Positions 1 through 64,000 of a stretch of DNA of 64,000 nt are shown one piece after another. Position numbers and translations under genes: made by a program. A model generated the notes under the pieces. The model was not told where the DNA came from and made no database searches. It saw only the letters and a list, made by a program, of their open reading frames with translations. The stretch is from Quercus robur. Its lineage: Eukaryota > Streptophyta > Magnoliopsida > Fagales > Fagaceae. Within the stretch, counting starts at the first letter, position 1, and each line of letters opens with the position of its first letter. Location of the stretch: NCBI RefSeq assembly GCF_932294415.1, contig NC_065539.1, forward strand, positions 34,474,001-34,538,000. The letters run 5' to 3'.

Positions 1-773
1 TAAGGGTAATCTGGTAATTTTTCAGATATTCTGGAATTGTAATTAAATTTTACCATGAGTCTTATTTATTGTTTTGAATCATTTTTTAATTTGGTTTAGA
101 AGTTCTTAATTACTATTCGTTGTTATTAAAAGCACTATTCTTTCTTGGAAAATGTTATTTAAGAGCCCTAATAATTCCTTGGAAAGGGTTTGGGAATAGC
201 CTGTATAAAGGCTTTTATGTAATCAATAATAGAGATCGAGATAGAGATAGATTGAATTTAATAAAATTCCAGCAGCTTACTTTAAGCTTTGAGGGTGTGG
301 CTGTCTTCTCCTTCCAGAGTACTATTGCTTAGGAAACTTAGGTGTGATTAACTAGAGTTTATCTTTCTTTGTTTCTGGTTCTATTCACTGTTTTGACACC
401 AAATCGCCAGCAAATTCATTCAATATCTAATCTTTTAATTACTTCTTTTTCCTCAATCAATCTTTTTATTATTAAACCCTTAAACATCAAACTCTATTCA
501 AGAACCCTTCAAGATCTCATCAGGATTCCTAATTTAGGGCTGAATTTCTAAAGATCCAACATCATCTGACCATATCAGTAATTACAGAATTAATTCTGTT
601 TAATGATTAAAATTATTGTAAATGAGCAATAAATATAATTACACAGATTCCAAGATTATTTTACTAAAAAAATCAAAAGCTTCTTATATCAGTGGATAAA
701 AAAAAATTGTGATTATTGCCCCTGCATTAATGAGAACTATTCATCCCCACACTTTAGGTTGAATGACCAATAC
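1..773. other. AT-rich intron sequence, no gene seen
   Basis: This stretch lies downstream of a good splice donor (minus strand, CCAG followed by GTATTG at 774/773) and looks like intron 3 of the G3BP-like gene. I see no convincing exon, RNA gene or mobile element. Short open stretches are AT-biased and resemble no family I know. Confidence 0.5.
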
Positions 774-3634
774 CTGGATCTGGAATAGTAGTAGGTGCAT
801 TTAATTTGGACTCAAGATTGCTCTGGGCTAATATGACTGCAGGATGGTGGAGAACCGGTTCATCGTCAATGAAGTGAAAAATATCATTAAGCACAAAATA
901 ACCTTTCTCCTGAGGCGCAAGAAAAAATGTCTCCACAAATTTCCTCTTTCCACTGAAATCCTTAACTTGCACTGAGCCTGAAACCATCACAAGAACACCT
1001 CCATTCCAAGATTCCAGGGAATGCGCTGTCTTGATTTCAATTCCCGTATAGCTGAGTGACATAACAAGTGCATGGATTTGCTGGCCAAAGAAAAATAAAA
1101 TTGGACAAAGTGTATAAGAAGGTCTATTTACTGCTCACATATTATCAAATCAGAACAAAGAATAGCTCCTTAGGATGGAACCACTATGAAATGAGCACAA
1201 CTGTATATATTTTTTATTGGTAAGTTACACATGCACCTGGTGTGAGTTTTTTAAACTAATAACTTACCCTCCAACCCATTCTCAAAGGCGGAGGAAGTGT
1301 TATTTGAGCCAAAGCCAATTAGCCAATCAGCTACAAATTATGTTAAACATACAACGAAAACTTAGATCAGTATAGCTACATTCTGATATATAAAACCTGG
1401 TTCAAAGCAAAATCATTTACAAGATAACTGGTATCATTTAATACACCAAGTTCCAGAATACGTCAATACTAATTAATCATAATAATGGAACCATGACATC
1501 AGCAACAAATGTGCCAACATGATTGTGAACACTATGGGTGAAGACAGACAGATGTTAGCTGGATGCCTGGACCTAATGAAAACAGGTGTACTTGCATACT
1601 ATTCCATTTTTCATTGCATAAATGCTTACTGCTGCCTTAACTACATAATTTTCTTGTTAGCATATAATCATTAATCAATACAATTTTTTTTTTTTTTTGA
1701 TAAGTAGAATATAATCAATACATGCACTTTAAGTAATATAAATCTTATAGACTTTAGTCAAGTTTTTAAAATTTTCATTCATCTCTATTCTGCCAAATCC
1801 AGATGCTTAAAAAGACTAAATGAGGATTGTTTAAAATAAAAGCAGCACATAACTGAGTAGGAGCATAATTTTCTGATCTAAGCTTCTGTTGTATGTTTAA
1901 CATAATTTTGTAGCTGATTGGCTAATTGGTTTTGGCTCAAATGACACTTCCTCCACCTTATAGATTTTGTACTTCAATTTTTTATTTCCAAATTTCTCTT
2001 AGATCTTCTGATTGATTTGCTTGTATTTTTTTAAAGGTGCTTTATGCACATCAACGTGAGCATAGAGTAGCCCTACTCATTTTCAATAAAAATTCTATTA
2101 CTTATCAAAAATAAAACATAACTGAGTTGGAACAATCATTAGCACCTAAGTATGTTCATAACTAAACATGAAAGAGAAAAAGGGGGGTGGAGGGAGGTGC
2201 CTTATAGGATCATTACTGGGTTCCGGTCTCACCTAAGTAGGATCCTAAGATGAATGGTTTGGATATTCTATTTTTCAAATTTATCCACGAATAAATAAGC
2301 ACACAGATTATATAACTGTTTTTATAACAAACAATAAGTTGTACACTCAACTACAGAACCATGTTTCACAAAATGATAATAATGTTAACTTTATATTATT
2401 GATTTTTGTCAAATAAAAAATAGTGGAATAGGAAGCACAACATTCTTCTACCATGTTAGTAGTGTATACACCTCTTCACGTTATTACCTAATTCCATATA
2501 ATCAAGAGCCTTGTAGCTTAGTTGCATTGCTCAGTTCTCCCATGAAGGAGAACCTGGGTTTGAATCTTTCCCACCACTTCATTTAAGCAACAACAACAAA
2601 AAAACAAACACTAATTGCACATAACAATGGAAAGGCTACCATAATATTAAACTTCACATTCTTATACATTGAAAATTTGCATGGAATTTGTAGTTATCAG
2701 TGGCTTCCACCATATTACACTATTATTTTTATCTTACAAAGCCACCAATTCATTATACCAATGAGTGCACAGGCAAAAGAGTGCATGAAATTAGTCGAAA
2801 AGCATCAAGCACGTGCCTTAATCATATTATCATTGTGCTCCCCAATAAGTTACAACCCCTCAAACCCACCCCCACCCTCACCAGCTCAAAAACTATCTCA
2901 CTTCCAGCACTTTGGCATGCTCTACTAAGCATGTAGTCATGTCTTGTACACTAATAATGGACCAATTACTGAATGACCAAAAACATGTGATATTTCCAAA
3001 CAAATAATTCACCCTATGGCACTAATCTGTACCTCATCAATTCACTTCCTTTGTTTCCTTCATAGACCCAATGGTTCATACCCTTCCACCTCAAAATTTT
3101 AACAAACCAAAAATACCATCTAAAGCTGCCACTGCTACTAAAATGTATCACAATGCAGTAATAAATCCAGGCATACAAACAAAAATTGACCAAAATTTAA
3201 ATAAAATAAAATAAAAACCCAGTAAAGCAGCAACACACTTAATTGTTCCTTTATATCATATTTTGGTTATAACCCAATTCATGAATACAAAATCCAAATC
3301 CAACATTGTTAATAGAAGAATAAAAAGATAGACAGAGAGAGAAAGAGAAGTATACAAGCATAGCAGAGGCAGTGTCGCGGTTGTTGCCATCGATACGAAT
3401 CATGGTACTGGCTTCGGAGTAGAACTGGTGCACGAAGTCCGGTTGATTCTGTAAAACCTGGTAGTACTGTCCCACAAAGTACGTCCCCACCTGACCCATT
3501 TTACATTAAACATTAAACAAACAAATACAGATTATAATTAATCAGTACCTTAGCTTAAGTAAAAGCTTTTTAGCTAAATAGATTAAGAAAAAGACCTGAG
3601 CAGCAGTGACAGGAATAGGAAAGGGCGTGGCCAT
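774..3634 (-). CDS. G3BP-like NTF2-domain RNA-binding protein, 5' exons (partial)
   Basis: Three exons give the first ~160 residues: exon 1 3634-3596 (ATG, 13 codons), exon 2 3490-3356, exon 3 1080-774. All junctions are GT-AG and keep frame, and the rest of the gene lies beyond the left edge. The product begins MATPFPIPVTAAQ and then forms an NTF2-like fold, with VGTYFVGQYYQVL, a QFYSEAS helix, the strand GGVLVMVSGSV, and the hallmark FFLAPQEKGYFVLNDIF. Plant G3BP proteins pair this N-terminal domain with a C-terminal RRM and act in cytoplasmic RNA granules; the RRM would be outside this window. The start was chosen because the ATG directly precedes the family's NTF2 start and a clean donor. 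Intron 2 (2.3 kb) holds repeats. The 5' region has a telo-box and CT/GA tracts. NTF2 identity is sure; the G3BP subfamily is probable. Confidence 0.88.
1290..1953. repeat. Inverted pair of 66-bp repeats in the G3BP intron
   Basis: Arms 1290-1355 and 1888-1953 are near-perfect reverse complements (roughly nine of ten bases), separated by about 530 bp. Both contain the SINE-like head seen elsewhere in the window (TGGCTCAAAT then CACTTCCTCC). The left copy continues in minus orientation with a pyrimidine/AT tail near 1215, and the right copy runs to AT-rich DNA near 2110. They look like two SINE-related insertions in opposite orientation. In the pre-mRNA the arms could pair. Confidence 0.65.
2497..2600 (+). 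mobile_element. tRNA-derived SINE
   Basis: The element has a pol III A-box-like TAGCTTAGTTG near 2515, a B-box-like GGGTTTGAATC near 2558, and an A-rich (CAA)n/A tail near 2588-2605. The spacing fits a tRNA-related head. It lies in intron 2 of the G3BP-like gene. The tail ends are not sharply defined and I did not see a clear target duplication. Confidence 0.55.
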
Positions 3635-3653
3635 TGTTGTCTGAAACACCCTA

Positions 3654-3662
3654 AAACCCTAA
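3654..3662. promoter_or_regulatory. Telo-box in the G3BP 5' leader
   Basis: The exact motif AAACCCTAA lies about 20 bp upstream of the G3BP ATG (minus-strand gene), within a run of CCCTAAAA-like units. Telo-boxes are known plant promoter/leader elements of genes active in dividing cells. Function here is inferred from position only. Confidence 0.45.
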
Positions 3663-3728
3663 AAATCACAAAACCCTTAGAAAAGAAGGAGGAGAAGAAG
3701 AAAGATCCACAATGCCTCTCTATCTAAC

Positions 3729-3956
3729 TCTCTCCCTCTCTCTCTCTCTCTCTCTTAAGATCTGAAATAACACAATAACACACAGTATTACTATCATAAA
3801 TACATCATTATGAAATAACAAAAACCCATATGGAATATTGAGAAATAAACATAGAGAGAGAGATCTGAGAAACGATAATAAAAAGTTATGAGAAGAAGAA
3901 AGAAGATAGAAAGTGTTGTTGGGGTTTTAGAGAGAGAGAGAGAGAGAGAGAGAGAA
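3729..3956. repeat. CT and GA microsatellites flanking the G3BP transcription start region
   Basis: A (CT)n tract lies at about 3729-3755 and a (GA)n tract at about 3929-3956, both just upstream of the G3BP ATG. On the minus strand the near one reads as GA and the far one as CT. Such Y-patch or GAGA-like tracts are common near plant core promoters. No clear TATA box was found between them. Confidence 0.6.
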
Positions 3957-5175
3957 GGGATGACCTTTTTTTTGGGGGGTTGTAGAGAGAGAAAGAGATT
4001 TAGGATTCTCCACTAAAAACACAACACAACACAACACCCCCACACACACCACAACACACCACACCACACCACAGGTTGAGGGTGTTGTGTTCCTCTGGCT
4101 GGCACTGGGTTTGATTTTGTTGTTTCTGTTTTTCTAAAATCTCTTTTCCTTTTTTTTCTCTCTATTTCGCTTTTTCTCTTTTTTCTCCCTTTTTGTTTTT
4201 GGGTTTTCTTTTTTTCTTTTTTTTGGGGGATTTTTTTTTTTTTTTTCTTTAAGCCGTCACCACAAATGTACGGCTACAAGGGGGTTTTTTTCACTTTTCA
4301 AATTTCATTGTTGCTGCTGCTGATAACAACTTTTTCATGAGATTCCTTTATTACCTTTCGGTATAATTTTCTAATATTGGTTTATGGAAGAAAATAAAAA
4401 GAATTACTTTAGAATATTCTTTTTATTTTCTTTTTTAGGAGTTTAAGCAGTAGAAGGGATAGAATAGACAAGAGGAAATGCTTATTCTTTTTTTTTTCAT
4501 TTCCTCATATCGGATATTCTTTTATTTTCTCTCAAAATTTCAATTTTTCATTCTCTTGTATCGGATGGAATGATATTAAATTTAATGAAAATTTCACTAA
4601 AATTCTCAAAATACTCTTAAACACATAGCCTTTTATTTAATTTTATTCCATTTTTTCTTTTTTATTCTTTTCCATTGCTAAATTTAGTTTATTCATTTTC
4701 ATTCCTTTATGATTTACTCATCTCATTTTATTACATTTCTTTATGAACTTCCAAACAAAGTGTTAATAAACCATTGTTAACATAAATCTAAACAACATTA
4801 TGTTAAGTTTGAATTTGAGGATTTTATACTAATATAAGTATTTTATATTATATATATATATATATATATATAATCAAATGCATTTGACTAGTTGACTTCA
4901 TAATATTTTGACATGAGTCTTTTGTAATATATATTTTTTAATTGAATTTAAATTCTATTCACAACTTTAGAATATGGCAACATTATATATTCCTTTAGAT
5001 GATAGAATAGATAATTCCATATATAAACAAAATCATAGTAAATACCTATTAATTATTACCATAATTATATATATATATATATATATGATAGTTTCATATA
5101 TAAACACAATCAAAGTAAATACCTATTAATAACTACCATTATTATCAGTTTTCATATTTAAATATTCCATATCAA
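3957..5175. other. Upstream intergenic DNA of the G3BP-like gene
   Basis: There is no gene here. The stretch holds an ACAC/ACAAC-rich patch (about 4020-4075), long T tracts (4140-4245) and an (AT)n tract near 4852-4872. It also holds a pair of similar ~75-bp segments at 4998-5075 and 5087-5165 sharing the phrase AATACCTATTAAT. A diverged copy of the same family occurs near 6428-7050. Confidence 0.5.
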
Positions 5176-6317
5176 GGGCATGTTTGGTATGCTATAATAA
5201 ATCATATAATGAAATAGTCATTCATGTGGAATCGCTATTCAATTATTTGATTGCATCATTATTACAAGTAATAATCATTCCCTATGGATAGATAAGGCCA
5301 TAAGGGTGGCAATTCTTGTTTAAGTGTTGTGTCTGTGCCGTGTCAACTCATGATCATTCAATTATAGAGTTCAACATGAACACGACACATTCACTAACCA
5401 TGCTAGTATCCCTCGATTCTAACATGACCTATTTATTAATCTAGTTGACATGAACTTAATACATTTATTAATTGTGTTAGAATTCCTCAATCTTACCATG
5501 ACCAATTTATTAAGCAAGTTGACATGGTACAACTTGCATAAACCATTTAGTAAATGAGTTGTATTAAGGTTGATACAACTTGACACAACCCATTTGGTAA
5601 ATTGGTCATGTACACAAGTTAATACATTTACTCAATATTAATAACCTGACAACAATTCTCATATTTTATAAAATGTATAAGTGTACAACAAGATTCCAAA
5701 AGATCTGCCAACAAATAACATATATTTTACAACAATAAATTTAAAGGGTATTGTTAAAAATAGTCATCAATTAAACGAGTTAGATGGGTTCAAATAGGCT
5801 TTGTGTATTAAACTCAAATTGACTTGTTTAATAAACAAGTCAATTTGTATCACCCAAATTTAACACAAGCTCATTGAGCTTAAACCCTACCCTACTAACT
5901 TTGTGTCATGTTCGCAAATCGTGTTAAATATTGCTACCCCCCAGTTATTCTTTAAATTGGAAAATAACTATTCATTTCTAACAATGATTGTAATGCATAT
6001 TCCTTAGCAAGTGTAATAGGTTCTAAAATTAATATAATAAAAAAAAACACACACACACACAATTATGCACATAACAATTATAAAAAAATAAATAAATCAT
6101 CAAAAATAATTTCTCTATTAAATTTAAAAAATATTATTTTTTAGAAAATATAATTGTATAAATAAGGTATTTCATAAATACAAATTTTGAGTTTTATTTT
6201 AAAGTTATGACCGAATGTATAAATATGTTTAATTATTCCATTAAAACTCATTTTATTTATAGTAATAAAGATGACAATTCCATTTGTAATTTTTATTTAG
6301 AGTACCAAACAAGCTCT
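5176..6317. mobile_element. Foldback DNA element carrying a nested element
   Basis: The outer ends are imperfect inverted repeats: GGGCATGTTTGGTA at 5176 and TACCAAACAAGCTC near 6303. About 5303-5941 is a second element whose own ends mirror each other, GGGTGGCAAT on the left and ATTGCTACCC on the right. These are hAT-like non-autonomous termini. There is no transposase ORF. The nesting is inferred from the paired ends; target duplications were not resolved. Confidence 0.45.
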
Positions 6318-6531
6318 AATTATTTAAAGAATTAAAGAGAGATAAAATCATTTAAATCATATTTGATTAAAAATTTCCATGTATCGCACAGATCATTAAC
6401 TAGTTTTATATATAAAATCGAAAATATTTGACTTTTAGTTGACTCCATATAAGTTTTTGAGTCTTCAAAATTTTACATGACGTCATTTTAATATATATCT
6501 TAATTGAATTTAAATTTCATTCCATATTTAA

Positions 6532-6899
6532 ATGGAAAAATTACACTAACATCCTTTAAGGTTTTATGTTATTACACTCACTTCCCCTTAGTTCAGAATA
6601 ATATGTCCACCTCCCCTAAAATGCAAAACTATTTAAATTATAAATTCCCTTGAAAAGAAAAATTAAAAATCCCCAAACAAAAAGCTTTTAATAAAAAATT
6701 TCCTATTTGAGGGGATTTGGATGACAGATTTAGTAAAGGGTAAAACATAAAATTCAAGATTTTTAATTTTTTTTTCAATCATCCAAGTGAGATCAATGTA
6801 AATAGTTTGTATTTTAGAGGAGGTCAATGTCTTATTCTAAATTAAAGGGGATGTGAGAGTAACAATGGACAACATTAGGGGAGATCAGTGTTATTTTCC
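6532..6899. mobile_element. Mutator-type MITE with 9-bp target duplication
   Basis: Long terminal inverted repeats (about 100 bp, roughly three-quarters identical) start near 6534 (GGAAAAATTACACTAACATC) and end near 6899 (the reverse complement begins GGAAAATAACACTGATC). The flanks are CATATTTAA (6523-6531) and CATATTTGA (6900-6908), an 8-of-9 match, as expected for Mutator-like transposition. It has no coding capacity and sits inside an older AT-rich repeat. Confidence 0.7.
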
Positions 6900-7032
6900 C
6901 ATATTTGAACCACCAAATAGAATATATAGTTCCATATACAAACACAATCATAATATCTAATGATAAAATATATAGTTCCATACACAAATACAAAAATAAT
7001 AAATACTTATTAATAATGGCTATAATGATCAA

Positions 7033-8090
7033 ATTTCATATTTAGACAAAAAAAGAAGATAAATTATAATTGAGACATCCATGATTCAAAACTTCAGATT
7101 CCCCTATTGAATTAAAAAAAAAAAAAAAAATTACTTATTATGCGTTGCACGGGTTATTGACTTGTTGTACATGCATATTAATCAAACCTGAATTCATCGT
7201 GAATTCAATATGAAAAAGTTTATATGAAATTCAAATAAGTTAATATAAAAATGGGTTAATTACACTTTTTTCCCATTAATTATTAGATTAAGTGCAATCA
7301 TCCCTAAACTATAAAATTAACTAATGTCTCCTTGAACTGTAAGAAATAAGCAAATAGTACCACTGAAAAGGATGGTTAAATTTAAACTTTCTTAAAGGGG
7401 GTATTAATTTTTTGGGTTCCATGCCTTCATCACATTAAATTGTTCATTAACCCCTTCATAACACAATCTTTTGAAAACAAAAAAGGAAAAAATGTTATTA
7501 AATTAAAACTTTCAAATAGGTAAAAAATATATATATAAAAAATAAAAAGAAGAAGAAGAAGAACATACCCTAATTTAAGGAAACAAAAATTTGCTAACCA
7601 AATCCTCATCTAATCCATTTAGCAAAAAGAAATTCCAAAAAAAAAAAAAAAAACCCAATCAATGATACTCAAATCAAAGAAAAAAAAAATTTAAGCCACA
7701 CTACCATGGACAAAAAGAATGGAACTTCATATATATTTTCCTTCGATTTTCTTAGGAAGCAAATAGTAATTAGATGAGCCCACCTCCACAACCACCAAAT
7801 CCTTAGAAAATCAAACTCAACAACACCACCAAAAATGAACAACAACATGAAGGTCCACTCTATGCCCAAGAAACGAAACATCACCATCCAAAACGATTTC
7901 AACTAAAGAAAACTCACTGAGAAAAATTTGAGTTTTAGTGAGTATTTGAGAGAGAAAATAATACAATAATATAATATAATATATGAAGGAGTGCGGGAGA
8001 AGGAAGGTAATTAAGGGGGGATTGTACTTCACCAAATCTTTGTATTTAAATAATTCATCCAAATAAACCAACATATGAAGTTTTCTTTAA
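7033..8090. other. AT-rich intergenic DNA, no gene
   Basis: I see only AT-rich sequence with A/T homopolymers (7111-7129, 7637-7653), (GAA)n near 7547-7562 and short chance open frames on the minus strand without codon bias or a known domain. The phrase GGGTTAATTACAC near 7255 is typical of degraded plant MITE ends, but no partner end was found. Confidence 0.45.
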
Positions 8091-9830
8091 TTGTAGTTAG
8101 TGTTTTACAAATTAGGTGGTCTTTTGGCAAATTTCCTTCTAATTTTTCTGTAGAATTAGTGACAATCTCAGATATTTCATTCCTCCAATTGAGATCTATG
8201 GGCAAAACTTATTGTATACTTTATTAGATGGTAATAAGTCATAACATTATGAACTTACCCAATAAAAAGGGGGAAAAAAGGGTCCCTATATTATGATTAG
8301 CTAATTAATTTTGTATAATATATTGAGGTTCATAAGGCAGTTTATATATTATATTATTATATATTTATATAGAGCAGCCTATTGGGTTTGAATGATGTGA
8401 GCTATTTCTCAATAATACTAAAATTTAAAAAGCTCAATCATTGTTTGTGTTGAAGATTTTAGATTTATAAGCAGTTGCGCTCCAATGTTTTCCAGCAATG
8501 GTGCACTGATGTCATATAATATTAGTCTATTATACCTTTGCACGACATTTGTAAACATTAAACATCATCTACAATTATGTTTCTAACGTGTCTGCTTTAC
8601 CCATAGCAATATTAGACATTAACACACGTCACTAATAATTTGTTTTTTTCTCTATTTTAATTCCTTGTTAACTTAAAGAGAGGCTCACATTAGCCATAAT
8701 TAGTATTTAAAAGCACAAATAGTCTAATAGTGGCCTAACCCAAAATTGACCTACTTAATTCAGTAGCTAGTGTTTTACAAACTAGGTGGTTTTAAAATTA
8801 TTGATAAATTGACAATCTCAAATATTCTATTCCTTGAGCTGAGATTTATTATTTAACAAAAATCTAGTAGTTCTTATTCAACTATCAAATACTTTATCAA
8901 TTGAGCTAATTAAAACCTATTAACATTAGACCACTTTAGTAGTCTATATAATATGACTCATACATAAATACAAAACAAAGGGGCCAGACTATGACTGGTG
9001 AATTATGACATTTAAAAGTAAATGATTATTTCATTAGCTACACCCGGCAATTCATTGGTTAAGAGCATTAAGTAGTTGATGGTGCTGACGCTATGATTAA
9101 GACTATATTGTATAGAGTCATAATACATGGTTAGGTATTCGCCAAGATAAATAACAATTATTTGAGGTCTTGTATAATGCATTAAAAAAAAAAAAAAAGT
9201 CATATCCACCTACCTAATACACAAAACTCTCACTTTTGCATGATCTAAGATAGGTCAATCATAGTAAGCAGTCTTACTTTTACCTCTAATTTATTAGAGA
9301 AGTTGATTCCAAACTTACCACTTTTGAACAATGTTAGGACCACAACAAAGTTCACAACTTTTGTAGCAACTCTACAGGTAAAGAGTTGTGAGTGGTGGAA
9401 AAAAAAGTAGTGAGTTCACACCTCCACAACTCACCACGTGATGAGTTGTGAACTTTGTTGTAATCCTAGCATTTTTTGTCACTTTTTGGCGGAAGGCACT
9501 TGCTATCGCACCAAGACCCAACCTCTATTTTATATTACAGATGATATCTTAAATATAATAGAATGAAAATCATTATCATTGTTTTCTGGAAGATTTTGAG
9601 CCAGGATGTTTTCGAAAAATTCTGCATCATATCATTTTAGATTAGTATATGACTTTACACGACATTTACAAACTTGCGTGATCATGTAACATTTTTTGTG
9701 TCTGCTTCATGCATAACAGCATTAAACATCCACAATAATCACTCATAAATAGTATTCTTCCCTCCTTGGATAACTACTTTGAAGAGAGAGCTAAATTTAT
9801 TTACTAACAAAAAAAGCTGACCCCAGTCTC
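8091..9830. repeat. Diverged ~1-kb tandem duplication
   Basis: Two blocks recur in the same order. TGTTTTACAAA with TAGGTGGT followed by GACAATCTCA occurs at 8100-8175 and again at 8770-8820. The CACGACATTT then GTGTCTGCTT block at 8540-8600 recurs at 9658-9710. The copies are strongly diverged, so the duplication is old. The second copy is interrupted by the foldback element at 9330-9474. No gene is visible in either copy. Confidence 0.45.
9330..9474. mobile_element. Small foldback MITE
   Basis: Arms of about 30 bp face each other: 9330-9359 and 9444-9474 share ACAACAAAGTTCACAACT and its complement. The interior contains further self-complementary AGTTGTG/CACAACTC words. It has no coding capacity and is short enough to form a single hairpin. 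The flanking duplication is unclear. Confidence 0.6.
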
Positions 9831-10090
9831 CCAACCCAACATTGCATACTTTGACTACAAAATAGTATTATTGCCTGTTAGAAACAAGAACTGAAGGTTT
9901 ACTGGTGCAACAGCTTGGCTTGGTTCATTGAACCTATATGATGTATGGTGTTAGGAGTCGAGAGAATCAAAATGTACATATTCCTGCAATGCAATCCTGC
10001 TACTGTAATGCAAACATAATCTCCAAGGATCTAAATCTTAGTTAGTGATGGTACAACTTTCCAAGCATGTTTCACAAGAAGTCAACAACA

Positions 10091-10270
10091 TTAAGAAGTG
10101 GACACAAGAAGGAAAATCACTTTAGTCATGAGAAAAGGCAATGTTAGGCAGCAGCTCTATTTGTTTATGGAAAGAGCCCATTAAGAAGTGGACACAAGAA
10201 GGAAAATCACTATAGTCATGAGAAAAGGCAATGTTAGGCAGCAGCTCTATTTGTTTAGGGAAAGAGCTCT
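10091..10270. repeat. Exact 90-bp tandem duplication
   Basis: Units 10091-10180 and 10181-10270 differ at only a few positions (for example CACTTTAG versus CACTATAG and TTTATGG versus TTTAGGG). It lies in gene-free DNA downstream of the chloroplast ribonucleoprotein gene. The rest of 9475-10990 holds nothing else I can name. Confidence 0.85.
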
Positions 10271-10990
10271 TCTTTGCTTCTGTTTAAGCCAGCATTGGCT
10301 CATATACAAATCTTTGATTTCCCTTATGAATGAAAACCATGTTCTCTCACATGTTGAGTTCTTTCTAATAATTTTGTCTTAGAAGTTTCAGTTGCTAGGA
10401 ACTCGATGCCAAATATCATGTGTAAGTGAATCTTCGCCTGTGTTCAGAACTCAAGATTGTAACAAGTTGGTGCTTGCTGTGACCAAAAGTAGTACATTGG
10501 CATAAAACATTTGCCACTCAAGTAAAATTGGGCAGATATTTTTAGCAATACTTCATGGTTACAGCCAGCGTAATAGTATTAAGTGAAAATAGGTACCTAT
10601 TTAATACACAGACATAGACTATATTTGTTTTGCTAGGATGAGGAACTTACCCCTGCTTTAGGCCTTGAATGCTTATAGCAGATGTTACTACTTTCTACAC
10701 AGCCTCATACACGACTCAATGTTAATGAGATTTCTTTCATACTTTTTAGCCAAGCAAAATAACATCGCTTGCTATTACATATAGCAAAGACAATCATACA
10801 ATTTTCACAATGACAGATTCACTTAGAAGATAAAAAGGTGGACAACGAATTATGGACAAAAACATAGAAAAGGATTTTTCAGTGACTGAAGTCCTTGCTT
10901 AGTGATAGCCAAATAGCATATCCTTTTCGTTTCCTTAAGAGCCATTGAATTGGAAGTTTGATTCCTAACCGGACCCTGACTATTCATCTC

Positions 10991-13900
10991 TTACGATCGT
11001 TTTCCTTGAGCCAGGCTTACACGCATTCCTCGTCCTTCTAGTTCCTAAAAGGCAAATAAACAACAACTACCAGTTAGTATCTCAAACTATAAATATGTCT
11101 AAGAGATTCAAACAAAAAGGAAAAAAGAAAAAGAAAAAGGAGGGTGGGGGGGAGACTAATACCACTCCATTAAGAGATTCAAGGGCAGTGTCCATCTCTG
11201 ATTTTGTGGAGAAGCATACAAAACCATAACCACGTGATCTTCCTGTCTCCCCATCATACAGAACCCTTGCTCCAACCACATTTCCATACTCTTGAAATGC
11301 TTGTGTCAAACTCTCAGACGTGACTGACCAGGATAAATTCCCAACAAAAAGCTTGTACTCGGTTTCTGGATATAGAGGTTCTTTCGGTTTAGGTTTGTCC
11401 GAGAAATTCACCCTCAAGGTTCTGCCCAAATATTCCTGAAATATCCAAATTATTCTAGTATTGAGGAAAGGGAAAGAAAGAAAGAAAGAACCCAGATAAT
11501 CAAATTTTCTGTCTATTATTCAGTCATCTTAGAGTCAATAATACAGATACACAACACTTGCATAACCCACAAACACTTATAGAGAGTGAAAGAGAGTGAG
11601 TCTCTTACTTTTCCACCCAGATTTTCAATAACTGCCTTGCAATCTTCAAGACTACTCATTGTCACAAATGCAAATCCTCTACTTCTCCCAGAAACCCTAT
11701 CATAGAGAACCTATAACCATTTGCATCAATCAGTATGGACATAGTGATGCAAATAAAAATCGCAATGATGATGTTATCATTATAAATTTTATGCTAAAGT
11801 AAGTAATATGCAATCAATGAATTGGTAAATTGCTGGCTATATTTCTCCAATCCTGATCGCATATTCAAGAAAATTCCACTTGTTCCACTTTGCAACCTCA
11901 AAATTGTAAATGTTGGGGCTTAGGGAAGAACACTTGAATAAACATAACACAAAATCATCACTCTTTATTTAAATAATTTTTACGTTATCAAGTTTAATTG
12001 ATTATATTCTATTTTGAAATTATAAAATACAAACCCATTACAAAGTAAAGCTCCTAGTGAATCCTGTTCTATATAACACAGTCAGGAGGACATCACCAAG
12101 CAATGAGATGAAGGAATTAATAGAATATAAAAAAGGAGAACCACAAAGGAGCTAAACAATTAGCCCCACTCCACCCTTAAGAAATGAACCCCAAAAAAGA
12201 AGGGCCCCTAAGTGAGATGAGTATCAAGCTGTTCCAGCTATGCATCCAAGTCAATTAGTTAAAATGGTCCTTTCCAAGAGTTACTGGTCAGTAATAATCA
12301 CCTTGAGTTTGTTCACAACTCTTAATAAAATTGTCAATTAGCGATGTCCAGCAATGGGAGGGGACCCTTTTCCCCAGCAGTGACCAAAACTTCAGAATTT
12401 CTCACTTCTACAATACTAATGTAAGAGGGAATCCCTAGCAATCACAAACTACTCACTTCCACCATTAATTGGCAAGTCACTTCCAAGAATAAATATTTTT
12501 ACTTGCAAAAAAGGGGAAAAAATGTACTTGTCATTTTTCTTTTGCTTGCTAAAAAAGAAAGTGGGCTGAATACTTTATTAATTGTCAAGTGAATAAAGAG
12601 AACATCATAAGCAATTTAGGAGATGTTCTCGTAAAATGATTGAAAGTTTTTTGAGGTCATAGTAGTTGGAAGGCAAGCAAGGCATTTGCTAATGTTACAA
12701 ATTACAATAGAGAGTTTAGTTGTGCAAAAGTTTTGTAAGTAGGATGTTGTAACTTTTTATTCAAGTAAATTTTTTTTATAAGATAAAATCCCCGAAATGA
12801 TTTTTCCCTTGAAAAGAATCTGGACTAGTTTTCCAATTCGTCATCAAATTTGTGTCTTTTTTCTATTTTACATCTTCATTGTTTTAGTGTTTATAACTGG
12901 GGATGAAATTAATACTTGTTTAGGCTATCCATTGAAATAAATCATAAATTGTTACGGACGAGTTATAGCTCAACTGACACTTCCTCCTATAATAATGAGA
13001 TCAAGAGTGAGGTCATAGATTAAAGACCTACTAGGTAAGTCTTTAACTTACCATTCAAAAAAAACTCTGCAAGTTAAGTTAGTATGAGGTCAAAATAGAA
13101 CTTTCAATTGATTCTAGAGCATTTAGAACATGCTTGGGTTTTGGATAAGATTTTGAGTTGTTCTACTACTACAACATTTTTACAAAAATTGAGGTGAAAT
13201 CCCATTATAGATTAAAATAAAATAAAATAAAATATTATATGGAGATCCACCCCAACTAAAAACAAGAATGCTGTAATATTTTGTAGTGTCACTGGACTTC
13301 ATCTAATATTTTTCATGGTTCTAATCAATGGAGGTTTTTATAATTAAAAAAGAAAAAACACTAACTTATTGCAAGTCAGTAAAAAAACCCAACTACCAAT
13401 AAGACATAGCATGAAAATATGCTTCCTGATCTCACCATGTAGTCCAATACAGACTCCTCATCAACTTACGTACCCATCATTAAAACTAACACAAAAGACA
13501 TAGAAAAATAGAATCTTAGCTAGGAGGAAAATATTGCATTAAATTTAGATGGTAGATACCTCAATCAGCTCTGGACTTCCAAAATCCTGAATGATGCCAG
13601 CAAGCTGGGCACTGTCAACACTGTAAGGCAAATTTCCAAAGTAAAGCTTAGTGCTCACAAGATCCTCACCTTCTTCAACATCCAACACTTCCTCTCCTCT
13701 CTTATTATCTTCCTCCTCAACCAACCCTGTGTCTACTTGATCAGCTGTTACTATCACCTGATCTTCTTGAGCAACTTCTTCAGCTGTTACTGCTACCTCT
13801 TCTTGAGCAACTGCAGCTGATATCCTGAGTAGCCTCCACTTGCTTGAGGTGGCATTGAGTGAAAGCTGTTCAATCCTGTAAGAATGAGATATTGATGCTA

Positions 13901-14033
13901 ACATGCGAGTTGAGGAGGAAAGTCTAAGAAAAGGGTCAGACAGGCATTGCTTATTAGGGCGGATATTACACTTGAGGGTGTGGATGGACGAAGAGAAAGA
14001 TGAGCCTACAGCCGCAGCTGCAGTGGCCGCCAT
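10991..14033 (-). CDS. Chloroplast two-RRM ribonucleoprotein (cpRNP/CP29-like)
   Basis: Four exons with GT-AG junctions give a complete 300-residue protein: 14033-13560, 11710-11609, 11435-11163 and 11044-10991 (TAA). Residues 1-~75 are Ser/Ala/Arg-rich and suit a chloroplast transit peptide. An acidic Glu/Asp/Val linker follows (about 75-127), then RRM1 (about 129-207; RNP2 LYFGNL, RNP1 GRSRGFAFV) and RRM2 (about 218-293; LFVGNL, GRSRGYGFV), ending AQGKRS. Chloroplast RNPs of this layout bind and stabilise plastid mRNAs and affect editing and splicing. The closest known type, from memory, is the Arabidopsis At1g60000 group. Start: the ATG opens the transit peptide right after an upstream CCA-rich leader. 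Intron 1 (1.85 kb) holds a SINE. The subtype is less certain than the family. Confidence 0.93.
12956..13072 (+). mobile_element. SINE-like insertion in cpRNP intron 1
   Basis: The sequence TATAGCTCAACTGACAC, then CTTCCTCC, GAGGTCATAGATTAAAGACC and a final ACTTACCATTC with an A-run match a tRNA-related SINE head and tail. The same head word, followed by CACTTCCTCC, occurs in the inverted pair near 1.3-1.9 kb. The target duplication was not resolved. Confidence 0.55.
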
Positions 14034-14340
14034 GGTTTGGAAGTTAGTTCTTCTAATGGTGGTGGTGGTGGTTGTGGTGGCGATGGTGGTGGTGGTGGTG
14101 GTTTTTTCTGTTATGAAGTTGAGGGGTAGAATAAAGTTTTTTTTGATGTGAGGAAATAGTGAGGGATGGGGGTGTGTCAGCTACGTATGCTATCTAAGCT
14201 GATGTGGGCAGATTGTGTCCAGTGAGAATTGTTGGAAGAGATATTTGGGGGATAAGGTAAGTCCAAAGTAGATCAGACACCTTGCTCATTGGTAGGTCTG
14301 TACCTTGGTCTTAATAATCAGTTATTGCTACATAGCACTA
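14034..14340. promoter_or_regulatory. Upstream region and GGT/CCA tract of the cpRNP gene
   Basis: Directly upstream of the cpRNP ATG lies an interrupted (GGT)n tract at about 14057-14105, reading as a (CCA)n-rich leader on the gene strand. Beyond it is unremarkable DNA. No exact TATA box stands out, as is usual for plastid-protein genes. Confidence 0.4.
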
Positions 14341-14344
14341 AGCT

Positions 14345-14560
14345 TCCGTTTGGAACCACTCATCTAGCTGAAATTAAAATATTTTTTTTTGAAAGTGTAG
14401 AATAAAAAAAAAAAAAAAAAGGTCAAAATTAGCTAAATAATATAATAAGTCTCATGAATAGTATCAAAAAGTGTAACGAAACCTATGAATAGTATAAAAA
14501 AAAGCTAAAAACTAAATAAGCGGAAGGAAATAAGCTCATCCCAAACTAATCCTAAGTTGT
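14345..14560. mobile_element. Possible degraded MITE
   Basis: The left edge reads CTTCCGTTTGGAACC and the right edge CCCAAACTAATCC, a loose inverted pair typical of plant foldback elements, around an AT-rich core containing two copies of ATGAATAGTAT. The pairing is short and imperfect, so this is tentative. Confidence 0.3.
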
Positions 14561-14626
14561 GTTTTCAATTTCAATTATAATTGTGAAATTGTGAAAAAAT
14601 GTACATAATAAATACAACTATTAGGA

Positions 14627-14873
14627 CATGGTAAATTTAATCATTTAACCACATACTTCTAACATTCCTCCTCATGTGTAGGCCGAAACTACATTTTAAT
14701 AGATGAAAGTTGAAACCCAACATATGGGAATTTAAATGGGAGGTAAAGTGGAGGAGACAATGATCGAATTCGGGATCTCATACTCAGATACCATATTGAA
14801 TTACTGATTGTTCCAAAAGTTTAAACTATTGAAATATGGTAAATTTAATCATTTAACCACATACTTCTAACAT
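14627..14873. repeat. Direct repeats of ~38 bp flanking 170 bp
   Basis: Both copies, starting near 14628 and 14836, read ATGGTAAATTTAATCATTTA, continuing to ACATACTTCTAACA. The spacer contains CAGATACCAT, resembling the complement of a primer-binding TGGTATCTG. This could be a miniature or decayed LTR-type element (TRIM-like), but no target duplication was identified. Confidence 0.4.
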
Positions 14874-15028
14874 ATAACCAGTGGCAGCTCCAGAAATTTT
14901 TTTCAGGGTGTTCCTCAACAAAAATAAATTACATGATCTAATAAAAAGAAAAATTTGTACATTGACAACAACAACAATTAAAAAACACGTAAAGACATAA
15001 AGTTTACAATTGTCTTGTATATGGTTTT

Positions 15029-15788
15029 TGTAAGGACACAAAATCTTTAACGGCCCAACATCGATGTTGGGCTCGCACACGGAAAGTCCCTCACAATAAT
15101 ATTTGTAGAGAGTGGGCTTGAAAGGCCAGCGTTGGATCACAGGGTGACATTTCGGGCCGGACTATAGATGAACCAATATGAGAAAGAGCTTTGGGCTGGA
15201 TATTCAGGCCCTTCAATCTTGTATCTAGGAGGATTTGGCTCCTCGGATCATGTCCGAGGAACGATGGTGCTGTCCCCGGTTACCCGTCGGAGGGTTTTTA
15301 TGTGGTGTCCGGCATATATTATCCAGGCATTCTCTTTCATCAAGTCTTTCTCCAGAAGCTAGATGGGAGCCCCCCCCCCCTTTGGTCACATAACATTCTC
15401 TTTTATACTAGCCTACGTTTGTTGTCCTTCGTCCACGTGTAGGGTCGATCTTTCTAGGACAGATATCTGTCCCATCAGTCTAATCCCAAAAATTGCTGGA
15501 GATGATCCATAAAGCCTAAGATCCCGGCTCTGTTAGGGGCAGTGTCATGTCAGGGAAGGGTATTAAAGACAACTTCCCCAGGATATTTTCTGATCTTTCC
15601 AACTTACTCGTATTCCATTTCTATCCATGAGGTTTTGGACCTGCCGAGGACAAAACCGTCCTCGGCTATGTCTTCGGGCTATTTTTATGTTTCCTAGTTT
15701 CGAGCTTGGGCCCTGGCCTCCTTCAGTTTAAGACCGGTGGGCTTCCCATAAGCGTGTGGGCCGGACCCATAAATTATTGGACCCCACA
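15029..15788 (-). repeat. Left LTR (3' LTR of the minus-strand element)
   Basis: It begins TGTAAGGACACAAAATC and ends TTGGACCCCACA on the plus strand (TG...CA boundaries). On the minus strand it carries a TATA-like TAGTATAAAAGAG near 15400. It contains two CCGAGGAC hairpins (15241-15259; 15643-15666) and a poly-C tract near 15367-15379, which is longer here than in the partner LTR. Confidence 0.92.
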
Positions 15789-15805
15789 TTAGCCCCTCAA
15801 AATCC
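15789..15805 (-). promoter_or_regulatory. Polypurine tract next to the 3' LTR
   Basis: On the minus strand this reads GGATTTTGAGGGGCTAA immediately before the LTR. The purine-rich core GAGGGG is where plus-strand DNA synthesis of the element would be primed. Confidence 0.55.
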
Positions 15806-16109
15806 TGCTGTCCAACATCATGGTAGGACAGGTGGATTTTGATGATGTCAAGCCCTTATTGCCGTTCACTTTCTTCGGATCTTGATCAACACTAGAGACT
15901 CTTCCCCTCCCCAAGGAACGCACCGGTCTACGAGCCGTTTTTCCTGGATTTGCGCACGTTGCCGTTATCCCGCGTGGTTATCTGCAGCGTGTCTTTAATG
16001 TCTTCCCATTTACGAGGCCTCCCAGATATAACGATTACTGATGGTGTAGGAGAACGAAGCGGCGCGTTATACTCTGGATTTCCCTGGGGATCTGAGTGCG
16101 TTACATACC

Positions 16110-18570
16110 CTCTTCTTTGTCCCCTATATAAAGAGAGAAGACAGAGGGTGACTCTCTCATATCTGAATCCCTCACGTTCTTCTTAGAATCCACTTCCTCC
16201 ATCCGGTTACTCCCTATTCAATAATACTTCTCTCATAGTAATCCACCATGAACAAATCCTTCCTTTCCCAGAAATGCCATGTCCTGACAAAACTTGAGAT
16301 GGCTCGGTCAGGGCAAGGATGGCGGAGGCTTAAGATTTGCCTCCCCGTTCTTTTAGCCAAAATCCGAAGCAGGGACTCGTCACACCCCATTTCTGGTGTG
16401 ACTGAGTCGAAAACCTCCCTTGTCATCTCCATCTGCTCTCTCATGAGCATACCTAATATGGCTCCCCTTCTCCCTCTTTTGCTCCTTTTACTTTCTTTTC
16501 ATTGCTTCCCTCTTCTTCTCCTCCTTCCCGCTCATGTCCTCCATCTTCTTTTTCCCTCGCATTCTTCAGCAACAAGAGCTTGCTGAAGTGCTTCCATGTG
16601 TTCCAATTCTTCTTCCTTATCCTTCATTATTTTTGTATAAGGGTCTTCTCCTGATATGAGCAGTACTGAGGCATAGATTTCAGAGAGACTTTGAAGGCGA
16701 GTTCAGAAGACACTTGATGGTTTATTTATTTGTGTTACGGATGTTGTTACTGTTTTAGCAGTTCATTTTTTGTATAGGCTTGTTTAAGCCCTTCCTTGTA
16801 TGTTGTAACAATTTTTCATATTAATAAAAGTTATTGTTACTCTATTTCGTGTGTCTTGTCTATATATTCTAACAAATGTGAAAGCGCTGCTCGGCATAAT
16901 AGTATAGCATTTGAATCAATAATAACTAGGGCCAAAATAATCGTTCATAAAAAGATGCCACGATAACTTTAACAAGATTATTATTCAACATAACAATCCG
17001 ACCAGTGAGGAGTGAGACTTATCTTAAAATTAGCCGTGATGGGCATTAAATGCTCGATAAGGTGTAAGAAGTAGTTATCCGAGGACATGTTACCCACCGG
17101 ATGAATGGCCTCCTTAGGTTGGCGATCATTAGGTTGTTCTGCCATCTCTATGATACGCGAGCCTTAACCTTTTCCAGTATTTAAGCCGAGAAATTTCTTC
17201 ATTCGGGCAGTTGATTTCCCAAGCAGCCTGAGTCCGAGGACTTTGCAAAACCTGGGTTTTGTTCAGGACTTATGCGTTTTATCTTATGTACTTGATTTTT
17301 CCCTTTAGGCTTGAGTCCGAGACTTGTGTCTTTATCGGTACTTGGTTTTCCCTTTTAGCTTGAGTCCGAGGACCATGCAAGCCTTAGGTTCTGTCCGAGA
17401 CCAATGTCTGCATCAGTACTTGGTCCTCCCTTTTAGCTTGAGTCCGAGGACCATGCAAGCCTTAGGTTCTGTCCGAGACCAATGTCTGCATCAGTACTTG
17501 GTTTTCCCTTTTAGCTTGAGTCCGAGAACCATGCAAGCCTTAGGTTCTGTCCGAGACCAATGTCTGCATTAGTACTTGGTTTTCCCTTTTAGCCTGAGTC
17601 CGAGGATCATGCAAGCCTTAGGTTCTGTCCAAGACTTTGAGTTCAGATTTTCCCTTTCATTGAGCATTTCCCGAGGTGCCAAACAGGGTGTCCCTGGGCC
17701 TTCACGCAAAGCGGGCCTGGGTCGCGAATTCAATGAACCCGCGGATTAAGAGATATTTCTGCAACCTCTGGCCATGCAGTACTTCTCTGACGCCCCAAAG
17801 ATCGAGGCGCGCCTTTACGAGGCTCCTTGAGTCTCTTGGCTGCAGTTGACGTTGGAAGTTGAGCCAAGACCACTTTGTCTGTAGTGCTCCTTGGGACGCC
17901 GCGTGAGTTGACTGCCACTATCTTGTCTTTTCAAATAAATAGGAGGGAGAGAAGGTTGCTTTATATATACACCCATCCTTTTAGTTTTCTCTCACATCAC
18001 GCTTCCCATATCCGGAGTTCTCCTTTCTTGGCAGAACATGTTGAAAGCGAGGGTTGGGAAGAAAGAACTTCCTCCGCCGCAGAAGCGCCGTGTCTTCATG
18101 AGGCTTATAACAGTAAGGTATGGGCACAGGAAGCACAAGTTCAGGAGAGTACTCCATCTCCACCGAGGGGGAAAGGAATCTTCCCCTCTTTTAGTCAAAA
18201 TCCGAAGCAGGTTCTGTCCATGCCAGAGTTTTGGTGTGGCAGAAGAAAGATTTTCCTCCATCAGCGTCTCTGCTTTGCGGCAGACGTATGTTTAGAGAAA
18301 GCCCCACCACCTCCAACTCCCTGCACCTTTTCTTCAACGGTGTCAGGTTCAAGTTGGGTCTCTTTGGCTGCCTGAGTTATGGGCAGGTAAGGGTGCGGGG
18401 GAAGAATAAGGTCTCGGAGCTGTAGCCAACCTTTCCTCCGACATACCTCCTCGGCTTTCTCCAGCTTTCTTGTATTTTTCTTTTTCTTACTTATGTAGTA
18501 AGCTTTGACGTAGGCTGATTCCAGCTTTTCATTTGTACACTGTACTATTTCTTCATCGTAATAAAAATGG
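16110..18570. repeat. Diverged internal duplication inside the LTR element
   Basis: Two modules share the same order on the plus strand. Each has a TATA-like box (TATATAAAG at about 16123; TTTATATATA at about 17960), then a block TTTTAG(C/T)CAAAATCCGAAG about 229 bp later (about 16352 and 18189). A poly-A-signal-like AATAAAA follows (about 16823 and 18560), then a CCGAGGAC-type tandem array (17.2 and 18.9 kb). The equal spacing supports duplication, although much of the sequence has diverged. No protein family is recognisable in any frame. Confidence 0.45.
17225..17640. repeat. 78-bp tandem array in the LTR element
   Basis: Regular units start at 17341, 17419, 17497 and 17575, with degenerate units before (from about 17225) and a partial one after. 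The core is CTTGAGTCCGAGGACCATGC, then CTTAGGTTCTGTCC. This core is shared with the larger array at 18.9-20.2 kb. The period of 78 bp is a multiple of three, and the plus strand stays open through several units. Confidence 0.85.
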
Positions 18571-18856
18571 AAATTGATTTACATGTTTTAAGCGTTGATC
18601 TAATGGGCAACACAACTTTGTGAACGAATGTGCTCTATGTATGTGTTGCTTTGAGAATATTTGTGATAAAGCTACTTTGAAGCATAATCTAATCAACTCT
18701 CATCTGTCAGCACTATCAGGCATTATATCGATAACTTGTAATAAATCAGACTTAAGAAACTAACCGGGATATCAGTTGGATATTCTGTGATAAGCGCGTG
18801 AATATCGTTCAAGGCTGATGATTTATAAATATTCCATCCGAGCAATCGACTGGGAG

Positions 18857-20359
18857 TTAGGGAACTCCGATGGCGCTTTTGTGTACTTGGTTTCCCCATA
18901 GGCTTGAGTCCGAGGACCATGCAATGCCTTGGTTCTGTCCAAAATTTTTTGTTTTTCTTTTTAAGTAGTTGGTTTCCCCAGAGGCTTGGGTCCGAGGACC
19001 ATGCAAGGCCTTGGTTCTGTCCAAAACTTGTATGCTTCTTTTTAAGTAGTTGGTTTCCCCAGAGGCTTGGGTCCGAGAACCATGCAAGGCCTTGGTTCTG
19101 TCCAAAACTTGTATGCTTCTTTTTAAGTAGTTGGTTTCCCCAGAGGCTTGGGTCCGAGGACCATGCAAGGCCTTGGTTCTGTCCAAAACTTGTATGCTTC
19201 TTTTTAAGTAGTTGGTTTCCCCAGAGGCTTGGGTCTGAGGACCATGCAAGGCCTTGGTTCTGTCCAAAACTTGTTTGTATTTGGTTTCCCCACAGGCTTG
19301 GGTCCGAGGACCATGCAAGGCCTTGGTTCTGTCCAAAACTTGTATGCTTCTTTTTAAGTAGTTGGTTTCCCCAGAGGCTTGGGTCTGAGGACCATGCAAG
19401 GCCTTGGTTCTGTCCAAAACTTGTTTGTATTTGGTTTCCCCACAGGCTTGGGTCTGAGGACCATGCAAGGCCTTGGTTCTGTCCAAAACTTGTTGGTATT
19501 TGGTTTCCCCACAGGCTTGGGTCTGAGAACCATGCAAGGCCTTGGTTCTGTCCAAAACTTGTTGGTATTTGGTTTCCCCAGAGGCTTGGGTCCGAGGACC
19601 ATGCAAGGCCTTGGTTCTGTCCAAAACTTGTATGCTTCTTTTTAAGTAGTTGGTTTCCCCAGAGGCTTGGGTCCGAGAACCATGCAAGGCCTTGGTTCTG
19701 TCCAAAACTTGTATGCTTCTTTTTAAGTAGTTGGTTTCCCCAGAGGCTTGGGTCCGAGGACCATGCAAGGCCTTGGTTCTGTCCAAAACTTGTATGCTTC
19801 TTTTTAAGTAGTTGGTTTCCCCAGAGGCTTGGGTCCGAGGACCATGCAAGGCCTTGGTTCTGTCCAAAACTTGTATGCTTCTTTTTAAGTAGTTGGTTTC
19901 CCTAGAGGCTTGGGTCCGAGGACCATGCAAGGCCTTGGTTCTGTCCAAAACTTGTTTGTATTTGGTTTCCCCACAGGCTTGGGTCTGAGGACCATGCAAG
20001 GCCTTGGTTCTGTCCAAAACTTGTTGGTATTTGGTTTCCCCACAGGCTTGGGTCCGAGGACCATGCAAGGCCTTGGTTCTGTCCAAAACTTGTTGGTATT
20101 TGGTTTCCCCACAGGCTTGGGTCTGAGGACCATGCAAGGCTTTGGTTCTGTCCAAAACTTGTTGGTATTTGGTTTCCCCACAGGCTTGGGTCTGAGGACC
20201 ATGCAAGGCCTTGGTTCTGTCCAAAACTTGTTGGAGATCAGCCACTAGACCATGGCGGGGGGATTTGGCCTGAAGCCGGAAGCCCCTAGAGCTGCCCGCG
20301 CTGTTGACACTGCAGGGCGTAGCCCCTAGCAAAAATTCGGGTCGGAGCAACGACTGCAT
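18857..20359 (-). CDS. 500-residue tandem-repeat ORF in the LTR element (coding status uncertain)
   Basis: In the element's sense strand an ATG at 20359, about 100 bases after the primer-binding site, opens 500 codons. After ~43 unique residues come 17 in-phase units beginning QVLDRTKALHG. They are either 22-23 residues (ending CGETKYQ/K) or 27 residues (ending SGETNYLKRSI), and an out-of-phase eighteenth unit follows. Retroelements often have gag at this position, but nothing resembles Gag: no zinc knuckle, no capsid homology. Units vary at P/S, R/Q and C/S, so substitutions are not obviously silent. Because the unit lengths are multiples of three, open frames also exist on the plus strand (for example 18904-19905), so openness alone does not prove coding. 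Confidence 0.25.
   Translation of the reverse strand: MQSLLRPEFLLGATPCSVNSAGSSRGFRLQAKSPRHGLVADLQQVLDRTKALHGPQTQACGETKYQQVLDRTKALHGPQTQACGETKYQQVLDRTKALHGPRTQACGETKYQQVLDRTKALHGPQTQACGETKYKQVLDRTKALHGPRTQASRETNYLKRSIQVLDRTKALHGPRTQASGETNYLKRSIQVLDRTKALHGPRTQASGETNYLKRSIQVLDRTKALHGSRTQASGETNYLKRSIQVLDRTKALHGPRTQASGETKYQQVLDRTKALHGSQTQACGETKYQQVLDRTKALHGPQTQACGETKYKQVLDRTKALHGPQTQASGETNYLKRSIQVLDRTKALHGPRTQACGETKYKQVLDRTKALHGPQTQASGETNYLKRSIQVLDRTKALHGPRTQASGETNYLKRSIQVLDRTKALHGSRTQASGETNYLKRSIQVLDRTKALHGPRTQASGETNYLKRKTKNFGQNQGIAWSSDSSLWGNQVHKSAIGVP
18878..20233. repeat. 18-copy 66/81-bp tandem array
   Basis: About 18 units share GGTCCGAGGACCATGCAAGG then CCTTGGTTCTGTCC. They differ by linker: a short one (TTGGTATTTGG type, 66 bp) and a long one (TATGCTTCTTTTTAAGTAG type, 81 bp). 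From 20.2 kb leftwards the order is four short, four long, three short, one long, one short, four long, then a variant edge unit. Identity between units is very high, suggesting recent expansion or homogenisation. Confidence 0.9.
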
Positions 20360-20442
20360 GTCGCCGGAGATGGAGGGAATCCCACAAACCTCAGCTGGCT
20401 AGAGAGTTGACTCAAACACCTCCTGCGCCAACGCGCAAGCCT

Positions 20443-20461
20443 TCCCACAGACGGCGCCAAT
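20443..20461 (-). promoter_or_regulatory. Primer-binding site of the LTR element
   Basis: Directly abutting the right LTR, the minus strand reads TTGGCGCCGTCTGTGGGAA. TGGCGCCGT-type sequences are established tRNA-primer sites of plant gypsy-like elements. This fixes the element on the minus strand and makes the right LTR the 5' LTR. Confidence 0.75.
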
Positions 20462-21219
20462 TGTAAGGACACAAAATCTTTAACGGCCCAACATCGATGT
20501 TGGGCTCGCACACGGAAAGTCCCTCACAATAATATTTGTAGAGAGTGGGCTTGAAAGGCCAGCGTTGGATCACAGGGTGACATTTTGGGCCGGACTATAG
20601 ATGAACCAATATGAGAAAGAGCTTTGGGCTGGATATTCAGGCCCTTCAATCTTGTATCTAGGAGGATTTGGCTCCTCGGATCATGTCCGAGGAACGATGG
20701 TGCTGTCCCCGGTTACCCGTCGGAGGGTTTTTATGTGGTGTCCGGCATATATTATCCAGGCATTCTCTTTCATCAAGTCTTTCTCCAGAAGCTAGATGGG
20801 AGCCCCCCCCCTTTGGTCACATAACATTCTCTTTTATACTAGCCTACGTTTGTTGTCCTTCGTCCACGTGTAGGGTCGATCTTTCTAGGACAGATATCTG
20901 TCCCATCAGTCTAATCCCAAAAATTGCTGGAAATGATCCATAAAGCCTAAGATCCCGGCTCTGTTAGGGGCAGTGTCATGTCAGGGAAGGGTATTAAAGA
21001 CAACTTCCCCAGGATATTTTTTGATCTTTCCAACTTACTCGTATTCCATTTCTATCCATGAGGTTTTGGACCTGCCGAGGACGAAACCGTCCTCGGCTAT
21101 GTCTTCGGGCTATTTTTATGTTTCCTAGTTTCGAGCTTGGGCCCTGGCCTCCTTCAGTTTAAGACCGGTGGGCTTCCCATAAGCGTGTGGGCCGGACCCA
21201 TAAATTATTGGACCCCACA
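20462..21219 (-). repeat. Right LTR (5' LTR of the minus-strand element)
   Basis: It is almost identical to the left LTR; differences seen are C/T near 20585, G/A near 20932, C/T near 21021, A/G near 21083 and a shorter poly-C tract. Its CCGAGGAC hairpins are at 20674-20692 and 21074-21097. The element's promoter would lie here, with TATAAAAGAG on the minus strand near 20835. Confidence 0.92.
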
Positions 21220-22414
21220 GTTTTCTTATCAAATATTTGTCTATAATTTTAGCAAAAGAATAAATAATAAACTATAAATCCATTTGAAATATTAATAAAA
21301 TTATTAATTATTGTTGTTTAGTTTTTCATTAATTTATTTGTCTTTTATAAACTATAATTTGTTATATTATTGTTTCATTAATTATAAAATTATTAATTGT
21401 TGTTTAGCCAAACATAATTTAATTTGTTTGTCTTTTATAATGTATTGGTTAATTCAATTATTAATTATTGTTTATTAGTTGCTTCCCACAATTAATTATT
21501 GGTTAATTAAATTGTTGTTTAAACTTATGTATTAATTAAATTAATACTTATTTAATATTTTTATATTATAATATATTTCATTTAAAATCCATTTTTGGTG
21601 AATTTCTTGCTCATTTGTGATATTTTCATCTAAATTTTGTGTTATATTTTGTTTATTACTAATAACGAATTTATCCATTGATCTTTGTTGAGACTCAATT
21701 AGTTTTTTTTTTTTTTTAAGTTTTTCATATTCAGATGCATATTTTCTAGTAAATATTTTTAATCAAACAATATATTTACAAAGACTAAAAAAAAAAAAAA
21801 AAACTTTCAAGTATAGAGCAAATGAGAAATAAAACCTTATTTATATAAAAAGTATTATTATAATTTCACCGAACAATAAAATTTTTTTAGCAATCTCAAC
21901 CTGCATAGATAAAAATTTATTCATTATATTCCCAATAACTAATATATATATATATATATATATAAACACAAGATTAAAACAAAAAAATAAAAAATAAACA
22001 CAATACTGTACAAGCCCAGGGCCCTAGCCCAGCCAAGAGGATGCCTGCCAAGATGGCACCCACAAAAAAAATAAAAAAACAAATCCAATTGCACCAATAA
22101 CACACACCCAAAAAAAAGGCCCAGACGTGGTGAAACGTCCAGCCCACTGCACAGAGAAAAATTATCTTTAACAAATCTAAAGAAGACTAGAAGAGTCTAG
22201 AGAAAGCCAGTAAAAGTGAAAGGAATCAAAACCCAAATGCAGCCCTCAGCAGCAGCGGAAAAAAAAAAAAAAAAGATGAGATCGGAGGAAGCTTGGTCTA
22301 GGGCCGGCCCTGACAGTGGGAGTGGAGAGAGAATGAGAGAGGCGGAGAGCATGAGTTGAGAGAAAAAAGCAGAGCAAGAATGAGAAAAAGAAAGGTAAAA
22401 TTTTTAGAGATTTG

Positions 22415-22445
<31 letters not shown>

Positions 22446-22718
22446 GTTTTGACAACTTCTAATGCGTTTTTGGTTTTTTATTATTTTGTTTTTACAATCC
22501 GTGGGTTTGCTACCATGTTGGGTTTGCTACATTGTTTTTTTCCGTTAGATTGGGTTTGTAATCTGTTGTTTACGATTGATGTTGAGCCTTTTTTTCTTTT
22601 TCTTTTTTAAATTTTTGGGTGTTCCTAATTTTGGTTGAGGGTGTTCCTAATTTTTTTGTTTTAAGGGTAAAAAAATAAAAAAAAAATTTAATTATTATAT
22701 ATATAAAAAAAAAATTTC
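21220..22718. other. AT-rich remnant right of the LTR element
   Basis: No gene. The stretch holds TTATTAATTATTGTT-like repeats (21290-21500), an (AT)n tract (21940-21963), a T-run over 25 bases (about 22420-22446) and GGGTGTTCCTAAT repeats near 22617-22660. Short open frames here are low-complexity. The stretch may be the interior of the tentative older element ending near 22765. Confidence 0.4.
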
Positions 22719-22750
22719 AGGTCAGGGTGTTCTTGGGAACACCCTGACCT
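22719..22750. repeat. Perfect 14-bp stem-loop at the element edge
   Basis: AGGTCAGGGTGTTC is followed by a TTGG loop and the exact reverse complement. It lies at the right edge of the tentative older DNA element and shares CAGGGTGTTC with that element's left end. Confidence 0.7.
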
Positions 22751-22971
22751 CAACGTGGAGAAGCAAAAAAACCCCAAGCAGCAGTAAATTGGGTTCTAAA
22801 AAAAAAAAAAAAAAAAAATCATTCCCTGCCTAGTGTTCTTCTAGTTTGAAAAAAAGAGTGTATAGAAAGCTAGTAGCCAAATCAATCTCCAGGCTTCCGT
22901 ATGGATTTCATTTATAAGGATAATTACAAGCATTTGAAAAATAAAAAGATTACAACAAAAAGGGATAAACT

Positions 22972-23139
22972 CTAGTTATCTGATGTTATGTCTCTAACTT
23001 TATCTTCAATAGCTTCAACAAATGGTGATTTACTAGGATTCATATTCTTAACACTTGTACCCATCAGAAACCCACAAAACAAATACAAAACAAAAACAGA
23101 AAAATTACTTCTCTGTCGTAATCCCATCTTCATAACCAT
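22972..23139 (-). CDS. Possible 55-residue small secreted or membrane peptide
   Basis: An ATG at 23139 opens 55 codons to TAG. The N-terminus is basic and then hydrophobic (MKMGLRQRS followed by FSVFVLYLFCGFLMG), like a signal peptide or single membrane segment. A hydrophilic tail follows, ending VRDITSDN. The tail's composition looks protein-like rather than low-complexity. An in-frame stop lies six codons upstream of the ATG. I recognise no family. Small ORFs of this length occur by chance, so expression or conservation evidence would be decisive. Confidence 0.25.
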   Translation of the reverse strand: MVMKMGLRQRSNFSVFVLYLFCGFLMGTSVKNMNPSKSPFVEAIEDKVRDITSDN

Positions 23140-23951
23140 TGCCACACCCTTCTGTTACCATTGACACCACAAAGAAATTACTCACATCGGAAATCACAAC
23201 ACACAGGTTACCCATCCCTCAGCCCAAAATCACTATTTATGCCATCTTCGGCAGATAAAGTGAACACTTACCCTCAATCCAGTCAAGCCACTCCACGAAG
23301 TATCATGCTGCTACCGAGATCCCACCGGAAGCATTCCTACCCACTCATTTCAAAAAAAAAAAAAAAAACCAAGGAGAGAATGGGTCCGGCAGTGGTGATG
23401 TTGCAGAGAGAAGGGAGAGGAGATTGCAAGAAATAGGATAGCTTGAAGTGGCTTTTTTTGAACCATTAGATCATTTAGTTGCCACATCTATACAAAAAAA
23501 TGGAGAGAACGGGAGAGGAGCTGGACCCATAAGAATAATACTAAATTACTAATGGAAGAGATACCTCATCCTTCAAAAGTCTTCTTTCCTAACTTTTTTA
23601 AGAGGACATCCTCCAAAGTGCAAGGCAGGATGTTTCCTAGCAACCAATTCTTTAATTCAACCAAAATCCTTTCCTAATATCCCAAATACTTTTTTAATTA
23701 AAATATCTTCCAAAACTTTTAACCTTTTCTATTTCTATTCCATTTATTTACAGCAACAAACTTAATTGTAGTCAATGACTACAACTCGCACGACTAAATA
23801 TTCTAAAAATATAACCGTTTGATTATATGTTCTTAGCAAAAAAACACATACGTCAAATTTTGTGTTAATAAGATGTTGTTTACTGTTCAATTCATACACT
23901 TATTTTTTATGCATAATTTTAGAATATAAAAAATTTAAATTTAAATATTTT
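23140..23951. other. Intergenic DNA left of the duplication
   Basis: No gene seen. The region has an A-run near 23350-23366 and AT-rich sequence. The segmental duplication begins at about 23952, where the sequence starts to match the right copy (ATTGATAA(T/C)ATAGTTATTGA). Confidence 0.5.
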
Positions 23952-24281
23952 ATTGATAATATAGTTATTGATTTTTTTTTTTTTTTTTAGGAATTTTGCA
24001 AGTATGAAAAATATAAAAAGAAAATGTAATCCATGGAAAATACAAGTGCTTTAAGTTTTCATATAAGTTTTTAATCTAATTACTATTTTATGAAAATCAT
24101 TACAATTTACATTTTCAATTTTATTTGTAAATTTAACTGTGTTCTTATTATAATTATCATTTTAAATTACTTTAAATCCATTGTTTACTCACTAGCCCAC
24201 ATGGGCCCGACTGCATTCCACTTTAAATCCATTGTTTCAAACTGTTTTTAATGTTTCCCTCCCATTTGGTCGTTAAAACTA

Positions 24282-24491
24282 ATGGAGTATGTTGTTCATC
24301 TTTCAAGCCCTCAAACTCACACAAAATCTCTCTCTAAAGCTCACCAAAACACTCTCTCTCACAAACGGAAACCCCAAATCCTTTTCACAACGCCATACCA
24401 CAACAACAGTGCCCAATCTAAAGCCTCTCAACTCCAAGATTTCAAGCTACATGAGAAACGGCCTCGTCGAAGAAGCTCAGAAACTGTTTGA
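24282..24491 (+). promoter_or_regulatory. Upstream overlapping ORF on the left PPR gene
   Basis: An ATG seven bases before the PPR start, in another frame, opens 69 codons that overlap the main reading frame. In the right copy the same position reads CTG (CTACTGGAG versus CTAATGGAG), so one base change created this upstream ATG. An overlapping upstream ORF usually lowers main-frame translation; that effect is inferred. Confidence 0.5.
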
Positions 24492-25812
24492 TAAAATGCC
24501 TCTGAGAAATACGGTCACGTGGAACGCGATGATTCGTGGGTACTTCATAAATGGGAGATTTGTTGAAGCGGTCAATTTCTTCGATCAAATGCCTGAAAGG
24601 GATATTTTTTCATATAACACAGTGATTGATGGGATGATGCAGTGTGGGGATGTGGATGGTGCCAGAGAGGTTTTTGATGGGATGCCATTCAGAGATGTTG
24701 TTACTTGGAATTCAATGGTTTCTGGGTATATTCGCAATGGTATGATTTACAAAGCAGTAGAAGCATTTGATGGGATGCTGTTGAAAGACGTGATTTCATG
24801 GAATGCCACAATATTTGGATTAGGAGAAAATGATCAAGGTGACGAAGGTTTAAAGCTGTTTATTAGAATGAAAGAATCAGGTCCATCTGCAGATAAAGCT
24901 ACATTTACTAGTGTTTTGACAATATGTTCAGACTTGCCAACCTTACAGTTTGGAAAACAAACTCATGCAGACGTTATAAAATCTGGTTTTAATAGTTTCA
25001 TTTCAGTTTCCAACGCAATGATTACCATGTATGCAAGATGCGGAAGCATGCATTCTGCTCTGCTGGAGTTCTCTTCCATGTCAAGCCATGACATCATTTC
25101 ATGGAATTCTATAATATGCGGCTATGCACACCATGGAATTGGTGAAAAAGCCCTCGAGATGTTTGAAAGAATGAGATTAACTGATATAATGCCTAATCAT
25201 ATAACCTTTGTTGGTGTCCTATCTGCTTGTAGCTATGCTGGGTTGGTAGACCAAGGTAGGTACTACTTTGATTTCATGAAATCCAAGTGTTGTCTTCAGC
25301 CGGAAATTGAACATTATACATGTATTGTTGATTTGTTGGGGAGATTTGGACTCATAGATGAGGCAATGAACTTTTTAGATCAAATGAGAGCAGATGGAGT
25401 TGAAGTTCCTGCAAGTGTTTGGGGAGCTTTGCTAGGAGCCTGTAGAATTTACAAGAACATTGAGGTGGGCAAGATTGCTGGCGGGAGGGTTTTGGAAGTA
25501 GACCCTTGTAACTCTGGTGTGTATTTGATCTTGGCTGAATTGTTTTTGAGCGGTGGAAAGAGAGAAGAAGCTGAAAAAATTTGGGCTCAAATGAAAGAGA
25601 ATGGAGTCAAGAAGCAACCAGGATGTAGTTGGATTGAGGTAAACCGCAGTGCACATATATTTCTTTCAGGAGATAGTTCACACCCTGAGTTCAGTAGAGT
25701 CTGTTGTGTTTTAGACTTGATACATATGGAGTTGGAGATCAAAATTTCAGAATCAAATGCTGCTTCATTTCAACAGATAAAAAAAGTTCCATTTGATGGA
25801 CATTATGGGTGA
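24289..25812 (+). CDS. PPR protein, E class, with six motifs deleted (left paralogue)
   Basis: This single-exon gene encodes 507 residues. The N-terminus (MLFIFQALKLTQ, then K/S/T-rich) suits an organelle presequence. PPR motifs run from about residue 50 (S-type, 31 residues, repeated phrases TWNAMI, SYNTVI, TWNSMV), followed by longer P/L motifs, and E/E+ motifs at the end (GALLGACRIYKN, GCSWIEV). There is no DYW domain. Such proteins bind organellar RNA, one base per motif, and E-class members often serve C-to-U editing. Compared with the right paralogue, 186 residues are absent at W171-N172. That is exactly six 31-residue motifs, fused in frame at a TGGAA microhomology. It also has ~13 substitutions and one extra Lys near the C-terminus. 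Target RNA recognition must differ from the paralogue; it may be decaying. Confidence 0.9.
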   Translation: MLFIFQALKLTQNLSLKLTKTLSLTNGNPKSFSQRHTTTTVPNLKPLNSKISSYMRNGLVEEAQKLFDKMPLRNTVTWNAMIRGYFINGRFVEAVNFFDQMPERDIFSYNTVIDGMMQCGDVDGAREVFDGMPFRDVVTWNSMVSGYIRNGMIYKAVEAFDGMLLKDVISWNATIFGLGENDQGDEGLKLFIRMKESGPSADKATFTSVLTICSDLPTLQFGKQTHADVIKSGFNSFISVSNAMITMYARCGSMHSALLEFSSMSSHDIISWNSIICGYAHHGIGEKALEMFERMRLTDIMPNHITFVGVLSACSYAGLVDQGRYYFDFMKSKCCLQPEIEHYTCIVDLLGRFGLIDEAMNFLDQMRADGVEVPASVWGALLGACRIYKNIEVGKIAGGRVLEVDPCNSGVYLILAELFLSGGKREEAEKIWAQMKENGVKKQPGCSWIEVNRSAHIFLSGDSSHPEFSRVCCVLDLIHMELEIKISESNAASFQQIKKVPFDGHYG

Positions 25813-27935
25813 GATCATTTTTGCTCACAATATATGTACCATATTGTTCGGATCCATGACTTAAATACAAAGAACTTATGGGTACAAGTTGATGGGATAA
25901 GGATTAAGATTTAAGAAGGACATGGATGGGGATCTGGAGTTGTTGCTTTTGTAGATTGGAGTTGCCAGTCAGAGGATAAATCAAGTAAAAATGTAACATT
26001 GTCCCACAACCCAGTAGAACTTTGAAATTTGGGTTGATCACTTGATTACTAATCTTAATATATCGAAATACAGGTGGGACCAAATTATCATGCTGTTTCT
26101 TCAAGAGTATATATACAAAGTGTGCTCAGGTGTATGCCGCCTAGCAGAAATGGAAGCATGTCTAGTAATGTTCAAGCAGATCTTAGTTTTTAATTTTCTG
26201 GGATGCTTTAAGGATTGCAACAATAGCAGAGGAGGGAAACAAGATTGTCAAAAGGTCGGCAGAAGAGAAGAGGTCGGTGAAAAAAGATTTTGTATTTACC
26301 CTTTTATGATAGAGGCAAACATTTTTAAGTCTTTGAAAAATACACACACCCCAATTTGATCCCTATAACTTACAACTTTTAAATGGAGTACCTAAAGAAT
26401 TTTAAAATTTTCTCCCAAATTGTTTTTTCTTTTTTTAAATTTGCAATATTAAGTTCTTCCGTTTGTCTAATTGACAGAAATTAATGGTGCTGGTTTTTTT
26501 TTTTTTTTTTTTTTTGAGCTAACTCTTATGTGGTTAAAGGAAGTCCAGTTGAACATCCACACTCTTTACCTATGTAAAGCGATTATATGGAATTTCTTTT
26601 TTTGGGTAGATATGGCTCATTCATGTGTTATTTTATTCTGATTAAAATTAAAAGTTACCTAACCAAAATAATTTTAAAACAAAAAAAAAAAATCATATTT
26701 TTTTTTTTGCCTATTTATTAACGTAATGATTATTTTTTTACTAGAATATTACTAATGAAATTAGCAGTTAAACCTCTATGCTAAAAAATTAATTGGTGTC
26801 TTGGTCTAATAATAAAGATAAATCATCAAGAACGGACGTTATAAATTGAAACAATCTCTCAAAAAAAAAAAAAAAAAAAAAATAGTTGACCAAATTCCTA
26901 AACAAATTCAGATTCTTGGAACCATTTAAAATTTACGGTTATTTGTATCCACCAACAACTATGGGGCTGTTTGGAATGTACATCCAACAATTAACGCCTT
27001 AATTCAAAATTAATGTTCACTTTACCATCCAAAATTAGTATTTATTCTTGGAACCATTTAAAATTTACGGTTACCAACAATTATGGGTTACAATGTACGT
27101 CCTACAATTAACACCTTAATTCAAAATTAATGTTCACTCCACCATCCAAAATTAGATTTTTTTTTTTTTTTTTTTTAGAAGAGGTAGAGTTTCAACCTAT
27201 AACGTTTGTTCTTGATGATTACCTTTTATCATCAAATTAAAATATCAATTGGTTTTTGGTGTAGGCAAGGATAAAATCTTAGATTTTTTATTCGATAATA
27301 AGAAACTTTACTAGTTAAGTTAATTGAAACTCACTCCCAAATTAGTATCTAAATTAACAAGTTCGTAAGTAGATTAATTTCTAATTAAAATGTTGGATGA
27401 TTACCTTTTATCATTAGATTAAAATATCAATTGGTTTTTGGTGTAGGCAAGGATAGAACCTTAAATTTTTTATTCGACAATAAGAAACTTTACTAGTTAA
27501 GCTAACTAAAACCCACTCCCAAATTAGTATCTAAATTAACAAGTTCGTAAGTAGATTAATTTCTAATTAAAATGTTGGTTGTAAAATTTTCATACTTTAA
27601 GGTTACATTGCAAATTTTCCTATAATTTAGGATGAATGGTTCAATAATTATATGTTAATCTAAATGGTACTGTATATATAATTCATTAACTGAAAATTAG
27701 TGCTGACTGTAGAATTTTTTTTTTTTTTTTTTTTTTAGTGCAGTGCAAAAACTCCAGTATTGTTTTTTTTTTTTTTTTTTTTTGAGATTAAAAAAATTAA
27801 TTTAGTTAGTACAATATCAGCTGCTCACTTCTTGGCACCTAAAACAAAGCAATGACAGTTAAATATGTCAAAAACACTGGAATGAAAGAGAGGGGGAAAA
27901 GGGAAATGAAAATGAAGTGATTTATACATGGTGTG
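25813..27935. other. 3' flank of the left PPR gene
   Basis: This stretch is homologous to 39425-41234. It holds SINE-like tails (TTGAAACAATCTCTC with an A-run at about 26790-26882), long T-runs and the 27.2-27.6 kb tandem duplication. No further gene is seen. Confidence 0.5.
27217..27573. repeat. ~180-bp tandem duplication private to the left copy
   Basis: Two units begin GATTACCTTTTATCAT(C/T)A near 27217 and 27397 and both run through AATTTCTAATTAAAATGTTGG. The right copy (around 40740-40890) has only one, shorter version. The tandem event therefore followed the segmental duplication. Confidence 0.75.
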
Positions 27936-28431
27936 TGTAGGGAATTTAACCAAAAATTCCTAACCTGTGAGAAACAAAACAAATAGAGAAAACACACGCC
28001 AAAGAAAATAATCACAAGCACAAGACAATATTTATGTGGTTCGGTAATTTGCCTACGTCCACGGAGTTGCAGGGATTTCACTATTATCAGGGAAAATACA
28101 ATAGTGCACAAGAACACCCTCAAGAAACCCAAATCCCAATTAACCCAAATCCCAATTACACCCTAGCACTCTCTCATAGAAAAATTAAGAATAGAAGCTG
28201 ACTGCCTCTCTTTTCTCTATTTTCTCTCATGCGGCTTGCTCACTAGGTTAATTGGAATTTTTCTTTTTCTTTAATCTCACGGCAGCCCTTAAAATATAAT
28301 ATATATATATATATATATATATTACTTTATGTAAAGTCGGCTGAGTGGGATTCCTAATACAACTTGTATTAGGTCAATTTATGGCCGGATTGGGCTTTAT
28401 GGGCTTGTGGCAAATTCAAGCCACACTAACA
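27936..28431 (-). repeat. Copia left LTR (3' LTR)
   Basis: 496 bp, TG...CA. It is longer than its partner through an AACCCAAATCCCAATT duplication and a longer (AT)n tract near 28299-28321. It lies directly downstream of the pol reading frame in element orientation. Confidence 0.93.
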
Positions 28432-28579
28432 AATCTCCACCTTGGCTTGAATTGATCAAGCTACACTAGGAAACTCCTCCATCAGCTCCACCTTAGCCCT
28501 TAAGGGCTCACAAGCTGCAAACATCAGCCACAATCCTCCATAACACAATCCTTCATCCCTGCAACTCATCCTCTTGTCC

Positions 28580-30865
28580 TCAAGCTAGAAGACCAATTGA
28601 AGCTGCGCACAGCTTCAACTTTTCAATAGTGACACCCTTAGTCAACATGTCTGCTGGGTTCTTAGATCCACAAATCTTCTCAAGCATTACCAGCTTATCT
28701 TCAACAAGGTAACGGATAAAGTGGTATTTTGTCTGTATGTGCTTCGACTTTGAATGAAAAGCTGAATTTTTGGCAAGAAAGATTGCACTCTGACTGTCAC
28801 TGTGTAGAATGCCCATCTTCTGCTTCTTACCCAATTCATCTAAGAAACCATGTAGCCAAATCATCTCCTTTCCAGCTTCAGTTGCTGCAACATACTCAGC
28901 TTCTGTACTAGACAAAGTAACAATCTTCTGTAGATTTGAAGCCCATGATATAGCTGTACCACCCAGAGTAAAAACAAACTCAGTAGTACTCTTTCTACTA
29001 TCAATATCACCAGCAAAATCAGCATCTACATAACCCTGCAGTTTCAAACTTGCACCTGTGAAGCAAAGACATGTATCTGATGAACCCTTCAGATATCTCA
29101 GAATCCACTTGACTGCCTCCCAATTCTGCTTTCCAGGCCTACTCATGAATCTGCTCACAACTCCCACTGCATGTGCAATGTCTGGCCTTGTACACACCAT
29201 AGCATACATCAAGCTGCCAATAGCTGAGGCATAGGGCACCTTGCTCATATGGTCCCTTTCTTCTTCTGTCTTCGGTGATTGTTCTTTGCTTAGTTTGAAA
29301 TGACTACCCAAGGGTGTGCTCACTGGTTTAGCTTCATTCATGTTGAACCTGCTGAGAACTTTCTTCACATACTCTGACTGTGAAAGCTTCAATGTACCAT
29401 TAGCCTTGTCTCTAATGATTCTCATACCAAGGATTTGCTTTGCAGCTCCCAAATCCTTCATTGCAAACTGTTTGGACAATTGCTTCTTCAGATTATTAAT
29501 CTCCTCAATGCTAGACCCTGCAATAAGCATATCATCCACATACAACAGTAATATGATGTAAGAATTGTCAAAAAACTTAACATAGCAACAGTGATCAGCT
29601 TCACATCTCTTGAACCCAATTCTGTGCATAAAACTGTCAAATTTCTTGTACCACTGTCTAGGAGCTTGTTTTAGGCCATACAAGCTTTTTCTTAGTTTGC
29701 AAACTAATTTCTCTTGTCCTTGAGCAATGAACCCTTCTGGCTGAATCATGTAAAGGTCTTCCTCCAAGTCACCATGAAGGAAGGCTGTCTTCACATCTAA
29801 CTGCTCAAGATGTAAGTTTTCTGTAGCCACCATTCCCAGTACTAGTCTGATTGTTGACATCTTCACAACTGGAGAAAATATTTCTGTGTAGTCAATGCCT
29901 TCCTTCTGCTGAAACCCTTTAACGACTAATCTGGCCTTGTAACGTTTGCTACCATCATGCTCATTCTTTATTCTGTATACCCACTTGTTGTGCAAAGCCT
30001 TCTTTCCTACTGGCAATTCAGTCAGTTCCCATGTCTGATTCCCCAACAAGGAATCCATCTCATCCTTCATGGCTAACTCCCACTTGCTTGAATTCTCATC
30101 TTGCAAGGCTTCATCATAACACTCTGGCTCACCACCATCAGTCAACAGGAGATAATTTAGAGTGGGTGAATAACGCTGTGGAGGTCTAATGTTTCTGGAA
30201 GATCTGCGGACTTCAACTACAGGTGTACTCAGATCTACCTGTGAATTTACATTCTCTTTATCTTCTTCACCCCTTTTCTGGACAGTACCTTCAGTTAATT
30301 CATCTAAGTTGACAAACTCAGATTTCTTTTGATCTATCCCTGTAACATCTGACACTACAGTTGACCTGTCCTTATACATAACCTGTTCATTAAATATCAC
30401 ATTTCTACTTCTGATGATTTTCCTGTTTTGTTCATCCCAAAATCTATAGCCAAATTTCTCATCACCATAGCCAATGAAAAAACATATTTTAGACTTTGCA
30501 TCAAGTTTACTACGAGCATCAGAATCAATATGAACATAAGAAACACAACCAAAAACTTTTAAGTGTGAAAACTTTACCTCTTTACCGCTGCAAACCTCCT
30601 CAGGAAGTCTGAACTCCATGGGAACTGAAGGTCCTCGGTTTATCAGGTAAGTTGCAGTGCTAACAGCATCAGCCCAAAAAGTTTTTGGTAGTCCAGTATG
30701 CAACCTCATACTCCTAGCACGCTCATTGAGAGTTCTGTTCATGCGCTCAGCCACACCATTTTGCTGTGGTGTCCCAGGAATGGTCTTCTCCATCCTAATT
30801 CCCTGTGCAGCACAATACTGATTGAACCCTCCATCTATGTACTCTCCTCCATTATCTGACCTCAA
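28580..30865 (-). pseudogene. Copia pol, C-terminal part (integrase end, RT, RNase H)
   Basis: An open frame of 761 codons, without its own natural start, encodes the last part of the integrase core (RSDNGGEY; QQNGVAERMNRTL with the catalytic Glu), then reverse transcriptase (KTAFLHGDLEE, SLYGLKQAPRQW, active-site YVDD) and RNase H (DADFAGD, LSSTEAEY, KHIQTKYHFIR). All signature residues of RT look intact. It is separated from the upstream gag-protease frame by a frameshift around 30866-30890, so it cannot be made as the usual single polyprotein. Confidence 0.93.
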
Positions 30866-30876
30866 ACATTTTACTT

Positions 30877-32475
30877 TTAAACCTGATCTGTCTCAACCAT
30901 GGCCTTCCACTTCTTAAAGATTTCAAATACATCAGATTTATTTTTCAGAAAATAAGCCCATACCTTTCTGCTTGAGTCATCAATAAAAGTGATGTAGTAC
31001 CTTGAACCTCCAAGGGATGCAACTGGAGAAGGCCCCCACAAATCAGTGTGTACTAACTCCAATTTTCTAGCCTTCGGTGTCCTGCCAGTTTTCAAGAAGC
31101 TCACCTTTTTCTGCTTTCCTAAGATGCAACTTTCACACATGTCAAAATCAATGGACTTCAATTCTGGTAGTTTTCCTTTTGACAGCAGCATCTTCATCCC
31201 TTTCTCACTCATATGACCAAGTCTGCAGTGCCATAGGCTTGTATTAATACTTACATCAGCAACTGCAATTGTGTCTCTTGGACTTGAGGTCATGTACAGA
31301 GTACCAGTCTTCTTTCCACGAGCCAATACCCTAGCTCCCTTTGTAACCTTCCAAGTACCACCAACAAATAGTATTGCATGTCCTTCATCATCAAGTTGTC
31401 TAACAGAAATCAGATTCCTCCTCAGGTCAGGAATATGTCGAATCTTCTCCAGTAACCAAACAGACCCATTGGGCAACAATATTCGAACATCTCCCATACC
31501 CACAACATCCAAGGCTGAACCATCAGCCAAATACACCTTACCAAAATCACCTGCAACATAATTTTGTATGATTTCTCGGTGTGGAGTGGTATGAAACGAA
31601 GCTCCTGAATCCAAAACCCAATCATCAAGTGGACTGTCTACTGCAAGAAGTAATGCATCCTGTACCTCTTCTGTTACAGCATTAGCAGAATCATCTTTAT
31701 TCTTCTTCTTAGGACTTTTGCATTGATTCCTAAAGTGACCTGTTTTTCCATAATTCCAGCATTGTACTTGTTGGCCTAATCTAGATTTACTTCTGTTCCG
31801 ATTAGAATTTCTGGATTTTGATCTGCCTCGATTTGAATTTCTGTTATTACCTCTGCCTCTTGTCTCAAGGTTTAGGGCAGAACCAGATCTTGAGGATTCA
31901 CCTGCATCTCTTCTGCGAATCTCCTCAGCCAGAATTAAATCTCGTATATCATTGTACTTGAGTTTTTCCTTTCCTGTAGAATTACTTACTGCCATCCTCA
32001 TTGCCTCCCAACTGTTTGGCAAAGAAGCCAAAACGATCAGTGCACGGATCTCATCATCAAAGTCAATTTCTACAGACGACAATTGATTTGTGATAGTGTT
32101 AAATTCATTCAGATGTTGTGCTACTGATGCATTCTCTAACATCTTCAGATTGAACAGTTTCTTCATCAAGTGCACTTTATTGTTTGCTGACGGCTTATCA
32201 TACATACCAGACAAAGCCTTCATCAGATCTGCTGTGGTCTTCTCCTTTACAACATTGTGTGCAACAGACCTAAACAGAGTTAACCTGATAACTCCTAGTA
32301 CCTGTCTGTCAAGAAGAGCCCATTCATCAGCCTTCATAGCCTCAGGTTTTGTTCCTAAAAGAGGCAGATGCAATTTCCTCCCGTAGAGATAATCTTCAAT
32401 CTGCATCCTCCAATACGCGAAGTCTGTGCCATCAAACTTTTCTATTCCAGACGCCTTTCCTGCTTCCTCTGCCAT
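30877..32475 (-). pseudogene. Copia gag, protease and N-terminal integrase, frame-broken
   Basis: Starting at the ATG at 32475 (MAEEAGKASGIEKFDG), this frame encodes Gag with a basic RGR/SRNSNR region, a zinc knuckle, protease (DSGAS), the integrase HHCC finger (HCRLGH...CESC) and the first part of the DD(35)E core (HTDLWGP, FIDDSS). It ends prematurely at WKAMVETDQV. In the knuckle the second Cys is Tyr (CWNYGKTGH, codon 31750-31752), which should break metal binding. Both defects argue for a dead or helper-dependent copy. Confidence 0.92.
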
Positions 32476-32514
32476 TGCTCCCACTCAAACCTAACCCTAG
32501 GCTCTGATACCAGT

Positions 32515-32984
32515 TGTAGGGAATTTAACCAAAAATTCCTAACCTGTGAGAAACAAAACAAATAGAGAAAACACACGCCAAAGAAAATAATCACAAGCAC
32601 AAAACAATATTTACGTGGTTCGGCAATTTGCCTACGTCCACGGAGTTGCAGGGATTTTACTATTATCAGGGAAAATACAATAGTGCACAAGACCACTCTC
32701 AAGAAACCTAAATCTCAATTACACCCTAGCACTCTCTCATAGAAAAATTAAGAATAGAAGCTGACTGCCTCTCTTTTCTCTATTTTCTCTCATGCGGCTT
32801 GCTCACTAGGTTAATTGGAATTTTTCTTTTTCTTTAATCTCACGGTAGCCCTTAAAATATAATATATATATATATTACTTTATGTAAAGTCGGCTGAGTG
32901 GGATTCCTAATACAACTTGTATTAGGTCAATTTATGGCCGGATTGGGCTTTATGGGCTTGTGGCAAATTCAAGCCACACTAACA
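32515..32984 (-). repeat. Copia right LTR (5' LTR)
   Basis: 470 bp with the same ends as its partner. The primer-binding complement (CTCTGATACCAGT on plus) abuts it at 32501-32514, so this is the promoter-bearing LTR. Confidence 0.93.
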
Positions 32985-33130
32985 GTGTGAAACTTTGCCA
33001 TTGTGTGAATTGTATTATGTGAAGGATATTACAATAAAGCATGAGATTTTTTTCAGAAAAAGGAGAAAAAACCCCTGCATTTCAGTACAATCTACTGAAG
33101 TTCAAGCACCAACCGGCATATAATCTAACA

Positions 33131-33393
33131 CTAGGTTTTCACAGAGCTTGGTTTGTTAGTCCTGAGGTATCTTTTTTGACTTGGAACTGCTACTGTGGAC
33201 CCTTTCTTTCCTCTAAGGTCGCCCTTACTATCATCGGCATCCTTGGATTTCCTTGTGTGAACAGTACATTCAGTGATGTTGCTCGAGATAATCTTACACT
33301 GTGCATGTCTGCTTTGAACCAAGTTGTGGTTCTTCAAACCTGAAGGTCGTTTTGCTTTGACCCTATTTTTATTCCCAATCATCACGTCATTAT
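33131..33393 (-). pseudogene. Orphan last exon of the unknown five-exon gene
   Basis: This is an almost exact copy of exon 5 at 41373-41635 (protein differences: VMIG versus EMIG and SGL versus SGF). It still has its reading frame, its stop and its acceptor AG. Exons 1-4 are absent because the duplication ends at 33413. It cannot give the full protein; without selection it should decay, and its intactness points to a recent duplication. Confidence 0.85.
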
Positions 33394-33413
33394 CTGAATA
33401 GAAATTTACCAAA

Positions 33414-36400
33414 CCTGTGGCAAATTACTCGTCAAAAAGCTGGTCAAAAAGCCCAATTTTCATTGGCAATATCAAAAACCCAATTTTCACTGGCAATATC
33501 AAAAGCCCAATCTTCATTGGCAATATCAAAAAAGCACAATCCCCACTGGCAATATCAAAAGCTCAGTTCCCACTGGCAATATCCAAAACCTAATTTTCAT
33601 TGGCACTATTTTATCAAAAAAGCCCAAGATTATTAACGCTTGGCAAAGAAAAAATATCATGGTATAATATGAATATGGCAAAAACCATGGCAATTGTCTT
33701 ATAAAAGCTTATTAGGAGTTATCTTGAAGATTATGTTCTCATATTATAAACTCATGAAATACATGGTCATCATTTGCATCACAACATCCATAACATATAC
33801 CTTCAGCACTCATGGTAAATATTCAAACCCACAAGCTCATCATTTGAATTATGATGGGATTATTAGAAACCATGAACATTATTTACAATATGGAATTCAT
33901 CATAGTAAATGTTATTTACAAAGGCATTTTGAAACTTGTCCTATTGTTTCAAATATTACAATTAATTGCCCAAAGGCCCATTGCAAGTATTTATGAAAAA
34001 CCAAAAAATATTTGCTAATAAAAATCCATGAGGAATGAAAACCCATGGCAAACATGCGTTGTTAATGTCCATTTTGTAGGATGTATACAACCCAGACTAT
34101 GTGAGCAAGCCCAATGTAAAAGATCCCAGCAAGAGACAAAGGATTGAAAGTGGACAAACCAGCCCCTGTTCATCCCTAACCAAAGTACAGTTGGAGGCCC
34201 CTACAAGAGAACCAAGTCTTTGAGGATGAACTAGGGACTGTCCCATCAGCTTTCTGTCACCCTCTACCTAACGTGAACAGTGCCCGAGGGTTGTGATACT
34301 AGTTGAAGTCTAAAGGATGATGGAACTTCATCATCCTCAAGACTGTACCTCCAGGAAAAAGGGAGCTAAAACCAAGTTATTCAAACCTCAACAAATTGAT
34401 ACTATAAATGTCAAAAAAGTTCAAGACATGATTCATGTGCCAAGCCCATGAATCCTAAAGGGGAAAAATTGGAAACATGTGGTTTGGAGGGCATAAAGGG
34501 ATCTCTAGCGGAACCCCCTAGAGTGGACTTAGAGTTTGACACCTGGCTTGGGGTGTTGAATTCTACTTCTTGGGGATCCAAATCTCAGTTGCAGTATTAG
34601 GATTCGTTCTTGATACATGCCTTAATCCCATTGGTTAAGCTTAGCCCCAAAAATCCTGGCATTTAATGCAAAGCACTCCAAAATCCCATCATGTGTCATA
34701 TATTACTCAAAGAAGCAAGGTAGCTCCTAAAGTAAATCTCCTACTTCTGGCCAAATCCTAGGAAGATTAACCTTGATTCACTTCCTCTGATCAGTCCTAC
34801 GTTTTTTGGATTCTTGTTAATTAATACTTCTCTAAAACTTCATTATAAAAACATAAGCACCTCAGCCCACAAAGACAGCTACTCCCTCTGAAACTCTTGA
34901 TTTGTTTGCCATTTTACTTGTGGTTTAACTCTCCTTTAGCTCACCACTCATTCCTCTTAGACCACACCTACTTAACCTCAGATATTCTTTTCCCCTTTTA
35001 CACAACCACAGGTCATAAATGTCTCCCAATTAGTCATAAACAACCCACTACTCACTAAAGCCTTAACCTCAGTATTAATCCTATACCACTCACTCAAAAC
35101 AACCCACATTACCTCATTCATGCCTTATGAACACACACTCACCAAAATCTTAATTTAATACTTGTTGCACTGAGTTGGGATCCCTCTCTCCCTTCACACC
35201 ATGCCAATTAATCATTTTCTCCTTCCTATGAAACTTTTAATTTTACTGTTAAAAGATATAATGTATTTGTAACAATCGAACTCTTCCCTCACATTGATGT
35301 AATGATGGCCGAAAGTACAATAAATTCCCCTAACCGAGACATATAAGGACCCCTAGGAGTTAACACTTTTCTAAATTTATTTAATCATTGACTACTGGAT
35401 TGTGTAATTTCACCTTTGCTGTTGGAAAATTTATCTTTCTAGACTTGAGTGTAATTTCACTCTTACCGCTGGAGAATTTATTTCCCTGGTACTATCAAAA
35501 CAAAACCACTAACGTATTAATTAAGTATTGCAAAGTATTTTCATTGGGCTTTTGTTGTTGTTTTGTCAAGTGCAGCATTTGTCTCTTGCTTGGATAGGTT
35601 TGTCATCACACCGAAAGTCTTTGGGTACCATTTTAAGAGTCCATAGTTGAGTTTCGGCTTGACTTCCTGACATTTTATTCAGAGGCATTAATTTCTCCCT
35701 CGACAGATTGATAACATAGTTATTGATTTTTTTTTTTTTTTTTTTTTTATCTCTTTTAGAAATTTTGCAAGCATGAAAAATTTAAAAAGAAAATGTAATC
35801 CATGGAAAATCTTCAAGTGACCTTGAAGTAATTGTGAGATCGGTTGTGTTCAACAATCAATTTTTTAACGTTAGATTACTGTGAAGATGAAGGCTAGCTC
35901 TGCAGTTACAGCAGGAGAAGGGATCTCAGATACCGTGTTTGTGTACTCGTATTAGAGGTCTTATAAGTCAACGTGTATCACAACTTTTTTATAGTGGGTT
36001 TAACTAGTTGGACTAGGTTTTTCTTGGAGTGTTTTACGGTTTACCTTGTTAGATTTTCACTTCGTAAACAATTCATCGTCTCTTGTGTGTGAATGCGTGA
36101 TTGTTTTTGTTGCGTTTGATGTACTGCTCTATCAAATCACCACTGAAACTGGCGAGCTAACTACTTCAACTATAATTGTAAATTTGTTAAAACTGTTAGA
36201 AAGCGGAACTAGGAGCATAAACGGAATTTTCGGTATATTAATTTGACTGGGAGTCTTGAGAAAATGTTTTATAGAAGTTGATGGATCATGAATACTCATC
36301 TCTCTAACATGTGATATTCCACATTGTAGTTACATAAGGTAGTCTTGATGAGTAATATACTCTCAATTTTCTGAGGACCTAATCAGTCACTCGTTTTAGA

Positions 36401-37026
36401 ATAGAGACACAATATTTCTTAATTGAGAATAGGTCTTATTCTATTGTTACTAGGGAAATGACAGTACTTAGTAGAAACAATACTACAGTCTACAGACATG
36501 CATGCATGACTGACTTGGAATACAAAAACAACAACTCTCAAAACAATATTGATTACTGAAGAACTTGGAACCCCCTCAGAAATGCAAGACGGACACATTG
36601 TATTCAACCACAGCATTTCCGGTCTTTTGATTAAACCAAACTGTCTTCGCCAAAGCGTAGCCCCAAGCATATCGGAAAACTCTTAGGAGTTAACACTTTC
36701 TTAAATTTATTTAATCATTGACTACTGGATTGTGTAATTTCACCCTCACCGTTGGAGAATTTATCTTTTTGGATTTAAGTGTAATTTCACCCTTACCGCT
36801 GGAGAATTTATTTTCCTTGTACTATCAGAACAAGACCACTAACATATTAATAAAGTATTTTCATTGGGTTTTTGTTGTTGTTTTGTCAAGTGCAGCATTT
36901 GCCTCTTGCTTAGATAGGTTTGTCATCACACCAAAAACCTTTGGGTACCATTTTAAGAGCCCATAGTTGAGTTTCGGCTTGGCTTCCTGACATTTTATTC
37001 AGAGACATTAATTTTTTCCTTGACAG
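33414..37026. other. Spacer between the two duplication copies
   Basis: This holds a minisatellite (33436-33610), AT-rich DNA to about 34010, unassigned unique-looking sequence (34020-35350), a direct repeat pair (35355-35815 and 36686-37130) and ~870 bp between those repeats. Short open frames lack any family signature. I did not find a convincing gene. Confidence 0.45.
33436..33610. repeat. ~30-bp minisatellite, about six copies
   Basis: Units are variants of CACTGGCAATATCAAAAGC followed by CCAATTTTCATTGG, with CC/TT/CA changes at a few positions. It starts immediately right of the duplication breakpoint (33413), so it may mark or have promoted the breakpoint. Confidence 0.85.
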
Positions 37027-37130
37027 ATTGATAACATAGTTATTGATTTTTTTTTTTTTTTTTTTATCTTTTTAAAAAATTTTGCAAACATGAAAAATAT
37101 AAAAAGAAAATGTAATCCATGGAAAATACA
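35355..37130. repeat. Direct repeat of ~450 bp (35355-35815 and 36686-37130)
   Basis: Both copies begin AGGAGTTAACACTTT, carry TGGATTGTGTAATTTCACC and TACCGCTGGAGAATTTATTT, then GACAGATTGATAACATAG, a T-run and AAATGTAATCCATGGAAAAT. The second copy is continuous with the right PPR segment, so the first is a truncated third copy of the segment's left edge. Confidence 0.8.
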
Positions 37131-37345
37131 AGTGCTTCAAGTTTTCATATAAGTTTTTATTCTGATTACTATTTTACGAAAATCATTACAGTTTACATTT
37201 ACAATTTTATTTGTAAATTTAACTGTGTTCTTATTATAATTATCATTTTAAATTACTTTAAATCCATTATAATTTTAACTCTCTCAAGGTGTTTCAAACT
37301 GTTTTTACAGTTTCCCTCCCATTTGGTCGTTAAAACTACTGGAGT

Positions 37346-39424
37346 ATGTTGTTCATCTTTCAAGCCCTCAAACTCACACAAAATCTCTCTCTAAAGCTCA
37401 CTAAAACACTCTCTCTCACAAACGGAAACCCCAAATCCTTTTCACAACGCCATACCACAACAACACTTCCCAATCTAAAGCCTCTCAACTCCAAGATTTC
37501 AAGCTACATGAGAAACGGCCTCATCGAAGAAGCTCAGAAACTGTTTGATAAAATGCCTCTGAGAAATACGGTCACGTGGAACGCGATGATTCGTGGGTAC
37601 TTTATAAATGGGAGATTTGTTGAAGCGGTCAATTTCTTCGATCAAATGCCTGAAAGGGATATTTTTTCATATAACACAGTGATTGATGGGATGATGCAGT
37701 GTGGGGATGTGGATGGTGCCAGAGAGGTTTTTGATGGGATGCCATTCAGAGATGTTGTTACTTGGAATTCAATGGTTTCTGGGTATATTCGCAATGGTAT
37801 GATTTACAAAGCAGTAGAAGCATTTGATGGGATGCTGTTGAAAGATGTGATTTCATGGAACTTGGTAATTGGGGGGCTTGTAAATTGTGGAGATTTGGAT
37901 TTGGCTGAAGAGTATTTCAGACAAATGATTGTTCGGGATATTGTGTCTTGGACTATAATGATTTCGGGGCTGGCTAGTGCAGGACGGGTTCTTGAAGCTC
38001 GTGAGCTCTTTGTGAACATGCCTGTAAGGGATGTTCGGGCTTGGAATGCAATGATGGTTGGATATATAGAAAATGGACAGATTGAAATTGCAGAGGATTT
38101 GTTTCAGAAAATGCCCAAGCACAATTTTGAGTCTTGGAATGAATTGATAAGTGGGTTGGTGAGGAGCAAAAGAGTTACTCATGCTATAAATCTTTTCATG
38201 GAGATGCCACAGAAATGTCAAAAAATGTGGAACTCAATCCTGTTGGAACTAGTAAGAAATGGGCTCATCAAACAAGTTCATGCTATTATGGAGAAATTCC
38301 CATACAGTGATGTTGTGACATGGACAAATTTGATTGTTGGATATTTTGGATTAGGTGAGGTTGGGGGAGCAATTCAGATTTTTGAATTGATGCCAGCCCG
38401 AGATGCAACTGTGTGGAATGCCACAGTATTTGGATTAGGAGAAAATGATCAAGGTGAGGAAGGTTTAAAGCTGTTTATTAGAATGACAGAATCAGGTCCA
38501 TCTGCAGATAAAGCTACATTCACTAGTGTTTTGACAATATGTTCAGACTTGCCAACCTTACAGTTTGGAAAACAAACTCATGCAGGCGTTATAAAATCTG
38601 GTTTTAATAGTTTCATTTCAGTTTCCAACGCAATGATTACCATGTATGCAAGATGCGGAAGCATGCATTCTGCTCTGTTGGAGTTCTCTTCCATGTCAAG
38701 CCATGACATCATTTCGTGGAATTCTATAATATGTGGCTATGCACACCATGGAAATGGTGAAAAAGCCCTCGAGATGTTTGAAAGAATGAGATTAACTGAT
38801 ACAATGCCTAATCATATAACCTTTGTTGGTGTTCTATCTGCATGTAGCCATGCTGGGTTGGTAGACCAAGGTAGGTACTACTTTGATTTCATGAAATCCA
38901 AGTGTTGTCTTCAACCAAAAATTGAACATTATACATGTATTGTTGATTTGTTGGGGAGATTTGGACTCATAGATGAGGCAATGAACTTTTTAGATCAAAT
39001 GAGAGCAGATGGAGTTGAAGTTCCTGCAAGTGTTTGGGGAGCTTTGCTAGGAGCCTGTAGAATTTACAAGAACATTGAGGTGGGCAAGATTGCTGGCGAG
39101 AGGGTTTTGGAAGTAGACCCTTGTAACTCTGGTGTGTATTTGATCTTGGCTGAATTGTTTTTGAGTGGTGGAAAGAGAGGAGAAGCTGAAAAAATTTGGG
39201 CTCAAATGAAAGAGAATGGAGTCAAGAAGCAACCAGGATGTAGTTGGATTGAGGTAAACCGCAGTGCACATATATTTCTTTCAGGAGATAGTTCACACCC
39301 TGAGTTCAGTAGAGTCTGTTGTGTTTTAGACTTGATACATATGGAGTTGGAGATCAAAATTTCAGAATCGAATGCTGTTTCATTTCAACAGATAAAAGTT
39401 CCATTTGATGGACATTATGGGTGA
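37346..39424 (+). CDS. PPR protein, E class, full-length paralogue
   Basis: This single-exon gene encodes 692 residues. It starts with the same MLFIFQALKLTQ presequence-like region. From about residue 50 it has a long run of 31-residue S-type motifs, one per RDxxxWN phrase (TWNAMI, SYNTVI, SWNLVI, SWTIMI, AWNAMM, SWNELI, MWNSIL, TWTNLI, VWNATV). Longer P/L motifs follow (ADKATFTSVL, NHITFVGVL), and E/E+ motifs close it. It lacks a DYW domain, so if it edits RNA it would need a partner deaminase. At4g02750-type proteins are the nearest group I recall. Residues 172-357 are the six motifs missing in the left copy. The site corresponding to the left copy's upstream ATG is CTG here. Role: sequence-specific organellar RNA binding; target unknown. 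Confidence 0.93.
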   Translation: MLFIFQALKLTQNLSLKLTKTLSLTNGNPKSFSQRHTTTTLPNLKPLNSKISSYMRNGLIEEAQKLFDKMPLRNTVTWNAMIRGYFINGRFVEAVNFFDQMPERDIFSYNTVIDGMMQCGDVDGAREVFDGMPFRDVVTWNSMVSGYIRNGMIYKAVEAFDGMLLKDVISWNLVIGGLVNCGDLDLAEEYFRQMIVRDIVSWTIMISGLASAGRVLEARELFVNMPVRDVRAWNAMMVGYIENGQIEIAEDLFQKMPKHNFESWNELISGLVRSKRVTHAINLFMEMPQKCQKMWNSILLELVRNGLIKQVHAIMEKFPYSDVVTWTNLIVGYFGLGEVGGAIQIFELMPARDATVWNATVFGLGENDQGEEGLKLFIRMTESGPSADKATFTSVLTICSDLPTLQFGKQTHAGVIKSGFNSFISVSNAMITMYARCGSMHSALLEFSSMSSHDIISWNSIICGYAHHGNGEKALEMFERMRLTDTMPNHITFVGVLSACSHAGLVDQGRYYFDFMKSKCCLQPKIEHYTCIVDLLGRFGLIDEAMNFLDQMRADGVEVPASVWGALLGACRIYKNIEVGKIAGERVLEVDPCNSGVYLILAELFLSGGKRGEAEKIWAQMKENGVKKQPGCSWIEVNRSAHIFLSGDSSHPEFSRVCCVLDLIHMELEIKISESNAVSFQQIKVPFDGHYG

Positions 39425-41372
39425 GATCATTTTTGCTCACAATATATGTACCATATTGTTCGGATCCATGACTTAAATACAAAGAACTTATGGGTACAAG
39501 TTGATGGGATAAGGATTAGGATTTAAGAAGGAAATGGATGGGAATCTGGAGTTGTTGCTTTTGTAGATTGGAGTTGCCAGTCAGAGGATAAATCAAGTAA
39601 GTAAAAATGTAACATTGTCCCACAACCCAGTAGAAGTTTGAAATTTGGGTTGATCACTTGATTACTAATCTTAATACATCGAAATACAGATGGGACCAAA
39701 TTATCATGCTGTTTCTTCAAGAGTATATATACAAAGTGTGCTCAGGTGTATGCCTCCTAGCAGAAATGGAAGCATGTCTAGTAATGTTCAAGCAGATCTT
39801 AGTTTTTAATTTTCTGGGATGCTTTAAGGATTGCAACAATAGCAGAGGAGGGAAACAAGATTGCCAAAAGGTCGGCAGAAGAGAAGAGGTCGGTGAAAAA
39901 AGATTTTGTATTTACCCTTTATAATTGGCTAAGATTTAATTTAGTGGTGAGCATACAAGTTTGTATCGATATATTTTTATAGATATTCAAATATGATAGA
40001 GGCAAACATTTTTAAGTCTTTGAAAAATACACACACCCCAATTTGATCCCTATAACTTACAACTTTTAAATGGAGTACCTAAAGAATTTTAAAATTTTCT
40101 CCCAAATTGTTTTTTCTTTTTTTAAATTTGCAATATTAAGTTCTTCCTTTTGTCTAATTGACAGAAATTGATGGTGCTGTTTTTTTTTTTGAGCTAACTC
40201 TTATGTGGTTAAAGGAAGTCAGTTGAACATCCACACTCTTTACATATGAAAAGCGATCATATGGAATTTCTTTTTTTGGGTAGATATGGCTCATTCATGT
40301 GTTATTTTATTCTATTTAAAATTAAGAGTTACCCAACCAAAATAATTTTAAAAAAAAAAATTAAATCAGAATTTTTTTTGCCTATTTATTAACGTAACAA
40401 CCATTTTTTTACTGGGATATTGCTAATTAAATTAGCAGTTAACCGTCTATACTAAAAAACCAATTAGTGTCTTAATCTAATAATAAAGAAAAATTATCAG
40501 GAACGAACGACATAGATTGAAACTATTTCTCAAAAAAAAAAAAAAAACAATTGACCAAATTCCAAAACAAATTCAGATTCTTGGAACCATTTAAAATTGA
40601 CGGTTATTTGGATCCACCAACAATTATGGGGCTGTTTGCAATGTACCTCCTACAATTAACACCTTAATTCAAAATTAATGTTCACTCCACCATCCAAAAT
40701 TAGTATTTTTTTTTTTTTTTTTTGAAGAGGTAGAGCTTCAACCTATAGCGTCTGTAAGCGGGTATAGAACTCCAGATTTCTTATTCGACAATAAGAGACT
40801 TTATAAATAAACTAACTGCAACTTACTCCAAAATTAGTATCTAAATTAACAAGTTAGTAAGTAGATTAATTTCTAATTAAAACATTGATTGTAAAATTTT
40901 CATACTTAAAGGTTACATTGCAAATTTTCCTATAATTTAGGATGAATGGTTCAATAATTATATGTTAATCTAAATGGTTTTGTATATATAATACATTAAC
41001 TGAAAATTAGTGCTGACTGTAGAATTTTTTTTTTAGTTTAGAGTGTGCAGTGCAAAAACTCCAGTATTGTTTTTTTTTTTTTTTTTGAGATAAAAAAATT
41101 TAATTTAGTTAGTACAATATAAACTGCTCACTTCTTGGCACCTAAAACAAAGCAAAGTTAAATATGTCAGAAACACTGGAATGAAAGAGGGGAAAAGGGA
41201 AATGAAAATGAAGTGATTTATACATGGTGTAAAACTTTGCCATTGTGTGAATTGTATTATGTGAAGGATAATTACAATAAAGTATGAGATTTTTTAAGAA
41301 AAAGGAGAAAAAACCCCTGCATTTCAGTACAATCTACTGAAGTTCAAGCACCAACCGGCATATAATCTAACA
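39425..41372. other. 3' flank of the right PPR gene
   Basis: Homologous to the left copy's flank. It holds SINE-like tails (about 40464-40548), T-runs and the intact copia target site near 41234. No additional gene is seen. Confidence 0.5.
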
Positions 41373-44300
41373 CTAAGTTTTCACAGAGCTTGGTTTGTTA
41401 GTCCTGAGGTATCTTTTTTGACTAGGAACTGCTACTGTGGACCCTTTCTTTCCTCTAAGGTCGCCCTTACTATCATCGGCATCCTTGGATTTCCTTGTGT
41501 GAACAGTACACTCAGTGATGTTGCTCGAGATAATCTTACACTGTGCATGTCTGCTTTGAACCAAGTTGTGGTTCTTAAAACCTGAAGGTCGTTTTGCTTT
41601 GACCCTATTTTTATTCCCAATCATCTCGTCATTATCTGAATAGAAATTTACCAAATGCCAAGAGTTAAAAAGGCTGCAAATAGATCATAGGTGAGGTTAA
41701 ATTTGTCTCAATGTGTGTGTGTGTGTGTGGATGTTGATGAAACTTGCATTAGGAAATAAGTTACGCCGCAGTCTCTACAAGTACATTTCAGACTCAATTT
41801 CTTTAAGTTAATTCTTTCCCTTCCTAAAGCATAATGATAAAACTTTGGAAAAAGTTTGGTTCCAAACACGTTTAGAGTTATCTTGCTCCAACCTACAACA
41901 TGGCAATTGAAGAAACCATCCATTTGTAATTTAGTCACATGAATTTTTTAAAAAGTCACATGACTGGTCTAAATATTAGACATAGATTGTATTATAATTT
42001 TCCAGGAAAAGCCAAGCTTTGTCCTAAAATTTTATCCCCACCAAAAGAAAAATGATTGGACTCTTAGCTTCCATCTACAAAAAGTGAATTATCTTAGCAT
42101 CTCTCTCTCTCACTCTACGCTTCTGTATCTAGCCAAAGATTCTTCCCACAATCATAGTTCATCACTGCATACGGATTGACTTGCTCCAGTGAAGTATTCT
42201 TCAAAGGTCTCTATCATTGCAGTTAAAAGCAAACCTTAACCATTGTGAGATGTCGCTATGCTATATCTATTGTAGTTTTTGGTTGACTTTATAAGTTATG
42301 CAATAGCTACATGAAACATGGATGGTTGTTATGTGCTGCACACACAGAAGAATATGTCCCTGATTCGTTTTTGGATGATCTTACTATTTTAGAAGTTGTG
42401 ATGAAGACAATAACAATCTTGTGCTACAAAGTGCAAACACCTAGTTGTTTAGATTTTTTAAAAAACTCCCCCTAAGATGGTCAATTCAGAAAGTATCATA
42501 AGGATAGAAAAATTGTAATTACACAAACTGCCAGATATTATGATGATGATGATGATGATAACAATAACAATAATAATAATAATAACTTCCCTCTGTATTA
42601 TATTTTATTTCTTAAAAATTCTCTAGAATTTCATTTGGGAGAAATTATTCCCATATTGTCTATATAAGGTCATTAATAACTAATAGAACCTAATTGCAAG
42701 AACTGAATGAGACAGAAACCAAAAAAAAAAAAAAAGGAAAAAGTAAGATTATAATGAAGTAGTTATGTGAAATTACCTGGACTAGATAAGACAGCACGTG
42801 GACGCAGGATTGAGCTGGCTCTAATACTTATTTTATCATCCTCATCAATCTTTTTGTCAATTTCCCCTGTTCCTGTTGATCAACAGAGGAGGATGTCATA
42901 ACTGTAAGATATCTCTATACAAAAATACATGCAGGATTTTTTTTCCAGAAATCTGTGGGGCAAAACCAAACCTTCAGATGCAGAAATTGTGGGCATAATC
43001 AAACTTTCAGATACAGAAGTTGTTGACACAAGTACGTTTGGTACATAAGACTTTGGAATTTTTGCAACATATGCTGGAGAAATTTCTTCATTTTCCTTTG
43101 CTGAAATGGGGATGAGAGGAAGAAGAATAAGAAAAAGAAGTTAAGGATTATATTTTAAAACCCAACTACCATTCAATCTACTGAAAGTAAACATAGATAT
43201 AGCTTTACCAAAAAGAAAAGAAAAGATAGAAGTTTAACAAACTTCATCACAGCAGTTAGAGGTCTTCAATTTAAACAATACTCTTGTGATAATGTTTCAA
43301 TTTAAAATTGTTGGTTTCATGTATCAATTTACCTCATTCAGACAGAAATCAGTGACATTTGAACCAAGGCTAGTTTTGTTTCAACTTCCAAAGAGGATAA
43401 AATATCATCAGGAAAGATGTATCAAAGCTTTGTCTCAGGAGGTAAACCACAGGAGGACTTTGCACTTGCCTTTAGCATTTTAGAAAATATTTCTTGGATT
43501 GCAAGTGATAAAACATTCTGAGCTAGTCTGGTTGTGAGATGCTGCTAAGGGAAAATATATTTATGGGACCTGTAAGTCACTCTGATCAAAGTTTGATGCA
43601 AGAAACTACACAAACTAGTGACTGTAAATTTCCCTAATGTTAACTACCTCTGTAAATTTTATTTGATTTAACTGTCATTTTGGTTCTTAACCTTTGCACC
43701 ATGTTTCATAATGGTCTCTAACCTTTCAAATGTCATTTCGTTCTTCGTGTCAAAATAGTCATTGTTGTTAAGTAGTGGATGGAAGTGTGCCTCTGCTTGT
43801 CAGATCAAACTTTTTCATCCACTACTTTTCAACAATGACTATTTTGATACAAGAACAAAAGGTTAGGAACTAAAATGACACATTTGATAGGTTAGGAACC
43901 ATTTTGAAATATGGTGCAAAGGTTAGGACAAATATGGTAACTAAACCTTTCTTTATATACCATAATTCCTTTAGAAGCGGTTGGGCCAAAAAGATCCTCA
44001 TAATGCACATTTGGCAATTGACCCTTCTTCGGTCACTGGGTCCTAGGGCCACAATGATCAACCCATCTCGGGAGGATGTAACTGCATTACCGTACTCCTG
44101 TAGGAATCTTCCCTTTGGCTAGTCAGTATGATACGATGATCCCCCTCAAAATGAGGGTCTCACATCAGCATTTTATCGTGCCCTACCAATTGTCAATCAC
44201 ATTTAATATGATTGAACTCGTTCCATGCGCCTACAGTTTTGAGGTGGTTCATGGTTGTCCTGTACCCGTCCTTTTAGTCAAACGAAGGTCTGAAAGGCCA

Positions 44301-45447
44301 AGAGAACAATCAACAGACAGGCCAAAAAGCCTGATCTTGGGGGATAATTCCCACCAAATTCAAGTCCTCTCCATTCTATAAATATCCCATTACTCCACTA
44401 ATATTACCCTAACACTATTGGCTCTACCTGTTTTGTTGACTTTAACCTTTAGGGCCTCCTTGGCCAGCCTCCTCCATAGGTTGGCCTTGGTTGTACTAAG
44501 TTTTTTGTTGGCAGAAAAACACCTGTGCTGTGTCCTTACTGCACTTCAAGTTTTTAAATACACTCACCTATGACTTCTGTAATTCATTCTCTAGTACTTT
44601 TGCATTGCATTCTCACAAGCTTTAATTTTTAATCTTCCCGCCTAGTTGGCACCTCCCAATGTTGCCAACAGAGAGATACAGAGTTTGAATCCACCCTCCA
44701 CCAATCCAATTATCTAAAAAAAGAAAGGAAATCTTCCCAATTACCTGCCAAACCAGGGCCCAATTAAAACCGGGATGTTTTCAAACAAAATGGTCAGTAC
44801 TCATGTTTCTCCGATGTTTCTTACTTATTTATTTTTCAGTCAATTCCGTACCAAATGCAGATGGAACTTTACGTTGCTCGATCCATCGGATTCTTTTGAC
44901 TAAGTCAAAAGGTACTTGGATTAAAATTTTTTTTTTTAGAAAAAAAAAAAGTCAAAAGGTCCTACTGAAGCTGACACTGCCTTCATCTTACCTTGGCAGA
45001 AAAAAGATAAAAATTTCACCCAAATAACCAATTCCCATATAGATGATCTAAATTTTAAAACAACCAAAAATCTCAGGGCAGTTTCACAAGGCGATTATTA
45101 CTCAATAAAATTTTTTTAAAAAAAAAAAACTAAAAATAGGATTAAATTAAGTTAATAATCTAAAGGAAGTTAAAAAAAAGAAGAAGTAGGAAAGAGAGGA
45201 GAAAGAAGTACCTGGAAAAGAAGAATCATCATTCAATGGAAGCAAAGAAGGTCCCTTGAAATCCTCTTGATCGTCTTGTTCCCTGACTTTCACCTTTGGA
45301 TACACTTGAAGATTCCAAATAAAACAACAAAACCCATTTCAGTATTCAAGAAAACTTGTACAACAAACAAAACAAAAACCAAAGAAAAAGAAGAAGACCA
45401 AGATGAAAAAAAAAAAAAAAAAAAAAAACCAAACCTGTTTCTTCCAT
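41373..45447 (-). CDS. Unknown plant protein, five exons, 197 residues
   Basis: Exons: 45447-45435 (ATG plus 13 nt in all), 45304-45212, 43100-42972, 42872-42777, 41635-41373. All introns are GT-AG and the frame stays open to the stop, which strongly supports the model. The protein starts MEETVYPKVKVREQDDQEDF. It is acidic in the first half (DDQEDF, KKIDEDDKIS), carries a conserved-looking core SIRASSILRPRAVLSSPDND, and ends in a basic Lys/Arg/Ser tail (KRYLRTNKPSSVKT). There is no membrane segment or signal peptide; the basic tail would suit a nuclear or nucleic-acid-associated protein, but that is only inference. I do not recognise the family. Its last exon is duplicated at 33131. Intron 2 holds a foldback element and an LTR-like remnant. 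Confidence 0.8.
42538..42587. repeat. Compound trinucleotide microsatellite
   Basis: (TGA)n passes into (ACA/ATA)n and (ATA)n inside intron 4 of the unknown gene. A likely length-variable marker. Confidence 0.8.
43672..43942. mobile_element. Long-stem foldback element in intron 2
   Basis: The two halves are inverted copies. The left half reads TTAACCTTTGCACCATGTTT, then ATGGTCTCTAACC, GTCAAAATAGTCATTGTTG and CACTTCC-like words. The right half gives the complements from CAACAATGACTATTTTGA to GGTGCAAAGGTTAGG. The stem is over 100 bp with a short loop near 43795-43815. The intron transcript would fold into a near-perfect hairpin, a possible small-RNA source. Confidence 0.75.
44010..44640 (+). 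mobile_element. LTR-retrotransposon remnant (probable LTR piece)
   Basis: This stretch is less AT-rich than its surroundings. It has a TATA box CTATAAATATCCC near 44377, and CTGATCTTGGGGGATAATTCC and TTTTGTTGACTTTAACCTTT in a layout typical of plant LTR promoters. No gag-pol or partner LTR is nearby, so it would be a solo or truncated LTR. It sits in intron 2. Confidence 0.4.
44643..44728 (+). mobile_element. tRNA-derived SINE fragment
   Basis: GCCTAGTTGGCACC resembles an A box and AGAGTTTGAATCC a B box, followed by ATCTAAAAAAAG. It is short and lies in intron 2 of the unknown gene. Confidence 0.45.
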
Positions 45448-46637
45448 TTTTTTAATTTTTTTTTTGTGGTTGGTGCTGAGAGTCGTGAGTCGTTAGTTTA
45501 TTATTAAGCTACCAAGAAAAAAAGCATGGCATGGAGGGAAAGAAAGCCAAAAACACGGAAAGCAAGAGTTGTTGAGTGGTGCGGATATTCGATAGAGAAA
45601 GGGTGTGAATTTGGAACTAACTTTGCTTTTTGTTTTGATTGATGATTGCGGAAAGGAAAGGAAATGAAACAGTAATATAGAATGCGCAAGCGCAACGAAT
45701 CGAATCGAATCACTCCTCTGCAAAATGTCGCCTTCCTTTCCCACGTGGTCTCTTTTAAAATTTAAACTTTTGGCTTTTATTTTATAGCCTCCCAAATGGA
45801 AATGGAAACGTCAACGCTTCTGTAGTTCTGTGCTCTCTTTTTATTTCTGGCTGAATTCACACTAACTTTTTCAATCAAGATGTACAATTTCAAATCTCTC
45901 TAAGATCATCAACTAGTACCATATAGGACTCGTTTTTTATTTTATTTTATTATTATTATGTGCTTTCTGACTACATTTTAGTTTACTATGAAAGTTAAAA
46001 AAATAATAGGGACAATCATTAAATGCTGGCTGACTGAATAAATTTTCATAATTTTTTTTTTTTTTTTGAGAAACTAATTTTCAGATTCACATGTGGTTAC
46101 ATGGTTGACTATTTGATTTGGGTGTGTTTTAAAATTTGTCGGATTGTTTGTAAAGTTGTGCTTCTTTGATTTCATAAGTGATAAATGTGTCTTCAATAAA
46201 GAAAATTTGTTTTATGATTATCAGCAATTATTGTGTCAACTATTACTAGTGTGTAGAATACCCTTTTATTATCTTCAAACAAACAAAAAAAAAAAAAAAA
46301 AAATCTCCTTATATTATTATTACTCATAATTATTGTAGCATGAACCCTTTTTTCTTTTTCTTTTTGATACTCAGAGGGTAGGGGGGGAGAATAGCATGAA
46401 CCCTTTTAAATTTGTATTCGATGTTGCATTTGGTACGAAATTTTTTTTTTTGATGAGAAATTTGGTACGAAATTGACAGAAGAACAAGGTACCGAATCAA
46501 TGTAACATATTCAATTTTTTTTATTTGATTTCTTCTACATGATTTACAAACAAACAAACAAATATATATATATATATATACATATATATGGTAATGTTTG
46601 AACATCTTCAATAATAAAGGTTACAAACAAGAGAAGA

Positions 46638-46683
<46 letters not shown>

Positions 46684-46851
46684 GAAATTAAAAAAAAAAA
46701 ATTCAAATAGGATTAAGTAAATCATAAATCATAGCTCATTAGTCAACTAAAACCCTGAGTGTTTTTTTTTTTTTTTTTTTAAATTAGGGGTTTAGGGTTT
46801 AGGGACCGTTGGCCATTTAGCTTAGTCCAAATTTTAAGGGAATTTGGGGTG
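45448..46851. promoter_or_regulatory. Shared upstream region between divergent genes
   Basis: This is the 1.4-kb interval between the unknown minus-strand gene and the plus-strand methyltransferase gene. It holds (AT)n tracts (46562-46580, 46642-46668), several long A/T runs and a telo-box near the methyltransferase start. No gene is seen in it. Confidence 0.45.
46792..46800. promoter_or_regulatory. Telo-box upstream of the methyltransferase gene
   Basis: TTAGGGTTT (complement of AAACCCTAA) lies within GGGGTTTAGGGTTTAGGG, about 52 bp before the ATG. This is a known plant promoter motif of growth-related and organelle-biogenesis genes; activity here is inferred. Confidence 0.5.
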
Positions 46852-49800
46852 ATGATGTGGCGAAGGTCAAGGTGGGCATGGAACTTCCGGCGAAGATTCT
46901 CGACAGCAATACGGCAGCGTATAGAGGACGAAGGGGACTGGTCATTCTCCTCGGAGTGGTGGGGATCGGAGTCCCACGGTCACACCGTTCTCCGTTCTGC
47001 TTCCGACAAAGGAAACGGCGTCGTCTCCGTTCTCGCTTTCCCTTCCTCTAAACCTGTTAGCCTTGCACATTCTCTCTCATTCTCTCTCTCTCTATTAATC
47101 AACAATTAAACTTGATTTCTCAATTGATTTTGGTTGCAGAGTGAAGTGCAGTGGCCTAAAATGGAGAGATGGTTACAGGAAAGGTATGCAGAGGAGTGTC
47201 CAGGGTCAGGATGTGGAGATGAGGAGCGTTTTCGGATACTGGGTTACCAATGGCGCGCTCTTCGCTTTAATGATGATACTCGCCAGAGCACTGTCAAAGT
47301 AATGTCTGCTTATCGCCAATCCGAACCCGCTTCAATCTTCCTTATGCAGCAGCCACATTGCCTTGCTGTTCCATGTAAATACCCTTTTTCTTGTTATGCT
47401 CTTTGTGGTCTACTCTTGCCTTGCTTGTTAACTTCAGGACAATTCTGTGGTACACACAATATTTTTAAAGGTGTTAACATGAATGTTGTTTTTATTGAGA
47501 ATATATATATATATATATATATATTCGATGATAATAAATGAATGGTTAAGATTGGATAGCTATGATACTAGGGTGCTGTACCTGTGTCATGTTATAATTT
47601 TTCAGAAATTACCTTTGTTGCCGTGTCATACCCTTACTTGTGTCCGTGTCCGTGCTTCCTAAGTTACAACAATGGGGGTGGAGGGATTTGGGCCCTGGCC
47701 ATTTTTGTGGGAAACGTCAGGAGGTGCTAATTTTGCTACAAGACTCTTGGCAAATGACCCTTAAGTCTTATTGTGGTTTAGTGGTAGTATATCGGATGGT
47801 TCACATATTGGCATTTTGGGTTTGAAAAATATGGGCTGGCTTGGGTTTTCTAGACCCTTTTTGGTATTGGTGAAGTTATTAGGGCAGACTTGGAAGGTTT
47901 TGCAATAGGTTTTAGGGGTTAGTCAAAATACTAAATTAGCTCTGTAAATCATTGTAGGAGAATGGAGAGTACTCTAAAGCAATTGATAGATCAACAGATT
48001 AAAAATGTAGTTGTGGAGTGTGTTAGAGGTTGTGTCATCATCTGTAGACCTTTGGAGTATTCTTCTTTTTTTTTTATTCTTTAAAAGAAGAAAAAGATAA
48101 AATCTGTTTCAAGTTAATCAATAAATGGAGAAAGTGGATAGATGTGCTTTTAATAAACAAATTTTCAGTTCTGTTCAATCTCATATACATGCTTAACACT
48201 TGAGTATCTGACAGGTACTATGCTTGGAGTTTTTTTTTTTTTTTTCTTTTTTCTTTTTTTTAGCAGGCAGATTGTATTTTCATTAACACTTGTTAATTAC
48301 TTGTAGCATTTATACACCTTATTGAATTTGAACCTCAAATATTAATGGCTCCTAAATAAGCTTTTCCTTTCATAAATATCACTGTTATATTCTCAGAAAA
48401 AAAGAAAGAAAGGAAAGAAAAGAAACCTAGCAGCCACATTGTGGGTCTGTAATAGTTTATACAACTTAAAAAAGTAGATGTCGGAAAACCCCATGTTTGG
48501 CTATGATTGAGGATCTATTTTTATTATTTTTCTCTTGCTTCATTCGCAGAACAATGAATGATTGTTGATTGAGGTTAAGTTTCTGTATTTCTACAGATCC
48601 TTGATTTGAAAGTCTTGGTACTTAGATACATGTGGGTGTGTTTATTTATCAATTCAAGCTGTACTACTGTTAGTGCTATTCTGATTGAAATGCTTGAGCA
48701 ATAAAGATTTGTTAGTGAGTCAGTATGGAGAACTCTCACTGATAGAAATTAGTGTATGACAAGAGGGAAGTCATTCTCATTTCTGAAACTGGTGCAATTT
48801 TGGCAAATTGGAAATCTAGGCAGTTTATTTGTTGGATGCTGCGCTTATTTGTGCTTTGAATATATATATATATATATATATATATTTTTAAATATTTTTT
48901 TCTGTGTGTGTTGATCAAAGACTATAGATCTCTGTTTCTTGTCATGATAGATGTGCTAGTTGATCTTTGGTTATGGTTTTGTCTTTATCTTCAATAGAGT
49001 TTGACGATATGGTACCTTTTGCATCTGTGTGTGATGTTGATTGCTCCTACATTTCAAATAAAGATTCCTGAATGAATTGAACCATTGCTACACCTTTTTT
49101 GGTAGAATTTATTCTTTTTAATTTTTAAAGAAATTGAAGTAACCTTTTGGTCTCTTTACATTTTGCAGATCTGAAGAGTATGGTATCAGTTGGGTTGTCA
49201 ACTATAGCATCTTGTGGTTATGATATCATTAATGCAGTGCATGGGAAGAAAACAATGAATATCTTATGTATTGGTCATGGTGGGGGAAGCTTACCATTAT
49301 TTTTGGCTAGTAAAATCAAAGGTGAGAAAATATCACTTACCCATTGTTTATGTGCTGTGCTTTTCTTTTATTGGTGTCAGAGGTAGTTTGAAATTTAATG
49401 AACATTTTGTTTTTTCTGAAGTTTAAAAAAATAAATAAAAAAATAAAAAAGAAAGAAAAGAAAATCGTCAAATATTTTATTTTGAGTGTATTGATTCCAC
49501 TGTGATTTCACATCACCCTTCAATAAGAATTAGCAAAAGCAATATCTCCTTGCATAATATGGATTCCAAACATTCATGATCTAGATGAATGAGTCAAATT
49601 GTGTGCCTGTTTGAAGGGAGCATCATTGCTATGGCTTTGAGGGCATATGCTCTATAAAGCAAGCACAAAAATAAAAGGAGCTGTTGGATGTTGCTTAGTG
49701 CTGCTGTAACTTTTTTTTCTTTCTGATCAGTAAGTATAATTGCTTAATTGAAAAAAGAACAAACACTTTATGTTCACGGTGATGAACACAAAGGGTCAAA

Positions 49801-52800
49801 AAAAATTACACAGCATAGCTAAGAGAATCATGAAATTCTAAAATAGAGGTACAATAAGTAAAGCCCCAAACTCAAGACAACTCAAATGGGTTGTGAATCA
49901 ATAATGATTTCAACTGTTTGAGGAATCTTTTGACATTCTGAAACATGCGAGAATTGTGCTCCTTCCATACTAACCACATCAAACAAGATGGCACTAAATT
50001 CCAAACTACTGAGGAGTGCTTGCCAAATCAATTCTTCCACCCAAATAATGAGGATGAAACTGTCAGTGGCATTACCCAATGAACTCTAAACAAAGAGAAG
50101 ACGTCACACCACAAGACATAAGTAAAATCACAGTGAAGCAATAAATGACTCACCGTTTCCCCACTGCACTTAAACAAAACTAACCAACTTGCAGTGCTGC
50201 TATAACTTATCAACCAAAAAGCTCTATGTAGAACTTCAGCTGCAGCAAAAGTGTCTATTCTGAAGCTCTATTTCTTTGAATTATTCGTGTTTCTTTTTTC
50301 CCACTTGGGAGGTTATTAGGAAATCTAAAAATATATTTTATGTTAGATAATGATTCACAACTTGACCTTTTAGCCAAAAATATGTTTTTTTTTCCTGGCT
50401 CCGTTGCTTTGAACTGCAAGCAGTGAATTCAAACATCCATAAAACATTGAAAAGTCTAAAAAGAACTTGAACCAGTTCTATCTCTCTGCCTGTGGGAAGC
50501 TGGATTGTCACAGGCTATATTCCAAATGTTTGGATATAGGATGTTTAAAGCACTAAGATTCTGCAGTAAGAACTCCTTCATCTAGAATGAGGAAACCTGC
50601 AGTTGAGCTAAAAGGTTCCAGAAAAGTAAAATTTTTAGTTCCCTTTCCTTCTTAATTTTTAATACATAGGAAGCAACCAAATGGGTTTTAATATTAGTTC
50701 TTTGAAAAACTAGAAGATGGATTTGTATGGTTTACATTAAAAGGTGGTCTGAATCATATTTTGCAATTCACAAGGACTAGTTTATTCTCAAATTCAGTAC
50801 TCTTGAAATGAATCTGAGATCTGTTAATATGCTGCACATATGACATTATTATATGCAAATTTTTAGCTTTTAAAAAGGTTCACAATTTCTGAAAGCTACA
50901 CTTATGTCCAATGATGTATCTCTCTTCTCTTCTTTTGTTTCCATTCTGATCATTACTACAGATTCCAGGTGCCTGTCACTAAATAAACTTGAAGTCTTTA
51001 TGTTTAAGTAATTACTTTTCAACAACAACCAAGCCTTAGTTCCCAAATTTTTGGGTCGGCTATGTATCCTAAATAGACTAGTCAGTGTCGGCCACATGTA
51101 TTTTTTTTCGTCGTTCTATTCTATCCGAAGTTATACTTTTCGTTACTTCCTTAAATGATATGTCATTTTTTTGTCCTCTACTCTTTTTTTTTTTTTGTCA
51201 TTCCCTCTACTTGAATCAATTTACTCTTTTTTACTGGTGCATTAATCACTTTCCTCTAAACGTGATCAAACCATATCAAGGCGACTCTCCCTCATCTTTT
51301 CATTAATACAAGCTATCCCTATCTTTAAACAAATTTCCTTATATTCATGATATAGTGACTAAATTTTACACTGACCATTCACTTACCGTAACCTTCCTTT
51401 TTTCTGGACTTAAGACTGGTTGTAAACAAAATATATGGCACTAAGCACAAACATAGACAAAGTTATTGATTAATTACTTTAGAAGAGGGATTTTAACTGT
51501 TTTCTACGTATCCTCAAAGTGGTAGGAAAATGGAACTTGCTGTTTAATTTTATACATATGTTATGACCTTGCTTCATAATATTGCCTATAGATTCTCTTT
51601 CCTTATGTCATCTTGACATCCAAATGGTGCTCAAAGAAAAACCTCTGATGCTGTGTTGGAAATAAATTTGCATTTGCATACTTGTGTAATTGTGTTATTT
51701 TGAAAAGTATGTGAGAATTGTCTTTGTCATACACAGTGTGGTTAAGAGCACACTTGGTTGAAGTGAAGCTTGTTAAATGAATCATGCCTCAAGCATGCTT
51801 TTCTAGTGCTTTTTGTAAAAGCATGAAGTGAAGCTTGTTAAATGAATCGTGCCTCAAGCATTCTTTTCTAGTGCTTTTTGAAAAAGCACAAAGTATGCGC
51901 CTATGCATAATTTTATATTTTTTTGCTAAAAATATATGAGTCATGAAATTTTACGGCCCAATCTTGAAGGAAAAGCACAAAGCATGCCTATGCATGCTTT
52001 TTTATTTTTTAGCTAAAAAATATGAGCCATTAAATTTTACGGCTCGATCTTGAAGGAAAAGACATGAACCCTTGAATTATTATATAAACGCTATCTACTA
52101 CATATACCTTTTTTGTTTACCTATCAAAGGATACAAACATGGATAATTTGCAATTCTTGTGCTTTTTGGTGTTTGCGTTTTGAATATATTTTGATTGAAA
52201 TATATACTCCATTTTGATTAGTAGTCTTAGTTATTATTTTTATAAAGTACAAGAGAATTATATAAAATGTTATGTTTAAACTTAATGTGAATAGATTATT
52301 ATCATATTGTCCATTGATTATTGATTTCAAATAACCATATAAAATTTTTAAGAAATTGGAATGACTTGCATAAAATTTGAACTTACAAGCTTTGTGCAAT
52401 TGCACTATCCATTTGAGTTAAATAGGAAAAATATATTACTATTTTTAATTTATTAACTTTTCTTTAGTATATGTTGTGAATATTTCTATTAGATGTTATT
52501 ATGCATTATGTTTGGAAAATCTACTCTTTACTGCAATCAAGCTCGCACTTATGCTATACGTTTAGGTTCTAGGAGGCATGTATGATTAAGTGTGCTTGAC
52601 ACTTTTACTAACACTGGATATCCATTATATTTTTGTATTGAATGATTGGCAGCTGTTCCCTGTTGGCAGCTGTTCCCTGTATACTTGACTCGCAGTTTTT
52701 GTGCTCCCTGCAGGTGCTGTTATTCACATAGTTGAAATTGATCCCCTTGTCATCTCAGCCTCAATCAAAGCTATGGGTTTTCCTGCTTTCTCAGTTATGA

Positions 52801-53414
52801 CCCCATCAGGTGAGCGTGCCTTCTCCAAACCTAGTACTATTGATGAAGTACTGTGGAAAGGCATACATGAGAGGCTCTACCTCTATGAATCAGATGCTGA
52901 GAAATTTGTCCTTGACAACACAAATCTATATGATATGGTCTTCATTGATGCTTATGATGGTGAAGACATCTTCCCTCGCAAGCTTTGGGACCCAAGTTCC
53001 CAATTTCTAAAATCTCTTAGTAATCAACTTCACCCTGGACATGGCACCGTGGTGGTGAACCTTCATTCAGATTCCGATATCTTGGATCTTGTTGGGTCTG
53101 CTCCATCTTTTCTTCAGCAAATTTTGCCAATGGGAAAGTATGTTTCTGGAATAGGCAGAGCGTACATGGATGTGCTGGTTGGAAGTGGAAATTGTGGGAA
53201 AGAAGGTTCTGGTTTGGGTTTTACTGTTTCAGTTCCTTGGGTGTGTAATACATCTCTGGTTGTGTGCAGAGGTCTTCAAACAAGTGGTGGTTATTCTAAC
53301 AGGGATTTGGTTATGAACACTATCTTATCCAAATCCCTGGAAGTGGAAAATCTTCTAAACTTACCATTCTCATGCTTGCAGTATATAAAGAGTGGTTTTA
53401 TATTAGTTGAATGA
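46852..53414 (+). CDS. SAM-dependent methyltransferase / spermidine-synthase-like protein
   Basis: Four exons give 430 residues: 46852-47055, 47140-47374, 49169-49321 and 52714-53414. Junctions are GT-AG and phases match (0, 1, 1). The N-terminus MMWRRSRWAWNFRRRFSTA is Arg-rich and acid-free, like a mitochondrial presequence. The Rossmann fold shows motif I NILCIGHGGGSL (Gly182-Gly186), the acidic ribose-binding strand IHIVEIDPL (Glu205/Asp207) and VFIDAYDGEDIFP (Asp276/Asp279). FIDAYD is a spermidine-synthase-family trait, but full aminopropyltransferase signatures are absent, so substrate and reaction stay open (protein, small-molecule or RNA methylation). The ATG at 46852 is preferred, with a second in-frame ATG next to it. 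Introns 2 and 3 are long (1.8 and 3.4 kb) and repeat-laden. Fold assignment is good; function is uncertain. Confidence 0.85.
49870..50215 (-). mobile_element. LINE fragment with reverse-transcriptase zinc-binding domain
   Basis: Minus-strand translation shows the zf-RVT-type C-terminus of plant LINEs: CSGETVSHLLLHCDFTYVLW, FRVHWVMP, then, after an in-frame stop, VPSCLMWLVWKEHNSRMF. The stop after FGWKN and the lack of RT/endonuclease mark it as a dead 5'-truncated copy in intron 3 of the methyltransferase gene. Confidence 0.7.
51020..51310 (-). mobile_element. RTE-type LINE 3' end
   Basis: CAACAACAACCAAGCCTTAG with TTTTTGGGTCGGCTATG is the widespread 3' end of plant RTE LINEs and their SINE relatives, here in minus orientation with its (TTG)n-type tail at the plus-strand left edge. 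The right boundary is uncertain. A shorter relative lies at 62031-62073. Confidence 0.6.
51760..52060. repeat. Two adjacent tandem duplications in intron 3
   Basis: First pair: GTGAAGCTTGTTAAATGAAT units starting near 51761 and 51825, ~65-bp period. Second pair: AAAGCACAAAG(T/C)ATG units near 51890 and 51973, ~84-bp period, each with TTTTACGG(C/T) and ATCTTGAAGGAAAAG. The duplicates differ at several sites. Confidence 0.7.
52645..52679. repeat. 17-bp duplication near the exon 4 acceptor
   Basis: TTGGCAGCTGTTCCCTG occurs twice in a row about 35 bp upstream of the acceptor at 52713. Each copy supplies a GGCAG that could act as a competing acceptor. Confidence 0.8.
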
Positions 53415-56202
53415 TCATTGAGTAGTATAAAGTTAGTTATCTTTGCAATTTTTGCAAACTGCAAGAGTATCTGGTTTTTTTTTTTTTTGGTTCTCCTATT
53501 CAACTTTATTTGAAATTTAGCACATGTTTATTGGGTGCTCCAAGCCATGCCCCATTCTTGGACTCTGTAGGGTTCTGTAGTTCCATTCCTTTATGGGAGA
53601 GTGGCAAATTACAGAATTGAATCAATTTTGATATAAGATGAGTGAAGGCTAAAATTGGTTCAAAATTGAATTTGCTTTATCTAATACGGAGTGTCTAGTT
53701 TGTCTAGACTTAGTTTAGAATCAATTTTGGTGGACAAACATATGTGAAAAATGTCAAATTTAAAAATTAAAACTTTTTTTTTTTGGGTAGAAATATGCAT
53801 GCGGGGAATCTGCATTTAAAAGCATCAAAAATTTAAAAACTAGTTTTTTAAGGGAATATATTTTGATTCAATTAAAAAAAAATAATAATAATAATAAATT
53901 TTTTTTTTTTGAGAATAATAATAATAATAATTTAAATATGCTACATTAGTCCTAATTTGTCAGATTCTATGACATGGCAAAAATATATACCGAAAACAAT
54001 GAAAATTGGTTATGTTGTCCCTAATTGGTTAGCCCCTTTCCCTATAGTCTTCTAATTCATTCTTGACAGATCCAATTGGGTGTTAGTAATCTGGAGTAAA
54101 ATAATTCGAACCATTTCTGGTTTAATGTGCTTGACATGCCTTAAAGTGGTGCATTTTGTTTTTGTGTTTCATTTCCAATATATGTGTGTGCGTGATAGTT
54201 TTGATTTAGCAACGCACTGGATTTCTACCATGTCATTTACATACCAACTGAGCTTGGCGTTTGATAATTAGAAAGTAAAGTTACAGAAATTAAAAATGCA
54301 AGAGAACATAGACACATGTTTTTTAACATGGAAACCTTCTATGTTTGGAGAGGGAGAAAACCACAAGCACAAATCAGTTGAATATTCCACTATTTTTTTT
54401 AGAATGGTTATAATGGAGTATTGTGTTATAGTTGAGAAAGAGAGAGGAGAAACAACAAAGTACGAAATAATAAGAGAGAAGGGGAGAGAGCTTCCGACGG
54501 ATTGATTTTTCTTTCTTAGGTCCGTCATTCTTTAATAGTAGTGTATGCATATATCACTTTCCTATTGGGTAAAATGTTGTCTTTTCATTGGAGAATGACA
54601 AGGTAGACCCTTGACAAAATAGGACAACATGCATTTGGTATTTCTATGCAATATAGCCAAACCTTATAACAAATGGTTGAAATTTGTTGATGTAGCTGTA
54701 ATAGTCCTTGATTGATTTTGGCATTACTTTTACCCCTCATCTTAGATACGTAGACGATAACTAATGACTACATACTTTCTCATTTATACATAGCTTTTAT
54801 CTCTCTCCCTTTCTTATTATTTTGGTATGCCTTGAACATGTGGTGATGTTGGATGGGCTATATAACCAATCTAATACCATCCCCGCACAATGTGCAAGCT
54901 CTCTCCCCACATAGTACAAACTACAAAGCCCTTTGGCATTTGGATAGCAAAAACTTGACTTGGGTTAAGAAATGGACCTTTTTGGATTAGTTGGACAAGA
55001 TCTTAGGTAATAGTCCATTTTCTAAGACATTCATTATTGTAGAGGGTGTTTATCTATCAAAATAGGTTGGGTTTGAAAAAAAAAATTCAACTTGATTTGA
55101 TCTTCTCACTTTGAGAAATCCACAATTAAGCCAATCTAACACAATTCATGATAGTTCTAAAAACCAGTTCATCCCAACATGTAAGAAATGGGTTTGGTCA
55201 TCGAGTTGGGATCATTTTGTCATGCCTAATAAAACAGTTGGAATTTCATTCAACTATTTAAACATATTATTCAATAAATGATTGCAATTTACACAATCAA
55301 GTATAATATTCTAACTTGATCAAAATCAAGTCTCAAAGTCACAAATAAATCAAACTAAAAGATTAAGCTAAGTCTCAAAATTCAAAAGTAAATCAAACGA
55401 ACAAAATTAAAATACATACATATATATATATATATATATTTTTTTTTTTTAAGCTATTGATAGTGTCTTGGATTGAAAATTTTGCCAACCTAAATTCAAC
55501 ACTTAAAAAAAACAAAAAAAAAACTACCCTAATGTATCTTACCCTTATTTGTCATCCATGAATTTAGACTTAATTCTCTCAATTGACAGTACCAAAATTA
55601 GTTCAAAAAGTCTTTTGATATGCATTTTGAAACACAAAGTTGCAATGTCGTAGATGAGATAAGGTTTAGACTATGGGACTTGTATGAGCCATGCTGATCG
55701 TGATTGGAGAAGAAGAGGAAAAAAAAAAAAAAAAAAAGAGAAAATTTTATCCAATGTGAATATTTTATATTTAAAAGACGGTTTTAAATTATTAAAATTA
55801 TATCACTTGGTTAAGAACATTGTAGTTCAACCAATTACAATAAGAAAATTTTGTATTTCGATAAACAATATCAAAATTTCCCTAAATTTAAATTTAAAGA
55901 ATGTTAGTAATTAGTATATTACTCAGTATGGTAGTAGCATTATATTTTAGTATTTAAAAAATATATATATTTTTTGTTATATAAAAAATAAATAAATAAT
56001 TAAAAATAAATAAAAAAAACCAATATTTTGTTATTTCAATACGAAACTTGAAACCCTTTTGAGACATTTTTTCTATATTTGGTTTGGTTTGCCCTTGACT
56101 GTGACCGCAAAGCAAAGCAGACCCAACCAAAACCATAAAACCCTTTCTCTCACTCTCTCTCTCTCTCTCTCTGTCTCACACGCACGCACACAGCTCCTTG
56201 TA
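53415..56202. other. Intergenic DNA between the methyltransferase and TOM9
   Basis: AT-rich, with (ATA)n near 53881-53930, (AT)n near 55416-55440, and A-runs near 55720. No gene, RNA or clear element was recognised. The short open frames (for example near 54268-54528) lack any family likeness. Confidence 0.5.
56140..56175. repeat. (CT)n tract in the TOM9 leader
   Basis: A CT-rich microsatellite directly upstream of the TOM9 ATG, most likely in its 5' UTR or core promoter (Y-patch-like). Confidence 0.7.
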
Positions 56203-56508
56203 ATGGCGTCGGCTCAAGGGAAAAAGCGAGTGACCCAAGGCAAGGAAAGCGAACAGTCCCTCATATCCAGGGCCAGCCGCAACGTGTCCCAGTCGTCCAT
56301 CGTCATCCACGCCAAGCGCGCCGCCTCCGAAGCCGCCGTCGTGTCCAAGAAACTCCTCCGTAGCACTGGCAAGGCGGCGTGGATCGCCGGCACCACCTTC
56401 CTGATCCTGGCAGTGCCACTCATCATCGAGATGGACCGCGACCAACAACTCACCGAAATCGAGCTCCAAAATGCCAGCCTCCTCGGCACCACTCCCACTC
56501 CCAAGTGA
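56203..56508 (+). CDS. Mitochondrial import receptor subunit TOM9 (TOM22 homologue)
   Basis: This intronless gene encodes 101 residues. Plant TOM9 is the shortened TOM22 equivalent, a single-pass subunit of the outer-membrane TOM complex that holds receptors to the TOM40 channel. The cytosolic part (1-57) is basic and Ser-rich and lacks the acidic receptor domain of fungal TOM22, as usual in plants. Then come the signature VSKKLLRSTGKAAWIAGTTF and a membrane helix at about 58-76 (AWIAGTTFLILAVPLII), with the conserved Pro. The inner tail EMDRDQQLTEIELQNASLLG is typical. The start at 56203 is chosen because upstream codons in frame translate the CT-rich leader. Coding GC is much higher than in the flanks. 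Confidence 0.96.
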   Translation: MASAQGKKRVTQGKESEQSLISRASRNVSQSSIVIHAKRAASEAAVVSKKLLRSTGKAAWIAGTTFLILAVPLIIEMDRDQQLTEIELQNASLLGTTPTPK

Positions 56509-59127
56509 GTGTTACACAGAGAGAGAGACCCTTTTGTTTCTTTCTTTTTCAATTAGGGTTTTCGAAAAGTTTCAGACTTTTTTTAGAGATAGAGACAGAG
56601 AGAGAGTTTTTAATTTGGGTTCTGTTTCCTGATTATGTTTCTGTTCTCTCTTTACTATTATTATTATTGTTAGTGTTTTTAATTATGCGGATTGTGGAGT
56701 TTGGTTCGGATATTTGTTTTGCAAATCGATGCCGATGAAATTATTAGTTATTATTTTGAATATGTTCTGTTGGGTTTTCTATGATATGTTGCTGAGAAAA
56801 AAACAGTAAAACAAAATTTGTTCAATAAGAATTATTAAGGCTATAATTTTGCATTGGCAATATTTGCACTGGAGATATGCTGATTCAGTAAATATGAGTT
56901 TTTGTTTTCAATATGATGCGTTGAAGTTTTCTCTTGCACTAAGAATGTGAATTGAATTTGAATAAATTGTTCTTGATGGAGATCCCCAAATTCAAATTGA
57001 ACTGTAGTTTATCCTGATAGCATAGATGCATTCATTGAAATTGAGTGTGTCTGTACACCAGCATGTAAACCTTTAAGTTTGGTTAATTTTTGGGCTAAAA
57101 GTAATTAAGTTGGAACCATTCAATTTTAGCTGAATGGGTATTAAGTTGCTGTTACACTTCTAACCTGAACTAGATTCCATTAAGAAGTTCTTTGTTTCAT
57201 TCTTAAGCTGTTGTGTGTTCTCACTTATTTGAAGTATGCAACTTTAAGTTGGGAATTTACTTCTCTGGATGCTTTATGCAATGGATTTGAAGCTATTCAG
57301 CTGAAACAATAGTCCTTAGGTTGGAGAAGATAATGAATAGATTTAGGTTTGAACTTGAAACTGTCAAGTAATTTTCATTGATGTTTATGAAGATCATGCC
57401 TTGAGCTTATTGTAACTAGAGCTAGGTAGAGTGTGAGGTCATAGGTTTAATAACTATTAGGTGTGGGTTCGAGCTAATAGTCAAGTGCACTGCCACCTTT
57501 TGTGCTGCCTGGTGTCTAGGTTTCAAACACCATCTCCCACTCCCCCCCTATTGACATACCTAAATATCTATTAGATGTGTCTAATTCCCATTTTTTAAAA
57601 ATGTCACTAGAATGGATATTTATCCATTATTTTCTGTTTGAATTTTTTTTATATTTTTTTTTCTGATTACCTAGATGCATATGGAGATCTTGAAGCTTAT
57701 TTGTTACAGTTTAGTATAAACACCTCGGTTATCTGTGACAAATGTATTTGGCATTTTGCGAATTTGAAATAGTATGATATTTACACTACTAATTCAAATG
57801 GGAGGTATGCTTACCCCATCCCAACTGAAACTTGGAAGTTGGTTCAAAATCAATTTTAGGTAGTTGTCTAACAACCTATATATATATGCTCAAGCTCAAG
57901 AAAAAGATTATGTTTGTTTAGGGATTGAATGATGAGGAATGAATCCTAAACGATCTGTGGAGATTAAATTGACCTTGCACATCTTTTAGCAGTGCTCACG
58001 AGTCAGTTGGATTCAGGTTGAGAGCTGATTCACCAATCAACCCGATCATCTTGGATTGGAGAAAATTCCAACTGATGTCGATTGAGAAGATACAGGTTAT
58101 TGACCAATTTTTGAAGCTTATGTTAATGATTCGATCAGTCAGTTATGCCAATTTATCTTGTTGGGTGAGCCATGACATTGAGGATGGCAATCCGAGGTAA
58201 GGACCTGAAAGGTCTTGTGGATATTGAACCCAACTCTAGTAGATCTAACGAAAATCAAGATCTGTGTGAGATCTCAAGGTGTAAGCCACAATGATGAGGA
58301 CAATATGGATTACATGCTAGTTTAATATTAATAGTTAGCTCAATGTATGTATAAATTTAATTCTTCAAAGTTCAGTATGGAAGTATCATTGTTTAGTTCT
58401 TTAAACTTTAAGCTTTAATCTTTCGAAGAGTTCAGGTGATTCATAGTTTGGTAGGGCTTGTTTTTGTCATCTCTTTTAAATCTGAAAAATTCAAGAACAA
58501 TATAAGTCAATGTAAATCTGAGCTGAAACAGTCGAGAAACCCGAAACAAGCCAAAAGAGATAAGAATTTAGAGTAGAAGAGAAGGAAGAGATTAGGTGTA
58601 TTGGGGTGATGATTTATCTGATATGTTTCAAACACTAAAAAACAAAAGTGATTACTTAGGTATTGTGAGGTGGAGGAGGTTCCGGCATTTTAGAATAATC
58701 TAACAACGGTCTTCTGAATTGATCTCAACCATTTTACATCAAAATTGGTTACTTTGGAATTGAGAGAGAGGGGAAGGATACTGGATTTTGGTTAACTCTA
58801 ATAAAGGTTGACTGCTTTCTCAAAAAAAAAAAAATAAAGGTTGACTGAATGAATGGATCTCTAAACTTGGAAGATTTATAATGGGATAGAATTTGTTTTT
58901 TGGCTCATGATAATGGGATAGCATTTATCCATCGGGTATTTGATAGTTGTACATGATTTTATCAAATCATTTGATAGTTTTCGTGGTCCATTTGGTACTT
59001 CTCCTAATCAAGGAAGAATGTTGCGAGCTCAGCTGCAGCACGTACTTTAAATTTCACATTTTTTGGATGTGGGCAATTTTTGGGATAGGCTAGGCTAGGA
59101 AACCCATATGCCTAACCTGATACTAGC
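56509..59127. other. Intergenic DNA downstream of TOM9
   Basis: No gene is supported. It contains a SINE-like segment near 57420-57560 (GAGGTCATAGGTTTAA and GGTTTCAAAC words) and a tiny retroposed tail at 58815-58833. A block near 57980-58290 resembles repetitive DNA but is unassigned. Confidence 0.45.
58801..58847 (+). mobile_element. Very short retroposed poly-A tail with 14-bp target duplication
   Basis: ATAAAGGTTGACTG (58801-58814 and 58834-58847) flanks only CTTTCTC plus an A-run. The inserted CTC-A(n) end matches the SINE tails seen near 26.8 and 40.5 kb, so this looks like an extremely 5'-truncated SINE insertion. Confidence 0.55.
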
Positions 59128-59272
59128 ACTAACTCGTATACCAAAAATTTCTTATGAAAATCCCTACAAATCCTTCATTTCTTCACAATCCTTGGAAACT
59201 TTCCTAGAAGTGCGGCCCATCAGCACCAGTTATCACTCCAAACGCCATCGCCAACGAACCGCTATGACAACA
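59128..59272 (-). pseudogene. DYW-domain PPR pseudogene fragment
   Basis: The plus-strand stretch from about 59128 to 59272 aligns to 63855-63990 (for example AATCCCTACAAATCCTT, CTTCACAATCCTT, ATCACTCCAAACGCCA). Its minus-strand translation begins HSGSLAMAFGVITGA, recognisable against [15 protein letters not shown], and then meets a stop and frame loss. It is a partial, diverged and non-functional copy of the neighbouring DYW gene family. Confidence 0.65.
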
Positions 59273-59387
59273 AGTTTGATAATTAGGAATTTTTATTTAT
59301 TTATTGTTTTTGAATTTTTTTTAATAATATTTAATATGTTCACTTCTTTTTGTTTGGCATAATCTTCTTTTTGTTTGGGTTATTTGG

Positions 59388-59391
59388 GCTT

Positions 59392-59424
<33 letters not shown>
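59388..59424. repeat. Poly-T/poly-A self-complementary run
   Basis: About 26 T are followed directly by about 13 A. Such T/A runs are hairpin-prone and error-prone in assembly. Confidence 0.7.
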
Positions 59425-59465
59425 GGTGTTAAGGATTATGTGTGGGGGATAAAATTATATTTGGA

Positions 59466-59625
59466 GTAATAAAACATCCACAACGTTTTTACAATAAAAT
59501 TTATGCAATAAACTGTTATTGATAGATAAAAAGGTGATGGCAGTATTGGGCTCATATTAGAATCAATAATAGTTTACCACATATGATTTGTTGTGAAATT
59601 ACTGTGAAGATATTATGGGCATAGC
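59466..59625. mobile_element. Foldback MITE
   Basis: The left arm ACATCCACAACGTTTTTACA is mirrored by TTGTGAAATTACTGTGAAGAT, and the inner arms GTTATTGAT/ATCAATAATAG also pair. The total length is about 160 bp. The pattern resembles hAT-type MITEs that are frequent in woody eudicots. No coding capacity. Confidence 0.5.
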
Positions 59626-60418
59626 ATTATTTTTATTTATGTTGAGTCCAAATTCTTATGATTCTCAAGTAAGGGTATTCAACATTTTTATTAGGTGGTC
59701 AAAATAGATTAGTTTAGTATATACATTTTTTTTGCAAGTCAAGCTGTTCACAGAAACACTCTTTAACTTGAATGTGAAGCTGCCACTATTTGAAGAGAGA
59801 GAAAACCAATTAAACCTAGGAATGTAAAGAAGAGTCTCCATTGTTGCACATCTCTCACATAGCAAGAAGATTCAAATGAGAAGCAGCCTATCGGTTACGC
59901 ACTCTGTCTCTATAACTTGGCACGGAACTCTCTCTCTCTCTCTCTCTCTATGTTGTTGGCTTTCTTCATATACTACTTTCTTCAAAAAATTCCAAACTGT
60001 AGGCTAATTTCTCAGATTTCTCTCCCCCCTTGTGACTTACAGTTACTAACTCTCTATCACTCTCTGAATCGCAATTTTAGCTTTTCATCGGTCTCAGTTT
60101 TTACGATATTTATTACATTGATACGGTACCAAGTACGAACCATTTAATATAGCAAGGGTTTGAATGAATGATTATTTCTTTTGGACTTGACAAACCAACT
60201 AATACATTGAGCTGGGTCAATGTCTTTTGGGAGTTATATCATACGGTATATTTGATATTAACTTTACGTTAAGGTAAAGTAAGACCCAATGTAGAGCCGC
60301 AATAAGTTAATTGTATTGACTTTTTAACCAAAAATATAATAGAGGGACCCAAAAAAATTAAAGATAAAAAAAATAAAAACCTTCATTGCAGGAGCCATGT
60401 GGGACCCACAAACAATTT

Positions 60419-60450
60419 GGGGGGGGGGGGGGGGGGTGGGGGGAGGGGGA
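60419..60450 (+). repeat. Long G-run, strong G-quadruplex candidate
   Basis: About eighteen G are followed by T, six G, A, five G, A. Four or more G-tracts are available on the plus strand. It lies in gene-free DNA. Confidence 0.75.
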
Positions 60451-62013
60451 AGAAAAATAAGCTATAAGCTGGCTTATAATCTAATCCCAAACACACATGG
60501 ACAAGGAGGAATGAGAAATGAAATGGTAAGAAGTTTTTATCAGGTCCTTTGCTTGTGCAGTATCTCAGTGAGTTTCAGTCTAATTGAGTCAATTGTCAGC
60601 ACCATCTAGAATGCAAATCATTGTTAGCATAAAAAAAAAGTGTTGAATAACAAAATGAAAATAGCACAAAAATAAATAAATAAATAAAACAAGAAGACCG
60701 TATCCTAGGGTCAACGAATATTGAACCTTACAACATAAGAACATCAAAATAATGGATCAGTTTGTTTCTGCTATTAAATTTCATCACCGTTGTCTAGAGA
60801 TTTAAACCAAACGTAAAGGAATTTGATGCTGCAAGCCTGGTCATGTATATCAGTGTCATCTAAGCCAGTTTCTAGGTGAATAGCTTGGAAAGAACCATAC
60901 CACCCATTCTCTACTTAAGTTCTTGTTTTTTGCATTTCATCAGATTTTGTTTTTCAGGCGCAGTTTGGCAATATAATCATACTTGACACTACTAAGACAG
61001 CAATGCACCAGTACTACATAAAGGGGAACACCTGCACAAAATTAGAAGCAAAAGACCAGAGCAGCCATGAGTTGAGGCACTTGCTAAGATATTCATACCA
61101 CAACACGCAATGCATGTTGGACTACTTACTCTAACGAACTAAACATGTACTGAAAGTTGGTATATGCAATAAGCAGAAATAGATTTTAGTCATACCTGGT
61201 CATGGTGGATATCAAGAGATACAACGCTGGATATTAATGTTAGCCAGTGTTGAAGGTGTCTAAAAACAAATTAAATGAGAAAATGGGGGGATCACAGCAA
61301 TTAGTAATTGACAAACATATGCTGAAAGATAGGTAAGAGAAAAAATATCCTTTGAACAGATCAGTTAGTACTTCAATCAAGGCAATCTCTGTGATACAAC
61401 ATCATAACCAATACCTGCTGCTTTTTGCTCTGATGTGAGTGCCATGTTACAGTCAATCAACTCAGCAATAATACTAACAGATTTTTAAGGACATATTCTT
61501 TTTCCACCAGACCCAACTCATATCTCAGCAGCTATAATGACATTAACAGAAGTCCAATGGTACTATAGGTTACCAATTTTTCCATTACTAAGCATAGGAG
61601 CGTTGGCCGTAACTGCCATTGATGCTGACACAGGTATCTGCATTTCAGCCTGAGCAAGTAATGACCTTGCTTCATTGCTTGCTTTTTAATTTTCACAAGC
61701 AGCATCATTCTGCCCATATATGACAGATTGAATAAAAAAAATTCTAGATGAAACCATGAAAGTTATAGATGCATGTTTAAATCTGTATAGGAAAAAAGAA
61801 AGAAAGAAATGGAGTGTCAATCTGAATTTTCTATAAAGCGACAATGGAGGAAATTATATACAACATAAATAACCAAGCATGAGAGGCTGGGAAAAATTTT
61901 GGTAAAAGATTTTAGAAAACTATTGCAGCTGAAACTCACTTCTACTTTTTATTTTTTTCACAACTTTTCCTTACAAGTGCAACATTGAACTAAAATAACC
62001 TTAAAAAGCGTGT

Positions 62014-62090
62014 CATATTGTGCATTACCAACAACAACAACAACAACAAACAAAGCCTTAGTCCCAAAAAAGGCATATTGTGCATTACCA
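62014..62090 (-). mobile_element. 43-bp RTE LINE tail with 17-bp target duplication
   Basis: CATATTGTGCATTACCA occurs at 62014-62030 and 62074-62090. Between them lie (ACA)n and CAAAGCCTTAGTCCCAAAA. On the minus strand this is an RTE 3' end with a (TTG)n tail, so it is a severely 5'-truncated LINE (or its SINE partner) insertion with intact duplication. Confidence 0.8.
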
Positions 62091-62158
62091 GATTCTGAAA
62101 TACTATTAACAGCAAATATTCTGTAAAGAAGAAAAAACATGAGTGACATAGAAGCAGT

Positions 62159-62187
62159 AACACCGCCAAAAGAAGTTTGGCGGTGTT
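62159..62187. repeat. Perfect 12-bp stem-loop
   Basis: AACACCGCCAAA, loop AGAAG, TTTGGCGGTGTT. It is GC-rich compared with the AT-rich surroundings and there is no adjacent T-run. Function unknown. Confidence 0.75.
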
Positions 62188-63774
62188 AAAAAATAAATAA
62201 ACATCAAACAGATTTTATTTTGACTGGTAAGTTACATACACAGCCAACAGGTCTTGATCTCAAAACCTCGCCCCTCCATCCAATTCTTATATAAACATTT
62301 TTGTATGCCAATGATCATCAACCTGGCAAAATAATTAAGGTGTAGCTTGAGACAAATAAAGGATGATGAAACAGGACTTGAGGGAGGGAAAGCAAGAAAA
62401 TAAGAAAGCAAAAAAAAAAAAAAAAAACCTAGACTTCACCACCTAAGGGTGCTTGTAATCACCACCAATTGATAAACACCTAACCAGAAACTAACCACCG
62501 GATGGTACACCAGAGCAGGGATACAAAGATGGTTGCTTGGGAACAATAAAGGCTCAATTCCAAGCAGGGATTAGTTTTGAATATCAAGTTCCTCTGGTAC
62601 CTCAGAATAACTTAAGGCCTTTCTAAGATGCACATTTATAGTTATAATTACAGAGCTTTCATTTTAATTTGAGGACAGGATTTCAAAATGTCAGGACTCC
62701 ATCACAACATTTAAGAACAGGGACAAAAGTGCTTAAGGATTCTTGCACATTGTGACAACAATATTTAAATAATTAAGAAAAATGTAAATGAAAACCAGAA
62801 ACATAATATGCTTCAATTGACACTAAAATCTTCTACCAAATTCAGAATGTGAAACAAAAATTATTGGGCATATAACCTAGTTGCTACTAGCTCTTGCCAA
62901 GCTGTATGTAGTTTTTCTTCCCATGCAAAATTGGACGGCATCTCTCATCACAACATCTCATTCCTATAAGCATGGAAAGAAAGGAACAAGTCTTACAATC
63001 GAACACTAAAGAGAAACTCAAATACTACAGAAAAAGAATAATCATCTTCAATGATAGAATCAAAGTGCAAAACTTAAGCCACAAAAATTATAGGCTCATT
63101 ATTTAATAAAACGATCAATGGAAAAACTCATTTAAATAAAGCAAAAAGTGATACCATGAACTAGCAGGCCACACACTGCATCACTATAACAGGTTGTTGG
63201 AGTGCATGTAATGTATTCCACATACATAAGGAGGAAAACTATCGGAATCATCCAACCAAATTCTAAGGTATCCCTTATACTTGATCATGCAGATGGTGCA
63301 CAAGAAGATTTGCAAAGCCAGCTTGGGGTTTGCTAGTGAATTCTATAATAGAACCTACATATTGAAAAAGTACTTCTAGTAAAACATAAACTTCACATCC
63401 ACCAACATGAAGGTCCGGGGTTCAACATATTAAGGAAGGGATTTATAACGAGGGATTCTGGGGGAGACCACTACCATTTGATTTTTTAAAATAAAAAATA
63501 AAATAAAATAAAAGAAGAAGAAGAAGAATGTTGAATAATTGATCTTCCTGATGGATACCTATGTGGCAAAGGATTTAACAAAACAAGACTCACTACGTGA
63601 AAGTAATGTATAAGTCAACTGTTATACTATGACCATAACACCTTTATCAGTGAAACTTAAAAAAGGATAGAACAATGATAAAAAATTAAAAAGTACAGAA
63701 AACACACCCGTAACATTTAAAGGGCATGCATTCTTTCTCCCTTGAGCAGCATTATAGAGCTGATTTCCTACAAT

Positions 63775-64000
63775 TTACCAGATATCTCCACAAGAACAAC
63801 TACCATTTAAAAATTTATGGTATCTGTTTACATCCCTCACAATGATCTCCCTCTCCAATACTCTACTCATATACTTTATAGCTTCATGACAATCCCTACA
63901 AATCCTTAGATTCTTCACAATCCTTAGGGCCTTCCCTGGTGGTGCAGCTCCGCTCACCACTCCAAATGCCACTGCCAACTTCTCACTATGATACCAAAGT
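63775..64000 (-). CDS. DYW-class PPR protein, C-terminal end (partial)
   Basis: The minus-strand frame entering from the right edge reads [17 protein letters not shown], then [40 protein letters not shown] and [13 protein letters not shown] before the stop. This is the DYW deaminase-like domain of plant organellar PPR proteins: the HSE motif carries the catalytic Glu, and CRDCH and the later CSC supply zinc ligands. The final tripeptide is DIW instead of the usual DYW. Function is C-to-U RNA editing in organelles, inferred from the domain. The PPR array lies outside the window. Confidence 0.93.

Follow-up and report, generated by a model that had tools for sequence, protein, structure and literature searches.

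Two tandem PPR genes differing by six motifs

The window analyzed here (the whole stretch of DNA, 64 kb, part of contig C6 of an oak genome of 786 Mb in 42 contigs) contains two tandem PPR paralogs, which lie about 13 kb apart and are both on the forward strand. The left gene (24289..25812, + strand) encodes a protein of 507 aa and the right gene (37346..39424, + strand) one of 692 aa; neither has internal stops, and they are designated as the short and long genes, respectively. The long protein is composed of ten S motifs, P1-L1-S1-P2-L2-S2, and an E motif, and the short protein of four S motifs, a chimeric P1, L1-S1-P2-L2-S2, and an E motif. The names and borders of the motifs in both arrays were assigned by hand. 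When the genome was searched with the genes, the two were found as near copies, and the other matches were short and partial.

Base-by-base alignment of the two coding sequences revealed a gap of 558 nt and, close to the C-terminus, a second gap of 3 nt. The larger gap, which corresponds to positions 37856..38413 (+) of the long gene and can be moved by at most 5 nt, spans 186 codons. Its length equals 6 × 93 nt, and both the frame and the motif register are kept in the short gene. The alignment therefore bore out the initial annotation, which had claimed an in-frame loss of exactly six motifs and a missing stretch of 186 residues, or 6 × 31.

The breakpoint codons are Trp-Asn in both places, namely Ser-Trp-Asn in motif 5 and Val-Trp-Asn in motif 11, as had been claimed. 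The sequence TGGAA is common to the two breakpoints, occurring at 37856..37860 (+) in motif 5 and at 38414..38418 (+) in motif 11 of the long gene, and the neighboring bases differ on either side. The short gene has one copy of TGGAA at the junction (24799..24803, +), where it encodes Trp171-Asn172: codon 171 is TGG (24799-24801), and codon 172, AAT, stands opposite codon 358 of the long gene, in agreement with the earlier claim that Trp171-Asn172 is joined to residue 358 of the right paralog. The junction had been placed at 24799..24804; TGGAA was correctly recognized, whereas the end was given one base too far because the exact microhomology is only 5 nt long. In the short protein, residues 168-202 (24790..24894, +) form a chimeric motif, in which residues 1-4 of motif 5 are fused to motif 11 (P1) from residue 5 onward. 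The Pfam PPR score of this motif is 27.6 bits, compared with 21.3 and 30.5 bits for its two parents; with this score and the register kept, the description of the product as a shorter but intact array holds. The junction region, TGGAATGCCACAAT, is a marker of the short gene.

Class of the encoded proteins

Pfam PPR scored 200.5 bits for the short protein and 308.2 bits for the long protein (cut-off 25), and the C-terminal E motif (PF20431) scored 59.3 and 58.6 bits, respectively (cut-off 27.3). The E+ motif (PF20430) was below its cut-off of 24 in both (13.7 and 13.6 bits), and a degenerate E+ remnant is possible in each protein; the DYW family was absent among the matches at E ≤ 0.001. Both proteins end shortly past the E motif. 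The N-terminal motifs, which are located ahead of P1-L1-S1-P2-L2-S2, are spaced by 31 residues, the long protein giving ten S-motif hits and the short protein four good ones. Both proteins belong to the E type of the PLS class of PPR proteins and carry a series of 31-residue S motifs at the N-terminus, and their gene anatomy is probably that of a specificity factor for C-to-U editing in an organelle. Membership of the RFL group, which is P-class with 35-residue motifs and no E domain, was ruled out by the 31-residue motifs and the E motif. The matches in the PDB were to PPR proteins that are synthetic and distant. When the genome was searched for COX1, a single match, below the cut-off, and no mitochondrial contig were found, and a search for the E motif in Pfam's control genomes gave no match.

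Duplication units and their surroundings

The short gene is located in duplication unit 1 (23952..33413, +), which is interrupted by an LTR element, and the long gene in duplication unit 2 (37027..41655, +). The LTR element (27936-32984), which is present in unit 1 only, is flanked by the 5-nt repeat GTGTG and has an LTR divergence of 0.019; judging from integrase motifs, the open frames on its reverse strand look copia-like, as expected of an LTR retrotransposon of that type. Because unit 2 has an empty site at this position, the duplication is older than the insertion.

The divergence between the units is 1.5-2.1% at 24231-26490, 9.6% upstream (23952-24230), 8.8% at 26491-27935, and 1.7% at 32990-33413. 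The zone of low divergence comprises the gene and 0.7 kb beyond it, with about 9% on both sides, and the low and high divergences of the 3' flank differ from each other with P about 1e-11. Such a patchy pattern could be a result of gene conversion across the gene. Methylation-driven decay was also considered for the 9% flanks and was unsupported, with a ts/tv of 1.4-1.7, which is not clearly raised.

The region between the units contains a high-copy repeat (33640-35705; 40 of 1,468 genomic candidates scored), the final ~350 bases of which recur at 36684-37034, just ahead of unit 2. Visual inspection showed no matching repeat on its two flanks, and it may therefore mark the duplication junction. 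Elsewhere in the window, a very young LTR-like element occupies 15029-21219, with 4 differences per 759 aligned bases between its terminal repeats and GTTTT on both sides. Inside, it carries long arrays of tandem repeats with units of 69 and 81 bases, which are open on both strands, and a 500-aa frame at 18857-20359 on the minus strand.

Proposed origin and predicted RNA target of the short protein

We consider it quite probable that a tandem duplication occurred and was followed by the loss of six motifs at TGGAA in the left copy. The duplication would have given rise to a pair of PLS-class, E-type PPR genes, and the left one would then have been shortened by 558 nt, from the W-N phrase of motif 5 to that of motif 11. 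The product would be an intact array with six motifs fewer and one chimeric motif and, judging from the motif score, would fold as a shortened solenoid.

The RNA code of each array was predicted from the fifth and last residues of the motifs with the PPR code as it is generally known. This code is in part backed by the portion of PMC8809517 used here, and S2 was set at −4 following the portion of PMC10482289 that was consulted. A prediction for each array had been suggested in the initial annotation, and the two codes indeed differ: read 5' to 3', the predicted code is Y U U U U G Y n U G U n U Y n n for the long array and Y U U U U n U Y n n for the short array. Both G-reading T5-D31 motifs (motifs 6 and 10) are lost with the block, which leaves the short array with 7 readable motifs out of 10, all of them predicted to prefer pyrimidines. 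Motifs 1-4 are predicted to shift from −19..−16 in the long array to −13..−10 in the short array, with the S2 end uncertain because of three extra residues and motif borders set by hand. The target of the short protein is predicted to be changed and less specific; the protein would read a pyrimidine-only site of lower information, with its N-terminal motifs six bases nearer the edited C. According to the part of PMC10482289 used here, N-terminal shortening of PPR56 abolished editing at one target and lowered it at the other.

Constraint on the short gene

Between the short and long genes, Ka is 0.011 and Ks is 0.044, giving a ratio of 0.25, and a model in which both copies are neutral was rejected (P 0.0006). 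A model in which just the short copy has been neutral ever since the duplication was only marginally disfavored, with P 0.018-0.064 according to how strongly the long copy is taken to be constrained. Among the 13 differing residues, a clear asymmetry in amino acid changes between the copies was sought and not found; the paralogs assign H316Y, E399G, and E185D to the short copy and I361V to the long copy, and the other sites are ambiguous. At the site of H316Y, 18 of 21 paralogs have H, while none of the 21 has G at the site of G399, and these two changes may reflect relaxed constraint on the short copy. We rate the odds that the short protein retains a function as slightly above even, with weak to moderate confidence.

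A serious, if doubtful, possibility is that the short gene represents a decaying duplicate, in which the deletion was a fixed accident, the frame was kept by luck, and the protein is functionless. H316Y and E399G, which lie where the paralogs agree or never carry the new residue, are consistent with such decay, as are the marginal result for short-copy neutrality and the several other local PPR copies in the genome that are visibly broken. However, the short frame is open across all 507 codons, the sole other length change between the copies is 3 nt, and the Ka/Ks of 0.25 also speaks for constraint. The short protein might instead be a decoy or weak regulator that competes with the long protein, having kept the C-terminal, site-facing part and lost selectivity. 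The retention of motifs 11-16 and the E motif, the absence of both G-reading motifs, and the reduced or abolished editing after N-terminal truncation of PPR56 (in the part of PMC10482289 used here) are in line with this role, which we nevertheless regard as improbable.

Direction of the length change

Comparison with paralogs within the same genome, which served as outgroups, strongly suggests that the left copy became short by deletion and not that the right copy became long by insertion. For each of the six S-array paralogs compared (L014, L016, L017, L021, L029, and L030), the long protein gives a better score than the short protein does, and the alignment of L030 with the long protein, which starts at residue 49 and extends over 617 columns at 40% identity, has no gap across the missing block. 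In a genome search that omits very common words, a 554-nt piece of the block had its own locus as the single match; because the block is seen once in the genome, it has no known donor. The block itself is matched by L029, L030, L014, and L021 at 33-38% identity, which favors a deletion, but this identity is lower than that of the flanks (46-50% and 38-43%), which may be raised against it. Also against it, L017, which has a shorter array, needs no large gap when aligned with the short protein, although it scores 866 there and 971 with the long protein. In addition, L029 has one motif fewer than L030, and the exact ancestral motif number is uncertain because the gapless match of L030 includes a recently gained motif.

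The opposite course, in which an ancestral short form was extended by six motifs to give the long gene, is very improbable. PPR arrays can indeed grow, as the one motif gained by L030 illustrates, and the array of L017 is short; however, a tandem gain should leave recognizable copies, whereas DNA identity among the motifs of the long array does not exceed 58% and the longest exact repeat within the long gene is 13 nt, the genome search gave no donor for the block, and the paralogs are collinear with it. An assembly error in the 558-nt gap or in the duplication itself, by collapsed repeats or by two haplotypes placed side by side, could be imagined from the small divergence of the gene region (~2%), but its chance is slight: collapse is unlikely because the long gene offers the assembler no exact repeat longer than 13 nt, the window has no N runs, the outer parts of the units are ~9% divergent, unlike haplotypes placed twice, the sequences beyond the units have no mutual match within the window, and the LTR element with its target-site duplication is in copy 1 alone.

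Microhomology and motif register

Given a deletion in the left copy, the extent to which its register could arise by chance was evaluated with all distinct possible deletions within residues 75-415 of the long gene (n = 381,959). Microhomology of at least 5 nt was present in 750 of them, and 97 of these (13%) were in register, i.e., multiples of 93 nt, compared with 2,837 of the 381,959 (0.7%) overall. Expressed the other way, microhomology of at least 5 nt accompanies 3.4% of in-register deletions and 0.17-0.18% of the others. TGGAA is present in 21 of the 97. Register and microhomology are thus not independent coincidences, because the conserved W-N phrase couples them, and the in-register shares of 13% and 0.7% make an in-register, in-frame loss about 17 times likelier given microhomology repair. 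Within the 93-nt unit, DNA conservation is highest in the W-N phrase, and break repair, unequal exchange, or slippage at this phrase would therefore readily give an in-register product. Since 653 of the 750 microhomology deletions are out of register, chance and selection both stay possible contributors, and selection for a working frame may have contributed additionally to the in-register outcome. Recombination between motifs, to which the loss had been attributed, is one possible route; an identical scar is expected from microhomology-mediated end joining and from replication slippage.

Comparison with known PPR systems

In rice RFL PPR genes, whole-motif deletion, duplication, and insertion with predicted target change have been described, and unequal crossing over is named by the authors (in the part of PMC5075784 used here). 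The oak pair is similar in that tandem PPR genes vary by whole motifs, but the RFL genes are P-class and form large, fast-evolving clusters, whereas the oak genes are a single PLS-class, E-type pair with 31-residue S motifs and a resolved 5-nt microhomology junction. In radish Rfo PPR genes, as far as the consulted sections of PMC2848758 go, a five-motif block was duplicated and intragenic recombination occurred; there, too, a cluster of tandem PPR genes changed by whole motifs, although the change is a block gain in P-class genes and not a six-motif loss. Rivals et al., as cited in those sections of PMC2848758, proposed that PLS (PCMP) arrays arose by internal motif duplication; these events are ancient and inferred, while the oak change is recent and lies between two copies. 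Uniform arrays of 31-residue S motifs are shared with synthetic S-type PPR proteins, which bind RNA via the fifth and last residues and are functional with nine motifs (in the part of PMC8809517 used here), but those proteins are designed, whereas the oak pair is a natural length change.

In the limited open-access literature searched (PLS motif loss or gain, oak tandem PPR genes, microhomology, and S motifs), no report of the pair was found. Motif-number change is already documented in restorer-like PPR genes, and the oak pair is a clean example of this known mode of PPR evolution. What is unusual is the combination of a young pair, an exact junction, a PLS-class E-type gene, and a reciprocal gain in the same genome. 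RNA editing factors are thought to acquire targets mostly through point changes. The pair, which is ~2% divergent yet six motifs apart, provides a direct test of whether one deletion re-aims a natural editing factor.

Motif-number changes elsewhere in the genome

The reciprocal gain is found in L029 and L030 (G000:C3:2970001-2990000), a tandem DYW-type PPR pair of 702 and 734 aa on contig C3. They are ~15 kb apart, their CDSs are 0.76% divergent, and they differ by one exact 93-nt tandem motif plus 3 nt. L030 has a 103-nt self-match at an offset of 93, indicating that the motif was duplicated at a 10-nt microhomology, GATTTTTGAT. Together with the oak short/long pair, this gain suggests that motif-number change continues in PLS-class genes too, beyond the restorer-like ones. 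When the long protein was aligned with the six S-array paralogs, the large gaps in the array were 32, 31, 30, 31, 93, 28, and 31 residues, all at or close to multiples of 31; further gaps of 28, 18, and 18 residues fall past residue 660, outside the array.

Local PPR pairs were surveyed in part (150 of 406 E-motif candidates scored, pairs chosen by eye), giving 18 comparisons of 17 distinct pairs, 7 of which have long, similar open frames in both copies. With the short/long pair, this makes 8 intact pairs, among which two internal CDS length changes of at least 12 nt were found; one is 93 nt and the other 558 nt long, and each is a multiple of 93. No multiple of 93 was found in the other 10 comparisons, in which one copy is broken or much shorter. 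The array type was classified for few pairs, L031/L032 having P-L-S spacing.

A more general idea, which we put forward as speculation with the odds against it, is that uniform S arrays are self-registering and evolvable, their W-N and F-D phrases at every 93 nt letting microhomology repair add or remove whole motifs. It would go with this, and is to our mind no less doubtful, that in-frame whole-motif changes are far commoner in S arrays than in P-L-S arrays, the period of which is ~303 nt. If so, the six-motif loss and the one-motif gain would be two products of one ongoing process, and editing factors could jump to new RNA sites in single steps. A three-copy PPR cluster (L037-L039, G000:C38:11981500-11998500) was also observed, with one long open frame and two copies carrying many frameshifts.
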